Assembly (NCBI GenBank): GCA_964019425.1
Contig: OZ025808.1
Span: forward strand, 372,001-436,000
DNA: 64,000 bases
Direction: 5' to 3'
Source: Flectonema sp. DT1601
Lineage: Eukaryota; Euglenozoa; Diplonemea; Diplonemida; Diplonemidae
The notes beneath the pieces are model-generated. The model ran no database searches and had not been told where the DNA came from. It saw only the letters and a list, made by a program, of their open reading frames with translations. Below are positions 1 to 64,000 of the stretch, in pieces (position 1 is the stretch's first letter; each line of letters begins with the position of its first letter). The position numbers were made by a program, and so were the translations under genes.

Positions 1-145
1 GTAAGGCGTCACTCAAATCTATGCCAAGCCTTGGGAACTTGGATTGGGGTTTAGACCATTTATAATTAACAATTAACAATTAACCTGATTAACGTTATGA
101 TCTGACGGACATAAACATATCGATAAAATAATACAAACAAAAACG
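1..145 (+). repeat. Left inverted terminal repeat
   Basis: Matches the reverse complement of 4523-4667 with only a few substitutions. It contains short AATTAAC repeats and lies beyond the stop of the minus-strand gene, so it is downstream noncoding sequence. It may extend left of the window. Confidence 0.8.
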
Positions 146-213
146 AACAATAAATAATAAATAAGCTAAAAAACTAAATAAACAAAGTGATGTGAAAGTA
201 AGGAAAAAGAGAA

Positions 214-3200
214 TTACAAGGGGGTGGAGTCACCGTGAACGTCATCAGCAGAACATCTCCTTCGATTGTAACGATATCTTGATGGAGGGGTTCGTTTTTT
301 CAGAGTTGAACGCTCAGACTTTCTCGGCGGAGTTTCATTTTCCTCATGTTCTTCTGTGTCTGGCGGACTCAAACCTTCTGCCCATGAAGCTAATTGGAAC
401 TTCAGGGCCGCAATTTGAGACCGTGCCAAGGCGAGTTGAGCATTTAAATCGCTCGCCAGTCCCGTTAACATCATGGATTGCTCAAGCTGCTCTGCGTGAG
501 TTGTACACCGTTGGTGATTCAGCTCCGAGAGGCGAAGTTGGGCATCCAGAAGTTGTTCTGAGAGCTCTGCCGCTTTCTCGTTTGTTTCGAGAGAGTCATC
601 TACTGCTCGACAGTAATTCTCGAGTAAGTCAATCCTACCCTCGGACCATTGTCTCGCAATAGGTGTATTCTCTTTAACGGAGATAACGTGACTCTCTTGT
701 CGTAAAATCTTGGTCGGCGTGCGGTCGAGAGCTTCACTCTGCGGCATTGTCGGAGGAATTGAGGCTAGAGGACAAAGAGGGGTGATATAATTAAGGGTAG
801 GGATAAGGGGTTTAATAAGAGGAGTAAAAAGACTACTCGTAGTTGTAAAGAGCGAGAGGTAGTTCTTTGCTATCTTCATCATAGCAACAGATTCATACAG
901 AACGGGGGTTCGGGGGGAAACTTGTTGACTAAAGTGGGTCATACGGGGACGCGCGGCACGCAAACTCTCGACCTCCTGTTGAGTATAGAAAAGTCTTATT
1001 TTACTTTCTCTTTCCTCATTACATTTGGTCTCCAATTCGTTCGACAGAAGAACAAACCTTTGATGGTAATTAAAGAGCGCCATTTCCGATAGGTCTGCTC
1101 TCTGAGTCAGATTTGCGAGCTCACGTTTCCTGTAATCTTCCACTAAGTCATATTGTCGAACTAGTGCAGAAAGAGAAGTCTTCGATTCATCGCGTTCTGC
1201 TGTTAACCGTTGAATTACTCCTTCCAGAAGTTCATATTCTTTTCTATCTTTTTCAATAATTAAAACAGGGGGCGCAGGAGGAAGTGAGGATGGATCCTGG
1301 TTGGTAGCTTTGATCTCAACAGGTAATCCATTTAGTAACTGCTTGTCTTTCTCGAGGGAGGCTGACATCGCATTAAAGTAAAATAAAAATAGAACATAAA
1401 AAATTCGTTCTTTCATTTGCTCTAATTCGTTTTCTAAAATCTGGCATTTCAAGGAAAGTTTCAGCCTTAATTTTCCTTCTTTTTTTTTGTACAAGGGGGT
1501 TTGAGAACCCATGTCAGATTGAGTTCTTATCACTATAGCGAAATCAGCAGGAAGTGTTTGCGATCCCGTTGACATGAGTTCAGGTGGGGGAGTCTGGAAA
1601 GAGATGGAAGAAATAGAAGAGAATGACAAGGAGAGTCCAGTGAGCTCATCCTCATCTAACAAAACAGAAGGGGCCGGGGAGGAAGAACCATTGGCAATAA
1701 GTAGAATTGAAAGAGCCGATGCGTAACAAGTTTGCCAGATAAAACATTTCTCAAGCCACGATCTTTCAATGGTGAGCTTTTCGATCGTTTTCAGTTTTGT
1801 TACTTTGTGGATTTTGACTTCTTCCACAGGGAAGATTTCTTTACCATCTTTTATAAAACTTGCAGTGGCAGGTTCTTCTTTAATGCTGCGCATTAGTGGT
1901 CTTGAATGCCACGTGGGGAGGTTCCTCGTCTGGAACAGAACATATGAGCACTGTCTGGCGATTCTGGTGCATTCACAAAATAAAGCTTTTGTTGGTGCTA
2001 AAGGTGAACCGATGTGACGTGTCCAGATGTTCAGCTGGTCCATGCAGATGTTTCCTCGTACGCCAACTTCAATAGTAAAAATGTTACAGTCGAAGCCATT
2101 AGCGATGATCGAGTCTCTTAGCTTTAGGTATTTCTTTTCCTTTAAGACATGAGAGGTTTCGAAACGATCTTCATTTGGACACGTCAGCTCCAGAATCAGT
2201 GCTCTTTTCGCAAAAAAAGAATAAATAAAAATGTCTGGTCTTAGAGAGGACGAGACATGGCACACTTCAAGAGGAACAATTAGGCGGTTATCACCGACAT
2301 CGTCGAGGATGACCCAATCATTCGCTAGTGAAAGTTCGCCTGTCTCTTTAGAAATTCTTTCTAGGGGTTTATTTTCCCCTGTTTTTAAAAAAGTTTGAGA
2401 GGGAGGCGGGAGGTTTTCTTTTCTTTTGTTGGCTTTTATTATCAACTCTTCCAAGAAGATAACAATGCGTTTTAGAACGCTGTCGTGACGCCACGTGAAC
2501 CTCCCTTGTGTTAAAGAGACAGGACAGCCTGTTAAGACATGCCTGAGGGTAGGATTCACTTTGCCACACAAAACACAATTTTGGTCCACATTGGTGATAT
2601 TCCACCTCTTTAAATTATCTTGTGAGGGGAGGGTGTTTGTAACCGCTTTCAGTTGAAATGAGATATAGGCAGGATTTCCCTCCCTAAGTACCTTATTCCA
2701 GGTGAAATCGTTTATCATACATTTAGACCACTCCTTCCACTGACCTTGGACTTGTAATTTATTCAAAGAGTTCAGTAGTTCATCTGTGGCTTCCACTTCA
2801 AAACGCTTAAGGAGATCGGGGCGAGTAGTACGTAGATCGCGCAATCGGTGACCAAGACCAGCTGATTGCTTCGCAAGAGAACGGTAAGAAAAAAACTTAA
2901 TAAGGCGCTCCCACTCAGCAGAAGCTGAAAACTTTTTCGACCAGTTGGACGATTTCTCCATAATAACATTGTAGACACCGTGCATGTCAGAGTCCTGTGA
3001 GGATCTGAGGATGTCTAGTTTAATTGATTGCGCTTGTTTATATAGCGTCTCAACTCTTTTGTGTCTGAGACCAACAGTGTTCTTTGAACCGGTAAAAAGG
3101 ATGACTGTGTTCGCAGAGCGGACAAATCCCCACCATTTCTTCAAAAAAGGTTTAATAATTTTGTCCATTTTTTTGGCAAAAGGGAGAGATAAGTCATGGA

Positions 3201-3291
3201 TCATTAAACTCCATGTTAACCTTGACAATAACACGGGCCGCCGAGAATGTATCTCACAGCCCACTCCCTTTAAATCTATCCGCACCCCCAT
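214..3291 (-). CDS. Fusion ORF: R2-type LINE C-terminal half (CCHC and restriction-like endonuclease) plus coiled-coil protein
   Basis: 1025 aa, no internal stop, ends in TAA. Residues ~30-430 resemble the region after the RT palm of R2/R4-type LINEs: a thumb/linker with KKWWGF, a CCHC knuckle (C239, C242, H251, C256) followed by GRFTWRHDSVLK, then a PD-(D/E)XK restriction-like endonuclease with RPDIFIY (D353), LILELTCP (E368) and a Lys-rich helix near 384-390. Residues ~680-1000 are charged heptad-like coiled coil with the phrase PIARQWSEGR, also found in the divergent gene at 3213-4310. No RT palm is present, so the LINE part is a 5'-truncated fragment. The first ~28 residues overlap the other gene's start and may not be used. 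The open frame across the join could be a real fusion or a fortunate junction. Homology of the endonuclease part is confident; function of the coiled-coil part is unknown. Confidence 0.65.
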   Translation of the reverse strand: MGVRIDLKGVGCEIHSRRPVLLSRLTWSLMIHDLSLPFAKKMDKIIKPFLKKWWGFVRSANTVILFTGSKNTVGLRHKRVETLYKQAQSIKLDILRSSQDSDMHGVYNVIMEKSSNWSKKFSASAEWERLIKFFSYRSLAKQSAGLGHRLRDLRTTRPDLLKRFEVEATDELLNSLNKLQVQGQWKEWSKCMINDFTWNKVLREGNPAYISFQLKAVTNTLPSQDNLKRWNITNVDQNCVLCGKVNPTLRHVLTGCPVSLTQGRFTWRHDSVLKRIVIFLEELIIKANKRKENLPPPSQTFLKTGENKPLERISKETGELSLANDWVILDDVGDNRLIVPLEVCHVSSSLRPDIFIYSFFAKRALILELTCPNEDRFETSHVLKEKKYLKLRDSIIANGFDCNIFTIEVGVRGNICMDQLNIWTRHIGSPLAPTKALFCECTRIARQCSYVLFQTRNLPTWHSRPLMRSIKEEPATASFIKDGKEIFPVEEVKIHKVTKLKTIEKLTIERSWLEKCFIWQTCYASALSILLIANGSSSPAPSVLLDEDELTGLSLSFSSISSISFQTPPPELMSTGSQTLPADFAIVIRTQSDMGSQTPLYKKKEGKLRLKLSLKCQILENELEQMKERIFYVLFLFYFNAMSASLEKDKQLLNGLPVEIKATNQDPSSLPPAPPVLIIEKDRKEYELLEGVIQRLTAERDESKTSLSALVRQYDLVEDYRKRELANLTQRADLSEMALFNYHQRFVLLSNELETKCNEERESKIRLFYTQQEVESLRAARPRMTHFSQQVSPRTPVLYESVAMMKIAKNYLSLFTTTSSLFTPLIKPLIPTLNYITPLCPLASIPPTMPQSEALDRTPTKILRQESHVISVKENTPIARQWSEGRIDLLENYCRAVDDSLETNEKAAELSEQLLDAQLRLSELNHQRCTTHAEQLEQSMMLTGLASDLNAQLALARSQIAALKFQLASWAEGLSPPDTEEHEENETPPRKSERSTLKKRTPPSRYRYNRRRCSADDVHGDSTPL

Positions 3292-4310
3292 CTGTCTTTA
3301 ACGTAGAAACGGAACAGAAAAAACGTGAACTATTGGAAAAAGAGAATCAACACCTGATCGCTGAATGTGATTTAGTGAAAAGTTCTCTTCTCTCATTAGT
3401 TCAAAGAACTAACTCTCTGGAGGAAAAAAGGACGAGCGAGCTGGCGCGACAATCACAAAGAGCGGACCACGCTGAAATGTTTTATTTCAACTTACAACAA
3501 AGGTTCATTCTATTAAACAATGAATTAGAATCTAAGTGTAGGGATGAAACTGGAACAAAAATTCAACTCTATTTGTCTCAACAAGAGGTCGCAACATTGC
3601 GTGCTGGCCCTCAACTGTCCCATTTTTCCCAACAATTTTCCCCAACACCCCCTTTTTTATTCGAATCAACGTCCACGGTAAAGAATTATCGACTCCCTCT
3701 CATCGCAACAACCTATTACTCCTGGACTCCCAAACCCCGTCTTTCCTTTTTTTTTAAACCTCATTCTCCATTGATCACGTTCCCTTCTGAACTGTCTCAA
3801 AGTAGACTACTGGTATCGTCTTCTGCTCAAACGGAACAAGAAAAAGACAGTGCGGCGACCTCATCGACGGAAGATTCACCTATTGCGAGGCAATGGTCCG
3901 AAGGTAGACTCGATTTACTGGACAACTACTGTCAAGCGGTAAGTGACTCTCTCCAGACAAATGAGAAAGTGGCGCTGCTCTCGGAAAAACTAGTGGAAGA
4001 GCAACGTCGATGCTCCGAGTTGAGCTATCAACAGAAGACTATCCATAAAGAACAACTGGATCATTCCATGTTGTTGATGGAGATGGCCAGTGAGCTCTCT
4101 GAGCAACTCTATTTGGCAAAAGACCAAAACAGAGCTCTCAAATTTCAGTTACAAACATGGGCAAATGGTTTTAACCCACCCGAAAAGGAAGCGCAAGAAG
4201 AAAATGAGACCCCAAAGCGTCCGAGGGAGCGCCTATCACAAAAAAAGCGAACTCCACCCTCAACGAATCCTCATGATCGCAGAAGAATCTTTTTAGATGA
4301 CGATTGCTAA
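3213..4310 (+). CDS. Coiled-coil protein, paralogue of the C-terminal part of the opposite-strand fusion
   Basis: 365 aa with an ATG at 3213 and a TAA stop. Charged, Gln/Glu/Leu-rich coiled coil at residues ~30-115 and ~225-310, a central Pro/Phe/Ser stretch, and a basic tail followed by an acidic end (IFLDDDC). It shares FSQQ.SP and PIARQWSEGR phrases and overall layout with the minus-strand ORF. The first ~28 codons overlap the start of that ORF on the other strand, so translation may begin within 3213-3300. I do not recognise the family. Two related proteins kept open over more than 300 codons, with mostly conservative differences, suggest past selection on the protein. Confidence 0.6.
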   Translation: MLTLTITRAAENVSHSPLPLNLSAPPSVFNVETEQKKRELLEKENQHLIAECDLVKSSLLSLVQRTNSLEEKRTSELARQSQRADHAEMFYFNLQQRFILLNNELESKCRDETGTKIQLYLSQQEVATLRAGPQLSHFSQQFSPTPPFLFESTSTVKNYRLPLIATTYYSWTPKPRLSFFFKPHSPLITFPSELSQSRLLVSSSAQTEQEKDSAATSSTEDSPIARQWSEGRLDLLDNYCQAVSDSLQTNEKVALLSEKLVEEQRRCSELSYQQKTIHKEQLDHSMLLMEMASELSEQLYLAKDQNRALKFQLQTWANGFNPPEKEAQEENETPKRPRERLSQKKRTPPSTNPHDRRRIFLDDDC

Positions 4311-4615
4311 GTTCTAGTTTCTATTAGTATTAAATTATTTGTATTATTTTGTCGATATGTTTATGTCTGTCCGATCATAACGTCAATCAGATTAATTGTT
4401 AATTGTAATTGGTTTGAGCGCTTATCAAAAAAAAAAAAAGCGAACTCCAACCTCAACGAACTTTCATGATCGCAGAAGAATCTTTTTAGATGACGATTGC
4501 TAAGTTCTAGTTTCTATTAGTATTTATTTATTTGTATTATTTTGTCGATATGTTTATGTCCGTCAGATCATAACGTTAATCAGATTAATTGTCAACTGTT
4601 AATTGTAAATGGTCT
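4227..4615 (+). repeat. Tandem duplication of the coiled-coil gene 3' end (period 189 bp)
   Basis: The segment 4227-4415, covering the last codons and 3' UTR of the plus-strand gene, recurs at 4416-4615 with a longer A run and a few changes. The second copy leads into the right inverted terminal repeat. Confidence 0.85.
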
Positions 4616-4667
4616 AAACCCCAATCCAAGTTCCCAAGGCTTGGCATAGATTTGAGTGACGCCTTAC
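4523..4667 (-). repeat. Right inverted terminal repeat
   Basis: Reverse complement of 1-145 with few differences. The next bases (TGGCCTCCTCATCC) are not shared with anything visible on the left because the window begins there. Confidence 0.8.
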
Positions 4668-4789
4668 TGGCCTCCTCATCCTCTATGAGTGGTGAGGGGG
4701 CCAGCAATGGTTTTTTTTTTTTTTCTCTTATTTCTTTTTTTCTTTTTCTTTTACTCTAATATGAAATATTTTTGAACAAAATGTGATTA

Positions 4790-4824
<35 letters not shown>

Positions 4825-4950
4825 AATGAATAATAAAAAAAAAAAAAAAAAAAAAAACATGCCTTGGGAATACAACCAAAGCCCCAATTAATCGGTCCTT
4901 TCTTTTTTTTCCTTCTTGTCAAGTGATCGCTCCACTCGTCGATCACCAAA

Positions 4951-5376
4951 ACCGATTGTATTTATATCTGTTCTTTTCTCAACGATCGGCTATACCGATC
5001 ATTTTTTTTAAAAATAATTGTTTTCTTCTTCTCGACGATCAGATCCAATTGATCGACCTTTTCTTTTTTTTTCCTTTATTCCTTCCATCCCTCCCGCTCC
5101 CCTTATTTTAATAAAAACAAGATCAGCTCAGCTTGATCGTTAAACTTTTTTTATTTATTTATTTTTTTTTTTTTTTTTTATTTAAACTGATTGTATTTAT
5201 ATCTGGTTATTTTTCTCAACGATCGGCTATGCCGATCGACCTTTAAAATAATTGTCTTCTTCTTCTCGACGACCAGATCCAATTGATCGACCTTTTCTTT
5301 TTTTTTCCTTTATTCCTTCCATCCCTCCCGCTCCCCTTATTTTAATAAAAACAAGATCAGCTCAGCTTGATCGTTA
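4951..5376 (+). repeat. Two-copy tandem duplication, period ~235 bp
   Basis: Segment 4951-5142 recurs at 5186-5376. Each copy has CGATCGGCTATNCCGATC, ATCCAATTGATCGACC and GATCAGCTCAGCTTGATC, each a short inverted repeat. The hairpin style matches the satellite at 11-17 kb (CGATCGACTATGTCGAT), suggesting a distant relation. Confidence 0.8.
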
Positions 5377-5654
5377 TTTATTTATTTATTTATTTTTTTT
5401 TTTTTTGTTGGTCCTAGTCAAGACCTTAAACTGACTAATCGGTCTTAACTTTAACTAAGTGAATGAACCCTTTCCGTTTTCCTTTTCCCTTTATTACTCT
5501 CTATCTGGTCTGTTATGTCATAAATCTCATTTAATTTTATCATTCATTTTAATTCTCACTGTTTCCCATCTACATTTTATTTTCAAATAGTTCCGGTCTG
5601 TCTCTGATGATAAATAAAACTGATCATGTTAACTCAATATTTTTTTTTTATTAT

Positions 5655-5745
5655 GTGCAAGAGATACCAACACGCAAGAGATACCAACGCACACACGAGA
5701 TACCAGCACTTCCGAGATACCGACACACAAGACTAGAGATACCCC
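5655..5745 (+). repeat. Degenerate GAGATACCAACAC short tandem repeat
   Basis: Five loosely spaced copies of AGATACC with variable spacers. Two further GATACCA units lie at 10757-10785. Confidence 0.6.
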
Positions 5746-5857
5746 TTCCAGGCTCGCGTTGCTCGCACACAACTTTTTTTTTTTAAGCTTTCTGAACAAA
5801 CATTATTTTTACAACCAAGTCACGTCTGTTTTTATTCCCTGGCTAGGTACCCGTCCA

Positions 5858-5924
5858 GGGTACAAATTTGAACTTAACTTTACGCTCGCTTTGCTCGCGT
5901 TAAGTTAAGTCCAATTTTGTACCC
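5858..5924. repeat. Imperfect stem-loop, ~28 bp arms
   Basis: GGGTACAAATTTGAACTTAA near the left end pairs with TTAAGTTAAGTCCAATTTTG and GTACCC near the right end. The loop is TCGCTTTGCTC. It could be a small foldback remnant. Confidence 0.75.
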
Positions 5925-5929
5925 TTTTC

Positions 5930-6056
5930 CTTGCTACTTTCTTCTTACTAATTTTTCTGGTTGAAAAACACAAAGAATGTGCCTGGGAATTGAACCCTTG
6001 CCACGGCTACCGAAGAGATTTAAGGTATCCACTCGGCTGTGCAGCCCTGTAGCCTC
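5930..6056 (-). mobile_element. tRNA-Leu-like SINE copy
   Basis: On the minus strand the sequence reads GCACAGCCGAGTGGATACC (box A) then GGGTTCAATTCCC (box B), followed by TTTTTCAACCAGAAAAATTA. The same head and tail (AACCAGAAAA) occur at 26829-26975, so this is a dispersed tRNA-headed family rather than a tRNA gene. The acceptor stem does not pair. Confidence 0.65.
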
Positions 6057-6180
6057 TTTATGGAAATCCTTCCATTTTCCCTTCCCTCCCTTAACGTAGG
6101 GGTGTCTACCAGGTGCCTACCCTGGACGCCCTTCGGGCGCAGGATTTGAACTAATTGCGTGTACGGGCGCGATGGGTTAT

Positions 6181-6258
6181 TGCAGTGGCAGGGGGTCGAA
6201 CCAGCGATCACCCAGCCCCAGGGCGAGGGTTATACCACTACCCCTGGGATATCGCAAC
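6181..6258 (-). pseudogene. tRNA-Pro-like sequence
   Basis: Minus strand: TAGTGGTATAACCC (box A), an anticodon-like loop CCTGGGG giving TGG, and GGTTCGACCCC (box B). The acceptor arm does not pair convincingly. It is either a tRNA relic or the head of another SINE. Confidence 0.45.
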
Positions 6259-6304
6259 TTTTTATTATTATTACTTTTCTGCAATTTTTATTTATAAATA
6301 AGTT

Positions 6305-6890
6305 TTCGAAAAGGTGGGAAGTAACGGACTACATAGCCGAGTGGATATGGTCACCGACCTTAAGTCTATTCGGTAGCCGTGGCACGGGTTCAATTCCCTG
6401 TTACGGCATATTTGGGGGGCGTCATAGTGCAGTGGATGGGGTGGTGCCCCCGCACCCAATCGGCCTCGGCTCAAACCCCGCTGTGCGCAATCAGTTTCCG
6501 TGTCGCATCCCCCATTGCCTCGAAAAAGTGAACGGCCAAGTAAGGGCAGCGCCTAAGCAATTATAGTAGTAACAAAAAGAAGGAGAAGCACAGTAGTGAA
6601 ACACTCAAAAAAAAAAAAAAAAAAAAAAAAAAAACGGACTGGGAGCTTTTGGCTCCTGCCCTATTCCCGATGTAAACTTTCTTTCTTTTTTTTTTTTTTT
6701 TTTTTTAACAGGCCCAAAGGGCGACAATGAAAGATGCTGACCAAGGAATAATATTCAAATGAATTTTCGTTTCAAAGAAACGAACAGGATTAAGGGAGAG
6801 GCAGAAAAAAAAAAAAAAAATAATATGAAGAGGAAATAATCAAACATGAAAAAAAAAAATAAAATAAAAATAAATAAACGTTATATATAA
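6305..6890 (+). repeat. Flank repeat R1, inverted relative to three other copies
   Basis: Reads GTGGGAAGTAACGGACT, then (after the inserted SINE at 6331-6632) GGGAGCTTTTGGCTCC, CCCAAAGGGCGACAATG and TTTCGTTTCAAAGAAACGAA. It is the reverse complement of R2 (17154-17560), R3 (23847-24257) and R4 (24719-25116). Here it stands at the left of the minisatellite and satellite block, so 6.3-17.6 kb is bounded by an inverted pair. Confidence 0.8.
6331..6632 (+). mobile_element. Dimeric tRNA-derived SINE, full-length-looking copy
   Basis: Two tRNA-like units in tandem. The first (6331-6410) has TAGCCGAGTGG and GGGTTCAATTCCC. The second (6413-6490) has TAGTGCAGTGGATGGGG and a decayed box B. A ~120 bp unrelated body and a poly(A) run (6607-6632) follow. 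It is flanked by an 8 bp direct repeat AACGGACT (6323-6330 and 6633-6640) and interrupts flank repeat R1, whose empty form is seen at 17.5, 24.2 and 25.1 kb. The body is shared almost exactly with the copy at 41570-41814. Confidence 0.8.
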
Positions 6891-7260
6891 GCAATTTCTT
6901 TTTTTTTTCGCAATTTTTTATTTATTTATTACTTTTCTGTCCCAGCGGGACGACAAATGAAAGATGTCCTCCCTTAGCTGAAAATGCACACTGCACCCTG
7001 TTTTATCAAGTCCTTTGTTTTTGTTTTTCTGAAAGATATCTGTAGTTGTTGTTATATTAATATGCTAGCATGAAAACGACGGCTAGGTTTATGATTGGAT
7101 ATGTGGCTTAGGTTATCTGTTTGTTACATTTGGAAGTATTTTACAACAGGTTTATCGAACCTGTATCTGCAATGTGTGCGACCCTGGGATGGGAATATAG
7201 GAATTTAGTTATATTAATAAGGTTATCGTTCATTATTTCCAATAAAATAGAAATGTGGGA
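6891..7260. other. Unassigned AT-rich spacer
   Basis: No ORF of note. It begins with a T run and has a short second motif CCCAGCGGGACGAC resembling the CCCAAAGGGCGAC of the flank repeat. Nothing else recognised. Confidence 0.5.
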
Positions 7261-7580
7261 AGAACTATGGGATGGCGGAACGCAGCCCCCCCCCCAACCC
7301 CCCCCAAGGGGGGGGAGCCACTAATAAAGGCCAACCTCCTGAAAAAGAATCAAGAAAAAACAAAAATGCCCTCACCCAGGGTCGAACTGGACGGTTTACA
7401 GCTATTTTGGACCATTTGTATTTTACGTACAAAATCAAACAGTTAACCCCCCCCAACCCCCCCCAAGGGGGGGGAGCCACTAATAAAGGCCAACCTCCTG
7501 AAAAAGAATCAAGAAAAAACAAAAATGCCCTCACCCAGGGTCGAACTGGAACTGGTTTACAGCCATTTTGGGTTTTGTAA
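7261..7580 (+). repeat. Two units of a C8-AA-G8 hairpin repeat
   Basis: Each unit has eight C, AA, eight G (7298-7315 and 7457-7474), then GAGCCACTAATAAA, a Lys-codon-like A-rich stretch and CCCAGGGTCGAACTGG. The latter, read on the minus strand, is a box-B-like TTCGACCC. The first unit is preceded by GGCGGAACGCAG, half of the long hairpin seen intact at 21.9-22.3 kb. Confidence 0.8.
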
Positions 7581-8189
7581 AGTGGTTAGTTCTGAAACTA
7601 TTTGTGTAGGAAGGACCCTTTACCCAAAAAGAAATGAAATCAAAGATTGCTTTTTCAGAATAGTGAGATGTAACAGAGTGGCAAATAACTGCAAAAGTGA
7701 AAGAACTTTTTCACAGCTTGGCACCTAAAATCTAAAACTCATTAAGAAGGAAAAGATTATTTCAAAAAGAAAATTTTTGCTAACTAAATTGGCAGCCATA
7801 CACCTAAATTTCAAAACCATACCACTTACTAACAAAATTTCTTTCTCATCACTTTTTATATTTTAAGAAAATGGTTAACAGGGATTTATGAAGACTTTTG
7901 GATAGGTCAACTATGTGTTCCCATCTTTTTTAGGAGATCTGTAGAAAAAAATAAATCTTTCAGAAAATATTATAAAGGAAAGACTTTTTCTGAAGAATTC
8001 TTTTTTAACTACCTACTAAATTGGCAACCATACACTTAAATTTCAAAACCATACTAAGAAAGAATTTTCATCACATTTTATGCTTTAAGAAAATGGTTAC
8101 CCATCTTTTTTAGACCTGCTCGGGCACAAAAATCCAGCATTTTTCCTTAGGCAAAAATAAATCTTACTTACTTCCTACTGAAGAAAATT
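7581..8189. other. Noncoding spacer with one diverged internal duplication
   Basis: Segment ~7775-7890 (TTGGCAGCCATACACCTAAA) recurs in altered form at ~8020-8100. The sequence then grades into the minisatellite unit. No coding potential seen. Confidence 0.6.
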
Positions 8190-9779
8190 GGCAGCTTAAA
8201 TTTGTTTTCAGGAAAAAAGTAAGCAGCTAAAATTTGCTCGCGGGAAGAAAATAAGCAGCTAAAATTTGCTTGCGGGAAGAAAATAAGCAGCTAAAATTTG
8301 CTTGCGGGAAGAAAATAAGCAGCCAGGATTTGCTTGCGGGAAGAAAATAAGCAGCTAAAATTTGCTTGCGGGAAGAGAATCAGCAGCCAAAATTTGCTTG
8401 CGGGAAGAAAATAAGCAGCTAAAATTTGCTTGCGGGAAGAAAATAAGCAGCTAAAATTTGCTTGTGGGAAGAAAATAAGCAGCTAAAATTTGCTTGCGGG
8501 AAGAGAATCAGCAGCCAAGATTTGCTTGCGGGAAGAAAATAAGCAGCTAAAATTTGCTTGCGGGAAGAAAATAAGCAGCTAAAATTTGCTTGTGGGAAGA
8601 AAATAAGCAGCTAAAATTTGCTTGCGGGAAGAGAATCAGCAGCCAAAATTTGCTTGCGGGAAGAAAATAAGCAGCTAAAATTTGCTTGCGGGAAGAAAAT
8701 AAGCAGCTAAAATTTGCTTGCGGGAAGAGAATCAGCAGCCAAGATTTGCTTGCGGGAAGAAAATAAGCAGCTAAAATTTGCTTGCGGGAAGAAAATAAGC
8801 AGCTAAAATTTGCTTGCGGGAAGAGAATCAGCAGCCAAGATTTGCTTGCGGGAAGAAAATAAGCAGCTAAAATTTGCTTGCGGGAAGAGAATCAGCAGCC
8901 AAAATTTGCTTGCGGGAAGAAAATAAGCAGCTAAAATTTGCTTGTGGGAAGAAAATAAGCAGCTAAAATTTGCTTGCGGGAAGAGAATCGGCAGCTAAAA
9001 TTTGCTTGCGGGAAGAGAATCAGCAGCCAAAATTTGCTTGCGGGAAGAAAATAAGCAGCTAAAATTTGCTTGCGGGAAGAAAATAAGCAGCTAAAATTTG
9101 CTTGCGGGAAGAGAATCAGCAGCCAAGATTTGCTTGCGGGAAGAAAATAAGCAGCTAAAATTTGCTTGCGGGAAGAAAATAAGCAGCTAAAATTTGCTTG
9201 CGGGAAGAGAATCAGCAGCCAAGATTTGCTTGCGGGAAGAAAATAAGCAGCTAAAATTTGCTTGCGGGAAGAAAATAAGCAGCTAAAATTTGCTTGCGGG
9301 AAGAGAATCAGCAGCCAAAATTTGCTTGCGGGAAGAAAATAAGCAGCTAAAATTTGCTTGCGGGAAGAGAATCAGCAGCCAAAATTTGCTTGCGGGAAGA
9401 AAATAAGCAGCTAAAATTTGCTTGTGGGAAGAAAATAAGCAGCTAAAATTTGCTTGCGGGAAGAGAATCAGCAGCCAAAATTTGCTTGCGGGAAGAAAAT
9501 AAGCAGCTAAAATTTGCTTGCGGGAAGAAAATAAGCAGCTAAAATTTGCTTGCGGGAAGAGAATCAGCAGCCAAAATTTGCTTGCGGGAAGAAAATAAGC
9601 AGCTAAAATTTGCTTGTGGGAAGAAAATAAGCAGCTAAAATTTGCTTGCAGGAAGAAAATAAGCAGCTAAGATTTGCTTGCGGGAAGAGAATCGGCAGCT
9701 AAAATTTGCTTGCGGGAAGAGAATCAGCAGCTAAGATTTGCTTGTAAGAAGAAAATTAGCAGCCAAAATTTGCTCAGGG
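8190..9779 (+). repeat. 32 bp minisatellite, about 49 units
   Basis: Unit AAGCAGCTAAAATTTGCTTG plus CGGGAAGAAAAT. Two main variants alternate: one with AAATAAGCAGCTAAAA, the other with GAATCAGCAGCCAA(A/G)A. Blocks of two or three of the first then one of the second recur, indicating higher-order duplication. Units are immediately adjacent, so it is not a CRISPR array. Confidence 0.95.
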
Positions 9780-10960
9780 GTGCTACATAAGCATTGACTT
9801 GCAGAAAGGTGGCAAAAATGAAAGGAATTATTTATTAAAACCCAAATTGTCTAAACCATAACATGCAACACTCTACCTTTCTTCCCGTAATGCGTGACAC
9901 CATTCAACACTTACGTAGCACTTAGCACCAGGCCTGCTTGCGGGAAGAAACAGAAGCCCCATTCTCAGTACGGAAGTAGCTAGGCCTGGCGCTTACATAG
10001 CACTTCTGGGCGACCTGGTGGTGCCGGTGTCCCGTCGAATCTAAACGGCCCGGTACAACCCCTACGCAGAAGTAATCTGCACCACAGTGTAGATTCTTCT
10101 TTGTGATCTCAGACTTGTTAACTGCATGTTCATTCAATTAAGTATACTTCTCTTTCCCAGGTGCATACAGTATAGGAAGGCTAATTACTGTAATGCGTGG
10201 CACTATTACGTAGCACTTAGCACCAGGCCTGCTAGCAGGAAGAAACAGAAGCCCCATTCCCAGTACGGAAGTAGCTAGGCCTGGCCAGCTTACAGTGCTG
10301 CGTAAGTTTTGACTGGCAAACAACTTCAAAACTTTTTTCTCCACCCAGAAATTTGTGAAGACTTTTCGGGGCCGATAGATCGAGATAACCATAAAAAAAG
10401 ATGTACTCATGTTTTTTTGGAGGTGAGTGGCGCAAAAAGTGGTAAAAAAAAAAAAAAAAATTCCGTGACAAAGGCAAATAAAAGCAATTTTCTTTCTGCA
10501 AACGCCCGTCGTGGATCATCAGGCTGTCATTTGGTAGCGCCGACTTGCCACAGGTCAATATGCAACGCTACTTTTCTTTCCATAATGCGTGGCACCAGTC
10601 AACACTTATGTTGCACTTAGAACCAGACCTTCTTGCAGGAATGCAAAGAAGAATTAGTGTTTAATTAGGTGAGGCGTGGCCTGGGTACCTGGCCCAGGAC
10701 TTGGTGGATTTCCTCAGAACCCAAAATATCCCCAATGCTGACAATTATATAGGAGAGATACCAAGACACTTAAGATACCAGCAAGGACAGTGAGAGGTAG
10801 AATGAACTCTCCTCCTTGTGTCCGATCCTGATTATTTTTTGTTGAATTGGTAGTGTTACCTCATTTTGCTACTCTCGTAATCTGTGTTGTGTTAACTCAT
10901 GTAAGTGATCTTAACTCCTGTTAAATAAAAAAAAATTTCAAAAAAAAAGAAATTAAAAAA
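9780..10960. other. Noncoding region with three diverged ~100 bp repeats
   Basis: The phrase TAATGCGTGGCAC ... ACTTAGCACCAGGCCTGC ... GAAGTAGCTAGGCCTGGC appears at 9889-9990, 10189-10285 and, partly, 10583-10640. The repeats include CTTGCGGGAAGAA, the core of the minisatellite, so they may be its source. No supported gene. Confidence 0.6.
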
Positions 10961-11084
10961 GAAGAATTTTCAAATGAAGTTATATCAACCCCTGCCACCC
11001 ATTATGATCAATTCCGCTTGTTTTTTTTTTTTTTTTTTTTTTTCTTCTTTCTTTTCTTCAAATATAAAAAAAATTAAAAAATAT

Positions 11085-14000
11085 AAAAGATTAAACAATG
11101 TTATCATTGTTTTTTTTATCGATCGACTATGTCGATTACTTTCTATTTTCCGTCCTGGTCAAGACGCTAAACTGATTGTTTTTTTTTTCAAAATTAATAA
11201 AAAAGAATATAAAAAAAAAAAAAAAAAAAAAAGAATAAACAATGTTATCATTGTTTTTTTTTATTGTTCGACTTTGTTGACTAATTTCTATTTTCCGTTT
11301 TTTTTCTTTAAAAAATAAATAAAAAGAATTTAAAATAAATAAAAAAGAATAAACAATGTTATCATTGTTTTTTTATCGATCGACTATGTCGATCACTTTC
11401 TATTTTCCGTCCTGGTCAAGACGCTAAACTGATTGTTTTTTTTTTCAAAATTAATAAAAAAGAATATAAAAAAAAAAAAAAAAAAAAAAAGAATAAACAA
11501 TGTTATCATTGTTTTTTTTATCGTTCGACTTTGTCGACTAATTTCTATTTTCCGTTTTTTTTCTTTAAAAAATAAATAAAAAGAATTTAAAATAAAAAAA
11601 AAGAATAAACAATGTTATCATTGTTTTTTTATCGATCGACTATGTCGATCACTTTCTATTTTCCGTCCTGGTCAAGACGCTAAACTGATTGTTTTTTTTT
11701 CAAAATTAATAAAAAAGAATAAAAAAAAAAAAAAAAAAAAAAGAATAAACAATGTTATCATTGTTTTTTTTATCGTTCGACTTTGTTGACTAATTTCTAT
11801 TTTCCGTTTTTTTTCTTTAAAAAATAAATAAAAAGAATTTAAAATAAAAAAAAAGAATAAACAATGTTATCATTGTTTTTTTATCGATCGACTATGTCGA
11901 TCACTTTCTATTTTCCGTCCTGGTCAAGACGCTAAACTGATTGTTTTTTTTTCAAAATTAATAAAAAAGAATATAAAAAAAAAAAAAAAAAAAAGAATAA
12001 ACAATGTTATCATTGTTTTTTTTTTATCGTTCGACTTTGTCGACTAATTTCTATTTTCCGTTTCTTTTCTTTAAAGAATAAATAAAAAGAATTTAAAATA
12101 AAAAAAAAGAATAAACAATGTTATCATTGTTTTTTTTTATCGATCGACTATGTCGATCACTTTCTATTTTCCGTCCTGGTCAAGACGCTAAACTGATTGT
12201 TTTTTTTTTTCAAAATTAATAAAAAAGAATATAAAAAAATACAAAAAAAAGAATAAACAATGTTATCATTGTTTTTTTTATCGTTCGACTTTGTCGACTA
12301 ATTTCTATTTTCCGTTTTTTTTCTTTAAAAAATAAATAAAAAGAATTTAAAATAAAAAAAAAGAATAAACAATGTTATCATTGTTTTTTTATCGATCGAC
12401 TATGTCGATTACTTTCTATTTTCCGTCCTGGTCAAGACGCTAAACTGATTGTTCTTTTTTTCAAAATTAATAAAAAAGAATATAAAAAAAAAAAAAAAAA
12501 AAAAGAATAAACAATGTTATCATTGTTTTTTTTTATTGTTCGACTTTGTTGACTAATTTCTATTTTCCGTTTTTTTTCTTTAAAAAATAAATAAAAAGAA
12601 TTTAAAATAAATAAAAAAGAATAAACAATGTTATCATTGTTTTTTTATCGATCGACTATGTCGATCACTTTCTATTTTCCGTCCTGGTCAAGACGCTAAA
12701 CTGATTGTTTTTTTTCAAAATTAATAAAAAAGAATATAAAAAAAAAAAAAAAAAAAGAATAAACAATGTTATCATTGTTTTTTTTTTATCGTTCGACTTT
12801 GTCGACTAATTTCTATTTTCCGTTTCTTTTCTTTAAAGAATAAATAAAAAGAATTTAAAATAAAAAAAAAAGAATAAACAATGTTATCATTGTTTTTTTT
12901 TATCGATCGACTATGTCGATCACTTTCTATTTTCCGTCCTGGTCAAGACGCTAAACTGATTGTTTTTTTTTTCAAAATTAATAAAAAAGAATATAAAAAA
13001 ATACAAAAAAAAGAATAAACAATGTTATCATTGTTTTTTTTATCGTTCGACTTTGTCGACTAATTTCTATTTTCCGTTTTTTTTTTCTTTAAAAAATAAA
13101 TAAAAAGAATTTAAAATAAAAAAAAAGAATAAACAATGTTATCATTGTTTTTTTTTATCGATCGACTATGTCGATCACTTTCTATTTTCCGTCCTGGTCA
13201 AGACGCTAAACTGATTGTTTTTTTTTTTCTCAAAATTAATAAAAAAGAATATTAAAAAAAATACAAAAAAAAAAAGAATAAACAATGTTATCATTGTTTT
13301 TTTTATCGTTCGACTTTGTCGACTAATTTCTATTTTCCGTTTTTTTTCTTTAAAAAATAAATAAAAAGAATTTAAAATAAAAAAAAAGAATAAACAATGT
13401 TATCATTGTTTTTTTTATCGATCGACTATGTCGATTACTTTCTATTTTCCGTCCTGGTCAAGACGCTAAACTGATTGTTTTTTTTTTCAAAATAAAAAAA
13501 AAATATATTAAAAAAAAAAAATAAAAAAAAAGAATAAACAATGTTATCATTGTTTTTTTTTATCGTTCGACTTTGTTGACTAATTTCTATTTTCTGTTTT
13601 TTTTCTTTAAAAAATAAATAAAAAGAATTTAAAAAAAAAAAAAAAAAAAGAATAAACAATGTTATCATTGTTTTTTTTTATCGTTCGACTTTGTCGACTA
13701 ATTTCTATTTTCCGTTTTTTTTCTTTAAAAAATAAATAAAAAGAATTTAAAATAAAAAAAAAAAAGAATAAACAATGTTATCATTGTTTTTTTTATCGAT
13801 CGACTATGTCGATTACTTTCTATTTTCCGTCCTGGTCAAGACGCTAAACTGATTGTTTTTTTTTTCAAAATAAAAAAAAAATATTAAAAAAAAAAAATAA
13901 AAAAAAAGAATAAACAATGTTATCATTGTTTTTTTTTATCGTTCGACTTTGTTGACTAATTTCTATTTTCCGTTTTTTTTCTTTAAAAAATTAATAAAAA

Positions 14001-17000
14001 GAATTTAAAAAAAAAAAAAAAAAAAAGAATAAACAATGTTATCATTGTTTTTTTTATCGATCGACTATGTCGATTACTTTCTATTTTCCGTCCTGGTCAA
14101 GACGCTAAACTGATTGTTTTTTTTTTTCAAAATTAATAAAAAAGAATATAAAAAAATACAAAAAAAAGAATAAACAATGTTATCATTGTTTTTTTTATCG
14201 TTCGACTTTGTCGACTAATTTCTATTTTCCGTTTTTTTTCTTTAAAAAATAAATAAAAAGAATTTAAAATAAAAAAAAAGAATAAACAATGTTATCATTG
14301 TTTTTTTTATCGATCGACTATGTCGATTACTTTCTATTTTCCGTCCTGGTCAAGACGCTAAACTGATTGTTTTTTTTCTCAAAATTAATAAAAAAGAATA
14401 TAAAAAAAAAAAAAAAAAAAAAGAATAAACAATGTTATCATTGTTTTTTTTTATTGTTCGACTTTGTTGACTAATTTCTATTTTCCGTTTTTTTTCTTTA
14501 AAAAATAAATAAAAAGAATTTAAAATAAATAAAAAAGAATAAACAATGTTATCATTGTTTTTTTATCGATCGACTATGTCGATCACTTTCTATTTTCCGT
14601 CCTGGTCAAGACGCTAAACTGATTGTTTTTTTTCAAAATTAATAAAAAAGAATATAAAAAAAAAAAAAAAAAAAGAATAAACAATGTTATCATTGTTTTT
14701 TTTTTATCGTTCGACTTTGTCGACTAATTTCTATTTTCCGTTTCTTTTCTTTAAAGAATAAATAAAAAGAATTTAAAATAAAAAAAAAAGAATAAACAAT
14801 GTTATCATTGTTTTTTTTTATCGATCGACTATGTCGATCACTTTCTATTTTCCGTCCTGGTCAAGACGCTAAACTGATTGTTTTTTTTTTCAAAATTAAT
14901 AAAAAAGAATATAAAAAAATACAAAAAAAAGAATAAACAATGTTATCATTGTTTTTTTTATCGTTCGACTTTGTCGACTAATTTCTATTTTCCGTTTTTT
15001 TTTTCTTTAAAAAATAAATAAAAAGAATTTAAAATAAAAAAAAAGAATAAACAATGTTATCATTGTTTTTTTTTATCGATCGACTATGTCGATCACTTTC
15101 TATTTTCCGTCCTGGTCAAGACGCTAAACTGATTGTTTTTTTTTTTCTCAAAATTAATAAAAAAGAATATTAAAAAAAATACAAAAAAAAAAAGAATAAA
15201 CAATGTTATCATTGTTTTTTTTATCGTTCGACTTTGTCGACTAATTTCTATTTTCCGTTTTTTTTCTTTAAAAAATAAATAAAAAGAATTTAAAATAAAA
15301 AAAAAGAATAAACAATGTTATCATTGTTTTTTTTATCGATCGACTATGTCGATTACTTTCTATTTTCCGTCCTGGTCAAGACGCTAAACTGATTGTTTTT
15401 TTTTCAAAATAAAAAAAAAATATATTAAAAAAAAAAAATAAAAAAAAAGAATAAACAATGTTATCATTGTTTTTTTTTATCGTTCGACTTTGTTGACTAA
15501 TTTCTATTTTCCGTTTTTTTTCTTTAAAAAATAAATAAAAAGAATTTAAAAAAAAAAAAAAAAAAAGAATAAACAATGTTATCATTGTTTTTTTTATCGA
15601 TCGACTATGTCGATTACTTTCTATTTTCCGTCCTGGTCAAGACGCTAAACTGATTGTTTTTTTTTTCAAAATAAAAAAAAAATATATTAAAAAAAAAAAA
15701 TAAAAAAAAAGAATAAACAATGTTATCATTGTTTTTTTTTATCGTTCGACTTTGTTGACTAATTTCTATTTTCTGTTTTTTTTCTTTAAAAAATAAATAA
15801 AAAGAATTTAAAAAAAAAAAAAAAAAAAGAATAAACAATGTTATCATTGTTTTTTTTTATCGTTCGACTTTGTCGACTAATTTCTATTTTCCGTTTTTTT
15901 TCTTTAAAAAATAAATAAAAAGAATTTAAAATAAAAAAAAAAAAGAATAAACAATGTTATCATTGTTTTTTTTATCGATCGACTATGTCGATTACTTTCT
16001 ATTTTCCGTCCTGGTCAAGACGCTAAACTGATTGTTTTTTTTTTCAAAATAAAAAAAAAATATTAAAAAAAAAAAATAAAAAAAAAGAATAAACAATGTT
16101 ATCATTGTTTTTTTTTATCGTTCGACTTTGTTGACTAATTTCTATTTTCCGTTTTTTTTCTTTAAAAAATTAATAAAAAGAATTTAAAAAAAAAAAAAAA
16201 AAAAAGAATAAACAATGTTATCATTGTTTTTTTTATCGATCGACTATGTCGATTACTTTCTATTTTCCGTCCTGGTCAAGACGCTAAACTGATTGTTTTT
16301 TTTTCAAAATTAATAAAAAAGAATATAAAAAAATACAAAAAAAAGAATAAACAATGTTATCATTGTTTTTTTTTATCGTTCGACTTTGTCGACTAATTTC
16401 TATTTTCCGTTTTTTTTCTTTAAAAAATAAATAAAAAGAATTTAAAATAAAAAAAAAAAAGAATAAACAATGTTATCATTGTTTTTTTTATCGATCGACT
16501 ATGTCGATCACTTTCTATTTTCCGTCCTGGTCAAGACGCTAAACTGATTGTTTTTTTTTTTCAAAATTAATAAAAAAGAATATAAAAAAAATAAAAAAAA
16601 AAAGAATAAACAATGTTATCATTGTTTTTTTTTATCGTTCGACTTTGTTGACTAATTTCTATTTTCCATTTTTTTTCTTTTTAAAAAATAAATAAAAAGA
16701 ATTAAAATAAAAAAAAAAAAAAAAGAATAAACAATGTTATCATTGTTTTTTTTATCGATCGACTATGTCGATTACTTTCTATTTTCCGTCCTGGTCAGGA
16801 CGCTAAACTGATTGTTTTTTCTTTAAAAATAAATAAAAAGAATAAAAAAAAAAAAAAAGGAATAAACAATGTTATCATTGTTTTTTTTTTATCGATCGAC
16901 TATGTCGATTACTTACTATTTTCCGTCCTGGTCAAGACGCTAAACTGATTGTTTTTTCTTTAAAATAATTAAAAAGATTTAAAAAAAAAAAAAAAAAAAA

Positions 17001-17150
17001 AAATGAATAAACAATGTTATCATTGTTTTTTTTTTCTATCGATCAACTATGTCGATTAATTTCTATTTTCCGTCCTGATCGAGACGCTAAACTGATTGTT
17101 TCCTTTTTTTTTAAATAATAAATAAGAAAAAAAAAAAAAAAAAAAAAAAA
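11085..17150 (+). repeat. Palindromic satellite array, about 47 monomers in ~245 bp dimers
   Basis: Every monomer starts AATAAACAATGTTATCATTG (inverted repeat AACAATG/CATTGTT). Type A continues ATCGATCGACTATGTCGAT and TCCGTCCTGGTCAAGACG; type B continues CGTTCGACTTTGTCGACTAA and a T-rich end. A and B mostly alternate, separated by A and T runs. Longer segments recur (for example around 13435 and 15376, and again at 15614), showing ~1.9-2.2 kb higher-order duplications. Apparent Phe/Lys-rich ORFs here only reflect the runs. Confidence 0.95.
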
Positions 17151-17153
17151 AAG

Positions 17154-17338
17154 AGCATCTCCCTGCTATCCCTCATATCCCCACAATAATATTATACCTT
17201 TTCATTTTCTCTTTCCTTTTCTGGTCTTTTTTTTTTCTTTTTTTTCCTTTTTCATACAACGTTTTTTATTTATATATATATTTTTTTTTTTTTTTTTTTT
17301 TTTCATGTTTGATTATTTCCTCTTCATTTTTTTTTTTC

Positions 17339-17369
<31 letters not shown>

Positions 17370-17560
17370 CCTCTGCCTCTCTCTTAATTCTGTTCGTTTC
17401 TTTGAAACGAAAATTCATTTGAATATTATTCCTTGGTCAGCAACCATCATTGTCGCCCTTTGGGCCTGTTAAAAAAAAATAAAAATAAAAAGAAAGTTTA
17501 CATCGGGAATAGGGCAGGAGCCAAAAGCTCCCAGTCCGTTACTTCCCACTTTATCGAAAT
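17154..17560 (-). repeat. Flank repeat R2 ending the satellite block
   Basis: Begins GAGCATCTCCCTGCTATCC, contains pyrimidine runs, the inverted repeat TTCGTTTCTTTGAAACGAA, GGAGCCAAAAGCTCC, and ends GTTACTTCCCACTTTATCG. Its right end abuts the LINE ORF and supplies that ORF's TGA stop, so it appears to have been joined into, or to have truncated, the LINE. Confidence 0.8.
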
Positions 17561-19669
17561 TCAGTGTTGGACAGACCAAGCCTTCTGAGACCCATATAGT
17601 GGCATGGCGTCGACTTTTTTTAAAAAATTCCTGGTAAAAGTGGTCAGGCGCTCTCGCAATTTCTGTTCTTTGGCGTTCGGCTCAAACCAACGCCCGATGT
17701 ATTTGAACTCTCCAGCTTCCTGGAGATTCGTAATCGGAACATTGTTAATCTTCAGGTCCGGGTTAGCTGGTTTCCCTTGTACAAAGCTGTGGGCAATGCA
17801 TTTCTGGGGTTTCGCTTTCATACCACGAGACCAGGAAAGAAACTGTTCGAGCGACTTGATTAGCAATTTTGCCCCCGCCTTTGATGACGTGGTAAGTTGT
17901 AAATCATCAGCAAAAGCTGCAACTAATAGTTGGAGGGATTTATTGTTAAACTCGTAGGCTTCCTGTTGATGAACTGCTAAGGAAAAGAGCAGTAGTTGGA
18001 ATACCAAATTAAAAAGGGTTGGGGAGGAAACGCAGCCTTGAAAGACACCAACTTCAAAAGGGATAGTGGGCGTCAGGCCTTCTCCAACTCTGATTTGGAC
18101 GCGCATGGAGGAATAATACCTTTTATAGAAACCGATTATTCTTTCGTGAATTCCGAAATATTTTAAAGCAAAGAAAATTAATTGATGTTTGACTGAGCCG
18201 AAAGCATCTGCCAAATCCACCCAGACAATTGTTAGGTTTTTCCGGAGAGCTTTCACTTCTTTAAAAATCTCTGAGGTGATCGTGGCATGTTCGATACACC
18301 CAGAGACACCTTTCCTAAAGCCTTTTTGAAAATTAAATTTAGAAAGAGTGTGGTTTGCGACGGCTTCCTGAATAACCGTATTAAAAATTTTCCCGTCGCA
18401 GTTGCCCACAGCTATCGGTCTCGTTTTCGAGATGTCTTTCCCATCGGAGTTGGGCTTTGGGAGCATTGTTACAAATGCTAAGCCCCAACTATCCGGATAG
18501 GCCTTGAGTTCGAAAATTCTCTTTAATACCTTGTAAAGTGCTTCCATAAAAGTTGGGACCTTTTTCCATACAACATAAGGTATGCAATTGGGACCAGGGG
18601 CACATTTGTTTTTTTTCTTTGATAAGAGAATACCAAACTGTTCGAAGCTCGGGAACTGGATATCATCCATTGTCTTGTAGTCAGACTTAGGTAAAAAAGA
18701 GGGATGGGTGAAATCAGTTTTTTTTTTTTCATTGTCACAATAATTGTTTTTAAAATGTTCAATTATTTTTTCCTCTGGAATATCAAGGGAGGGGGGTTGA
18801 GGATCTTCTTTTTGGAGTTCTTCTTTTATGGCAGTAAACGGATTTTGACGAAATTTATCTTGTAATTTTTTGAATAAATTTTTCTTTTCTAAATTCCGAT
18901 ACATTCGGAAAATCCTTTTCATTCTCGTTCTTGCCTCTTTCCATTTGACAGCGTTCTCTATAGAAGGCCCAGATTTGCGGAGCTCCTGTCTTAGCTGTTT
19001 CATTTCCAGACGACATTCAAGTTTTTCTTGGTCGAGGATGACCTCTTCCCTTGATTTCTGTTTGCGGGGTAAATTCCGCTTTGTTTCTTCAAAGAAACCG
19101 CTACATATTTGATAAACCGTTTTGAGTAGTTTATCAAGTTGGTCGGCAGGATTTGAAGAATTTTCTGTTTCGACGGTGAAAGTTTGAAGTTTTTCTGCAG
19201 CAGAAACGTCGATGTCCTTCCATTCAGTTCCAAAAGATCGGAATTTGAGACGAGACGGGTGTAACGGGGTAAAAGTGGGTGTTGTAGAGTTATAAGGAAC
19301 GAAAGCTGTTTGTGAAGTTTTAAAATCTACAGATTCTCCTACAAAGGGAGGTTCCAGGTCTGAATTATTCCCTGTGAGGGGAGACAGAGGTGTACCTTTA
19401 CATGTACCGTTAACACAGTGTTTCGCTCTCGTAGCGATACTTTTGAAAAGCTTACCACATTCTGGACAAGGTAAGTGGTAACAATCTTTAACTTGGGAGT
19501 GGGTAGATGGGGGAAAACGTGACTTATAGTCCTTAAATTCCTTACTAAACTTACAGTTACGTCTAAAATGCGCAACTGGACCTTTGAGGTATGTCTCAAA
19601 ACATAAAGGACATTTGGCTACTAAAGTTTTATCCCCATCCAGAGCCGATCTCGAAATAGCCTCTTGCAA
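17561..19669 (-). CDS. R2-type non-LTR retrotransposon protein, N-terminal half (zinc fingers and reverse transcriptase)
   Basis: 702 aa. Two N-terminal C2HC fingers (C20, C23, H34, C39; C68, C71, H84, C90) would bind DNA. The RT domain spans ~330-660 with KPNSDGKDISKTRPIAVGN, VWVDLADAF (motif A), GVFQGCVSSPTLFN (motif B) and AFADDLQL (motif C, Asp pair near 587). These features fit early-branching LINEs with a C-terminal restriction-like endonuclease. The thumb, CCHC and endonuclease are missing: the frame ends within flank repeat R2. The element at 214-3291 carries exactly the missing half of the same type, though the two are not contiguous. Upstream (19670-19950) there is only a G/C-rich leader and T runs. 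Reading on the minus strand, ATG at 19669 is the first in-frame start. Confidence 0.9.
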   Translation of the reverse strand: MQEAISRSALDGDKTLVAKCPLCFETYLKGPVAHFRRNCKFSKEFKDYKSRFPPSTHSQVKDCYHLPCPECGKLFKSIATRAKHCVNGTCKGTPLSPLTGNNSDLEPPFVGESVDFKTSQTAFVPYNSTTPTFTPLHPSRLKFRSFGTEWKDIDVSAAEKLQTFTVETENSSNPADQLDKLLKTVYQICSGFFEETKRNLPRKQKSREEVILDQEKLECRLEMKQLRQELRKSGPSIENAVKWKEARTRMKRIFRMYRNLEKKNLFKKLQDKFRQNPFTAIKEELQKEDPQPPSLDIPEEKIIEHFKNNYCDNEKKKTDFTHPSFLPKSDYKTMDDIQFPSFEQFGILLSKKKNKCAPGPNCIPYVVWKKVPTFMEALYKVLKRIFELKAYPDSWGLAFVTMLPKPNSDGKDISKTRPIAVGNCDGKIFNTVIQEAVANHTLSKFNFQKGFRKGVSGCIEHATITSEIFKEVKALRKNLTIVWVDLADAFGSVKHQLIFFALKYFGIHERIIGFYKRYYSSMRVQIRVGEGLTPTIPFEVGVFQGCVSSPTLFNLVFQLLLFSLAVHQQEAYEFNNKSLQLLVAAFADDLQLTTSSKAGAKLLIKSLEQFLSWSRGMKAKPQKCIAHSFVQGKPANPDLKINNVPITNLQEAGEFKYIGRWFEPNAKEQKLRERLTTFTRNFLKKVDAMPLYGSQKAWSVQH

Positions 19670-19950
19670 AGCCTCGGGGGCTGGGTTGGCTGAGAGATGG
19701 TTGCCAGTATCTTTATGACACCGCCGGCCCGGTGTTTCTTTTTTTTTTTGTTGTGAAGTAGCAATAATAAAAAAAAAAAAAAAAATAGAAAAGAGAATGG
19801 CTCAGAAACAATATCGATGAGTTAAGATCTTTTTTTTTAAACTATTCCTTTTTTTTTAATTTCGGGCAGCTAACCCTAGAGTTTTTTTTGGTAAATACTG
19901 TTTAAAGGAAAACGAGCTACGCTCTAAAACAGAAAAATCGGAGTAACTAC

Positions 19951-20538
19951 TTGTTTATAATATATATTTTGATAAATAATGTGGATGAAGATGATAAGAC
20001 GAGATATGAAGTTACAAATGAAAAGATTAATGAGAATAATAAAGTTATCTCGGTAATCAAGGACAGAGAGACAACCAATATGCGATCTATCAAGAAAAGC
20101 GGCAAGTTAATAACACAAACGGTTCATGTCAAAAATCCGTCTGTAGAGGAAACGCCGACGAAAGTTAAAAACAAAAGATTAAATTCTCAAAGTCCGATAC
20201 AAATAATTCAATTCAATAAATATCTGAACAAAGGCAAGCGAAACAAGGAAGAAGATAAAATTGAAACGAAAACATTACAAAAGATAACTTTAGAAGAAGT
20301 CAAGGAATGGATGACTACAACGATCAAAAGTAAACAGAAGTCGAAGATTATTAAGAGGCTGAACTCACAAAGTCCTTTAAGGCCACTTCTCAGAAAATGT
20401 AATCAGAAAAAGAGAAACAAGCAGGACGATGAAGCCACGCTGGAACAAAAAAGCGAGACGGACAAGACGAACAGCCCGCAACGCTCGTCAACACCAGAGC
20501 TTCACGACTTCGAAGATGTATCAGACTTTGACAATTAG
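19951..20538 (+). CDS. Unknown Lys/Asn-rich protein with an internal repeat
   Basis: Open for 195 codons, but the first ATG is at 20080 (152 aa), so either that is the start or an upstream exon is missing. Very basic, with an acidic end (DFEDVSDFDN). The phrase KRLNSQSP occurs twice (residues ~75 and ~136 of the long frame), each followed by a hydrophobic patch and a Lys/Asn/Gln-rich tract, so a ~35 residue unit is duplicated. No known domain recognised. The composition suits a nucleic-acid-binding or nuclear protein; that is a guess. It could also be part of a mobile element, given its neighbours. Confidence 0.4.
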   Translation: MFIIYILINNVDEDDKTRYEVTNEKINENNKVISVIKDRETTNMRSIKKSGKLITQTVHVKNPSVEETPTKVKNKRLNSQSPIQIIQFNKYLNKGKRNKEEDKIETKTLQKITLEEVKEWMTTTIKSKQKSKIIKRLNSQSPLRPLLRKCNQKKRNKQDDEATLEQKSETDKTNSPQRSSTPELHDFEDVSDFDN

Positions 20539-20652
20539 TTATCACACTTTCTACATTTATTGTAGAAGAGTGCTCCACTAGTAGTGCGCTACGAACTAGT
20601 AATAATGATATAAAGTTTTTTTATATTTTAATAAAAGAAACAAAAGTAACTA

Positions 20653-20677
20653 CACTCCAGTCCTGCAAACTGGAGTG
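20653..20677. repeat. Perfect 9 bp hairpin
   Basis: CACTCCAGT and ACTGGAGTG around a 7-nt loop (CCTGCAA), ~115 bp downstream of the unknown ORF. Possibly an RNA 3' structure. Confidence 0.5.
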
Positions 20678-21079
20678 CTTCAGTCTAAATAATTGATTGA
20701 CTTACTTCTACACCATACTGATGATGAGAGAATAGAGGTAAGAGGTATATGGATTACTCTCGAAACCTAATAGTTACTTTAAAAGGCTAAGTTAAGCATC
20801 ACCATAGTCACTGTATCCTTAACAGATGTTAAACCATCGCTATGTTACGCGATACAAAACAGTTGTATTTTACAAATTCAAACATTCAACCCCCCCAAGG
20901 GGGGGGAGCCACTAATAAAAGCCAACCTCCCCGTACAAAGTCCAACCTGAAAAAAAAATCGGGAAAAAAAAAAAATGCCCTCACCCAGGATCGAACTGGA
21001 CGGTTTACAGCCATTTTGGATTTTGTAATGAATGGTTAGTTCTGAAACTATTTGTGTAGGAAAGACCCCTTTACCCTTG

Positions 21080-21612
21080 TTTTTTTTTATCGTTCGACTT
21101 TGTTGACTAATTTCTATTTTCCGTTTTTTTTTCTTTAAAAAATAAATAAAAAGAATTTAAAAAAAAAAAAAAAAAAAATGAGTAAACAATGTTATCATTG
21201 CTTTTTTTATCGATCGACTATGTCGATTACTTTCTATTTTCCGTCCTGGTCAAGACGCTAAACTGATTGTTTTTTTTTTCAAAATAAAAAAAAATATTAA
21301 AAAAAAAAAATAAAAAAAAAGAATAAACAATGTTATCATTGTTTTTTTTTTATCGTTCGACTTTGTTGACTAATTTCTATTTTCCGTTTTTTTTTCTTTA
21401 AAAAATAAATAAAAAGAATTTAAAAAAAAAAAAAAAAAAAATGAGTAAACAATGTTATCATTGTTTTTTTTATCGATCGACTATGTCGATTACTTCCTAT
21501 TTTCCGTCCTGGTCAAGACGCTAAACTGATTGTTTTTTTTTCAAAATAAAAAAAAATATTAAAAAAAAAAAATAAAAAAAAAGAATAAACAATGTTATCA
21601 TTGTTTTTTGGG
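21080..21612 (+). repeat. Satellite block inside the hairpin-repeat cluster
   Basis: Four to five monomers of the palindromic satellite, A and B types alternating, inserted between two parts of the hairpin repeat. The same arrangement recurs from 22553. Confidence 0.9.
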
Positions 21613-21729
21613 CAAACTAGTGTTTACTACACAAATAGTTTCAGAACTAACCATTCATTACAAAATCCAAAATGGCTGGGGGACCCAAAAACTGTATATG
21701 GGATGCATCGAGACCCGCACCTGTCTTTA

Positions 21730-21803
21730 AGAGCGGATGTGGTTCAGCGGAGGGAGCACTGACTTTGGATACCCGACGCCCAGGCTCAATCCCGACCAAC
21801 GTC
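21730..21803 (+). pseudogene. tRNA-like sequence (Gln-like anticodon loop)
   Basis: ATGTGGTTCAGCGGAGGGAGC resembles a D arm, CTTTGGA an anticodon loop (TTG), and GGCTCAATCCC a T arm, followed by a T run. Acceptor pairing is poor; probably a tRNA relic or SINE head. Confidence 0.4.
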
Positions 21804-22552
21804 ATTTTTTTTTCACCGGATTTTTTCACCCAGAATAGGTATTAAGCTGGGGTATAGTGCAAGGGAGGGGCTTGCGTTCCGCCAAGAACTTGGCGGAACG
21901 CAAGCCCCCCCCCAACCCCCCCCAACCCCCCCCATAGTCACTGTATCCTTAACAGATGTTAAACCATCGCTATGTTACGCGATACAAAACAGTTGTATTT
22001 TACAAATTCAAACATTCACCCCCCCAAGGGGGGGGAGCCACTAATAAAAGCCAACCTCTCCCGTACAAAGTCTGCCTGTCCTGTACAAAGTCCAACCTCA
22101 AAAAACAAATTTGCTACTAATGGATATTAAGCTGGGAAGAGTGCAAGGGGGGGCTTGCGTTCCGCCAAGTTCTTGGCGGAACGCAAGCCCCCCCCCCAAC
22201 CCCCCCCAAGGGGGGGGAGCCACTAATAAAAGCCAACCTCCCCTGTACAAAGTCCAACCTGAAAAAACAAGTTTGCTACTAATGGATGTTAAGCTGGGGA
22301 AGAGTGCAAGGGGGGCTTGCGTTCCGCCAAGAACTTGGCAGAACGCAAGCCCCCCCCCCCAACCCCCCCCAAGGGGGGGGAGCCACTAATAAAAGCCAAC
22401 CTCCCCGTACAAAGTCCAACCTGAAAAAAAAATCGGGAAAAAAAAAAAATGCCCTCACCCAGGATCGAACTGGACGGTTTACAGCCATTTTGGATTTTGT
22501 AATGAATGGTTAGTTCTGAAACTATTTGTGTAGGAAAGACCCCTTTACCCTT

Positions 22553-23846
22553 GTTTTTTTTTATCGTTCGACTTTGTTGACTAATTTCTATTTTCCGTTT
22601 TTTTTTCTTTAAAAAATAAATAAAAAGAATTTAAAAAAAAAAAAAAAAAAAATGAGTAAACAATGTTATCATTGCTTTTTTTATCGATCGACTATGTCGA
22701 TTACTTTCTATTTTCCGTCCTGGTCAAGACGCTAAACTGATTGTTTTTTTTTCAAAATAAAAAAAAATATTAAAAAAAAAAAATAAAAAAAAAGAATAAA
22801 CAATGTTATCATTGTTTTTTTTTTATCGTTCGACTTTGTTGACTAATTTCTATTTTCCGTTTTTTTTTCTTTAAAAAATAAATAAAAAGAATTTAAAAAA
22901 AAAAAAAAAAAAAGAATAAACAATGTTATCATTGTTTTTTTTATCGATCGACTATGTCGATTACTTCCTATTTTCCGTCCTGGTCAAGACGCTAAACTGA
23001 TTGTTTTTTTTTCAAAATTAATAAAAAAGAATATAAAAAAATACAAAAAAAAGAATAAACAATGTTATCATTGTTTTTTTTATCGTTCGACTTTGTCGAC
23101 TAATTTCTATTTTCCGTTTTTTTTTCTTTAAAAAATAAATAAAAAGAATTTAAAATAAAAAAAAAAAAGAATAAACAATGTTATCATTGTTTTTTTTATC
23201 GATCGACTATGTCGATTACTTTCTATTTTCCGTCCTGGTCAAGACGCTAAACTGATTGTTTTTTTTTCAAAATTAATAAAAAAGAATATAAAAAAAATAA
23301 AAAAAAAAAGAATAAACAATGTTATCATTGTTTTTTTTTATCGTTCGACTTTGTTGACTAATTTCTATTTTCCATTTTTTTTCTTTTTAAAAATAAATAA
23401 AAAGAATTAAAATAGAAAAAAAAAAAAGAATAAACAATGTTATCATTGTTTTTTTTATCGATCGACTATGTCGATTACTTTCTATTTTCCGTCCTGGTCA
23501 GGACGCTAAACTGATTGTTTTTTCTTTAAAAATAAATAAAAAGAATAAAAAAAAAAAAAAAGGAATAAACAATGTTATCATTGTTTTTTTTTTATCGATC
23601 GACTATGTCGATTACTTACTATTTTCCGTCCTGGTCAAGACGCTAAACTGATTGTTTTTTCTTTAAAACAATTAAAAAGGTTTAAAAAAAAAAAAAAAAA
23701 AAAAAATGAATAAACAATGTTATCATTGTTTTTTTTTCTATCGATCAACTATGTCGATTAATTTCTATTTTCCGTCCTGATCGAGACGCTAAACTGATTG
23801 TTTCCTTTTTTTAAATAATAAATAAGAAAAAAAAAAAAAAAAAAAG
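22553..23846 (+). repeat. Second satellite block (about 10 monomers)
   Basis: Same A/B palindromic monomers as at 11-17 kb. The last units have the TTTTTTCTTTAAAA-type spacer seen at the end of the large array, and the block joins flank R3 in the same way, so the right ends of the two blocks are copies of one another. Confidence 0.9.
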
Positions 23847-23965
23847 AGCATCTCCCTGCTATCCCTCATATCCCCACAATAATATTATACCTTTTCATTT
23901 TCTCTTTCCTTTTCTGGTCTTTTTTTTTTCTTTTTTTTCCTTTTTCATACAACGTTTTTTATTTA

Positions 23966-23997
<32 letters not shown>

Positions 23998-24033
23998 CAT
24001 GTTTGATTATTTCCTCTTCATTTTTTTTTTTTC

Positions 24034-24065
<32 letters not shown>

Positions 24066-24257
24066 CTCTGCCTCTCTCTTAATTCTGTTCGTTTCTTTGA
24101 AACGAAAATTCATTTGAATATTATTCCTTGGTCAGCAACCATCATTGTCGCCCTTTGGGCCTGTTAAAAAAAAATAAAAATAAAAAGAAAGTTTACATCG
24201 GGAATAGGGCAGGAGCCAAAAGCTCCCAGTCCGTTACTTCCCACTTTATCGAAATTC
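23847..24257 (-). repeat. Flank repeat R3
   Basis: Nearly identical to R2 at 17154-17560 (differences mostly in run lengths). It ends ACTTTATCGAAATTC and abuts repeat U. Confidence 0.85.
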
Positions 24258-24536
24258 ATTCTCTTTCTGTTCTGGTCTGTTACCTCATTTGTCTTGTTTA
24301 ACTTCAGTTATATCCATTTTACTTTTTATTGTTTCCCATCTACTTTTTATTTTCTATTAGTTCTGGTCAGAAACTCCTGGGCAGCAAGAAGGAAAGCAGT
24401 TTAGTACTTCTGGGTGTTTGGCATCACCCCCCATAGTGAGCAAGTACTTTTGTCGATCGACTATGTCGATTAATTTCTATTTTCCGTCCTGGTCAAGACG
24501 CTAAACTGATTGTTTTTTCTTTAAAATAATTAAAAG

Positions 24537-24583
<47 letters not shown>

Positions 24584-25571
24584 ATAAACAATGTTATCAT
24601 TGTTTTTTTTCTATCGATCGACTATGTCGATTAATTTCTATTTTCCGTCCTGATCGAGACGCTAAACTGATTGTTTCCTTTTTTTAAATAATAAATAAAA
24701 AAAAAAAAAAAAAAAAAAAAGAGCATCTCCCTGCTATCCTCATATCCCCACAATAATATTATACCTTTTCATTTTCTCTTTCCTTTTCTGGTCTTTTTTT
24801 TCTTTCTTTTTTTTCCTTTTTCATACAACGTTTTTTATTTATATTTTATTTTTTTTTTTTATTTTTTTCATGTTTGATTATTTCCTCTTCATATTTTTTT
24901 TTTCTTTTCTTTCTTTTTTTTTTTTCTCTGCCTCTCTTAATTCTGTTCGTTTCTTTGAAACGAAAATTCATTTGAATATTATTCCTTGGTCAGCAACAGT
25001 CATTGTCGCCCTCTGGGCCTGTTAAAAAAAAAAAAAAAAATAAAAAGAAAGTTTACATCGGGAATAGGGCAGGAGCCAAAAGCTCCCAGTCCGTTACTTC
25101 CCACTCTATCGAATTCAACAGGTAGCATTGGTAGTCTGTTGATCCTGAGTGATCCCAGCTACAGTTTTGTTTTTCTTTCTTTTTTTTAGAAGAAGATCAG
25201 GACATCCAAGCACTGCTGGATAGTTGCTGAATGCAGGGCCTGCCTGTGGCATTATAATAACAGGCTAAGTCATTTGTAGTTCATAGTTTACCTTTGATTT
25301 TATAACTTCACACAGGGTACTATGAACGATGAGAGATCCAGTGGGATCACTCAGGGTCTAGTAGAGACCACCAATGTTGTGCGTTGATAGGCAAGGTGAT
25401 CAACCTTGACATTCTTTCTTTTCTCTCCTGTTGTGACAAACACAAAATACACACACAGCTTACAGTGTGTTCTTTGTGTATGTTTTCTTCAGGTGCGAGT
25501 AGTTTTTTTGTTCTTGCTCTTCAGGGAGGGCCTTAGCCAAAAGCTAACTGTCCAAATCTCACCTGGTAATT
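24258..25571 (+). repeat. Repeat U copy 1, interrupted by a satellite-flank insert
   Basis: U sequence occupies 24258-24447 and 25117-25571. The intact form at 27290-28046 shows CAAGTAC directly joined to AACAGGTAGC, so 24448-25116 is an insert. The 3' end is AATTCAACTC, as in all U copies. No ORF in U is convincing. Confidence 0.85.
24448..25116 (+). mobile_element. Satellite-plus-flank unit (R4) inserted in repeat U
   Basis: About two satellite monomers followed by flank R4 (24719-25116), 669 bp in all. The empty site is visible in other U copies (27471-27480). No clear target-site duplication. The right end (TTACTTCCCACTCTATCGAA) matches R2 and R3, while the left end lies at a different point of the satellite. 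Confidence 0.75.
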
Positions 25572-26566
25572 CAACTCTTAGTGGTATACTGCCACTTCAT
25601 GATCAAGTTCTCTAGCGACTTGTTCATGCTCCTGACAAGGGGCTTTGAAGTGACCCAGTCTATAGTTGATACGCTCATGGCTTTGATGTTGTCTCGCACT
25701 ACTTCAAATGCTCCCCTTAACTCTCTCAGTTCACGGGTTGCTACTTTGCCACTATGTGGTAACCAATATTTATTCTCCAACTTATCGAGTAATCTTTCCG
25801 CCCCTCCTTGTATCAGAATATTGCGCCACTGCAACACACTCGTTGCTTCTGACGCCAGCTCAAATTCGATGCAATCCACATTTTCCGGTGACAATTGGCA
25901 TTTTACGCCGCCCTTGTTTTTTAACAATTCGTTTGTTTGTTGTATCTGCATCTGACATAATTGTTGATTTTGCGATAATAGTGCCATCATTTGTTGCATC
26001 ATACTACTCTCTTGTTGTATTTGTGGCTGGGGTTGCGCACCATGCATCTGTGGCGATAACAATGACGCCACCTGCGATTCCAAATTAGTTACCTTTTGGC
26101 ACATGCCTAACATCTTTTGTTCATTTTCTAGAACTAACCTTTTTGACCACTCATCCCAATACACATCCTTGCTTATCACATGGGCATATTCAAAACCCGC
26201 ATGTGGAAAGTCGAACGTGTCGTCCGGCCCCGTGTGTCGATACACACCCCTTAAAAGACTTGTCGAATTTGACAAGGTTACCCTCCCCATATTACCCACC
26301 ATTGACAATAAGCCACAATACCAATTCCAACTTGATTCCCCTTCCTTCCTCATACAATATACTGCTTCTCTTCCAATCAAGGCCAACGAATTGTTCTTCA
26401 TCATTTCTTCGGACATTTTGGATTGGGGATCCCAAAACGTCCCTGCTTCCCCGATGGTGGCACGTGGTGATTGTGCTCTCACCGTCCTCAAATCCTCAAA
26501 CAGAATTGAATCTAAATCCATCTCAGATTCTACATGCGGAATTTCCACAATTGGTGGTGTAGACAT
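25571..26566 (-). CDS. Unknown protein with Gln/Met-rich middle
   Basis: 331 aa from an ATG at 26566. Residues ~150-220 are rich in Gln and Met with coiled-coil character (QESSMMQQMMALLSQNQQ). The flanks look globular: an N-terminal part with WNWYCGLLSMVG and a C-terminal part with WRNILIQGGAERLLDKLENK. I recognise no family. The stop codon lies exactly where repeat U begins, so the natural C terminus may be lost. A structural or self-associating protein of a mobile element is possible but unproven. Confidence 0.45.
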   Translation of the reverse strand: MSTPPIVEIPHVESEMDLDSILFEDLRTVRAQSPRATIGEAGTFWDPQSKMSEEMMKNNSLALIGREAVYCMRKEGESSWNWYCGLLSMVGNMGRVTLSNSTSLLRGVYRHTGPDDTFDFPHAGFEYAHVISKDVYWDEWSKRLVLENEQKMLGMCQKVTNLESQVASLLSPQMHGAQPQPQIQQESSMMQQMMALLSQNQQLCQMQIQQTNELLKNKGGVKCQLSPENVDCIEFELASEATSVLQWRNILIQGGAERLLDKLENKYWLPHSGKVATRELRELRGAFEVVRDNIKAMSVSTIDWVTSKPLVRSMNKSLENLIMKWQYTTKS

Positions 26567-27079
26567 TCTTTTGTTTTAATATAAACAGAAAGAAGAGCAA
26601 AATTTGCTAAGGAAAGGAACTAAAAATATAAGTTAAAAGTGTACCGAAAAACTATAACGTCTCAAACACAGCGCTAACCAGTGCAACGAGAGCTAATAAA
26701 TTCGATAAGCCACTGCTGAACCAACATCTTAGGTGCAGAGTGCATTTTAGATAAGGAAGGACATTTTTCATTTTCCGTTCCGCTAGGACAGAAAAGTAAT
26801 AAGTATAAAATATTTTTCGACGTACTAGAGCCTGCATAGCCGAGTGGTTATGGTCGTCGACCTTAAATCGCTTACGTAGCCGTGGTCGGGGGTTCGATTC
26901 CTGGTCACGGCAGATTTTTTGGTATTTTTAACCAGAAAATTTTAAAGTAAAAACAAGTAAGAAAAGAGAGCACAAAAGTGGACTTGGTGATCATTCCCTG
27001 AGTAAACTAAGATGCAAAGATAATGACATGGCACTGTCGGTTTCGAAGACCTGCGGGATGCCGGTGGACTGTCCTAGGA
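26567..27079. other. Spacer with a SINE copy
   Basis: Apart from the tRNA-Leu-like SINE (26829-26975) no feature is recognised. Confidence 0.5.
26829..26975 (+). mobile_element. tRNA-Leu-like SINE copy
   Basis: Head CATAGCCGAGTGGTTATGG (box A) and GGGGTTCGATTCC (box B), then ACGGCAGATTTTTTGG and TTTAACCAGAAAATTTTAAA, the same tail type as 5930-6056. The acceptor stem does not close, so it is not taken as a working tRNA. Confidence 0.6.
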
Positions 27080-28046
27080 ATGGTGTCCAACTAGATTAAA
27101 GGACAAGTCTGGGATAATCCCTGCCAGAGGGGCGAGTATTCTACCATGGTTGAAATACTCTGGCAACTGATCTTCAATTTTATGTTGTTTGTTAGCTGCT
27201 GGTGTATCTTGATCATGTGTTGATACTTGCATTTTTTTTATTTGTAATCTTTCACTACAATCATTCTTGCCTATATCTTTTATTTTTATTCTCTATCTGT
27301 TCTGGTCTGTTACCTCATTTGTCTTGTTTAACTTCAGTTATATCCATTTTACTTTTTATTATTTCCCATCTACTTTTTATTTTCTATTAGTTCTGGTCAG
27401 AAACTCCTGGGCAGCAAGAAGGAAAGTAGTTAAGTACTTCTGGGTGTTTGGCATCACCCCCCATAGTGAGCAAGTACAACAGGTAGCATTGGTAGTCTGT
27501 TGATCCTGAGTGATCCCAGCTACAGTTTTGTTTTTCTTTCTTTTTTTTAGAAGAAGATCAGGACATCCTAGCACTGCTGGATAGTTGCTGAATGCAGGGC
27601 CTGCCTGTGGCATTATAATAACAGGCTAAGTCATTTGTAGTTCATAGTTTACCTTTGATTTTATAACTTCACATAGGTACTATGAACGATGAGAGATCCA
27701 GTGGGATCACTCAGGGTCTAGTAGAGACCACCAATGTTGTGCGTTGATAGGCAAGGTGACCAACCTTGACATTCTTTCTTTTCTCTCCTGTTGTGACAAA
27801 CACAAAATACACACACAGCTTACAGTGTGTTCTTTGTGTATGTTTTCTTCAGGTGCGAGTAGTTTTTTTGTTCTTGCTCTTCAGGGAGGGCCTTAGCCAA
27901 AAGCTAACAGTCCAAATCTCACCTGGAAATTCAACTCGTGTTCTTTGTGTATGTTTTCTTCAGGTGTGAGTAGTTTTTTTGTTCTTGCTCTTCAGGGAGG
28001 GCCTTAGCCAAAAGCTAACAGTCCAAATCTCACCTGGAAATTCAAC
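27080..28046 (+). repeat. Repeat U copy 2 (longest), with duplicated 3' end
   Basis: Runs from ATGGTGTCCAACTAGATT to CCTGGAAATTCAACTC. The start matches the far end of copy 3 (29670). The last ~107 bp (27832-27938) are repeated in tandem at 27939-28046. AT-rich with a T run; no convincing ORF. Confidence 0.85.
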
Positions 28047-28557
28047 TCATGTATTGGAGGCTGGGATTCCCCAGAACGTCAGGAGAGAACTTCTTTCGGA
28101 TCAGTAGGGAGGAACTGGCTGGGATGATTCGGTCAAATGAAGAAGGTAGGCCATACAGAATCCTTGAGAGGATGTACAAGTTCTTGATCATGTTCAGCGT
28201 TTTGAAATCAAAGTTGAATAGCTCCAACTTTCGAAGCAGAACAAGTCCCTTCCTCGTCTCATCCAGTAGTTTATCCACTTGTGTACCATATTTCGGGTCA
28301 TCGTCAATATGGACACCCAAGTACTTAACACTATCCACCATCGGCATGAGTACGGCAGTCAGCAACTTCACCCAGGTCGGATCCGGTCCCACTGGCATCA
28401 GTTCAAGAAGTTCACTTGCCTTCGTAACCTCAGTATCACCCAGCTTGAGGATCATCGCCCCGTTTCCAAGTAATGGCCTGGGCTTGAGAGCTATGGACCT
28501 TTCCTGACAGATGAACAGCTTAAACCTATTGACCTGAATCTGAGGAAGATACTGCAA
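28047..28557 (-). pseudogene. LINE ORF2 fragment (RT-RNase H linker)
   Basis: ~170 codons homologous to residues ~690-890 of the LINE ORF2 at 35196-39011, sharing DSVKYLGVHID, a Lys/Leu-rich stretch and KTLNMIKNLYILSRILYGL. It lacks RT and RNase H. The frame is cut at one end by repeat U and at the other by a MITE-like repeat. The next part of the same protein lies in opposite orientation at 30545-31828. Confidence 0.85.
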
Positions 28558-28566
28558 CTGGAAATA

Positions 28567-28838
28567 TTACTGCGCTGAATAATTACTGCGGGGAAATATT
28601 ACTGCGCGGAAAAATTAGTGCGGTTTTTTTGAGAAAAGATTAGTGCGGTTTTTTCCACTTGGTGGTAGAAAAAAATTTGGTTGCTTTTTTGCTGTGTAAG
28701 GCACCAGCAGAAAAATGCATCTGGAGAAAAAATCACTTCTGAGCAGAAATATTAGTGCGGTGGAAATATTACTGCGTGGAAAAATTAGTGCGGTTTTTTG
28801 CAGATTTGGAAATTAGTGCGGTTTTTTCCGCGCAGTAA
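28567..28838. mobile_element. MITE-like repeat
   Basis: Ends carry TTACTGCG and CGCAGTAA; a longer inverted pair TTACTGCGCGGAAAAA is seen at 28600 and at the right end. Inside, ATTAGTGCGGTTTTTT occurs at least four times. No coding sequence. Confidence 0.6.
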
Positions 28839-28848
28839 GGAGTTAAGT

Positions 28849-29670
28849 TACCAGGTGAGATTTGGACTGTTAGCTTTTGGCTAAGGCCCTCCCTGAAAAG
28901 CAAGAACAAAAAAACTACTCACACCTGAAGAAAACATACACAAAGAACACACTGTAAGCTGTGTGTGTATTTTGTGTTTGTCACAACAGGAGAGAAAAGA
29001 AAGAATGTCAAGGTTGGTCACCTTGCCTATCAACGCACAACATTGGTGGTCTCTACTAGACCCTGAGTGATCCCACTGGATCTCTCATCGTTCATAGTAC
29101 CCTGTGTGAAGTTATAAAATCAAAGGTAAACTATGAACTACAAATGACTTAGCCTGTTATTATAATGCCACAGGCAGGCCCTGCATTCAGCAACTATCCA
29201 GCAGTGCTTGGATGTCCTGATCTTCTTCTAAAAAAAAGAAAGAAAAACAAAACTGTAGCTGGGATCACTCAGGATCAACAGACTACCAATGCTACCTGTT
29301 GTACTTGCTCACTATGGGGGGTGATGCCAAACACCCAGAAGTACTAAACTGCTTTCCTTCTTGCTGCCCAGGAGTTTCTGACCAGAACTAATAGAAAATA
29401 AAAAGTAGATGGGAAACAATAAAAAGTAAAATGGATATAACTGAAGTTAAACAAGACAAATGAAGTAACAGACCAGAACAGAAAGAGGATTGTAATAGAA
29501 GATTACAAATAAAAAAATGCAAGTATCAACACATAATCAAGATACACCAGCAGCTAACAAACAACATAAAATTGAAGATCAGTTGCCAGAGTATTTCAAC
29601 CATGGTAGAATACTCGCCCCTCTGGCAGGGATTATCCCAGACTTGTCCTTTAATTTAGTTGGACACCATG
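28849..29670 (-). repeat. Repeat U copy 3
   Basis: Reverse complement of copy 2 over almost its whole length, from GAGTTAAGTTACCAGGTGAG to TAGTTGGACACCAT. Together with copy 2 it forms a large inverted pair around the LINE fragment and MITE. Confidence 0.9.
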
Positions 29671-30280
29671 GCTTACAACCCTTCCAGAGGGAAGCACCAT
29701 TATGACTTCTATTTTTTTTCTTCAAGAAAATCATAAGGTGGTAACAAAGAAAAAATGCTAAGAGGAACCCCCTATTAACACCTAAGACATCTAAACTGCA
29801 GCCCAGCTTATGCCCAATGCACTAACAGGTCATTCCCTCACACTCAGATCAAAAAATCAAAGTTCAGAGTGCATCTTAGCGTGAATGAGAGAATTTCCTC
29901 CCGCTTTTTTTGAACAAAAGGGATAGGAGAAGGGATAGAAAACGAACATAAAAATAAAATTCTAAGTGAGAAACACTTAGCAGAAATACTTAGCAGCTTT
30001 TAAGGAGCTGAAAAGCAAAAAAAAAATCTAAGTGAGAAACACTTAGCAGAAATACTTAGCAGCTTTTAAGGAGCTGAAAAGCAAAAAAAAAATCTAAGTG
30101 AGAAACACTTAGTAGTAACACTTTGTAGCTAATTGAGCTGAAAATAAAAAAATAAAAAATTTCTAAGTGAGAGATACTTAGCAACTTTTAGAACAAATAA
30201 TTAAGTAAATAACCTGTTGAAATGGTAGTTAAATTCAATGATGAAAACCATTACAGGTTTGATGCCAAAACTGACAAAGA
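29671..30280 (+). repeat. Spacer with a 67 bp tandem repeat
   Basis: From 29962 to ~30200 a 66-69 bp unit occurs about 3.5 times, beginning CTAAGTGAGAAACACTTAG (7 bp hairpin) and containing CAGCTTTTAAGGAGCTG. The rest has no recognised feature. Confidence 0.8.
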
Positions 30281-30544
30281 ATGAGTTAAGTTACCAGGTG
30301 AGATTTGGACTGTTAGCTTTTGGCTAAGGCCCTCCCTGAAAAGCAAGAACAAAAAAACTACTCACACCTGAAGAAAACATACACAAAGAACACACTGTAA
30401 GCTGTGTGTGTATTTTGTGTTTGTCACAACAGGAGAGAAAAAGAAAGAATGTCAAGGTTGGTCACCTTGCCTATCAACGCACAACATTGGTGGTCTCTAC
30501 TAGACCCTGAGTGATCCCACTGGATCTCTCATCGTTCATAGTAC
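30281..30544 (-). repeat. Repeat U copy 4, truncated
   Basis: Same conserved end as copy 3 (GAGTTAAGTTACCAGGTG), but stops at TTCATAGTACCC where LINE coding sequence begins. Confidence 0.85.
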
Positions 30545-31828
30545 CCAGTTGCAGTAGCTAGAAAGATCACCGGCTGCGGCTTCAACACAAGGTCCCTTCC
30601 GTTACTGTGGGAGGCGAACATACTCCCGATGAGACTGCAGATTGAGAAGCAAGCCAGGATTGCCTTATTTAGGTATCGGTCACTGGATTGGGTTCCTTCA
30701 ACGAAGGGAATCGCTAGTGGAACTTGGAGTTCAACTTTACCGGCCGAGGACCGTAATATGGAGATCCAGGGGATTGTCATGCCTGACAGCATCGAGCCAT
30801 GGATAGATGTTCCGAACCTGGAGATATCTTGTGGATATGGACATTCGAAGACCGGTGTTGCTGAAGTGGACAAGGCTAAGTTCGAGGAGTACTGCAGCGA
30901 ACTTAGGCCATGTACCTCGTCCATTTTTGTTGACGGATCCCACGACCCTGTCAACTACACGGCAGGCGCAGCGGCAGTGCAGATCACGCCGTGTGAACGG
31001 ACCATGGCATCGAGACTTGTTGCAACGGAAAGTAGTTATAAAGCTGAACAGGTAACTCTGAAGCTGTCAATAAGTGAATTTGGAAAAGCAACCTCTGTCT
31101 TGGGTCCCAGATCTGGAATCACGAGAGTCTTCAGTGATTCTAAATCCAATCTGGATGAGCTGCGTGGTGGAATTGCGGCTCAGAGGAAGCTGAACTCTCT
31201 CTCGATACTAGAAGGGATAAGGAAATTAGACTCATTCGTTCACCTTCAATTCATCCCAGCTCACGTGGGAATTGAACCGCATGACAAGGCAGATGAACTG
31301 GCGAAAAAGATCTCAAAAGATGTTAAGAGCAAGCCGGTGTCAACGACTATGGACTTCTTCGCACATAAGTCAAGGATAGTGAGGGAAGCTAACAGAAAGC
31401 TGTTTGGTAAGATTATGGAGGGTTCAACAAGGGCGAAACCACCGATCAAACGGGTGATGCTTAGGCAATATCTTGATGCTACCGGAGGCCTGAGAGCGGC
31501 TCGATACCCCAAGGACATGCTGAGAGAATCAGAGATAAGGATAGCCAGGTTCAGAACGGGCTCTCACCCCCTGATCAGGGTAAATGAACTACCGATAAAG
31601 TGCCCCTTCTGCAAAAGAACAGACTCTTCTGCCCGACATCTAATATTTGATTGCGAGGATGGTGACGTGGTCCGCATCAGAGAAGGAACAATGAGATCAA
31701 ACATTCAGGAAGCGAGAATTTCCGAGACCAAACTGAATCTTTCAATAATGTTTGCGACGAGAAATCTTCACGCCCTAGCCGGCTACTTATGGCATTTGGA
31801 ACAACGAACAGGCTTATCAAACTGTTAA
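30545..31828 (+). pseudogene. LINE ORF2 C-terminal part (RNase H and CCHC), older relative of the intact LINE
   Basis: Open from 30545, first ATG at 30629. Homologous to residues ~900-1250 of the LINE at 35196-39011: EKQARIALFRYRSLDWVP, RNase H with FVDGSHD, SSYKAEQ, FSDSKSNLDEL and FIPAHVGIEPHDKADELAKK, and a CPFC...H...C knuckle near the end. It ends later than the intact copy, with ~60 extra residues. A 3' UTR to about 32050 contains GTGGTCTTTGGCCACC, matching a stem-loop in the newer copies. The upstream part is split off at 28047-28557, probably by inversion between U repeats. Confidence 0.85.
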
Positions 31829-32150
31829 CTGATTGGTAGTTGCTAATTCATTAGTATCATTCTCCCTTATCACACTCCTTAATCATCTCCTAATTTCTCT
31901 GAGGACATCCGCAGAGCTTCATGGCTCGTAGGTAACCCAGTGGTCTTTGGCCACCGTCCCTGTACTGATCCTTCGCTTTATATTAACTGTGTCTTGAGAT
32001 TCCTATCCGGGGAAGTCCTCCAACGGACTCAGGACAGTTGCGCTTGTTTTTACTTATTTACTTTATCAAAAAATAAGAAGGGCAAGAATGCTCAGAATGA
32101 AGAAAAATAAAGTGGAAAGACAGGGGGGATGTGACTAAATAAATAAATAC
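31829..32150. other. 3' UTR of the LINE fragment and spacer
   Basis: Contains the GTGGTCTTTGGCCACC stem-loop and TCCGGGGAAGTCC...GGACT pairing at ~32010. No gene. Confidence 0.5.
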
Positions 32151-33641
32151 CGTAATTATAAATATCATGGTGTATAAAAAGTCTCCAAATATCCAAAAAA
32201 TGGCCAAATCCACCATCTTTATTATATCCAAAGTTTTTTTAGTACAATCATTCACAGAAAACACTTAGCAAAATTCGGATTCCAGAAAAAAAAAATTTCT
32301 TTTTTTTGACCTCTTTCTTTTGACTTTGGTACTAAGTTATCGACATTTTGAACTGGTTAAAGTTCTACAGGCTGGTCTTGTGTACCAACCTGGTGGGGGA
32401 TTGATAACTAATGTTGAAGTTGCTTCCAGATACGTATCAGGACAACATATCCACAAATAACGTTGTTGGTAGCTGGTTGAACACCAGTCTTAATGATGAA
32501 TGATGTCAAAATTCCTAAAAGCAGCAAGTAGTAGTCTAGACGAGGCCAACTACAACTAAGGAGTTCCCTTCTCCAATCGTTGTAATACACCGAGGTATGA
32601 GGTGCGGTATTAGGAAACATGAACTCATGTTCACAACTGCGGACTTCAGGAGCTCGAGTGGATTTGCAGGATTCACAATACCTGCTTTTATAAAACCAGC
32701 CATGATAGTATTTTTCGTAATGCTATCAAGGGCTGTCACTATCTGGACCCTTCCCTTTCGCAGCGCGCTTTAAAGTTTCTATCAGCTTCTTGCTTTGATT
32801 TTTTCAACTTTTCCTCCCGCTTGCGCATCTGCTCTGTCATCCACTCACCAAGAAAGTTTGATGCTTCTTTGAAGTTGGCCATGACAGTTAGATCCAGATG
32901 AGAAGTCCATCCGCCTTGCACCAGTATAACCGTGATATTGGCTTCTTCAAATCGACGAAGGACTTCCTCAGTTATCTGCCCCCTAAACTGGTCATATACT
33001 GCGAGGCCAGGGTGATCCGATTGGAGTCCCAGCTCCTGGCGTTTCTTGTCTGAAACCAGAGAAGAGAAGCAAACACAGAGCCACCATAGGCACGGATATT
33101 CTCAATTAAATCGAGCACCCGCTTCCTCATCAGTGGTTAAGATGGTTGGTCTCCCAGATTTCACCTGCCCTTCTAGTGGTTCTCCCTTTGTCTTCCTCTT
33201 TTGTTCTTCAACCAAGAGCTTCATTGCCCTGCCTGCACTGTTGATCTCTTCTTATGGTCCGCGTTGAAGTATGCAATCGCCCTTGACACATTGGTGGCAG
33301 AGTTCACCATCTTACCAATGTTAAGCAACTCCCCCCTTGACCACTTCTCATAGCAGCGAGACGTTTGTGCTCTTTTACCCGCTCCTCTTTCTTTATCAAA
33401 CCCAGCTCCACCTTGCTTACCGACGTCTTCAGGGGTTCAAAAGGATCCCGTTTTTTCAAAAAATTCCGCATAGTGTGAAAAATTTCATCCCCAAAAACTA
33501 CCATTTTACAGTCAAAATGTGTACTTTCATACTTTTTTATAAAAATCCACCAAGTTTTTTTTCCGAGAATCCACCATCTTTTTTATATCCAAAGTTGTTA
33601 TACTCCAAATTTTTTATACACCGTGATATTTATAATTACAG
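32151..33641 (-). mobile_element. Decayed pogo-like (Tc1/mariner superfamily) DNA transposon
   Basis: Inverted ends ACCGTAATTATAAATATCAT (left) and, on the other strand, ACTGTAATTATAAATATCAC (right), with TA at the outer edge. Minus-strand pieces match the DDE region of pogo-type transposases: LGLQSDHPGLAVYDQFRGQ (~33000), RRFEEANITVILVQGGWTSH (~32920) and LDSITKNTIMAGFIKAGI (~32720). The pieces lie in different frames with stops between, so it is inactive. The N-terminal DNA-binding domain is not recognisable. Confidence 0.7.
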
Positions 33642-33770
33642 TAAATAAATAAAAATTTTTTGTACTTCTGTACTTTCTGTACTTCTGTACTTTCTGTACT
33701 TTATTGATTTCCTACCATTACCTGGTGAGAGTCGATTTTGTGCGGGTTTTCTGACAGACATAAAACTATA

Positions 33771-35195
33771 ATGAGCAGTTGTAAGGAGCTGCTTTTGGAT
33801 GTGATGCGGCTAGTACAAGAAGTGGAGAAAGGACTAGCAGGAGAAGAAAAGAGAAGGAGGGTTTTGACTCTCACGATGAGAGTGCTGGAGCAACTGACGG
33901 AGGACTCCGGTGAGAAACAAGGAGAGTCGTCAAAGAGAAAGACGACAGAGCAAGAGAGGAAGGGGAAGGAGTCCGGGGGACAACGACAGGAAGCGGCGAG
34001 CACGGTGAGGGATGGAAATGATGGAGGCCCGACACCAACTACCAACAACAAGAAACCCACTCTGCCAGAGTGGTACATTCACGCAGCGTGGGCTAAAGCA
34101 ACACCTACGCTTAAATTCTCAGAAGCAATCGATGCCTCCAAAAACAACGCGGACGGACTCGTGCTCATCAGCTCAAAGGCTGATTATGAAGCACTGAAGC
34201 AAACACGAACGAAGGGCGACTGGGCTGCCATCTCAAAGTCCAAACTGTTTAAAACAACAGTCCCAGTCGCACTTCCAGTCGTAAAGAAGTGCGGAACCTG
34301 CGTCATTCGTAGGGTATTTGTCACCCCGATTTGTGGCAAAGATTTCACTGCCGCAAGAGAAGACACCATCGAGCCACCACAGCCAGACCCAGTTCTATTC
34401 GTACAAGACTGGAGTAAATCAGCAGAGAGCACTCTCACCACTAAGGTGAGAGAATTAATTAAAAAGTGGGAGCTGAAGACATCGCCCTTCGGATTTAAAA
34501 AATGCGATATGCACACATCTATGGCGATCCGTGTGCCAAACTTCAGAATTTCTGAAATTCTGGAATACAACAACAGCGACACCTCCAGTGAGAAGAGAGA
34601 TCTATTCATCAGAAACCCATCTTGGTCCAATGGCCAAGACTCTTGGAACACAGTTCAGTTCGTTAAGGACTTGGGCTTCAAAGCGGTGCTGGGCAAACTT
34701 TCAGTTCTTTCAGCAATCAAAGGTAGCTTCTACATCACGAAGTTCCGAGAGTGCTTTGGGCTGAAAGTTCAACCCGGGTTTACTCAAAAAGTGAGAGAAT
34801 CACTCGGGGATTCTCTGAAACCCGCTCTGCCGACTGGTCAGCGTTTTATAATTAAATCACTGGCTATTAAGAAGTTCACGACGCAACAGATCAGCGATCA
34901 CCTGTTGCATGCATACAAGTGGAGTCACACAATTGTGGCTAGTTTTCATAAGGGAGGCAACAAAACGTTAATTGCAATCTCTGAATCGGTTCCATCATCA
35001 AGCTTCGTCGACATGGGCAAAGATGCGTACCTTGTAATCAACATGGAAACCAAAAAAGAAAAGCCGGTCAAATTGGGGCCGACCTTCAACCCGGGCAAGG
35101 GTCCAGTTATATCTGGTGATCTGAAGCGACACTGTGCTGAAGAACCAACCGATACTACTGAAACGACTGATGTGGAAATGGATAATTCAAACTGA
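33771..35195 (+). CDS. LINE ORF1 protein
   Basis: 474 aa from the ATG at 33771, ending in TGA at 35193-35195. Residues ~5-50 form a short coiled coil (LLLDVMRLVQEVEKGLAG), 55-105 are a charged low-complexity stretch, and 110-440 look globular. No CCHC knuckle or RRM is obvious; a KKCGTC...ICG cluster lies near residue 175. In LINEs this product usually binds the element's RNA. Remarkably, the frame continues open past the TGA directly into ORF2, with no other stop. A stop-codon read-through or reinitiation step would then make ORF2 protein. Confidence 0.75.
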   Translation: MSSCKELLLDVMRLVQEVEKGLAGEEKRRRVLTLTMRVLEQLTEDSGEKQGESSKRKTTEQERKGKESGGQRQEAASTVRDGNDGGPTPTTNNKKPTLPEWYIHAAWAKATPTLKFSEAIDASKNNADGLVLISSKADYEALKQTRTKGDWAAISKSKLFKTTVPVALPVVKKCGTCVIRRVFVTPICGKDFTAAREDTIEPPQPDPVLFVQDWSKSAESTLTTKVRELIKKWELKTSPFGFKKCDMHTSMAIRVPNFRISEILEYNNSDTSSEKRDLFIRNPSWSNGQDSWNTVQFVKDLGFKAVLGKLSVLSAIKGSFYITKFRECFGLKVQPGFTQKVRESLGDSLKPALPTGQRFIIKSLAIKKFTTQQISDHLLHAYKWSHTIVASFHKGGNKTLIAISESVPSSSFVDMGKDAYLVINMETKKEKPVKLGPTFNPGKGPVISGDLKRHCAEEPTDTTETTDVEMDNSN

Positions 35196-38100
35196 CTTGA
35201 CAAACGAACACCGTCAACTTCAAATTCTAAAAATGACTCACATCATAGTAAAGTTCTGGTGAAGCCGACTACTGTAACAGCACCGACTGTCTCTCAAACT
35301 GAAAAAGAACTGAACCGAAGTTTATTACTGCTGGCAGGCGACGTCGAACGCAACCCTGGACCTGAAAATTCGTTACTCTCAGTGTTGAGCTGGAACTGTA
35401 GATCGATAAGTCAGAAGGGGTCTTATATTCAAAGACTCCTATCTCACTACTCGCCGGATGTACTGTGCTTACAGGAAACCTGGTCGAAGGAACACATTTC
35501 GCACCCCGGCTATTATACATATAGGAAGGACAGAAATACAAAAGGTGGTGGCATTATAATAATGGCAAAGAGATGCTTCTCACAAGGAATCAGTGATGAA
35601 GAATTATTTTCGAGAACAAGCGGTATCGAAGCTATGATGCTGAATGTTGGTGGTGTCAATGTTATTAACGTTTACGCTCCCCCTGGGTGTATCATTAGAG
35701 AAGATGATCTTCCGATCACAACGAAGTCTATTATTGCGGGCGACTTTAACGCACACAACCTCGTCTGGTCTACCAGGACAACCAAATCTGGTAAAGAATT
35801 ATTTAATTGGGCGGATCGCAATGACGTTCTCGTAGCAAACAGACCTGGTCAAATTACTCGGCCCAAACACGACATTCCTGGTGGTGGTACCTCACCTGAC
35901 GTCATATTCTTCAAAGGATCAATTGTATTAGAAGAATTTTCAATCATAAATGAAGACAGTAAACATAACTCGGATCATCGACCTCTACTCGCTATCTTCG
36001 ACACAATGGCTCACCTCTCTCAAGCAACAGTTGGAGCAAGGAAACGAACTGTCTGGGATTTCAAATCTACAAACTGGAGTGCTTTCAGACAGCAACTTGA
36101 TAGAAGAATTGATAGGGCTAAGTTCTCGGATGATGCCACTGGTAATGTTGGATTATTAAATAACATAATACATGAAGTAGCTGCGAGGAACGTGCGGAGG
36201 AGAATCTTATTTAAGGGCAAGCGCCGACGTAAGTGGAAGACCTCTTCACCTGAATCTATAAAATCAAAAGGTAGTCACCTGAAAGACCAACTGAAGAAGG
36301 GGAACAACTTTAACTTCGCCTTCAAGAAGATTAAAGAACTCCAACAGGACGCTGGCAAGGACATCAGCGTATCAAATATATCTGAGAACGATTTACCTGC
36401 AGCATTTCTGGACCTCTTTGTGGCCGATGGGGATGCTGCTAAACTCGAAGCCCCTTCATTGAAGAAAGAAGACTTGGAATTGGACATCTGTTGTGACTTC
36501 ACAGATACCGAGATATCAGCAGCAATAAAGAACCTGAAGCCTCGCAAAGCAGCAGGCCCTGACGGTATTCACAACGAAATGCTTAAGAACTTATCTCAGA
36601 AGGCAGTTGACTGTTTATTAAAGGTGATCAATTCTTCGTGGAGATCCTCCAATGTTCCGTATCTTTGGAAACAGGGGTTAATCAAACCGATGTTCAAGTC
36701 GGGCAAACCGCGGAACGATATTAAAAGCTACAGACCAATCACACTCACTTCGGTTGTCGGCAAACTGGCTGAGAGGTTGGTGTATGACAGGCTCATGCAT
36801 TGGCTTACCGAAAACTCAGCACTCAGTCCAATTCAAGCTGGCTTCAGACGGGGCAGAAATACCTGCGAGCAAATCACAATTCTGGTGGACGCCATGGTAA
36901 ACAACCACACGAAGGGGAGGAGGTCAGTCTTCTTGTCATTCGATTTCACAGCAGCTTTCGATAGGATAAACCATCAAATCCTACTTTCAAAACTACAAAG
37001 AATGGGCATCCCAACCTTCATCGTTCGATGGATAACGGACTTTCTAACCAATAGGAAGGTCAGAGTTGATGCAAATGGACATTTCAGTAAGTTTCGTACG
37101 CTGTCAAAAGGAGTGCCTCAAGGATCAATCTTAGGCCCACTACTCTATTTAATATATGTTGACGATCTGTGTAAGATTCTCTCACAAGAGAAGGAAACGA
37201 CTTTGACCGCACTGTATGCAGACGACACCGCTTGTGCAGTATTTGGCTCGACCATGGACGAAGCAATCTCAAACGCTCAACGAATACTCGACATCGTTGA
37301 CAAGTGGTGCCGTGATAATGACATGGCACTTTCAGTCTCCAAGACTTGCGCTCTGAAAATGGATATTCAATCAAAAGAAGTAACCCTGACTGATACTAGC
37401 GACCGCGAACTCTTATTCTCAAAATCACTGGAAGTACGTTCGTTAGATATTGACTATTTTGATCTAGACAGCATGATCAACACGACGACGACAAGGCCCA
37501 CTTTACTGAGTGGTGAAACGATCCTCGAAGTAGAGGGGAAACCCATCAGGACTCAACAAGAATTAGAAGATTTACTGATGTTGAACATCCACGACGAGAT
37601 GAATGTCAAAGCGAAAATTAAAATTGCCTTCCTACTGCCGATCACGGACTCAGTGAAATATCTGGGTGTTTACATTGATAACAGGCTCAGGTTTGATAAA
37701 CAGTTAGAGAAAATACACGACGAACTGAAGAAAGGGATCTCCCTTCTGCAGTGCCTCCAGCCATATGAATTGGACTACAAGACCCTAAAGATGGTTAAAA
37801 ACTTGTACGTGACAGCGAGGATTTCCTATGCACTGGACAGCTTTGGTTGGTTGCTCAACCAGCATAAAACGGACGCTATCGACTTCGAGATGAGAAAAAT
37901 AGCGAGACTCGTAACAGGATGCAGCAGATGTACTCCGAGGGAGTTGCTCCTTTGGGAAGCCGACATCTTACCGTTTAAAAGACAAATCGAAAAGCAGACT
38001 AAAATTGCCTATTTCAGGTACAAAGCCATGACCTGGGTGCCGGACACCAACTCACTCGCATCGCCTCAAAGCTTCTGGGGTGGCCTCATTCCCCGTTCTG

Positions 38101-39011
38101 AAGGTCAACTAGAAAGCGTGGGGATCGTTCAACCTGACTCTATCAAACCTTGGATTGCTTCGGACAATGTTCAAATCAGCAACAGCTGCGGTTTTACAAA
38201 ATCCCCTGATCCCGCAGTGGACAGGGAGAAATTCCTTACCTACAACGCGACACTTCCTCCGGTGGACATGGTGATCAACTGTGACGGTTCATACTCTTCG
38301 AATGCGTCAGGCGCGGCTCTCATTGCTAAGTCACGAGACGGAAAGAAACGTGCTCATGCGACCAGATTAGTGCGTGCGGATTGCAGCTACAGAACTGAGC
38401 AACATGCCTTGAAAAATGCGGCAAACTACTTAAACTGGAAGGTACAGAAAGACGGGTTAACTAAGTCAGTCAGAATCTATACCGACTCAAAATCATTGTT
38501 GGACGAGTTGAAGGGTGGCAGGTGTAAACAGAGAAACACCAGATCCCTCGGCATCCTCGAGAACCTGCGGAACTGCGGTATGAAAGTACATCTTCTATTC
38601 ATCCCTTCTCACATGGGGATAGAAGCACACGACGAAGTTGATGAACTTGCTAAGAAATCGGCTCACAACAGATACCTCCCTCAAATCCCAATCCGAGGAT
38701 CCTTCTTCTATCACAAATCCCGAGTGAGGAGGGGGATCACGAAGGACATTTGGAACAGAATTGGTTACACCTGCTATAAAAACACCGTCAAAGGTGCCGC
38801 GATAAAATATCCTCCCGACATGAAAAGGAGCGATGAAATCAGAATTGCGAATTTCAGAACGGGGTGTCATCCACTGATGCAAAACTGGCGGAAAGCCATC
38901 AAATGTCCATTCTGCCATAGCGCTCCATCCAACCAACTCCACCTACTCGTAGGCTGTCCATCACAGAAACTCGATGCAGCCAGATATGAAATCCTTGGCT
39001 TTTCTACATAG
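35196..39011 (+). CDS. LINE ORF2 polyprotein: 2A - APE endonuclease - RT - RNase H - CCHC
   Basis: Open from the codon after the ORF1 TGA to TAG at 39011; no ATG before the endonuclease, so initiation is by read-through, reinitiation or a non-AUG codon (GTG at 35259, used for numbering). LLLLAGDVERNPGP at residues 22-35 is a canonical 2A motif. APE: N46, E73, D162, N164, H240. RT: GPDGI near 433, Y653-ADD. RNase H: D1009, TDSKSLLDEL, PSHMGIEAHDEVDELAKK. CCHC knuckle near 1216. About 110 residues between the RT palm and DSVKYLG are extra, including a PDZ-like GETILEVEGKPIRTQQELE at ~748. The homologous copy 2 reads TTG where this has TAG, so this copy lacks about 33 C-terminal residues. Confidence 0.9.
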   Translation, partial: LDKRTPSTSNSKNDSHHSKVLVKPTTVTAPTVSQTEKELNRSLLLLAGDVERNPGPENSLLSVLSWNCRSISQKGSYIQRLLSHYSPDVLCLQETWSKEHISHPGYYTYRKDRNTKGGGIIIMAKRCFSQGISDEELFSRTSGIEAMMLNVGGVNVINVYAPPGCIIREDDLPITTKSIIAGDFNAHNLVWSTRTTKSGKELFNWADRNDVLVANRPGQITRPKHDIPGGGTSPDVIFFKGSIVLEEFSIINEDSKHNSDHRPLLAIFDTMAHLSQATVGARKRTVWDFKSTNWSAFRQQLDRRIDRAKFSDDATGNVGLLNNIIHEVAARNVRRRILFKGKRRRKWKTSSPESIKSKGSHLKDQLKKGNNFNFAFKKIKELQQDAGKDISVSNISENDLPAAFLDLFVADGDAAKLEAPSLKKEDLELDICCDFTDTEISAAIKNLKPRKAAGPDGIHNEMLKNLSQKAVDCLLKVINSSWRSSNVPYLWKQGLIKPMFKSGKPRNDIKSYRPITLTSVVGKLAERLVYDRLMHWLTENSALSPIQAGFRRGRNTCEQITILVDAMVNNHTKGRRSVFLSFDFTAAFDRINHQILLSKLQRMGIPTFIVRWITDFLTNRKVRVDANGHFSKFRTLSKGVPQGSILGPLLYLIYVDDLCKILSQEKETTLTALYADDTACAVFGSTMDEAISNAQRILDIVDKWCRDNDMALSVSKTCALKMDIQSKEVTLTDTSDRELLFSKSLEVRSLDIDYFDLDSMINTTTTRPTLLSGETILEVEGKPIRTQQELEDLLMLNIHDEMNVKAKIKIAFLLPITDSVKYLGVYIDNRLRFDKQLEKIHDELKKGISLLQCLQPYELDYKTLKMVKNLYVTARISYALDSFGWLLNQHKTDAIDFEMRKIARLVTGCSRCTPRELLLWEADILPFKRQIEKQTKIAYFRYKAMTWVPDTNSLASPQSFWGGLIPRSEGQLESVGIVQPDSIKPWIASDNVQISNSCGFTKSPDPAVDREKFLTYNATLPPVDMVINCDGSYSSNASGAALIAKSRDGKKRAHATRLVRADCSYRTEQHALKNAANYLNWKVQKDGLTKSVRIYTDSKSLLDELKGGRCKQRNTRSLGILENLRNCGMKVHLLFIPSHMGIEAHDEVDELAKKSAHNRYLPQIPIRGSFFYHKSRVRRGITKDIWNRIGYTCYKNTVKGAAIKYPPDMKRSDEIRIANFRTGCHPLMQNWRKAIKCPFCHSAPSNQLHLLVGCPSQKLDAARYEILGFST

Positions 39012-39674
39012 ACAGGCAAATGGGACCGATCAAGTGATCTAATCCTCATCAACGGCATTCCTGCCAGTCTTGGCTCAATCTTTGCCACCAGCTGGCTTCC
39101 TTCAGTAGCGATGTTGATCAGGTGGATGGAACAAGCATCCAACCTGAGACTTTGGAATTGTGTAGGTGACACGTAGTCGCCATTTAAGTGTTTTATCAAT
39201 ATTTAGTATTTTCATCATTATCAATCATCTCCAGGTTGGGTAACTGCACATCACCTTCGGTGTTGTCTCAGTGTCCCTTCCAATACTCCTTTCTCCTTCT
39301 TCTCCTATTCTCCTTATAAATTTCTCTTGAGGGCAGGCCTTCGGGCTGTTCAAGTGGTCTTTGACCACCGCTCTAGTTATATGCTCGACTCTTTGTTTTC
39401 CTTATCGATGGTAGGAATGGCAACCGAATTAGCTTCATGTGTCCAATTTCAAGGACGCGTGACCATTTATTTTTTTCCGTTGCCGCTCTTCTTACGTCCT
39501 CAGGCGGAGCCTACCTATGTTTCCCGTGTTTTCCAATTTGTCAGACTTAAACCAAAAGAAAGTATAAAAGAAAGACAAAACATAGAAGTGAAAAGAACAA
39601 AAACAAAGAGTTTGGTAGCACAGACGAGTGTAACCAAAAAAAAAAAAAAAAAATTGTGACGAAAAAATTGTGAC

Positions 39675-40526
39675 AACTGTGACGGTTCATACTCTTCGAA
39701 TGCGTCAGGCGCGGCTCTCATTGCTAAGTCACGAGACGGAAAGAAACGTGCTCATGCGACCAGATTAGTGCGTGCGGATTGCAGCTACAGAACTGAGCAA
39801 CATGCCTTGAAAAATGCGGCAAACTACTTAAACTGGAAGGTACAGAAAGACGGGTTAACTAAGTCAGTCAGAATCTATACCGACTCAAAATCATTGTTGG
39901 ACGAGTTGAAGGGTGGCAGGTGTAAACAGAGAAACACCAGATCCCTCGGCATCCTCGAGAACCTACGGAACTGCGGTATGAAAGTACATCTTCAATTCAT
40001 CCCTTCTCACATGGGGATAGAAGCACACGACGAAGTTGATGAACTTGCTAAGAAGTCGGCTCACAACAGATACCTCCCTCAAATCCCAATCCGAGGATCC
40101 TTCTTCTATCACAAATCCCGAGTGAGGAGGGGGATCACGAAGGACATTTGGAACAGAATTGGTTACACCTGCTATAAAAACACCGTCAAAGGTGCCGCGA
40201 TAAAATATCCTCCCGACATGAAAAGGAGCGATGAAATCAGAATTGCGAATTTTAGAACGGGGTGTCATCCACTGATGCAAAACTGGCGGAAAGCCATCAA
40301 ATGTCCATTCTGCCATAGCGCTCCATCCAACCAACTCCACCTACTCGTAGGCTGTCCATCACAGAAACTCGATGCAGCCAGATATGAAATCCTTGGCTTT
40401 TCTACATTGACAGGCAAATGGGACCGATCAAGTGATCTAATCCTCATCAACGGCATTCCTGCCGGTCTTGGCTCAATCTTTGCCACCAGCTGGCTTCCTT
40501 CAGTAGCGATGTTGATCACAACCTGA
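39675..40526 (+). pseudogene. RNase H-CCHC portion of LINE ORF2 (copy 2)
   Basis: Open frame for the last ~280 codons: RNase H residues after the first Asp (CDGSYSSNASGAAL) through the CCHC knuckle. It continues 33 codons beyond the stop of copy 1 and ends ...SWLPSVAMLITT, which probably shows the family's true C terminus more closely. Lacks APE and RT, so cannot act alone. Confidence 0.85.
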
Positions 40527-41017
40527 GACTTTGGAATTGTGTAGGTGACACGTAGTCGCCATTTAAGTGTTTTATCAATATTTAGTATTTTCATCATTAT
40601 CAATCATCTCCAGGTTGGGTAACTGCACATCACCTTCGGTTGTCTCAGTGTCCCTTCCAATACTCCTTTCTCCTTCTTCTCCTATTCTCCTTATAAATTT
40701 CTCTTGAGGGCAGGCCTTCGGGCTGTTCAAGTGGTCTTTGACCACCGCTCTAGTTATATGCTCGACTCTTTGTTTTCCTTATCGATGGTAGGAATGGTAA
40801 CCGAATTAGCTTCGTGTGTCCAATTTCAAGGACGCGTGACCATTTATTTTTCCGTTGCCGCTCTTCTTACGTCCTCAGGCGGAGCCTACCTATGTTTCCC
40901 GTGTTTTCCAATTTGTCAGACTTAAACCAAAAGAAAGTATAAAAGAAAGACAAAACAAAGAAGTGAAAAGAACAAAAACAAAGAGTCTGGAAGCACAGAC
41001 GAGTGTAACCAAAAAAC
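39675..41017 (+). mobile_element. LINE copy 2, 5'-truncated
   Basis: Begins inside the RNase H coding region at the point matching 38279 of copy 1 and is almost identical thereafter. It ends GAGTGTAACCAAAAAA at ~41017, where copy 3 starts. There is no duplication at its ends beyond GTGAC-type short matches. Confidence 0.9.
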
Positions 41018-41465
41018 GAAATTCCTAACCTTGAAGCTCTCTTCACTTTGGCGTGGCTTCCATCACTCGCGTTGATCATAAGGTGGATGGAACAGACATC
41101 TAACCTTAGACTTTGGAAGTAAAGTAGGTGACATGTAGTCGCCAATATCAATTTGTTATTATTTTTTAGTATTTTCATCATTATCAATCATCTCCTGGTT
41201 GGGTAACTGCACACCACCTTCGGTGTTGTCGCAGTGTCTCTTCCAACACTCCTGTCTCCTTCTTCTCCTATTCTCCTTATAAATTTCTCTTGAGGGCAGG
41301 CCTTCGGGCTGTTCAAGTGGTCTTTGACCACCGCTCTAGTTATATGCTCGATTCTTTGTTTTTTCCTTATCGATGGTAGGAATGGTAACCGAATTAGCTT
41401 CATGTGTCCAATTTCAAGGACGCGTGACCACTTATTTTTCCGTTGCCGCTCTTCTTACGTCCTCA

Positions 41466-41567
41466 GGCGGAGCCTACCTATGTTTCCCGTGTTTTCCAAT
41501 TTGTCAGACTTAAACCAAAAGAAAGTATAAAAGAAAGACAAAACAAAGAAGTGAAAAGAACAAAAAC

Positions 41568-41569
<2 letters not shown>
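41466..41569 (+). repeat. 104 bp direct repeat, left of SINE
   Basis: Identical base for base to 41815-41918. Both are LINE 3' UTR sequence starting GGCGGAGCCTACCTATG and ending GAACAAAAACAA. In LINE copies 1 and 2 this segment occurs once, so it was duplicated when, or after, the SINE entered. Confidence 0.95.
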
Positions 41570-41598
<29 letters not shown>

Positions 41599-41814
41599 TG
41601 TTTCACTACTGTGTTTCTCCTTCTTTTTGTTACTACTATAATTGCTTAGGCGCTGCCCTTACTGGGTGGCCGTTCACTTTTTCGAGACAATGGGGGATGC
41701 GACACGGAAACTGATTGCGCTGTGAGGCGCGGTGCGTACAGCGGGGTTCGAACCGAGGCCGATTGGGTGTGGGGGCACCACCCCATCCACTGCACTATGA
41801 CGCCCCCAAAAACC
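41570..41814 (-). mobile_element. tRNA-derived SINE copy in the LINE tail
   Basis: Minus strand: GGGGGCGTCATAGTGCAGTG (box A), GGTTCGAACCCC (box B), ~140 bp body and a ~25-nt A run. The body is near-identical to 6331-6632; that copy has an extra tRNA-like unit in front, which this one lacks. Flanked by the 104 bp direct repeat. Confidence 0.9.
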
Positions 41815-41918
41815 GGCGGAGCCTACCTATGTTTCCCGTGTTTTCCAATTTGTCAGACTTAAACCAAAAGAAAGTATAAAAGAAAGACAAAACAAAGAAG
41901 TGAAAAGAACAAAAACAA
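41815..41918 (+). repeat. 104 bp direct repeat, right of SINE
   Basis: Exact partner of 41466-41569. It continues into the remaining LINE 3' end (AGTCTGGAAGCACAGACGAG). Confidence 0.95.
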
Positions 41919-41947
41919 AGAGTCTGGAAGCACAGACGAGTGTAACC

Positions 41948-41978
<31 letters not shown>

Positions 41979-41991
41979 ATTTTTTATTGTG

Positions 41992-42063
41992 GCCCTGTTG
42001 GCGCAATGGATAGCGCGTTGGACTTCGAATCCAAAGGTTGCGGGTTCGAGTCCCGCACAGGGT
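41992..42063 (+). tRNA. tRNA-Arg (anticodon TCG)
   Basis: A 72-nt cloverleaf: acceptor GCCCTGT/ACAGGGT (one G-T pair), D arm with TGGCGCAATGGATAGCGCG, anticodon stem TTGGA/TCCAA with loop CTTCGAA giving TCG, T arm GCGGGTTCGAGTCCCGC. A T run (42063-42067) directly downstream is a Pol III terminator. All standard positions are intact, unlike the other tRNA-like sequences here. Three LINE 3' ends are stacked immediately upstream. Confidence 0.95.
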
Positions 42064-42067
42064 TTTT

Positions 42068-43526
42068 CTGAGAATTGCACTAGAAGTATGTGTCACACAA
42101 TCTTAGTAGGTGTTTGTTGGTTGCTATTGAGCGTCGTAACTTTTTGTTCTATTCAGACAGTCATTCTTGTTGTCTGTCTTATCACTATTATTGGTTTGCA
42201 ATGCAGTTACACTGGCATTCACCCCCACAACACTCTCACTTGGTTTTATTGAATATTTATTGGGTTATGGTCCAAAAATACACCAAAAAAAGCCAACAAA
42301 AAGTGGCCCAAAATACACCGAAGTGGCACCAAACCGTGTGGGACCTGGGGTCCCAACCACATAGCTGGGTATGAGGATGGGTCACAGTCACCAGGTATTC
42401 CTCATACAACCATCAGGGTTTAGAGCGTAACTTAAAATACTGGAGGGGCATCACAAGCGTCAGACAGAAGACAAGAGAAATCCAACATATCCAACATCAT
42501 GAATCTTTAGAAGAGTGCTCCAGCTTGGCATGTGTGCAGGGCTGGGTCACCTAAATTAGCAATTCCTCTAACTTTTTTCATATGTCGTCACTCACTTCGG
42601 ACACACTCAACCAGAGAGCTTCTCGATGATTTCAGACACGTAACTTTTGGATATCATGCTCCTGTATAATTGTTCCCACATAAGCTTTTGTCTTGAGAGA
42701 TTGAGAATAAAGTTTGTAGTAATAGCCTAAAGAGAGGAGAAAGTTTTTATGATGAGGAACTACTGATCCCACAAACCCGCAAAGTGGCAAAAACCAGGTC
42801 GATATAATTTCGTTGTGACCGCAGCGGGGGTGAATTGATACTCTGAATTACATCTTGGGGGATGTGGGCTTGGCAAAAGGTGCCCAGTTCTTGTGCAGAC
42901 GCATAGTCAGCTGTACACTTGGAAATTTTCTTAATCTCTTTAAGCTACTTTGCTTCAGCAGTGGATCTTGTGTATACTATTTTTGTACACCAAGAAAACT
43001 GCCTTGCTGTGCAGCCTTAATACGGTTCTGCCTCTGTGGGCAGTGCAAAGACAGTGTCGTTGCCAGACATGAAAACACGTTTGACACACCCTTGTCAGAA
43101 ATACTAACAACACCCGTACGAAACACATCCAAGTTGTTGGCATCAACGCCAACAGAGACATACAATCGAAAAGCTCACTTTGCCACCTTTGGGTACCCTC
43201 GAGGAGGATGAAGAAGATTTGTCTCAGATTCCGGCTCAGAACCGGAATCTGAGACGTGCTCACTGTAAGTTGTTATAAATCCGAATAAAATTGAACTCGC
43301 GGGAGCGTTTCTGTACACAAATTGATTTACGAGTTCCCAAAGCCCCAGGTTCGGTATAATTTGGGCCACTTCGGGCCACTGTCCATATTTATTTATTACT
43401 TTTCTCGTAATCAGGCATTCTAGCAGAGTCTATGGTTGAGTTGTATGAGGGAATACTGAATCATGAATGATATTTATTGTATTAATTACTCTTCTCCTAT
43501 TACAGCCTATTTTTGTTTACTTAATA
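42068..43526. other. Intergenic region before the HAD gene
   Basis: Short ORFs on both strands at 42855-43369 match nothing I know and their frames are broken. A 14 bp perfect hairpin lies at 43221-43255. A pyrimidine tract ending in CAG at 43503-43505 precedes the next gene's ATG by 21 nt and looks like a splice acceptor. Confidence 0.5.
43221..43255. repeat. Perfect 14 bp hairpin
   Basis: GTCTCAGATTCCGG and CCGGAATCTGAGAC around a 7-nt loop (CTCAGAA). Strong enough to act as an RNA structure or foldback; no T run follows. Confidence 0.7.
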
Positions 43527-44414
43527 ATGCCTGTTACTACCATCAGAGTTCTTCCAAGTGGAGAAATTATTTTGAAGCAGGAGGCTGGTGTTTCTTCGGC
43601 TGCTTCACCACCGGTGGTGAGCACAGAGAAATCTACGACAAGCTCAGCAGTTCCGTATGCACCGAGAACTGCTGCTGATCCATCCACTCCGTTGGTCGAT
43701 CTCGGTATTAAAATGTGTGTGTTCGATATGGCTGGTACTACAGTTGATGAGGGAGGTGTCGTGTATGACACCTTAAAGAAGATTATGGTTGATGCTGGTC
43801 TTAAAGTTGATGACACGGAGTTTAACAAATGGCATGGAGCAAACAAACGTGAAGTACTTGCACACTTTGTAAAAACAAACAATGCAGGTGGGGAAGACGA
43901 TATTGATAATTTATATAAAGAATTTGAAGAAGAACTCCAGTCAGTTTACTTCAGTGTGAACTCACCAGTGAAACCAATTCCGGGAATTTTAAAATACTTT
44001 ACTAGCCTTCGCCGTGCTGGTATTAAAGTGGTTTTGGACACAGGATTCCCTCGCAAAATCGCAGGTCATATCATCGAACTTCTTGGTTTCTCTTCATACA
44101 TCGATGGGTCGTGTGTTGCTATGGAGGTAGGTCATGGTCGTCCATATCCGTTCATGATTTACAAACTTATGAACGAGCACGCTATTGGTTCCATTGCTGA
44201 AGTCGCCAAGATGGGAGATACTGTCCGTGACATTGAAGAAGGTCTCGCTGCTGGCACCCCATTTGTGTACGGCTGCTTATCCGGAGCCGATAACCGTGAA
44301 AAACTTGAACAAGCTGGTGCTTTCAGTGTCGTGAATACAGTTTGCGACATTCCAATCACTGGGAAAGCCAAGCGTTCGTTGTCCGGATCTGAACCAGTTA
44401 AGCGTTCAAAGTAA
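43527..44414 (+). CDS. Phosphonatase-like HAD-superfamily hydrolase
   Basis: 295 aa from ATG 43527; an in-frame ATG at 43467 lies before a likely splice acceptor (TTCTCCTATTACAG) and is less likely. Residues 1-60 are Ser/Thr/Pro-rich, with no known domain. The HAD core starts at 63: CVFDMAGTTVDEGG (nucleophile D67), DTGFPRKIAG at 171 (motif II and the phosphonatase-type TGF.R), GHGRPYPFMIYKLM and KMGDTVRDIEEGLAAG at 228 (acidic motif, D231 and D235). This order matches the phosphonoacetaldehyde hydrolase-like family, which cleaves C-P or phosphate ester bonds in the cytosol. The cap domain has GANKREVL; whether its Lys is the Schiff-base residue of true PhnX is uncertain, so the substrate is open. 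The C terminus is basic (AKRSLSGSEPVKRSK). Ends in TAA. Confidence 0.85.
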   Translation: MPVTTIRVLPSGEIILKQEAGVSSAASPPVVSTEKSTTSSAVPYAPRTAADPSTPLVDLGIKMCVFDMAGTTVDEGGVVYDTLKKIMVDAGLKVDDTEFNKWHGANKREVLAHFVKTNNAGGEDDIDNLYKEFEEELQSVYFSVNSPVKPIPGILKYFTSLRRAGIKVVLDTGFPRKIAGHIIELLGFSSYIDGSCVAMEVGHGRPYPFMIYKLMNEHAIGSIAEVAKMGDTVRDIEEGLAAGTPFVYGCLSGADNREKLEQAGAFSVVNTVCDIPITGKAKRSLSGSEPVKRSK

Positions 44415-45506
44415 ATGAAAATTACGAAGTGAATTAACTCTAATTCAATGAACAAGTGTTGGAGTGTTTGGAGTCTTCCTTTGTAAGCTCTACTTCGTAT
44501 TTATCATCTTTGCTGAGTTCTGATCGCGAATTGTGTTTTGTAAGTGTTCATTAGCGAGTGTCACATATCTTTGATTGTGTATAAGAATTGCTGTCTTTTA
44601 GCAGGTCATTACTTTGTTTACCATAGAAATAAATTAATAAATAATGCTGTATTACGTTTTTTATCAGTTTCTTATCTTGTCCCTCTCCGGAAGTAGCAGT
44701 GTGCAGCTACTGCTCTCCTGGTAAAAGAGTGATCGTTCCTCTCTGTCCTTCTTCCTCTCAAATGACGTATATTGCGGGTAGCTCACATTCTATGGGGAAA
44801 TAGTATCTTTGATTTCCCGAGTGAGGTACGTAGAGTCTTTACATCCGTCTTCTTTCTTTAAGCGAACTCAGTTAGTGTTTTGTGTTTTAATTTTACTGCA
44901 CAAGTTTTTATGAAGTGCAGCTAATGAATTCACTTTCCATTTTTTTTGTGTGTCACTTTATTTTCTCAAAGTACCTCCGACCATTCCTTCCTCCTCTACT
45001 TGCTGTCAAGCAACGTTCTTCAGTTTAATCTTCCATAGTGTAGTCGGTTTGTTCAGGGTTACTTCATACCTATTTGCCTCGGTTTTTAATGTGAAATTCG
45101 CAACGGGAAATAAAATCTGCAGGTGGATGCATCCCTCTGTGTAAAATGTGTGAGTTGCAAAAGTTGAGTTCGGCCTTTAATAATTTCTACTTATTACGGT
45201 AAGGTCGGGAACGTATGATGATTTTTCACGAGTGAAGTAAAATCCTCAACACACATGGTCCCATTAGTAGCGACATCTCTGTTGCACAACTGACTGCGAA
45301 TCTACGGAGAACTCATACTGAAAACAAAAAAGAACAAAGAAAACAGAATTGAAAAAATAAAACAACAATACTTCAAAATGAAGACATTGTCCCAAGTCTT
45401 CAAACATTACGACCTGCTTATGCTTCTTTATGTTTTTTATGAGAATCGATATCGTTTTTTTGATTATTTTATTTTTACTACCAGGAATTAAGGAGTAATC
45501 ACTACA
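44415..45506. other. Intergenic region with HAD 3' UTR and RPL13A upstream sequence
   Basis: No ORF of note. A hairpin AGTAGC...GCTACT lies at 44693-44712. Before RPL13A there is a T-rich tract ending TTTTTACTACCAG at 45484, 22 nt from the ATG, a likely splice acceptor. Confidence 0.5.
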
Positions 45507-46303
45507 ATGGGAAAGCACACCTCGTCAGTTCAGAAGCGTAAGAGCACCGTCATCGACATGAAGGGACACCTTATGGGTCGTGTTTGTGGTATTGTCGCCA
45601 AGAAACTTATGAACGGTGAGAACATCACCCTCGTTCGTTGTGAGGAGACCAACATCTCTGGATCGTTCATCCGTAACAAGATTAAGAAGTTGGACTTCCT
45701 AAGAAAGAGAACTCTTACCAACCCAGGAAGAGGTCCATTCCACCACCGTGCCCCTTCTGCCATGCTTGAACGTACCGTATGTCTTTGTGATAAGTAAATA
45801 CTATAACATACTTATTGTTGTTCCAAATTTAAACAAATAAAACAGCTCCGTGGTATGGTTACCAAGAACGCGAGAAACCACTGCAAGAGAGGAAAGCTTG
45901 CTCTTAAGAGACTTAAGTGCTTCGAGGGTATCCCAAAGAACGTTGAGAGACAGAAGAGAATGGTTTGCCCATCCGCTCTCAGAGTATTGAGACTCGCCCC
46001 AGGAAGAAACTACTGCCGTCTGGGAAGACTTAGCCACGAGCTCGGATGGAAGAACCAGGTATGGACTTAACCATCTTTTGTATTATAGTAGGCTCTCTTT
46101 CACTAGCCACTGCTCTGGTTAGCCACGAAAAAAATAAATAAAAATAGGACATCGTCGCCAAGCTCGAGGAGGAGAGAAAGACCAGAGGAGAGAAGTACTT
46201 TGCGTCAAAGAAGACAAACGATGCTCTCTGGGCTGAGGCAAAGTCTGAGGCCTCAAAGGCACTTCCAAAGGAAGCCGCCATCTTGGCCAAGTTCGGATAC
46301 TAG
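45507..46303 (+). CDS. RPL13A: 60S ribosomal protein L13a (uL13), three exons
   Basis: Exons 45507-45776, 45846-46058 and 46148-46303, all joined in phase 0, encode 212 aa. Introns of 69 and 89 bp have GTATGT and GTATGG donors and ACAG and ATAG acceptors. Residues 12-40 ([20 protein letters not shown]), [29 protein letters not shown] and [15 protein letters not shown] are diagnostic of eukaryotic uL13, a protein of the large ribosomal subunit. The C-terminal extension (exon 3) is Lys/Glu-rich as in other eukaryotes. Length matches the family (~200 aa). Ends in TAG. It is followed by the TM9SF gene on the same strand with only ~300 bp between stop and the next likely acceptor. Confidence 0.95.
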
Positions 46304-46378
46304 GTGTGTACCTCATTAGGGTTCTCGGGACTGACAGTTCCCTTTCCTTGTTTGGTTTTGTAGTGGAATTAGTGGGAG

Positions 46379-46409
<31 letters not shown>

Positions 46410-46622
46410 AGTTACTGAAAAAAAAAAAAAAAAGCGAAAGGAAATGTAGCTCCACCAAATACTTGGAGGCACCCTACCTGCGCCGACAAGACGAAATCTT
46501 TTTTACGTTTTACATTATTTTTTCAACAGGAAACTCGACATTTTCCAACCTAATCTGCAGTGGTGGACTATATCAGTATTGGTTTTAGGTATCACATTTT
46601 TTCATCAGGGAGTGGCACTACA
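46304..46622. other. Short intergenic gap between RPL13A and TM9SF
   Basis: Holds A runs (46380-46432), a CTCCA...TTGGAG hairpin at 46451-46469, and acceptor-like TTTTTTCAACAG (46529) and TTTTTTCATCAG (46608), the latter 14 nt before the TM9SF ATG. Confidence 0.5.
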
Positions 46623-48872
46623 ATGAGAATAATCGTATTGCTACTCTTAACGTGGGGATGCAGTGCCAGCTGGTACTTCCCAGGAGCGAAACCAAAAGAG
46701 TATGAGAAGGGTCAGAATATTCCGATGTACGTAAACTCAATGTCCTCAGTGAACACTCACTTGCCATTCGACTACTACTCTCTGCCTTTCTGCAAACCTA
46801 TTAAGCACACTAAAGGTGAGCGTGAGAACTTGGGAGAAATCTTGATGGGTGACAGAATAAAGGCATCACCATACGAAGACATTGTTGTCGAGGATAGTTT
46901 TAAGTGTAAAGTAGTTTGCACTAAGCAACTCACAAGGTCATCAATTGGCCGATTTGAAATGTTAGTCACCGAAGAGTACGTTATGTCACTCTTACTTGAT
47001 GGCTTACCTGTAGCAGTGAGAAACCTTGACCAGAATAGTTTCTCTATTGGTATTCCTTTGGGAAGCAGAGACTCAAAGCAAATTACTATTAATAATCATT
47101 TGCACTTTACTATTAGATACAGTAATGTGAAGGCTTTTGAGGGAAGTTCTTCAAAGAGAATTGTTGCATTTACTGTGAAGCCATACTCAGTAAAGCATCA
47201 AGTTGATCCAATGAGTAATACTGTTTCTACATGTGATGATGGATTTGATCCAGTGAACTTGTTATTACAACCGGCAAACAGTTCTGATCCTATCACCTTC
47301 AGTTACGGTGTCACTTGGGAAGAGTCTGAGGAGAAATGGGGATCAAGATGGGATACCTACTTAAACATTGCGGATACAGAAATCCATTGGTTTTCAATTA
47401 TCAACAGTGTTATGATTGCTTTCTTCTTGTCTGGTATTCTCGCAGCTATCATGTTGCGTACACTACTCAGAGATATTGCTCGTTACAATGCAATTGAAGA
47501 CACTGATGACTTCCACGATGAGACTGGTTGGAAACTCGTCCACGCGAACGTCTTCCGCCCTCCTGCAAATAAGGGTCTCCTCGCTTGCTATGTTGGGACT
47601 GGTGTACAACTTCTTGGAATGTGCCTAACAGTTTTGATTGTTGCTTGTCTTGGATTCTTGTCTCCGGCAAACGGTGGAGCTCTATTCACGGCAATCCTTC
47701 TGTTTTTTGTATTCTTAGGGTATGTGTTATCTATTTTAATAAATAATAAGAACCACGTGAGTCTCTCAATTATCAAATAAACCTAACCACAGTGTTTATG
47801 GAGGATACACTTCTGCTCGTCTTATGAAGATGTGGGGTGAAACACCTTGGTACAATGCTTTCCAGACAGCAACTGTTGTACCCGGAACCGTCTTTGTTGC
47901 ATTTTTCATAATTAATCTGTTTGTGTGGAGAGAGGAAAGCACTGGTGCCGTGCCTTTTAGTATGTTTTATTCTCTCTCTAAATAAAGTTAAATTCTGACG
48001 CTGTTTTAGCAGTTTGAAAAGGAGAAATTAACTTATTAAAAACAAACAGACGCAATGATAGCTGTGATAGCTATTTGGTTTTGTATTTCCCTTCCACAAG
48101 TGTTTTTGGGTGCTGTGTTTGGATATCGCAAAGCAGCACTTGAGCCACCTTCCAGGGTTAATCAGATTGCTCGTTCCATTCCTGAGCAGGTGTGTAGTGT
48201 TTCTAATTCTCTTTAAATCAAAACTAAGGCTCTGAATTACCTTAACACATAACAAACAGCGTTGGTACCTGCAGCCATGGTTCACTATCATGTGTGGAGG
48301 AGTTCTTCCATTTGGAGCAGTTTTTATTGAGCTGTTCTTCATCTTAACTTCAATATGGCTACACAGATATTATTACGTATTTGGGTTCCTCCTTTTAGTT
48401 TTTATTATCCTGTGTATAACTTGTGCTGAAATCACTATTGTGATGTGTTACTTTCAGCTGTGCGCAGAGGACTACCACTGGTGGTGGAGATCGTTCTTTA
48501 CTTCTGGTAGTTCGGGTATATATGTCTTCCTGTACTCTATCTTCTACTTCTTTACTTCTTCACTGAAGGTATGTATTACATTCCCCCCCGCTGGATTGGT
48601 GACAGTGTTAGCCATGTCATCTGACAAAGAAGATAACAAATAATACAAACAGATGACCCGATTCGCAGCTGTCCTAATCTTCTTTGGTTACATGTTGGTA
48701 ATTTCGTACATCTTCTTTGTTATCACAGGAACTATTGGTTTCGTTGCTTGCTTTTGGTATGCATTTTTCTTTTCTACTTCAAAAGTATAAAATCGAAAAA
48801 AAATTCAAAAAAAAAAAAAAAAAAAAAAATAGGTTCGTACGCAAGATATACTCTTCAATCAAGGTTGAGTAG
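46623..48872 (+). CDS. TM9SF: Transmembrane 9 superfamily protein (nonaspanin), six exons
   Basis: Exons 46623-47719, 47793-47959, 48050-48189, 48260-48568, 48653-48756 and 48833-48872 give 618 aa, normal for the family. A signal peptide ([20 protein letters not shown]) is followed by a lumenal domain with [24 protein letters not shown] and a KPYSVKH segment. [18 protein letters not shown] near residue 255 starts the first of nine membrane helices. Later landmarks are [30 protein letters not shown] and [17 protein letters not shown]. The C terminus [10 protein letters not shown] matches the conserved Golgi-retention tail. These proteins sit in Golgi and endosome membranes and help sort cargo. 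Introns are 70-90 bp with GTATGY or GTGTGT donors. The ATG at 46623 is chosen because it begins the signal peptide; the upstream in-frame ATG lies before a likely acceptor. Confidence 0.95.
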
Positions 48873-49306
48873 ATGACTCGTAGAAATCATTTGGGAGCTT
48901 CTATTAGTGAGAGACGGTTGGGGGTTAGGTTGTGGGGATGCTTACTATAATCACCACCAACAAAATTAGGAAAAAAAAAAAAAAAAAAAAAACAACAACA
49001 ACAAAAGTTAAAAAAAAAAAAAAAAGAAAAAAAAAAAATAACAGAACAAAAAAAAAAAAAAAAATAAGAGGGAATCTAGATAGTGTGGGAAAAAACTGTT
49101 TCTTTATTTTCCCCTCCTCACTATCTTTAGTCTTTATCAAAGGAGAGAAGAAGGGGAATCATGGACAAGGAGAAAAGCAAAACAAAAGAATAAGAACTAA
49201 CCAGCATTGAGTCCAACAATAATATTCAACAAGGCTCGTAGTGTATTTGTGTAGAGCTTAAGTACACTACGACAAGTTATGTACTTTATGGCTTAATGAA
49301 CCCACA

Positions 49307-49351
49307 GCCGTTTGGTGATTGTCGCTAAACCTGTCACCGAGTCGACACGGC
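49307..49351 (+). ncRNA. Possible structured RNA
   Basis: Nested pairing: GCCGT (49307) with ACGGC (49351), and inside it GGTGA with TCACC. Followed by AAACGAGGCT, which can pair alternatively with AGCCGTTT at the start. No A/B box or known family recognised; could be chance. Confidence 0.25.
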
Positions 49352-49568
49352 AAACGAGGCTAAAAAAAGGAGTAAAAACAATAATGTAATGATGACGTAA
49401 TAAAAGCGAGACGCTTCTCCTTCCCTTTGAGTTTGGAAACCGGGGAGCCTTCCCAAGTAGCTTACCAATACGGCAATGAATAACTGAGACAAAACTTTCT
49501 TCAATGAACTTATAGGGAGATGCCAGAATGCACAAGAAGGGGGAAGAAAAAAAAAAAAAGAAAAGAAG

Positions 49569-49604
<36 letters not shown>

Positions 49605-49693
49605 GAACAATTGTTTCTTAAGATTTTTTGTTTATTTATTTATTTTTTTTTTTACATAATTTCTCTCTAAAATTTCCCTCCCTCACTCAAATT

Positions 49694-49728
<35 letters not shown>

Positions 49729-50267
49729 CAATAAAAAAAAAAAAATGTGATATGGTTTTATGCACGAGAGCACGTGGCATAAAACAAAGAAACAGCAACG
49801 ACAACACACTTGCGAAACGCATTCAGTTAAGTGTTGTATACACCAATGTTGTCTTCTTTAATCGCACGATGAAATCTTGACGCCTTGATCCTGTCAGAGA
49901 ACGTTGTACAGGACAATTGGTACTTTTTATTAAAAAGTATCACATCCAACATGCAGTAGTTCCACTGAGGACGTTGTCCAAGTGCTTTTGTGCAGCAACA
50001 ACTTTGTAGCACTTTTGTTTACCTCGGAGAGTGACTGTAGTAAAATGCCTCCAGTCTTGCTAAAAGGGGAAAACTTTTTTTTTTTTTTTTGTTTTTGATT
50101 TCTTTTTTTAAATGACTGAACCGAGAGGATTTTAAATTCAACGAGCCCAATCTACTACTGTACTTTGGAAAAAAAAAAAAAAAAAGGTGTTCGTATAGAT
50201 TTGCCAGTCAGTTTAGGGCTTCGTACCTTTGCACGTCGAATTCCCTTTTTTTTCTTCTTTTTTTTTT

Positions 50268-50390
50268 GCACTGAAGAAGTCGGAGAAGAAACTATTCAGA
50301 TTAAGCTCTTTTATCCATTTACCTGTATGTTCAGTGTTACTGTCTGCGATGAACAAAAAAAAATGTAAGGCTTACAATCTGAATGGGTTT
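50268..50390 (+). repeat. Solo terminal repeat of the YR retrotransposon family
   Basis: GCACTGAAGAAGTCGGAGAA, ATTCAGATTAAG, TCTGCGATGAACAAAA and TAAGGCTTACAATCTGAATG match the A and B parts of the repeats of the element at 59414-63629, in the same order, with no interior. Diverged, so older than that element. It lies ~300 bp upstream of the ARMT1-like gene. Confidence 0.8.
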
Positions 50391-50695
50391 CTTTTTTTTT
50401 TTTTCTTTTCTTTCACACCAATATCGTTCTTTAGTACGGTAGTGATAATAATATTTTTTAATTAAAAAAAAAAAAAAAAAAATAGAGAGGAGCAAAAAAC
50501 AACGAAAAAAATAATATAAACAGAAGACATAACCCATTCCCCGTGACAACCAGGTATTTAAGTTAATGTTTGGTGTGAGCTTGCTAAGTAATAGTATTCT
50601 TTTTTTTTTTCCTACTGCAACAAAAAATGATGTGATACGATGATAAGAAGCAATCAAATGTTTTATGTCTTTTCATCCACTTTGCAGGTAAAAAC

Positions 50696-51823
50696 ATGTC
50701 TCTACCCGCACTTCTGATGATGGGGGAAGAGCCTGGTAGCTTTCGTCATAGTACTCTTGTGAACAGATGTCCAGGTATAATTAAGGGAATTATTTCTGAT
50801 AATGAAATAGACTCAGACACGGTTAAACTTTTAGAAAAATTAGCACAAGACCTGGCGGAGGGGGGTCTGATTCCTGAAGTTTCAGAAAAGATGAAGAACT
50901 TATACGACTACTCTTCTATGAAAAATTACATTGGAAAATCATGGCTAGACGGTCCATGGCTTCATGCAGAATGCTATCTGTATCACGTTGTTAGTGATTT
51001 GTTGAATTTTATTGATACGAAAAAAGATCATTTTATGGCTAACAAAATTAAATCGGAAATATCAACTGACCATCCGTCAGTTGTGAAGTTAGTATCCGTC
51101 ACAACAATAGAAGAAGCTCTTAAAGCATCGTTGTGGGGGAACAGGGCAGATCTCTCTCTGTTCAAACCTGACGACACAAGTAGACTTCAAGCAGGAGCTG
51201 AGAGTTCTATTATCGTTAACAACTCTGACGTGGTTGTCAAGAAATTAATGATTTCAAAAAACGTTCACATTATCGCAGATAATTACGGATTTGAGATCCT
51301 TTGTGACTTGGTACTCAGTGACTTGTTGATCAGTTCTGATGACTCACGTGTTGTCACTATTCATTGTAAAGACATGCCTTACTTTGTGTCTGATACTTCC
51401 GTTTGTGATATAAAAAGAATGATATCAAATTACTTAAAAACTGATTTGACTATTAATTTAAGAAATCGATTACTTGCAGCTCTTGAGAGCGGGAGGTTGG
51501 TACTTCGCGATGATCCGTTTTGGGCATCGCCGTCTGACTTCAGATCACTTCCTGAAAATATTACAAAAATGTTATCGGAATCTGATTTAACATTTCTAAA
51601 GGGAGATTTGAATTATCGCAAGTTGGTATCTGACAGGCATTGGCTTCGATCAACTCTGTTTGAAGAAGTGGTCAGCTACTTCCCATCACCGCTGTGTGCC
51701 CTTCGTACTAACAAGTCTGAGGTTTGTGTTGGTATTCCTGAGGATGTCCAAAAGGCATTAACTGCATCAGACCCAAAATGGGATGTCAACGGTGAGTTTG
51801 GCGTAATTCAAGCGAGACTATAA
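50696..51823 (+). CDS. ARMT1: DUF89/ARMT1-type metal-dependent phosphatase
   Basis: 375 aa, single exon, ends in TAA. N-terminal NRCPGIIKGII (23-33) is the family's entry motif, followed by a helical domain. Catalytic core: IADNYGFEILCDLVLSDLL (D195, N196), HCKDMPYFVSD (K225), DDPFWASPSDF near 273, TFLKGDLNYRKL (D304, N306, R308) and ALRTNKSEVCVG (R337, K340). These match subfamily III damage-control phosphatases, cytosolic enzymes that hydrolyse sugar phosphates such as fructose-1-phosphate; the protein-methyltransferase role claimed for human ARMT1 is debated. It is slightly shorter than the human protein. The ATG at 50696 lies 8 nt after a likely splice acceptor (CACTTTGCAG at 50687), so a 5' UTR intron or trans-splice site is probable. 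Confidence 0.9.
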   Translation: MSLPALLMMGEEPGSFRHSTLVNRCPGIIKGIISDNEIDSDTVKLLEKLAQDLAEGGLIPEVSEKMKNLYDYSSMKNYIGKSWLDGPWLHAECYLYHVVSDLLNFIDTKKDHFMANKIKSEISTDHPSVVKLVSVTTIEEALKASLWGNRADLSLFKPDDTSRLQAGAESSIIVNNSDVVVKKLMISKNVHIIADNYGFEILCDLVLSDLLISSDDSRVVTIHCKDMPYFVSDTSVCDIKRMISNYLKTDLTINLRNRLLAALESGRLVLRDDPFWASPSDFRSLPENITKMLSESDLTFLKGDLNYRKLVSDRHWLRSTLFEEVVSYFPSPLCALRTNKSEVCVGIPEDVQKALTASDPKWDVNGEFGVIQARL

Positions 51824-52245
51824 AAAGACTTTTGTTGTGAGTTTGACGAAAAATAAAATAAAAACTCCCGATCTGAGGACCTTTCTCAACCACAAATTCA
51901 TTTTTTTCCCCCATTTTTTTTTTAAAAAAAAAGCAAAGTTAATTTTGCTCTTTTTTATTGTCGAGTGATTCCACGAAAGGCTTCTTATTATTAAATAATA
52001 AGTGTCTTGTCTGATAGAGGCCGGCAGAGTAGCGTCAAAGCATTGAATTATTTTATTTCCCTCACAGCACATATGGGACTTTTTGTCGATATATTGCGAC
52101 CAGGTTTGGCCGAACCCTATTTGCTTTCCATTTAATATTAGTTAATCAAGTTAACCCCCCCCTTTACATTTCTTTTTAAAAAAAAAAAAAAAAATCAGTT
52201 GTAGTTGAATTGTTTGAGATTGCGCAAAAAATAAATAAAATAACA
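51824..52245. other. Intergenic gap
   Basis: A/T runs, no ORF. AAAAATCAG at 52198 may be an acceptor, 47 nt before the next ATG, though here the tract before it is A-rich rather than pyrimidine-rich. Confidence 0.5.
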
Positions 52246-53598
52246 ATGTGCAGATCCAGTATTATAAGAAGAAGAGATTCTACTTTAAAACTCGATATTG
52301 ATGTGAACAGCAACAGCAGTGGCAGCGATATGAACGCCAGCATTGGAAGCGATTCATCATTCAGCTCTCCATCAAAGAAAGTTTCATTTAATAATTCTCT
52401 TATCGTGAAGGAAATTGAAGAACCTTTGCTACCATTAAAACCCGGCATGCGAATCGTCGCTGACAAAGTGATAGAATTTGATGATGAAAGCCGCGTTAAG
52501 TTGGGATCTCAAGGAAGGGTATGTCACGACATAAACAAGCCAATCACATAATTAGTTTACCTCCTCCGTGATGATTTAAAAACTTCTCTGTATGCTGACA
52601 AGAAGGCTATCTGCCCTGTTTTTGATGAAAACAAAATAATTTTTTCTGAAATTGGAGGAATTCATGTCATTTAAAATTTTTTTTTTTCTTTCTGTTTTCC
52701 CACAACTTTATTTTGGTTTACTGCTTTTCCTTCCATATACCAAAACAATCAATCGAAAAAAACAAAAAAACAAAAACAGGTAATCTCAATAGCTGGAAAG
52801 AGTGTAGAAGTCCAAATGGATGACGGATCTAGATTCGATGCAGACTATGACGACATATCAAGTATTAGAGGTTACCACAGAGGAATGCGACTTAAAACTC
52901 GCTGCTCTCTTGCAGCAACAGATAAAACAGAGGTCCCTGCAGGATCAGAAGGTCGTATCACCAGAGCAACCTGTCCAAATGGTGTGGTAGAAATCGTCAT
53001 CGACAGGGTGGTTAAAATTGTGGAATTCGAACGCACAGCAGATGAGGGTTGTGGAATTGTGTTCACAAATAACCTGCAGTTGTTTGCAACCGCACCGAAC
53101 TCTGCTGCTGAATACAGCGGCCTGACTTCCTTTAAAGGATGGACACTCACAAAGATTAACTCTGTTCCGGTGGCATCAAACGAAGACGTAAAACGACTTT
53201 GCGCTCTTGAAACTCACTTAGCATTTGAGATTGAGAGGGATTCTGTTCTTGTTGTTGCAGAAGCGGCTGATGTTGTTCCGATGAATAATTTAAAAAGTGG
53301 AATAGCAGTCAAACTTGTTCGTAAACAAAAAATTGCTCAGCGAAAGTACCTCGAAGCAGGTCTTCACGGAATAATAAGAAAACAAGAAGGTGGTATGTAT
53401 GTTATTCAACTGTCGAATGGGATCCTTCATGAAGTCGAACCCGTTAATGTGATGCCACTTCCAGATGATCAGCAACCGAAGGCTCCTCTAGTTAAATCTA
53501 GTTCGTTCTTTTGGTCTAAATTACCATCAAAAATGAAAATTTCTTTAAAATCTCGCTTTAGCAAGAAATCAAAAGAAAGTCACGATGAGGCTCTCTAA
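52246..53598 (+). CDS. PDZ-like protein with three small beta-barrel-like modules, two exons
   Basis: Exons 52246-52518 and 52780-53598 join in phase 0 (intron 261 bp, GTATGT...ACAG) to give 363 aa. Residues 1-50 are Ser-rich and disordered-looking, with KKVSF at 44-48, an RVxF-like phosphatase-1 docking motif. Three similar modules of ~50 residues (about 64-120, 124-175 and 268-325) share (K/R)xGxR/A...xLGSQGRV or AGLHGII followed by a strand-rich stretch, like SH3/KOW folds. Between the second and third is a PDZ-like segment (178-245): GCGIVFTNNLQLFATAPNSA and GWTLTKINSVPVASNEDVKR. The tail is basic (WSKLPSKMKISLKSRFSKK), possibly membrane- or RNA-contacting. I do not know a family with this order; a scaffold protein is plausible. 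Ends in TAA. Confidence 0.75.
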
Positions 53599-56074
53599 AC
53601 TAACTTGCTTCTATTCTTGAGATAATCACAGCTACGAGGAACGAACGCAAGACTGTTCCTCTCAAGACTTTCTACTATAGTGATGAGCATCCATCAGCGT
53701 TGTGCTGATTAATGCCTGAATTATTATTCTTTTTAACTAGAATGTTGATCTTGTTGATCGTTTTTTTTGTTCTCTTTTTCCTTTTCTTAAATTTATATTA
53801 TCCTTTTTACTTTTTGTGTAACCCAGAAGGGTAACCTTATAGCTCGTGGCGTGTGTAATCCTTTTCTTTTTTTTAATGTAGAAAAAAAAAAGAACAGCAA
53901 AAAAAAAACAAACCCCTTTTTTTAGAATTTGACTGGATGCAAAGCAATTGAGAGAAAAGAAAAAAAAAAGAAAAAAAAAACGTCAGGAGCAATTCTTCCC
54001 GCAGCTCGCGCATTGTCACTCCCTTTGAGTACCTCAGGGTTGTGCACCTGGAGATAGCACACAGGTAGTCTGTAGAACAAACTCATGCTCATCCACGTCG
54101 GTAGTTTTTCTTTCTTCCTCACTCACAGGGTAAGCCTGTTCACTCCGGCTTCACCCATTATCCTTCCCATTTATTTATTTCGTTTCGTTGGTTCCGTTTC
54201 TGTCCTTTTTTTTTTGTTTTTTGTTTTTTTGAGAACTTGCTAATAACAGGGAGAAAAAAAAAAAAAAAAAAAGGAATGGCAAGCGAGTTTTGAGGTTGTC
54301 CAGATCCACGAAGAAAAAGAAAAAAGGGAATCTTTTTTTTTTTCTTCTTTGCGGGTTTTATTACGTTCCCCCTCTCTGCTTGTGCACAAATAAATTTAAA
54401 CCAAAAACATGGACAAGTTAACCTTATTGGATAAATTGTAGTTAAGCTTTGTTTTGACTACACGCCCGCATGCGACCTGCAGCGGCATTCTGAGACGGTT
54501 TACTCCCCACTTGGGGGTGGAAGTGTGTGGCATTTTGTATATTCTTTTTACCCTTAGTCTTGTAAGGTTGTGATCCAGAAATAAAGAAATAAACACAAGT
54601 TCGCCTACTGGAAACTTGAATGAGTTTAGCCAGTGCAAATTTATGTGACTTGAATCCCTCTATTTTTAAATTTTTAAATTGCAATTTAAAATCCTCATTT
54701 CGGATTCTTTATTTTTGTTACTTCAGGGTTCTTCCCCCCGTTTCTACTTCAAAAAAAAAGGAAAAAAAAAAACGATTTACTTTCTAGTTCGCAGTCTAAC
54801 TGGATTGTATAGCTTAGTAAAGCTAATTTTTTTCCTCCCCGCCCTTTTTTTTTTCCTTCCACTCTCTGTAATTTCTGAGGGTGTGAACAACTTCATTTTC
54901 TCCATTTTCTTTTTTTTTTTGTTCAAGTTTCATACACATAGTTAAGAGAAGCGTACGTCTTAGTCTTGTTTTTGAGAACTGTTTTCAGTAATTTATTTGT
55001 TAATTTGGTCTTTTCTTTGACTGCGGATGACAGAAAACAGTCCCATCAGCCATTGGATTTCATAATCTAAACGTGTTTTCGATGTGAAAAAAAATAATAG
55101 GCACCTTCGTTAGGGTTGTAGTGACTGTGTATACTGTGGAACACCTATTTTTTTCTTTTTTTTTTTAGTAAATGAAATCTATTACAGAGTACTTGTCCTA
55201 CTGGTGAGTTTAGTCTCCTATTGCTGCAGGTTACCTCCACCGGGAGGTATTCCCCTCGCTGACTTAATATGTATCTGGTTTTGGACGTTGTGCTTTCTAC
55301 TTAATTAACTTCTTGATTGTCTCTCAACACGGTACAAAGGTTAGCGGTGTGTTAGTCATGATTGTTTTTACTTTTTTTTTTAAACACCCGTCAGGGTGAA
55401 TTGTTGATCCCCTTCAGTTGGGGTTCAATCAAGCCGCGTGGCATGCATCTCTCTGAAAATGATCTCACGGTAGTTTGTATTCTATGAGAGTTTGATTTCC
55501 ACTGCTCTGATAAATAAAATGAAGTTCCAAATTTTTCTTTTTTCCCCTTGTTTTTGTTTGTTAGTGCCTTGCCCCTTTTTGATCTTTTCTTTTTCTAACT
55601 TTCCTTTCCTTTCCTTTTTTTATTTCTAAAAGTTTTTATTAGTCCCCTTGTTCTTGTGAACGAACTGCAGGCTGGGGATGTTTTTTTTTTTTCTTCCACC
55701 TTTTTCTTTTCTTTCTTCTTTTCTTCTCTGTTCTAAAAATAAAATTTTAATGAAAAAAAAAAAAAAAAAAAAAATACTGCTGGACCTTTTCTTTTCTCTC
55801 TTCCAATTTTCTCTTTGCTGTGAGTTACTGTGTGATTGAATTATTGATACTTCTGAATTAATGAAGTGACTGAGCGAATGCACGTCATTCTGTTACTGTG
55901 ATAATTGTTATATAGAATAACTTCTTCGTCTTGCTTACATGTACTGACCAAAAAAAAAAAAAATAACTGCGTTAAGTTTTTTAATCATTCTTTGTTTTTG
56001 ATATTTTTTTTTTTTTTTTTTTTTCCCATTTAGTTTTTAAGCTGCCTCTGGTTGCCAAGGAATCTCAACGAGAG

Positions 56075-56107
<33 letters not shown>

Positions 56108-57206
56108 ACAATCAAGGTAATTGAGTATAATCTGCAATGATTTTTTCTCAACTCCAGAACAGTTCATGAATGAATCAAATAATGAGTTGTTCGATTTTCT
56201 TATGCCCTCCATGTATAATACTCCCTCTAATGGGAGAAAAAATCAAAAAAACAAATAAAAATCTCTTTAGTAGTACATATTCCACTCGTTGGCTTTCTGA
56301 CGAGAGAGGGTAAGTACTTTTTTTTTCTCTCTTTTCGTTCTTCTTTTCTTCTGGCTTCTGGAAATGACAAATAGAGTCGCGTTGGTCGGCTGTCGTTTTC
56401 ACTTTTTTTTTTCTTTTTTTTTCTTTTTAAAAATAAAAATAATTATTTATATAGCTGGGTTTCATACTCGAAATCTAATATTGTTCACAGCGAAGTAACC
56501 TCGTTGGCAATTCAGTATAACATACACTGCTTCAAGCAGACTGTTTCAAGCAGACTGTCATGTCTGTTATTGCTGGTTAGGTTTAGTTAAACAATCGACT
56601 TGTTACATAAAAAAAAAAAAAAAAATATGCAGAAATTGAGTTTTCATAACAGTGGAATAATTCTAACCTATTTTTTCATTTTTTTCAATCCACTTATTGA
56701 GCATTTAATGTACAGCAACTAACCAACTTTTTTTGTTAATATTCTAACGTACTGCTGTTTTATTTGATACATGCATGCAGAGTACTGTAGTGAATTATTT
56801 GTTTTATAAATCTTATTCAAAATAATTGTACCCCATAAAAAAAATATAACTTTTTCAGTTGAAATCGCCATCTGATTGTTCACATATCTTTGGTAGGTAT
56901 ACACGCACGCAGTAGGTAGTCATTTGTTTCAGGTTCTTCTATGTTTTCTTATCATCTGTGAGAGTCTCACGGTTGGCTGGTAGCGATCTAACTGTTACCC
57001 CTGTTGAGCTTTTTACTGATTATTGGTTTCCTAGGCTTCGTAAATAAAAAAAAAAAACCTCAGAATGGGATCTTATGATAGACAGCTGAGTGTATTTTGT
57101 TTTGTTCCATTGTACTTTGCTATTAGTTTGTTAAGAGTCTTCAGAGAGGGAAATAAAAAAAAAAAAAGATTTGGTGGCACACCACCCCATTTACTTTGGG
57201 TGGTTT

Positions 57207-57238
<32 letters not shown>

Positions 57239-57622
57239 GTATGTTTTGCGAATTTTGATGAGTTTGTCCACCTTTTCTACAATCTAAGTTTTCTCTTTGG
57301 TATTTAGTAGTTGTTTCAACGCTGTTTCTTTGTTATTGTTCTCACTCCGTTAGGAGGAGGTTATTGATCAGCAGGCTCTTTACATTATTTACTTTTATTT
57401 TATCGAATTGTTTTAGTTACTCATCCGGTCGTTTCACAGCAAGGTCATTCTATGCGGCATTTGCTGCTTTTTCTTTCTTTCTTCTTATCGTTGAGGCATT
57501 TCCTTTTCAATCCTTTTACAGCAGGAATCTTTTTAGTTTCTTTGAAACTTTTTTATAGTTCACCGGCGGCTGCTTTTTTTGTTAGCAGTCATTTTGGTGA
57601 TTATCCAAAGAGGATGTAATTC

Positions 57623-57661
<39 letters not shown>

Positions 57662-59413
57662 TATTCTCTTTTTTTTTTTGCACGGCACTTTGAATTACGA
57701 TAAAATACAAAAAAACAAACAAAAATGTTACTTCCTGAAACCAATAATAGCAAGCGATCTTGCTTTTTTGAGATACGCCTTTTTAATTGCGTGTTCTCTC
57801 CCCCCGTCACTCGTCACCCTTTGCAATTTTTCTGTTTGCTATTCCATTCTCGCTCTCTATAATATTGTTCGTTGTGGTTTTTGTATTTTCGATTTAAATT
57901 TAAGTTTCAGATGAGGAACCTCAGCGCAGTTTCTGAAGCTACCATTCTTTGTGTTCAGCTGGAAGTGTGTTGTTTGTTCATTTTTACAAAAAAAAAAAGT
58001 ATTAAAAATAGTTGTTGTATGGAATTATCACACTCATCTGTATCTTGGCTACACTACAGTGATGTACTGTAAGAACTTAGCCATGGAGGTTAGAGGTTAT
58101 TTTTTTTCACGTCAGTATTTTTATTCAACTCATTCTGGTACTCCTGGATGAGGTTGTCTTTTTACTCATCTTCAAAGTTATTACTTTTTATGATAACTTA
58201 GCAGTTGAATCAATCATCGTTACATTATATTGTTATTATTATTGCTGCTCTGAATACGAGTTGTTGAAAGAGCCCCCTTGTTGGGCTCGCGATATCGCAC
58301 TAATATCTTATAATTTCTTTTTATTTTTCACCCCCCTTTGCAAAAAATAATTTTTCATTTTAGTCACTTGTGTCATGAGTTTTTTTTAAATTTTATTATT
58401 GAACTCTGATACAATACAGAGAATTTATATTCGTATGAACCTAATCAAACAGTCTTCCCCCCTTCCAAAAAATAATTTCTTTTAAAACATCCGTTGATAT
58501 TTCACTATCGAATGGAGAACTAAAAAGGAAATTAGCTACCCGCACTTAAATCAAAAAAAAAAAAAAATAATCAAATATGAGGTTAATCCTATAACTGAAT
58601 GAATGAATGAATGAATACAAAAATCCATATCTCTTCTCGCCTGTGAGAGTCTCACAGTTGGACGATCCGTCCAGAGGTTTGGTTTCCCTGATTTCGATGA
58701 ATAAAATAAACCGAAATCGGAATCAATATTCTGCTGAGATGAAAATAATGTTCATTCTCTGTCTAATGCCACTCATAACTTAACTTCTCAGCTGATTGTG
58801 CAATCAGCTGAATTATGATAGTGGTAAATATATCGGCTTCATGCTCCTCTTTTTTTTGTTTTCTTTTAATAATATGCGCGTAGCTACCAAAAAGGGATTA
58901 ATTTTTACTGAAGAATTTTTTTTTCTTTTTTTTTTTTTTTTCGTCCTCCAGTTAGATCTTATCATCTGAGACTTCAGTAACAAAAAAATACTACCCGAGT
59001 GTACCTCTGATACTACCCGAGTATACCTCTGGTGTCTAGTGAAACCGAAGTAAGATTTACAATTAACTCCAACAATTCATGTTGGGTAACGTGACGGCTG
59101 CGTATTTCATAAATACAGCAACTTGTGTACTTCATTATTCCTGTGACTCAAGTGCGAACGGAGATATCAAGTATTAATTAACGTTATGTGCGTACTTTTA
59201 AAAATACAAAAAAAATAAAAAAATAAAAAAATAAAAAATGAATGCGATCACCGTCACTATTACTACGGAACACTCAAGTGACATTTAATCAGTTTTGTTG
59301 TACTGTTTGGGTGTTGGTCAGTAAGGATGCGTACTTCATCTTTATTAGTCGTTTTATCGTGTTATTCCACAGTAGACTGGGGGAAAAAAAAAAAAACGTA
59401 TAATTTTTTTTTT
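53599..59413. other. ORF-free 5.8 kb region with scattered hairpins
   Basis: Small frames here are T- or A-run artefacts. Short perfect or near-perfect hairpins recur: ~54126 (GGGTAAGCC/GGCTTCACCC), ~54509 (CCCCAC/GGGG), ~55229 (TACCTCC/GGGAGGTA), ~55386 (CACCC/GGGTG), ~55410, 56958 and 58641 (GTGAGAGTCTCAC, followed by GTTGG in both), 58268 (GAGCCC/GGGCTC), 58659 (GGACG/CGTCC), 58788-58811. A 22 bp direct repeat (ATACTACCCGAGTGTACCTC) lies at 58989-59032. No known RNA family recognised. Confidence 0.5.
58788..58811. repeat. Perfect 11 bp palindrome
   Basis: TCAGCTGATTG and CAATCAGCTGA separated by TG. The best paired of the hairpins in this gap. Confidence 0.8.
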
Positions 59414-59520
59414 GCACCGACGAAGTCGGAGAAGAAACTATTCAGATTAAGAGCCGTTATTTATTATGTCATGTTATCTATTTCCCTGTGCGCCAGTAAA
59501 ACTAGCTGCGATCAACAAAA
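59414..59520 (+). repeat. Split direct repeat, part A1
   Basis: From GCACCGACGAAGTCGGAGAA to GCTGCGATCAACAAAA; matches A2 at 63498-63604. The start codon of the gag-like ORF follows at once. A short inverted repeat CCGACGAAGTCGG opens it. Confidence 0.9.
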
Positions 59521-60687
59521 ATGTCTGGCGTCGACCCAAACACCGTCGTAGCCCTCACTCCAGGGGCCGGAAGAGGACAAGCAACACCAACGAACGAGAT
59601 GGCGTTCGTTGCCCAAGCTGCAATGGCAGCGCACTCCGCGGAGACGCGGGCGATGGCCACGGAGGTGGTAGCGGCCGGAGACCGGAGGGCTCTGGTAGCA
59701 GAGGGGAACTCTGCAATAGCTGCCACGCAGTCCATGGCGGCTCAAGCGATCACGCACGCGCAAGCTGGTCGCGAGGTGGACTCGGCTTGGGCCCAAGCCG
59801 GCGCAGCGGTAACGCAAGCACAAGCAGGGAGGGAGGTGGACGCGGTGCGGGCCCAAGCCGGCTTGGCGGTAACGCAAGCCCAAGCCGGGAGGGATGTGGA
59901 CGCGGCACGGAACCAGGCCGGAATCCTGGTGAACGAAGCGGAGGCGAAGGCCAAGCTTGCCAAGCTGGAGGCACGACACCACGCGGAAGTGTCTGCGCTG
60001 CAGGCCCAGCTCGAGCTGGAAAAACGGACGGCAAAGTTATCACCTACGAAGGCTACTTCGGTGCCCAACCCCGTCTCATCTTCCTACGCAAACTCAGGAG
60101 AGCTGGCTAACTTACGGCAGAGGGTACGAGAAGAGACTGAGAAGGCAGAGTTGGAGGCGCAGTTACGTCGTCTGGTTGCGGGAAACGAAGGCCCCCCGGC
60201 TACCGGTGGCGGGGGAGGCGACGACGCACAGCCGGAGATGGGTCCGTTGATGGGAGGATTGTCCTCCATCGACGTAGACGCTTGGTGGGGCGGAGGGGCG
60301 GACGTGCTCCCGCTGGTGCATGTGCACCAGCGGGAGCACTACAGAGAACTGCTGGAAGCGAAGGCAGGAACGAACCCCCGACCACAGGCACACGAAGCGC
60401 AGGCGCGCCTAAGAGAGCTCGGCATGCTGATGTCGAGATTACCGGCTGTCGAAAGCCTGGAGGACGCGGAACGGCTGCTGGCCGACTTAGCGAAGGCGAA
60501 CGTGGCTCGTCTGGAAGTGCTGAGAGAGGGGGTGACGGGAGGCGGCTGGACGAGCGCGCAGGAGATGGAGGATGCCCACTTTGTGGCGCCCGCCGTCCCG
60601 CCTTTTCTGCGGGCTATGTGGGGGAAGAAAGGGAAAGCAGAGAAGACACAGCCACAGAGGAACCCCGCAACGAAGAGTCGCCACTGA
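59521..60687 (+). CDS. Gag-like ORF1 of the YR retrotransposon
   Basis: 388 aa, Ala/Gln/Glu-rich and largely alpha-helical. Residues 82-141 are three 20-aa repeats beginning AGREVD and ending VTQAQ. A coiled coil follows (145-215: AKLAKLEARHHAEVSALQAQ), then a Gly-rich linker and a second helical part. The position and composition suggest the structural protein of the element. No CCHC knuckle seen. ATG directly follows repeat A1; the next ORF begins 5 nt after this one ends. Confidence 0.75.
   Translation: MSGVDPNTVVALTPGAGRGQATPTNEMAFVAQAAMAAHSAETRAMATEVVAAGDRRALVAEGNSAIAATQSMAAQAITHAQAGREVDSAWAQAGAAVTQAQAGREVDAVRAQAGLAVTQAQAGRDVDAARNQAGILVNEAEAKAKLAKLEARHHAEVSALQAQLELEKRTAKLSPTKATSVPNPVSSSYANSGELANLRQRVREETEKAELEAQLRRLVAGNEGPPATGGGGGDDAQPEMGPLMGGLSSIDVDAWWGGGADVLPLVHVHQREHYRELLEAKAGTNPRPQAHEAQARLRELGMLMSRLPAVESLEDAERLLADLAKANVARLEVLREGVTGGGWTSAQEMEDAHFVAPAVPPFLRAMWGKKGKAEKTQPQRNPATKSRH
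60304..60339. repeat. Perfect 17 bp-arm hairpin inside the gag-like ORF
   Basis: GTGCTCCCGCTGGTGCA (60304-60320) and TGCACCAGCGGGAGCAC (60323-60339) separated by TG. Both arms are coding, giving VLPLVHVHQREH. Confidence 0.95.
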
Positions 60688-60692
60688 CCTCC

Positions 60693-61646
60693 ATGTTAGA
60701 AGGGTTAGGTGTGCTCTCGGTGAAGGATGTTGGACGGCCGAGGACACGGGAAGGTGCGGTGACGAAGAAGAGTGCAGTGTCACTGACAAAATCGGCGTTG
60801 CGGGTGGTGGGGGATGCGCTGTCGAATTCGAGGTGGCGGTCTCTGGAGGCAGCTCAACGACGTTTGGTCCAGTTCCGGAACAACTGGCACGAGGCAACAG
60901 GAGTATTGTTGTCGTGGGACCTAGCCATCATCTACTGGGTAGAAAGGCAAAGGTCTCGGACCGAGGGTCCGATTTCAAATTCCTCAGCGCTCGAGTACGT
61001 GGGGCGAGCCCAAGCGGCGCTGCGACGGACGGGAGCATCAAGTGTTGGAGGTCAGATGCTGATCGACTACGTGAGAGCTCTGAAGAGAGCGGGTGCCCTC
61101 CGACCGCAGAAACAGGCGATACCTGCGGTGGGGGAGCAGGTGCTGGGTGCGTTGCGAAAGGAGGTAGACGGAGATACGCAGCTGGCTATCGTGCTGTGCT
61201 GGGCGGGCGCGGCGAGAGTGTCGGACGTGGTGAGATTGAAAGTGGGGGATATTACTTTCGAGGACGGATACGTGGCTGTGAACTGGTCGGAGACAAAGTC
61301 GGACCCGTTCCGTCTGGGACGCACGACGGGATTGCACCTGTCGAACAGATGGCAGAGCGCACTCCGCACTACGATGATGGATCGGAATCCGGACGATCTC
61401 CTCCTGGACACCTCGTATCGAAAGGTCGTATCTGCTTTGAGACGCGAGGGAAAGGAGTTGACGGGACACTCGCTGCGGAGGGGTGCCCTACACTCGCTTC
61501 TTCTGGAAGGGGTGGGTCTGGACTCGATACGACAACTCTCCAGACACTCATCGATGGATGCCCTGGCGAGGTATCTCCCGGCGGGGAAGACTCACGTAGC
61601 GCGTCAGTCCGCGAACACGTCACAGATACTGGGGGCCGGATTGTAG
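60693..61646 (+). CDS. Tyrosine recombinase of the YR retrotransposon
   Basis: 317 aa from the ATG at 60693. An N-terminal SAM-like helical domain (about 35-135) precedes the catalytic domain with GAARVSDVVRL (Arg ~175), GHSLRRGALHS (H-x-x-R at ~259-262), LSRHSS and ARYLP (Tyr ~294), the classic R...HxxR...H...Y set. It should integrate a circular DNA copy by site-specific recombination, in place of a DDE integrase, which explains the split repeats. Location between gag and RT is the VIPER arrangement. Confidence 0.9.
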   Translation: MLEGLGVLSVKDVGRPRTREGAVTKKSAVSLTKSALRVVGDALSNSRWRSLEAAQRRLVQFRNNWHEATGVLLSWDLAIIYWVERQRSRTEGPISNSSALEYVGRAQAALRRTGASSVGGQMLIDYVRALKRAGALRPQKQAIPAVGEQVLGALRKEVDGDTQLAIVLCWAGAARVSDVVRLKVGDITFEDGYVAVNWSETKSDPFRLGRTTGLHLSNRWQSALRTTMMDRNPDDLLLDTSYRKVVSALRREGKELTGHSLRRGALHSLLLEGVGLDSIRQLSRHSSMDALARYLPAGKTHVARQSANTSQILGAGL

Positions 61647-61699
61647 TGCCGTTATGCCCTGCGTTTCCCACACGACCAAGGGCTGTGCTGGATCCGCAG

Positions 61700-63391
61700 A
61701 TGAAGTACAAAATACCTGAACCTCCGCCACCGCCAAGGGCGAGGGTGATGGGTGAAGGTATTGACTCGGGTGCGCCGGATGTTTTTATGACGTACTCAGG
61801 ACTGGTGACTGTGGCTGCTGAAGGGCAACAAATCTCACCTCCGACCGATAGAGAGGCAGGTATGTTGGCTCCGATTTCGAAGGCCCGTTTGAACTTGGAT
61901 AGGCTCGTGGAGCTTGACACGAATGGAATACTGCTGGGCATTATTGACGTGATTCGAGATGTTTCCGCTTTCGAGGCCCTCTTCGTTCCTGGGACGGAGC
62001 TGACTCTGGGGAGCAGACCAACGTTTCGGGGAACTTCGAGGCACATGCTGAGACACATGCAACACCTGGAGGAGTGGGGTGTAGTTGAGCGTTCCGACCA
62101 ACAGAAAGTCGTTCTTCCAGCTTTCACAGTGCCGAAGAGTTCAGGAGGCTTAAGGCTGGTATGTGATGGGAGGAAACTCAACCGGATGATGCGTCCGCCG
62201 CCACCTATGCTCCTTCCGGGGATTCGTGCGGTGATTGCTCGTTTTCTTTCGGCACGATACGTGGCCCAAGATGACGGCAAGAGTTGGTTTTACCAGTTTC
62301 CGCTAGGGCAGGGAATCGACGACTACTTCGGGGTGAATCTGAGTGGTGCGAGGGGTCCGTTCGTGCGTGCGAAGCTGCGGGCTCTGTGCATGGGATGGAG
62401 TTGGGCACCTTGCATCGCCCATCGCTCGGCGATGGTTCTGCTTCCGGAGTCTGACGGAGTGGCTTGGGTGGACAACTTCTTTGTGGTGGGTGATTCGGAG
62501 GAGGAGACTGCTCAGCGTTATTCGAGCTTCAAGAGAAGGGCGGATTACGTGGGTGCACATCTGAGTGACGCTGAGGACTTTGGCGTACCGAAGTCGAATT
62601 TTGAGGCTCTGGGTTTAGAATTTGATTTATCGGCGAACCCACAGCGTTACCGGTCGGCACCGAGCTGGATTCAAAAGATGCTGTCTTCGGAGGCGTTACA
62701 AGAGGTGATGGGGGGACGCCCTACTGCTCGTTCATTCTACCGGGTCTTCGGTGGCTTGGTATGGTTTTGGTACACTACGGGACGCCGTTTGTGTTTCCTG
62801 CGCTCGACGCTGGCCTTTGTAAGGCGAGCGGGGAGGGTATTGGCCGCGGAGCCGTGCAAGTGGGACGAATCGTTCTCGCTAAGTTCGGCAGTTTTGCGTG
62901 AGTTGTTGGATGTTTTGGATGTGCTTCGGCAGAATGCCTGGGTTTTGGCTACCCCCGACTGTCCCGAGGTGACTGCATGGTCAGATGCTTCGGACAAGGA
63001 GTGGGCCGCTGTACTGGAGGTTGTTCCCGAGGAGGTGATCCAGGGCGTATTTCCCTCTCCCTCGGAGCATCACATATTCCTGAAGGAGGTATTCGCCGCT
63101 CTCCAGGCGGTGCGACTCGCTGCTGTTTTGAGACCGGGTCACGTGCTGGATTTGCGGGTAGATAACACTGCGGCTGTGGCCGCAATAAACAAAGGCCACA
63201 GCTCAAACTTCATGGGGAACGAGATGCTCTGCGCATTGTTTGAGACAGCAGGTGCAGCTGATCTGCAAGTGAACTGCAGCTGGGTGGATACCAAGTCCCA
63301 GCGTGCAGACGAATATACGCGGGGCACTAAAGCGCCGGGTGGTAGAATCTGTTTGCCTAGTTTACCTCATCAATGTAAGTTTTTTGGGTGA
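61700..63391 (+). CDS. Reverse transcriptase-RNase H of the YR retrotransposon
   Basis: 563 aa from the ATG at 61700. The RT domain (about 100-350) has VVERSDQQKVVLPAFTVPKS, GGLRLVCDGRKLNRMM, ARYVAQDDGKSWFYQFPL and LCMGWSWAPCIAHRSA, typical of DIRS-type RTs. RNase H follows (about 430-545) with TAWSDASDKEWAAV and LRVDNTAAVAAINKGH. It copies the element's RNA. The first ATG lies 53 nt after the recombinase stop in another frame. Confidence 0.9.
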   Translation: MKYKIPEPPPPPRARVMGEGIDSGAPDVFMTYSGLVTVAAEGQQISPPTDREAGMLAPISKARLNLDRLVELDTNGILLGIIDVIRDVSAFEALFVPGTELTLGSRPTFRGTSRHMLRHMQHLEEWGVVERSDQQKVVLPAFTVPKSSGGLRLVCDGRKLNRMMRPPPPMLLPGIRAVIARFLSARYVAQDDGKSWFYQFPLGQGIDDYFGVNLSGARGPFVRAKLRALCMGWSWAPCIAHRSAMVLLPESDGVAWVDNFFVVGDSEEETAQRYSSFKRRADYVGAHLSDAEDFGVPKSNFEALGLEFDLSANPQRYRSAPSWIQKMLSSEALQEVMGGRPTARSFYRVFGGLVWFWYTTGRRLCFLRSTLAFVRRAGRVLAAEPCKWDESFSLSSAVLRELLDVLDVLRQNAWVLATPDCPEVTAWSDASDKEWAAVLEVVPEEVIQGVFPSPSEHHIFLKEVFAALQAVRLAAVLRPGHVLDLRVDNTAAVAAINKGHSSNFMGNEMLCALFETAGAADLQVNCSWVDTKSQRADEYTRGTKAPGGRICLPSLPHQCKFFG

Positions 63392-63456
63392 ATATTCCCC
63401 GTTTGTTCTTTCTCTTTCTTTTCCTTTATCCGCAAGCGGTCCCTATGGGTTTTAGA

Positions 63457-63629
63457 GCTGCGATCAACAAAATATAAGGCTTATCTGAATGGTTTTTGCA
63501 CCGACGAAGTCGGAGAAGAAACTATTCAGATTAAGAGCCGTTATTTATTATGTCATGTTATCTATTTCCCTGTGCGCCAGTAAAACTAGCTGCGATCAAC
63601 AAAATATAAGGCTTATCTGAATGGTTTTT
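63457..63629 (+). repeat. Split direct repeats B1-A2-B2
   Basis: B1 63457-63497 and B2 63589-63629 both read GCTGCGATCAACAAAATATA then AGGCTTATCTGAATGG. A2 63498-63604 lies between and shares the GCTGCGATCAACAAAA core with B2. This three-part end is the expected circle-junction arrangement for a tyrosine-recombinase element. Confidence 0.9.
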
Positions 63630-64000
63630 CTTTTCCTTCTTTACCACGAAAACGACTGGGCATCGTCGAGTTATGTAGTTTTATTTTAATACCCTAAACC
63701 CGTTTAGGGTTTATTTCACATTCCTGTAATCTTATCATTATGGTGTGTGTGTTATCGAAAATATAATCTTTTGTTTGTTTGTTTTATCGAGGAAGAATTA
63801 CAAGTGCAACTTTAACAGAGGTCAGAACATAGTTGTTGACAGTGTGCGCTTTCATATTTTACCCTGTTCCTTCTTTTTGGGAATTTCTTTTTTGGAAATT
63901 ATTTTGATAATACGCTGTGAGCATAAACTAGTCTTTTTTTTTTCCCCCTCTTTTGTTGTTGTCATTCTGTTTACATTTTATCACGTTATTTGATTGTGCT
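63630..64000. other. AT-rich DNA after the YR element
   Basis: A short palindrome-like CCCTAAACCCGTTTAGGG lies at 63692-63709. The small open frame at 63745-63993 is low complexity and not supported. Confidence 0.5.

Follow-up and report, generated by a model that had tools for sequence, protein, structure and literature searches.

An in-frame, putatively leaky stop codon and a 2A-like peptide lie between ORF1 and ORF2 in LINE families of Flectonema sp. DT1601

The LINE copy in the window

The window analyzed here is a stretch of 64,000 nucleotides (positions 372,001 to 436,000 of contig OZ025808.1, assembly GCA_964019425.1), and it contains, on its forward (+) strand, a copy of a LINE that we designated family A; all features given below lie on that strand. 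The approximate limits of the copy are 33657..39653, the 5′ matches of several copies starting at 33656-33666 and the 3′ matches ending at 39645-39653, directly after an A-run. ORF1, which is of type I, begins at the first ATG (33771) and comprises 474 codons (33771..35195, its TGA stop included in this span). The stop stands in the putative leaky context UGA-CUU (35193..35198). It had been claimed, on a reading of this sequence by itself, that the frame continues past the TGA (35193-35195) through GDVERNPGP into the APE domain. This was confirmed: after the TGA, the ORF2 frame is continuous with that of ORF1 and stays open from 35196 to 39008, a TAG at 39009..39011 closing it. It opens with an in-frame linker of 47 codons (35196..35336), which is devoid of ATG in the window copy and ends in LLLLA, and which leads into the 2A core GDVERNPGP (35337-35363), as located with the back-translated motif. 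From the place of the motif and the published tract length, the whole 2A-like tract, i.e. 25 codons up to NPG and then P, was positioned at 35286..35363. An APE endonuclease domain (Exo_endo_phos, residues 64-246 of the frame, 35385..35933; Pfam PF03372, E=1.7e-12, and PF14529, E=1.9e-13) and a reverse transcriptase domain (residues 507-729, 36714..37382; PF00078, E=2.4e-36) follow. Having both Pfam domains within one ORF, family A belongs to the APE-type non-LTR retrotransposons.

The closing TAG comes earlier than in most of the listed copies. With 1271 codons, as compared with 1326 in most listed family copies (55 fewer), the ORF2 frame of the window copy is short, and the copy is unlikely to be intact. 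No Pfam match was obtained for the window ORF1 at E≤1, a search with the ORF1 protein returned five matches, all from ENA, and the predicted structure (mean pLDDT 35.6) was too poor for use. Over the part that they share, the window ORF1 is 48-51% identical to the ORF1 of family B. A host protein of the HAD type encoded nearby gave its best matches among EukProt transcriptomes.

Family A is represented by 22 other loci, with 96-99% identity over at least 754 of 801 bases. Its copies are dispersed and show 5′ truncation, starting at different points but all ending at the same 3′ position behind the A-run, and the family looks recent from these sequences. At the 27 family A loci covering the junction, the TGA was invariably followed by C (CTT in 26, CTC in one), with one 3-base indel nearby; in two of these loci the linker contained a further stop, and in one the frame was shifted. 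No in-frame AUG overlaps or adjoins the ORF1 stop in family A. The further claim that no in-frame ATG precedes the endonuclease held for the window copy and for most of its relatives, but failed in four of the 27 family A linkers (L027-L029 and L033) and in subfamily M2.

The junction in related families

The genome (89.5 Mb, 92 contigs) was searched with the back-translated 2A motif, which occurred at 130 exact places; the reversed control gave 0, ruling out a chance occurrence of the motif. The motif was found in several codon variants, belonging to different LINE families. A second pattern, in which the x codon of D-V/I-E-x-NPGP starts with G or T, gave 0 places, and it misses some x, for instance that of family J. 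We examined 112 of the 130 exact-motif places, dropping the duplicates L001 and L007, and added further families by domain searches, which were then examined at the junction. From one domain-search batch of 20 loci, 14 were used (L128, L129, L134, L137, L138 and L139 had no junction); from the other batch of 20, 15 were used. L154 was assigned to family O, and L155, L157, L158 and L159 were dropped as host genes, as decayed, or as not lying at a junction. The resulting 141 distinct junction loci fall into 18 (sub)families: A (27 loci), B1 (17), B2 (14), C (12), D (6), E (20, E1 and E2 together), F (16), G (3), H (4), I (3), J (3), K (4), L (4), M1 (3), M2 (3), N1 (1) and N2 (1). This list of families is a lower bound, since scoring covered no more than 150 of the 287, 317 and 759 candidates.

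A stop codon followed by C was present at 140 of the 141 junctions and in all 18 (sub)families (the strict pattern count was 138, L042 and L045 being missed by the pattern and having TGA+C as well); at least 17 other (sub)families share this in-frame stop-C junction with family A. Sense codons in place of the stop were looked for and were absent from these 140 loci, the sole exception being L047, a decayed copy with TGG at the junction. The link was fully open in frame at 136 of the 141 junctions, the five others having an extra stop (L025, L034), a frameshift (L035, L043) or the lost stop of L047. The check proposed with the sequence-only reading, i.e. whether other copies keep the stop and the open link, was thus favorable to it. 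These junction counts are not independent events, because the families share ancestry, and formal probabilities overstate the case for the signals described below, because the families are related.

The identity of the stop (UGA, UAG or UAA) varies across subfamilies and the C after it is kept. UGA-C is used by 12 subfamilies, the triplet after UGA being CUU in A, E1 and E2, CUA in B1, B2 and J, CCG in C, CAU in D, G and H, CGG in F and CUG in I. In the six others, UAG or UAA is followed by CAA, namely UAG-CAACGA in K (which is not CARYYA), UAG-CAAUCA in M1 and M2, UAG-CAACUA in N1 and N2, and UAA-CAACCA in L. With respect to the stop, C at +4 and A at -2 were found in 18 of 18 subfamilies. 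UGAC is described as leaky, UAG-CARYYA as the type I and UGA-CGG and UGA-CUA as the type II readthrough contexts, and adenosines 5′ of the stop are said to stimulate readthrough in yeast (PMC3542737). In fungi and mammals, the core element is given as UGA-CU (PMC4207609), and UGA CUA G is named as the high-readthrough motif (PMC12233894). The exact viral type II context (UGA-CUA or UGA-CGG) occurs in four of the 18 subfamilies (B1, B2, F, J), and the exact type I CARYYA after UAG or UAA in five (L, M1, M2, N1, N2), i.e. at five of the six UAG/UAA junctions. The window family, with UGA-CUU, conforms to the UGA-CU core; the other contexts amount to UGA-C only or, for K, to CAA. CARYYA is rare inside ORF2, accounting for 4 of 1270 in-frame hexamers in A and for 3 of 5076 in B, C, E and F. 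As a small control, the ends of four complete ORF2s were TAA-A, TAG-G, TAA-C and TAG-T, none of them being UGA.

A 3′ RNA stimulator was sought in 80-nt windows at 8 junctions, and synonymous-codon shuffles were made for 9. No general stimulator was found across the junctions folded, a clear one being present only in F and none in A. As to the type II stem-loop, which starts about 8 nt 3′ of the stop, a strong hairpin was seen only in F, where it sits farther downstream; hairpins were weak in B, C and E, not seen in D, and there was none in A. For the hairpin adjoining the 2A, a segment picked after the folds had been inspected, the share of 400 shuffles that were at least as stable was 0 for F, 0.055-0.077 for E1, E2, C and B1, 0.14 for B1b and B2, 0.385 for D and 0.973 for A.

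The 2A-like peptide, the linker and the exchange of ORFs

An NPGP 2A-like peptide was present in 15 of the 18 subfamilies. It has the canonical D-V-E-x form in A, B1, B2, C, D, E1, E2, F and J, and a variant form in I (GDIHPNPGP), in K, N1 and N2 (SGIEQNPGP), in M1 (SGIHPNPGP) and in M2 (SGVHPNPGP). Conservation of the 2A motif, on which the initial reading also depended, failed in the three remaining subfamilies, where it is missing (G) or degenerate (NPEP in H, HPGP in L). A leucine-rich stretch before the core is conserved as well, and the 2A codons of the family representatives showed only synonymous differences in the 18 pairs compared. Since stop+C is found at 140 of 141 junctions and NPGP in 15 of 18 subfamilies, the in-frame, putatively leaky stop is the constant part of the junction and the 2A its usual companion. 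The occurrence of 2A in LINEs is already known, and the motif is said to need a suitable upstream tract, not all such sequences being active (PMC4981915; PMC11512398); an active tract is given as about 25 amino acids long (PMC11512398). Exactly 25 codons lead from the stop to NPG in D and E, the same as this published length. In family A, the core and the upstream tract match the D-V/I-E-x-NPGP class of 2A, and skipping is predicted.

The length of the linker differs among families by whole codons. Codon changes in the linker were 8 synonymous and 0 nonsynonymous for the pair D-E, and 9 and 2 for B1-B1b; in the last 16 codons before GDVE they were 7 and 1 for C-F, and 9 and 2 for C-D. Similarly, M1 and M2 differed by 10 synonymous changes and 1 nonsynonymous change over the 20 codons ending in NPGP. 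In contrast, B1-B2 (3 and 7), B1b-B2 (5 and 5) and the family A subtypes (1-2 and 7-8) did not show this pattern. As the changes fall at synonymous sites in most comparisons, these data argue for translation of the linker in most families; the long linker of family A has no synonymous excess and is loose upstream of the 2A. An in-frame AUG near the stop is absent from most junctions, and the linker AUGs of eight representatives sit in other frames. M2 combines a 2A-like peptide with an in-frame AUG, located four codons past its UAG, and is outside any strict rule that AUG and 2A exclude each other.

An ORF2 started by an AUG in another frame, which was also looked for, was not found in family A, but occurs in families O and P, both devoid of 2A. 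Family O has 11 genome matches; at six of its six distinct loci (L160 and L154 being one and the same), the AUG overlaps the ORF1 UGA (AUGA). Family O carries an ORF1 of type II, as do C, E and F, and the identity between its ORF2 and the C ORF2, counted from the point right behind the 2A, is 54%. In family P (2 of 2 loci), the first AUG of ORF2 lies 5 nt before the ORF1 UGA, which has G at +4. The contrast between these AUG-started ORF2s without 2A and the other junctions is only suggestive, because just two such families were seen. Furthermore, among ORF2 relatives from other species in EukProt (P0003 and P0004, 49% and 43% identical), the P0004 protein starts with MDGQ ahead of the 2A-like EGNVEVNPGP. 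The element behind it may therefore combine an AUG-started ORF2 with a 2A, and it counts against a strict rule because of the Met that precedes the motif.

The ORF1 parts of 15 representatives formed 6 groups without detectable similarity between groups, and the ORF2 starts were all related. The ORF1s of A, B and J are alike (38-51%), and the start of the J ORF2 is 63-65% like E/F as against 42-46% like A/B; J thus consists of an A/B-type ORF1 and an E/F-type ORF2. The ORF1 of C is 33-58% like those of E and F, and its first ~70 residues past the stop are 53-56% like E/F, with only ~24% in the RT region, so that C has an ORF1, linker and 2A of E/F type with a different ORF2. Because J and C combine ORF1s and ORF2s of different types, sequence comparison indicates that ORF1 and ORF2 have recombined at or near the junction more than once.

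Translation of ORF2

The observed anatomy of the junction, its conservation, the coding constraint on most linkers and the match to known signals are consistent with readthrough, skipping and a dosage control in these LINEs. The element would be a two-ORF, APE-type LINE whose ORF2 has, in most copies, no start codon of its own. Most ribosomes would terminate at the ORF1 UGA and yield ORF1p; a minority would decode the weak UGA-C as sense and continue through the linker. At NPG/P, the nascent 2A peptide would then cause one peptide bond to be skipped, releasing ORF1p with a short tail, and the same ribosome would go on to make an ORF2p whose first residue is proline. The stop would accordingly set the ORF2:ORF1 ratio and the 2A would free ORF2p. 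We consider it likely that programmed readthrough yields a little ORF1-ORF2 in this way and that 2A skipping then frees ORF2p. UGA readthrough followed by 2A release had been proposed from the window itself; the conservation of the junction, the viral-type contexts and the coding-like linkers of most families support it and carry it beyond family A to LINEs across the genome, though the linker of family A, with no synonymous excess, speaks against it. The observations named beforehand as refuting it turned up only in part, and outside family A. A broader proposition, about which we are evenly divided, is that readthrough and 2A in series form the standard ORF2p route of this LINE group, with switches between UGA-C and UAG/UAA-CARYYA, and that the junction serves as a plug-in boundary between ORF1 and ORF2, because the 2A would free ORF2p from whatever ORF1 precedes it.

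Other explanations have to be weighed against this one. ORF2 might be reached by termination-reinitiation, non-AUG initiation or an internal promoter, the in-frame layout being incidental and the 2A only trimming the N-terminus. Reinitiation is the route proposed for SART1 and L1 (PMC5972666), and the AUGs at the ORF1 stop of families O and P, as well as the in-frame ATGs of some A copies and of M2, would suit it; the junction of Tca2 is reported to contain a promoter (PMC2194720). Yet the scarcity of in-frame AUGs near the stop and the out-of-frame position of the linker AUGs in the eight representatives speak against reinitiation, which moreover needs neither a single frame, nor stop+C, nor CARYYA, and we regard this explanation as unlikely. 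Readthrough could also be real and the 2A inactive, the working product being the ORF1-ORF2 fusion. This would agree with G, H and L, which retain the putatively leaky stop without an intact NPGP, and with the reported inactivity of some motif-bearing sequences (PMC11512398). It is decidedly improbable in view of the preservation of both NPGP and the leucine-rich stretch in 15 of 18 subfamilies, and of the exclusively synonymous differences among 2A codons.

The single open frame on both sides of the stop would equally be expected if the junction stop were a sense codon in the host, through a reassigned code or selenocysteine, or were spliced out. However, ORF2 frames of 1271-1578 codons hold 20-30 UGG and no UGA, three different stop codons serve at the junctions, and three host ORFs in the window end in TAA. 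In addition, no Rfam match at gathering score was obtained in L116-L119, and the stop persists in copies made by reverse transcription. Such explanations are hardly credible.

Readthrough and 2A skipping, the combination that we favor, are best known from viruses, and the known solutions for the supply of ORF2p in LINEs are reinitiation, stop-start coupling and a single ORF. 2A sequences were reportedly described by Heras in 2006 in the L1Tc/Ingi elements of trypanosomes and by Odon in 2013 in animal non-LTR retrotransposons; to our knowledge, the 2A of published non-LTR elements accompanied one ORF, not two. The present elements resemble these 2A-bearing APE-type elements in having APE and RT after a 2A-like peptide with the same D-V/I-E-x-NPGP core. 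Unlike in L1Tc/Ingi and the animal elements, the 2A here comes behind a distinct ORF1 that has a stop of its own and lies in the same frame, and it would therefore act after a readthrough step. They also share with gag-stop-pol retroelements (UGA in Tca2, UAG in the gammaretroviral case) an in-frame stop between structural protein and polymerase, and we know of no 2A in the latter. Providence virus employs readthrough and skipping together, though it is an RNA virus and the present elements are retrotransposons. This member of the Carmotetraviridae is described as having a ribosome-skipping motif and is compared to a virus that relies on UAGCARYYA readthrough (PMC6823297). The stop contexts are the same as in viral readthrough of type I (tobamovirus UAG-CARYYA) and type II (alphavirus and tobravirus UGA-CUA/CGG), signals that serve low-level polymerase expression (PMC3542737); unlike in viruses, they are found here in LINEs, are mostly followed by a 2A, and come with no general 3′ stem-loop at the junctions folded. 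The main published caution against a readthrough reading is, by analogy, that the junction of the LTR element Tca2, where the UGA is likewise in frame, is reported to have given no readthrough in yeast (PMC2194720). As with the reinitiation of SART1 and L1, the proposed route to ORF2 would be translational, and O and P resemble the stop-start kind; the SART1/L1 route depends on an AUG located at the stop or beyond it, and such an AUG is missing from most in-frame families here. Among the CC-licensed PMC titles and abstracts listed, none dealt with LINEs in which ribosomes read through from ORF1 into ORF2, or with a link between such readthrough and 2A; Odon 2013 or Luke 2014 may hold an earlier account. 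2A in LINEs, both viral readthrough signals and LINE reinitiation are already known; what would be new is that LINEs combine such recoding signals in series.

The broader, open question is by what means a LINE limits the amount of its ORF2p and keeps this protein apart from ORF1p. This one genome provides natural controls, with 18 related junctions, two kinds of putatively leaky stop, presence or absence of the 2A and two AUG-started families, and this variety makes the question directly testable in reporters. If the proposed mechanism is true, LINEs would join the users of viral-type readthrough signals, and the role of the 2A in two-ORF elements would be to undo the fusion made by readthrough.

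LINE copies of the family A group in the window

The first copy in the window is the family A element whose ORF2 frame ends at a TAG (39009-39011). Immediately after its A-run comes a second, 5'-truncated family A piece, running from the RNase H region onward (39660-40526). The frame of this piece is open across the position of that TAG. Another LINE of the same group as family A is represented by a 3' fragment (30542-31828), the C-terminal half of which is close to family E.

LINE families with an AUG-started ORF2

Two LINE families, O (loci L154 and L161-L165) and P (L169 and L170), served as natural controls without an in-frame junction. At these loci 2A is absent, the ORF2 frame differs from that of ORF1, and the ORF2 AUG overlaps the ORF1 stop or sits just upstream of it.

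Other retroelements and probable host genes

An RT ORF of a different kind from the window LINE lies on the minus strand (17561-19801; PF00078, E=2.5e-26), with cysteine-histidine motifs upstream of the RT and no endonuclease match. A long minus-strand ORF (217-3297) has a zf-RVT zinc-binding match and partly resembles an opposite-strand ORF at 3159-4310. Overlapping ORFs at 59506-63391 look, from their sequence, like a DIRS-type retroelement: one contains a tyrosine recombinase (PF00589) and the other reads as RT-RNase H-like, with no Pfam RT match. Three ORFs are probable host genes, encoding a HAD-type hydrolase (43467-44414), an EMP70 protein (46554-47780) and an ARMT1-like protein (50636-51823), and all three end in TAA.
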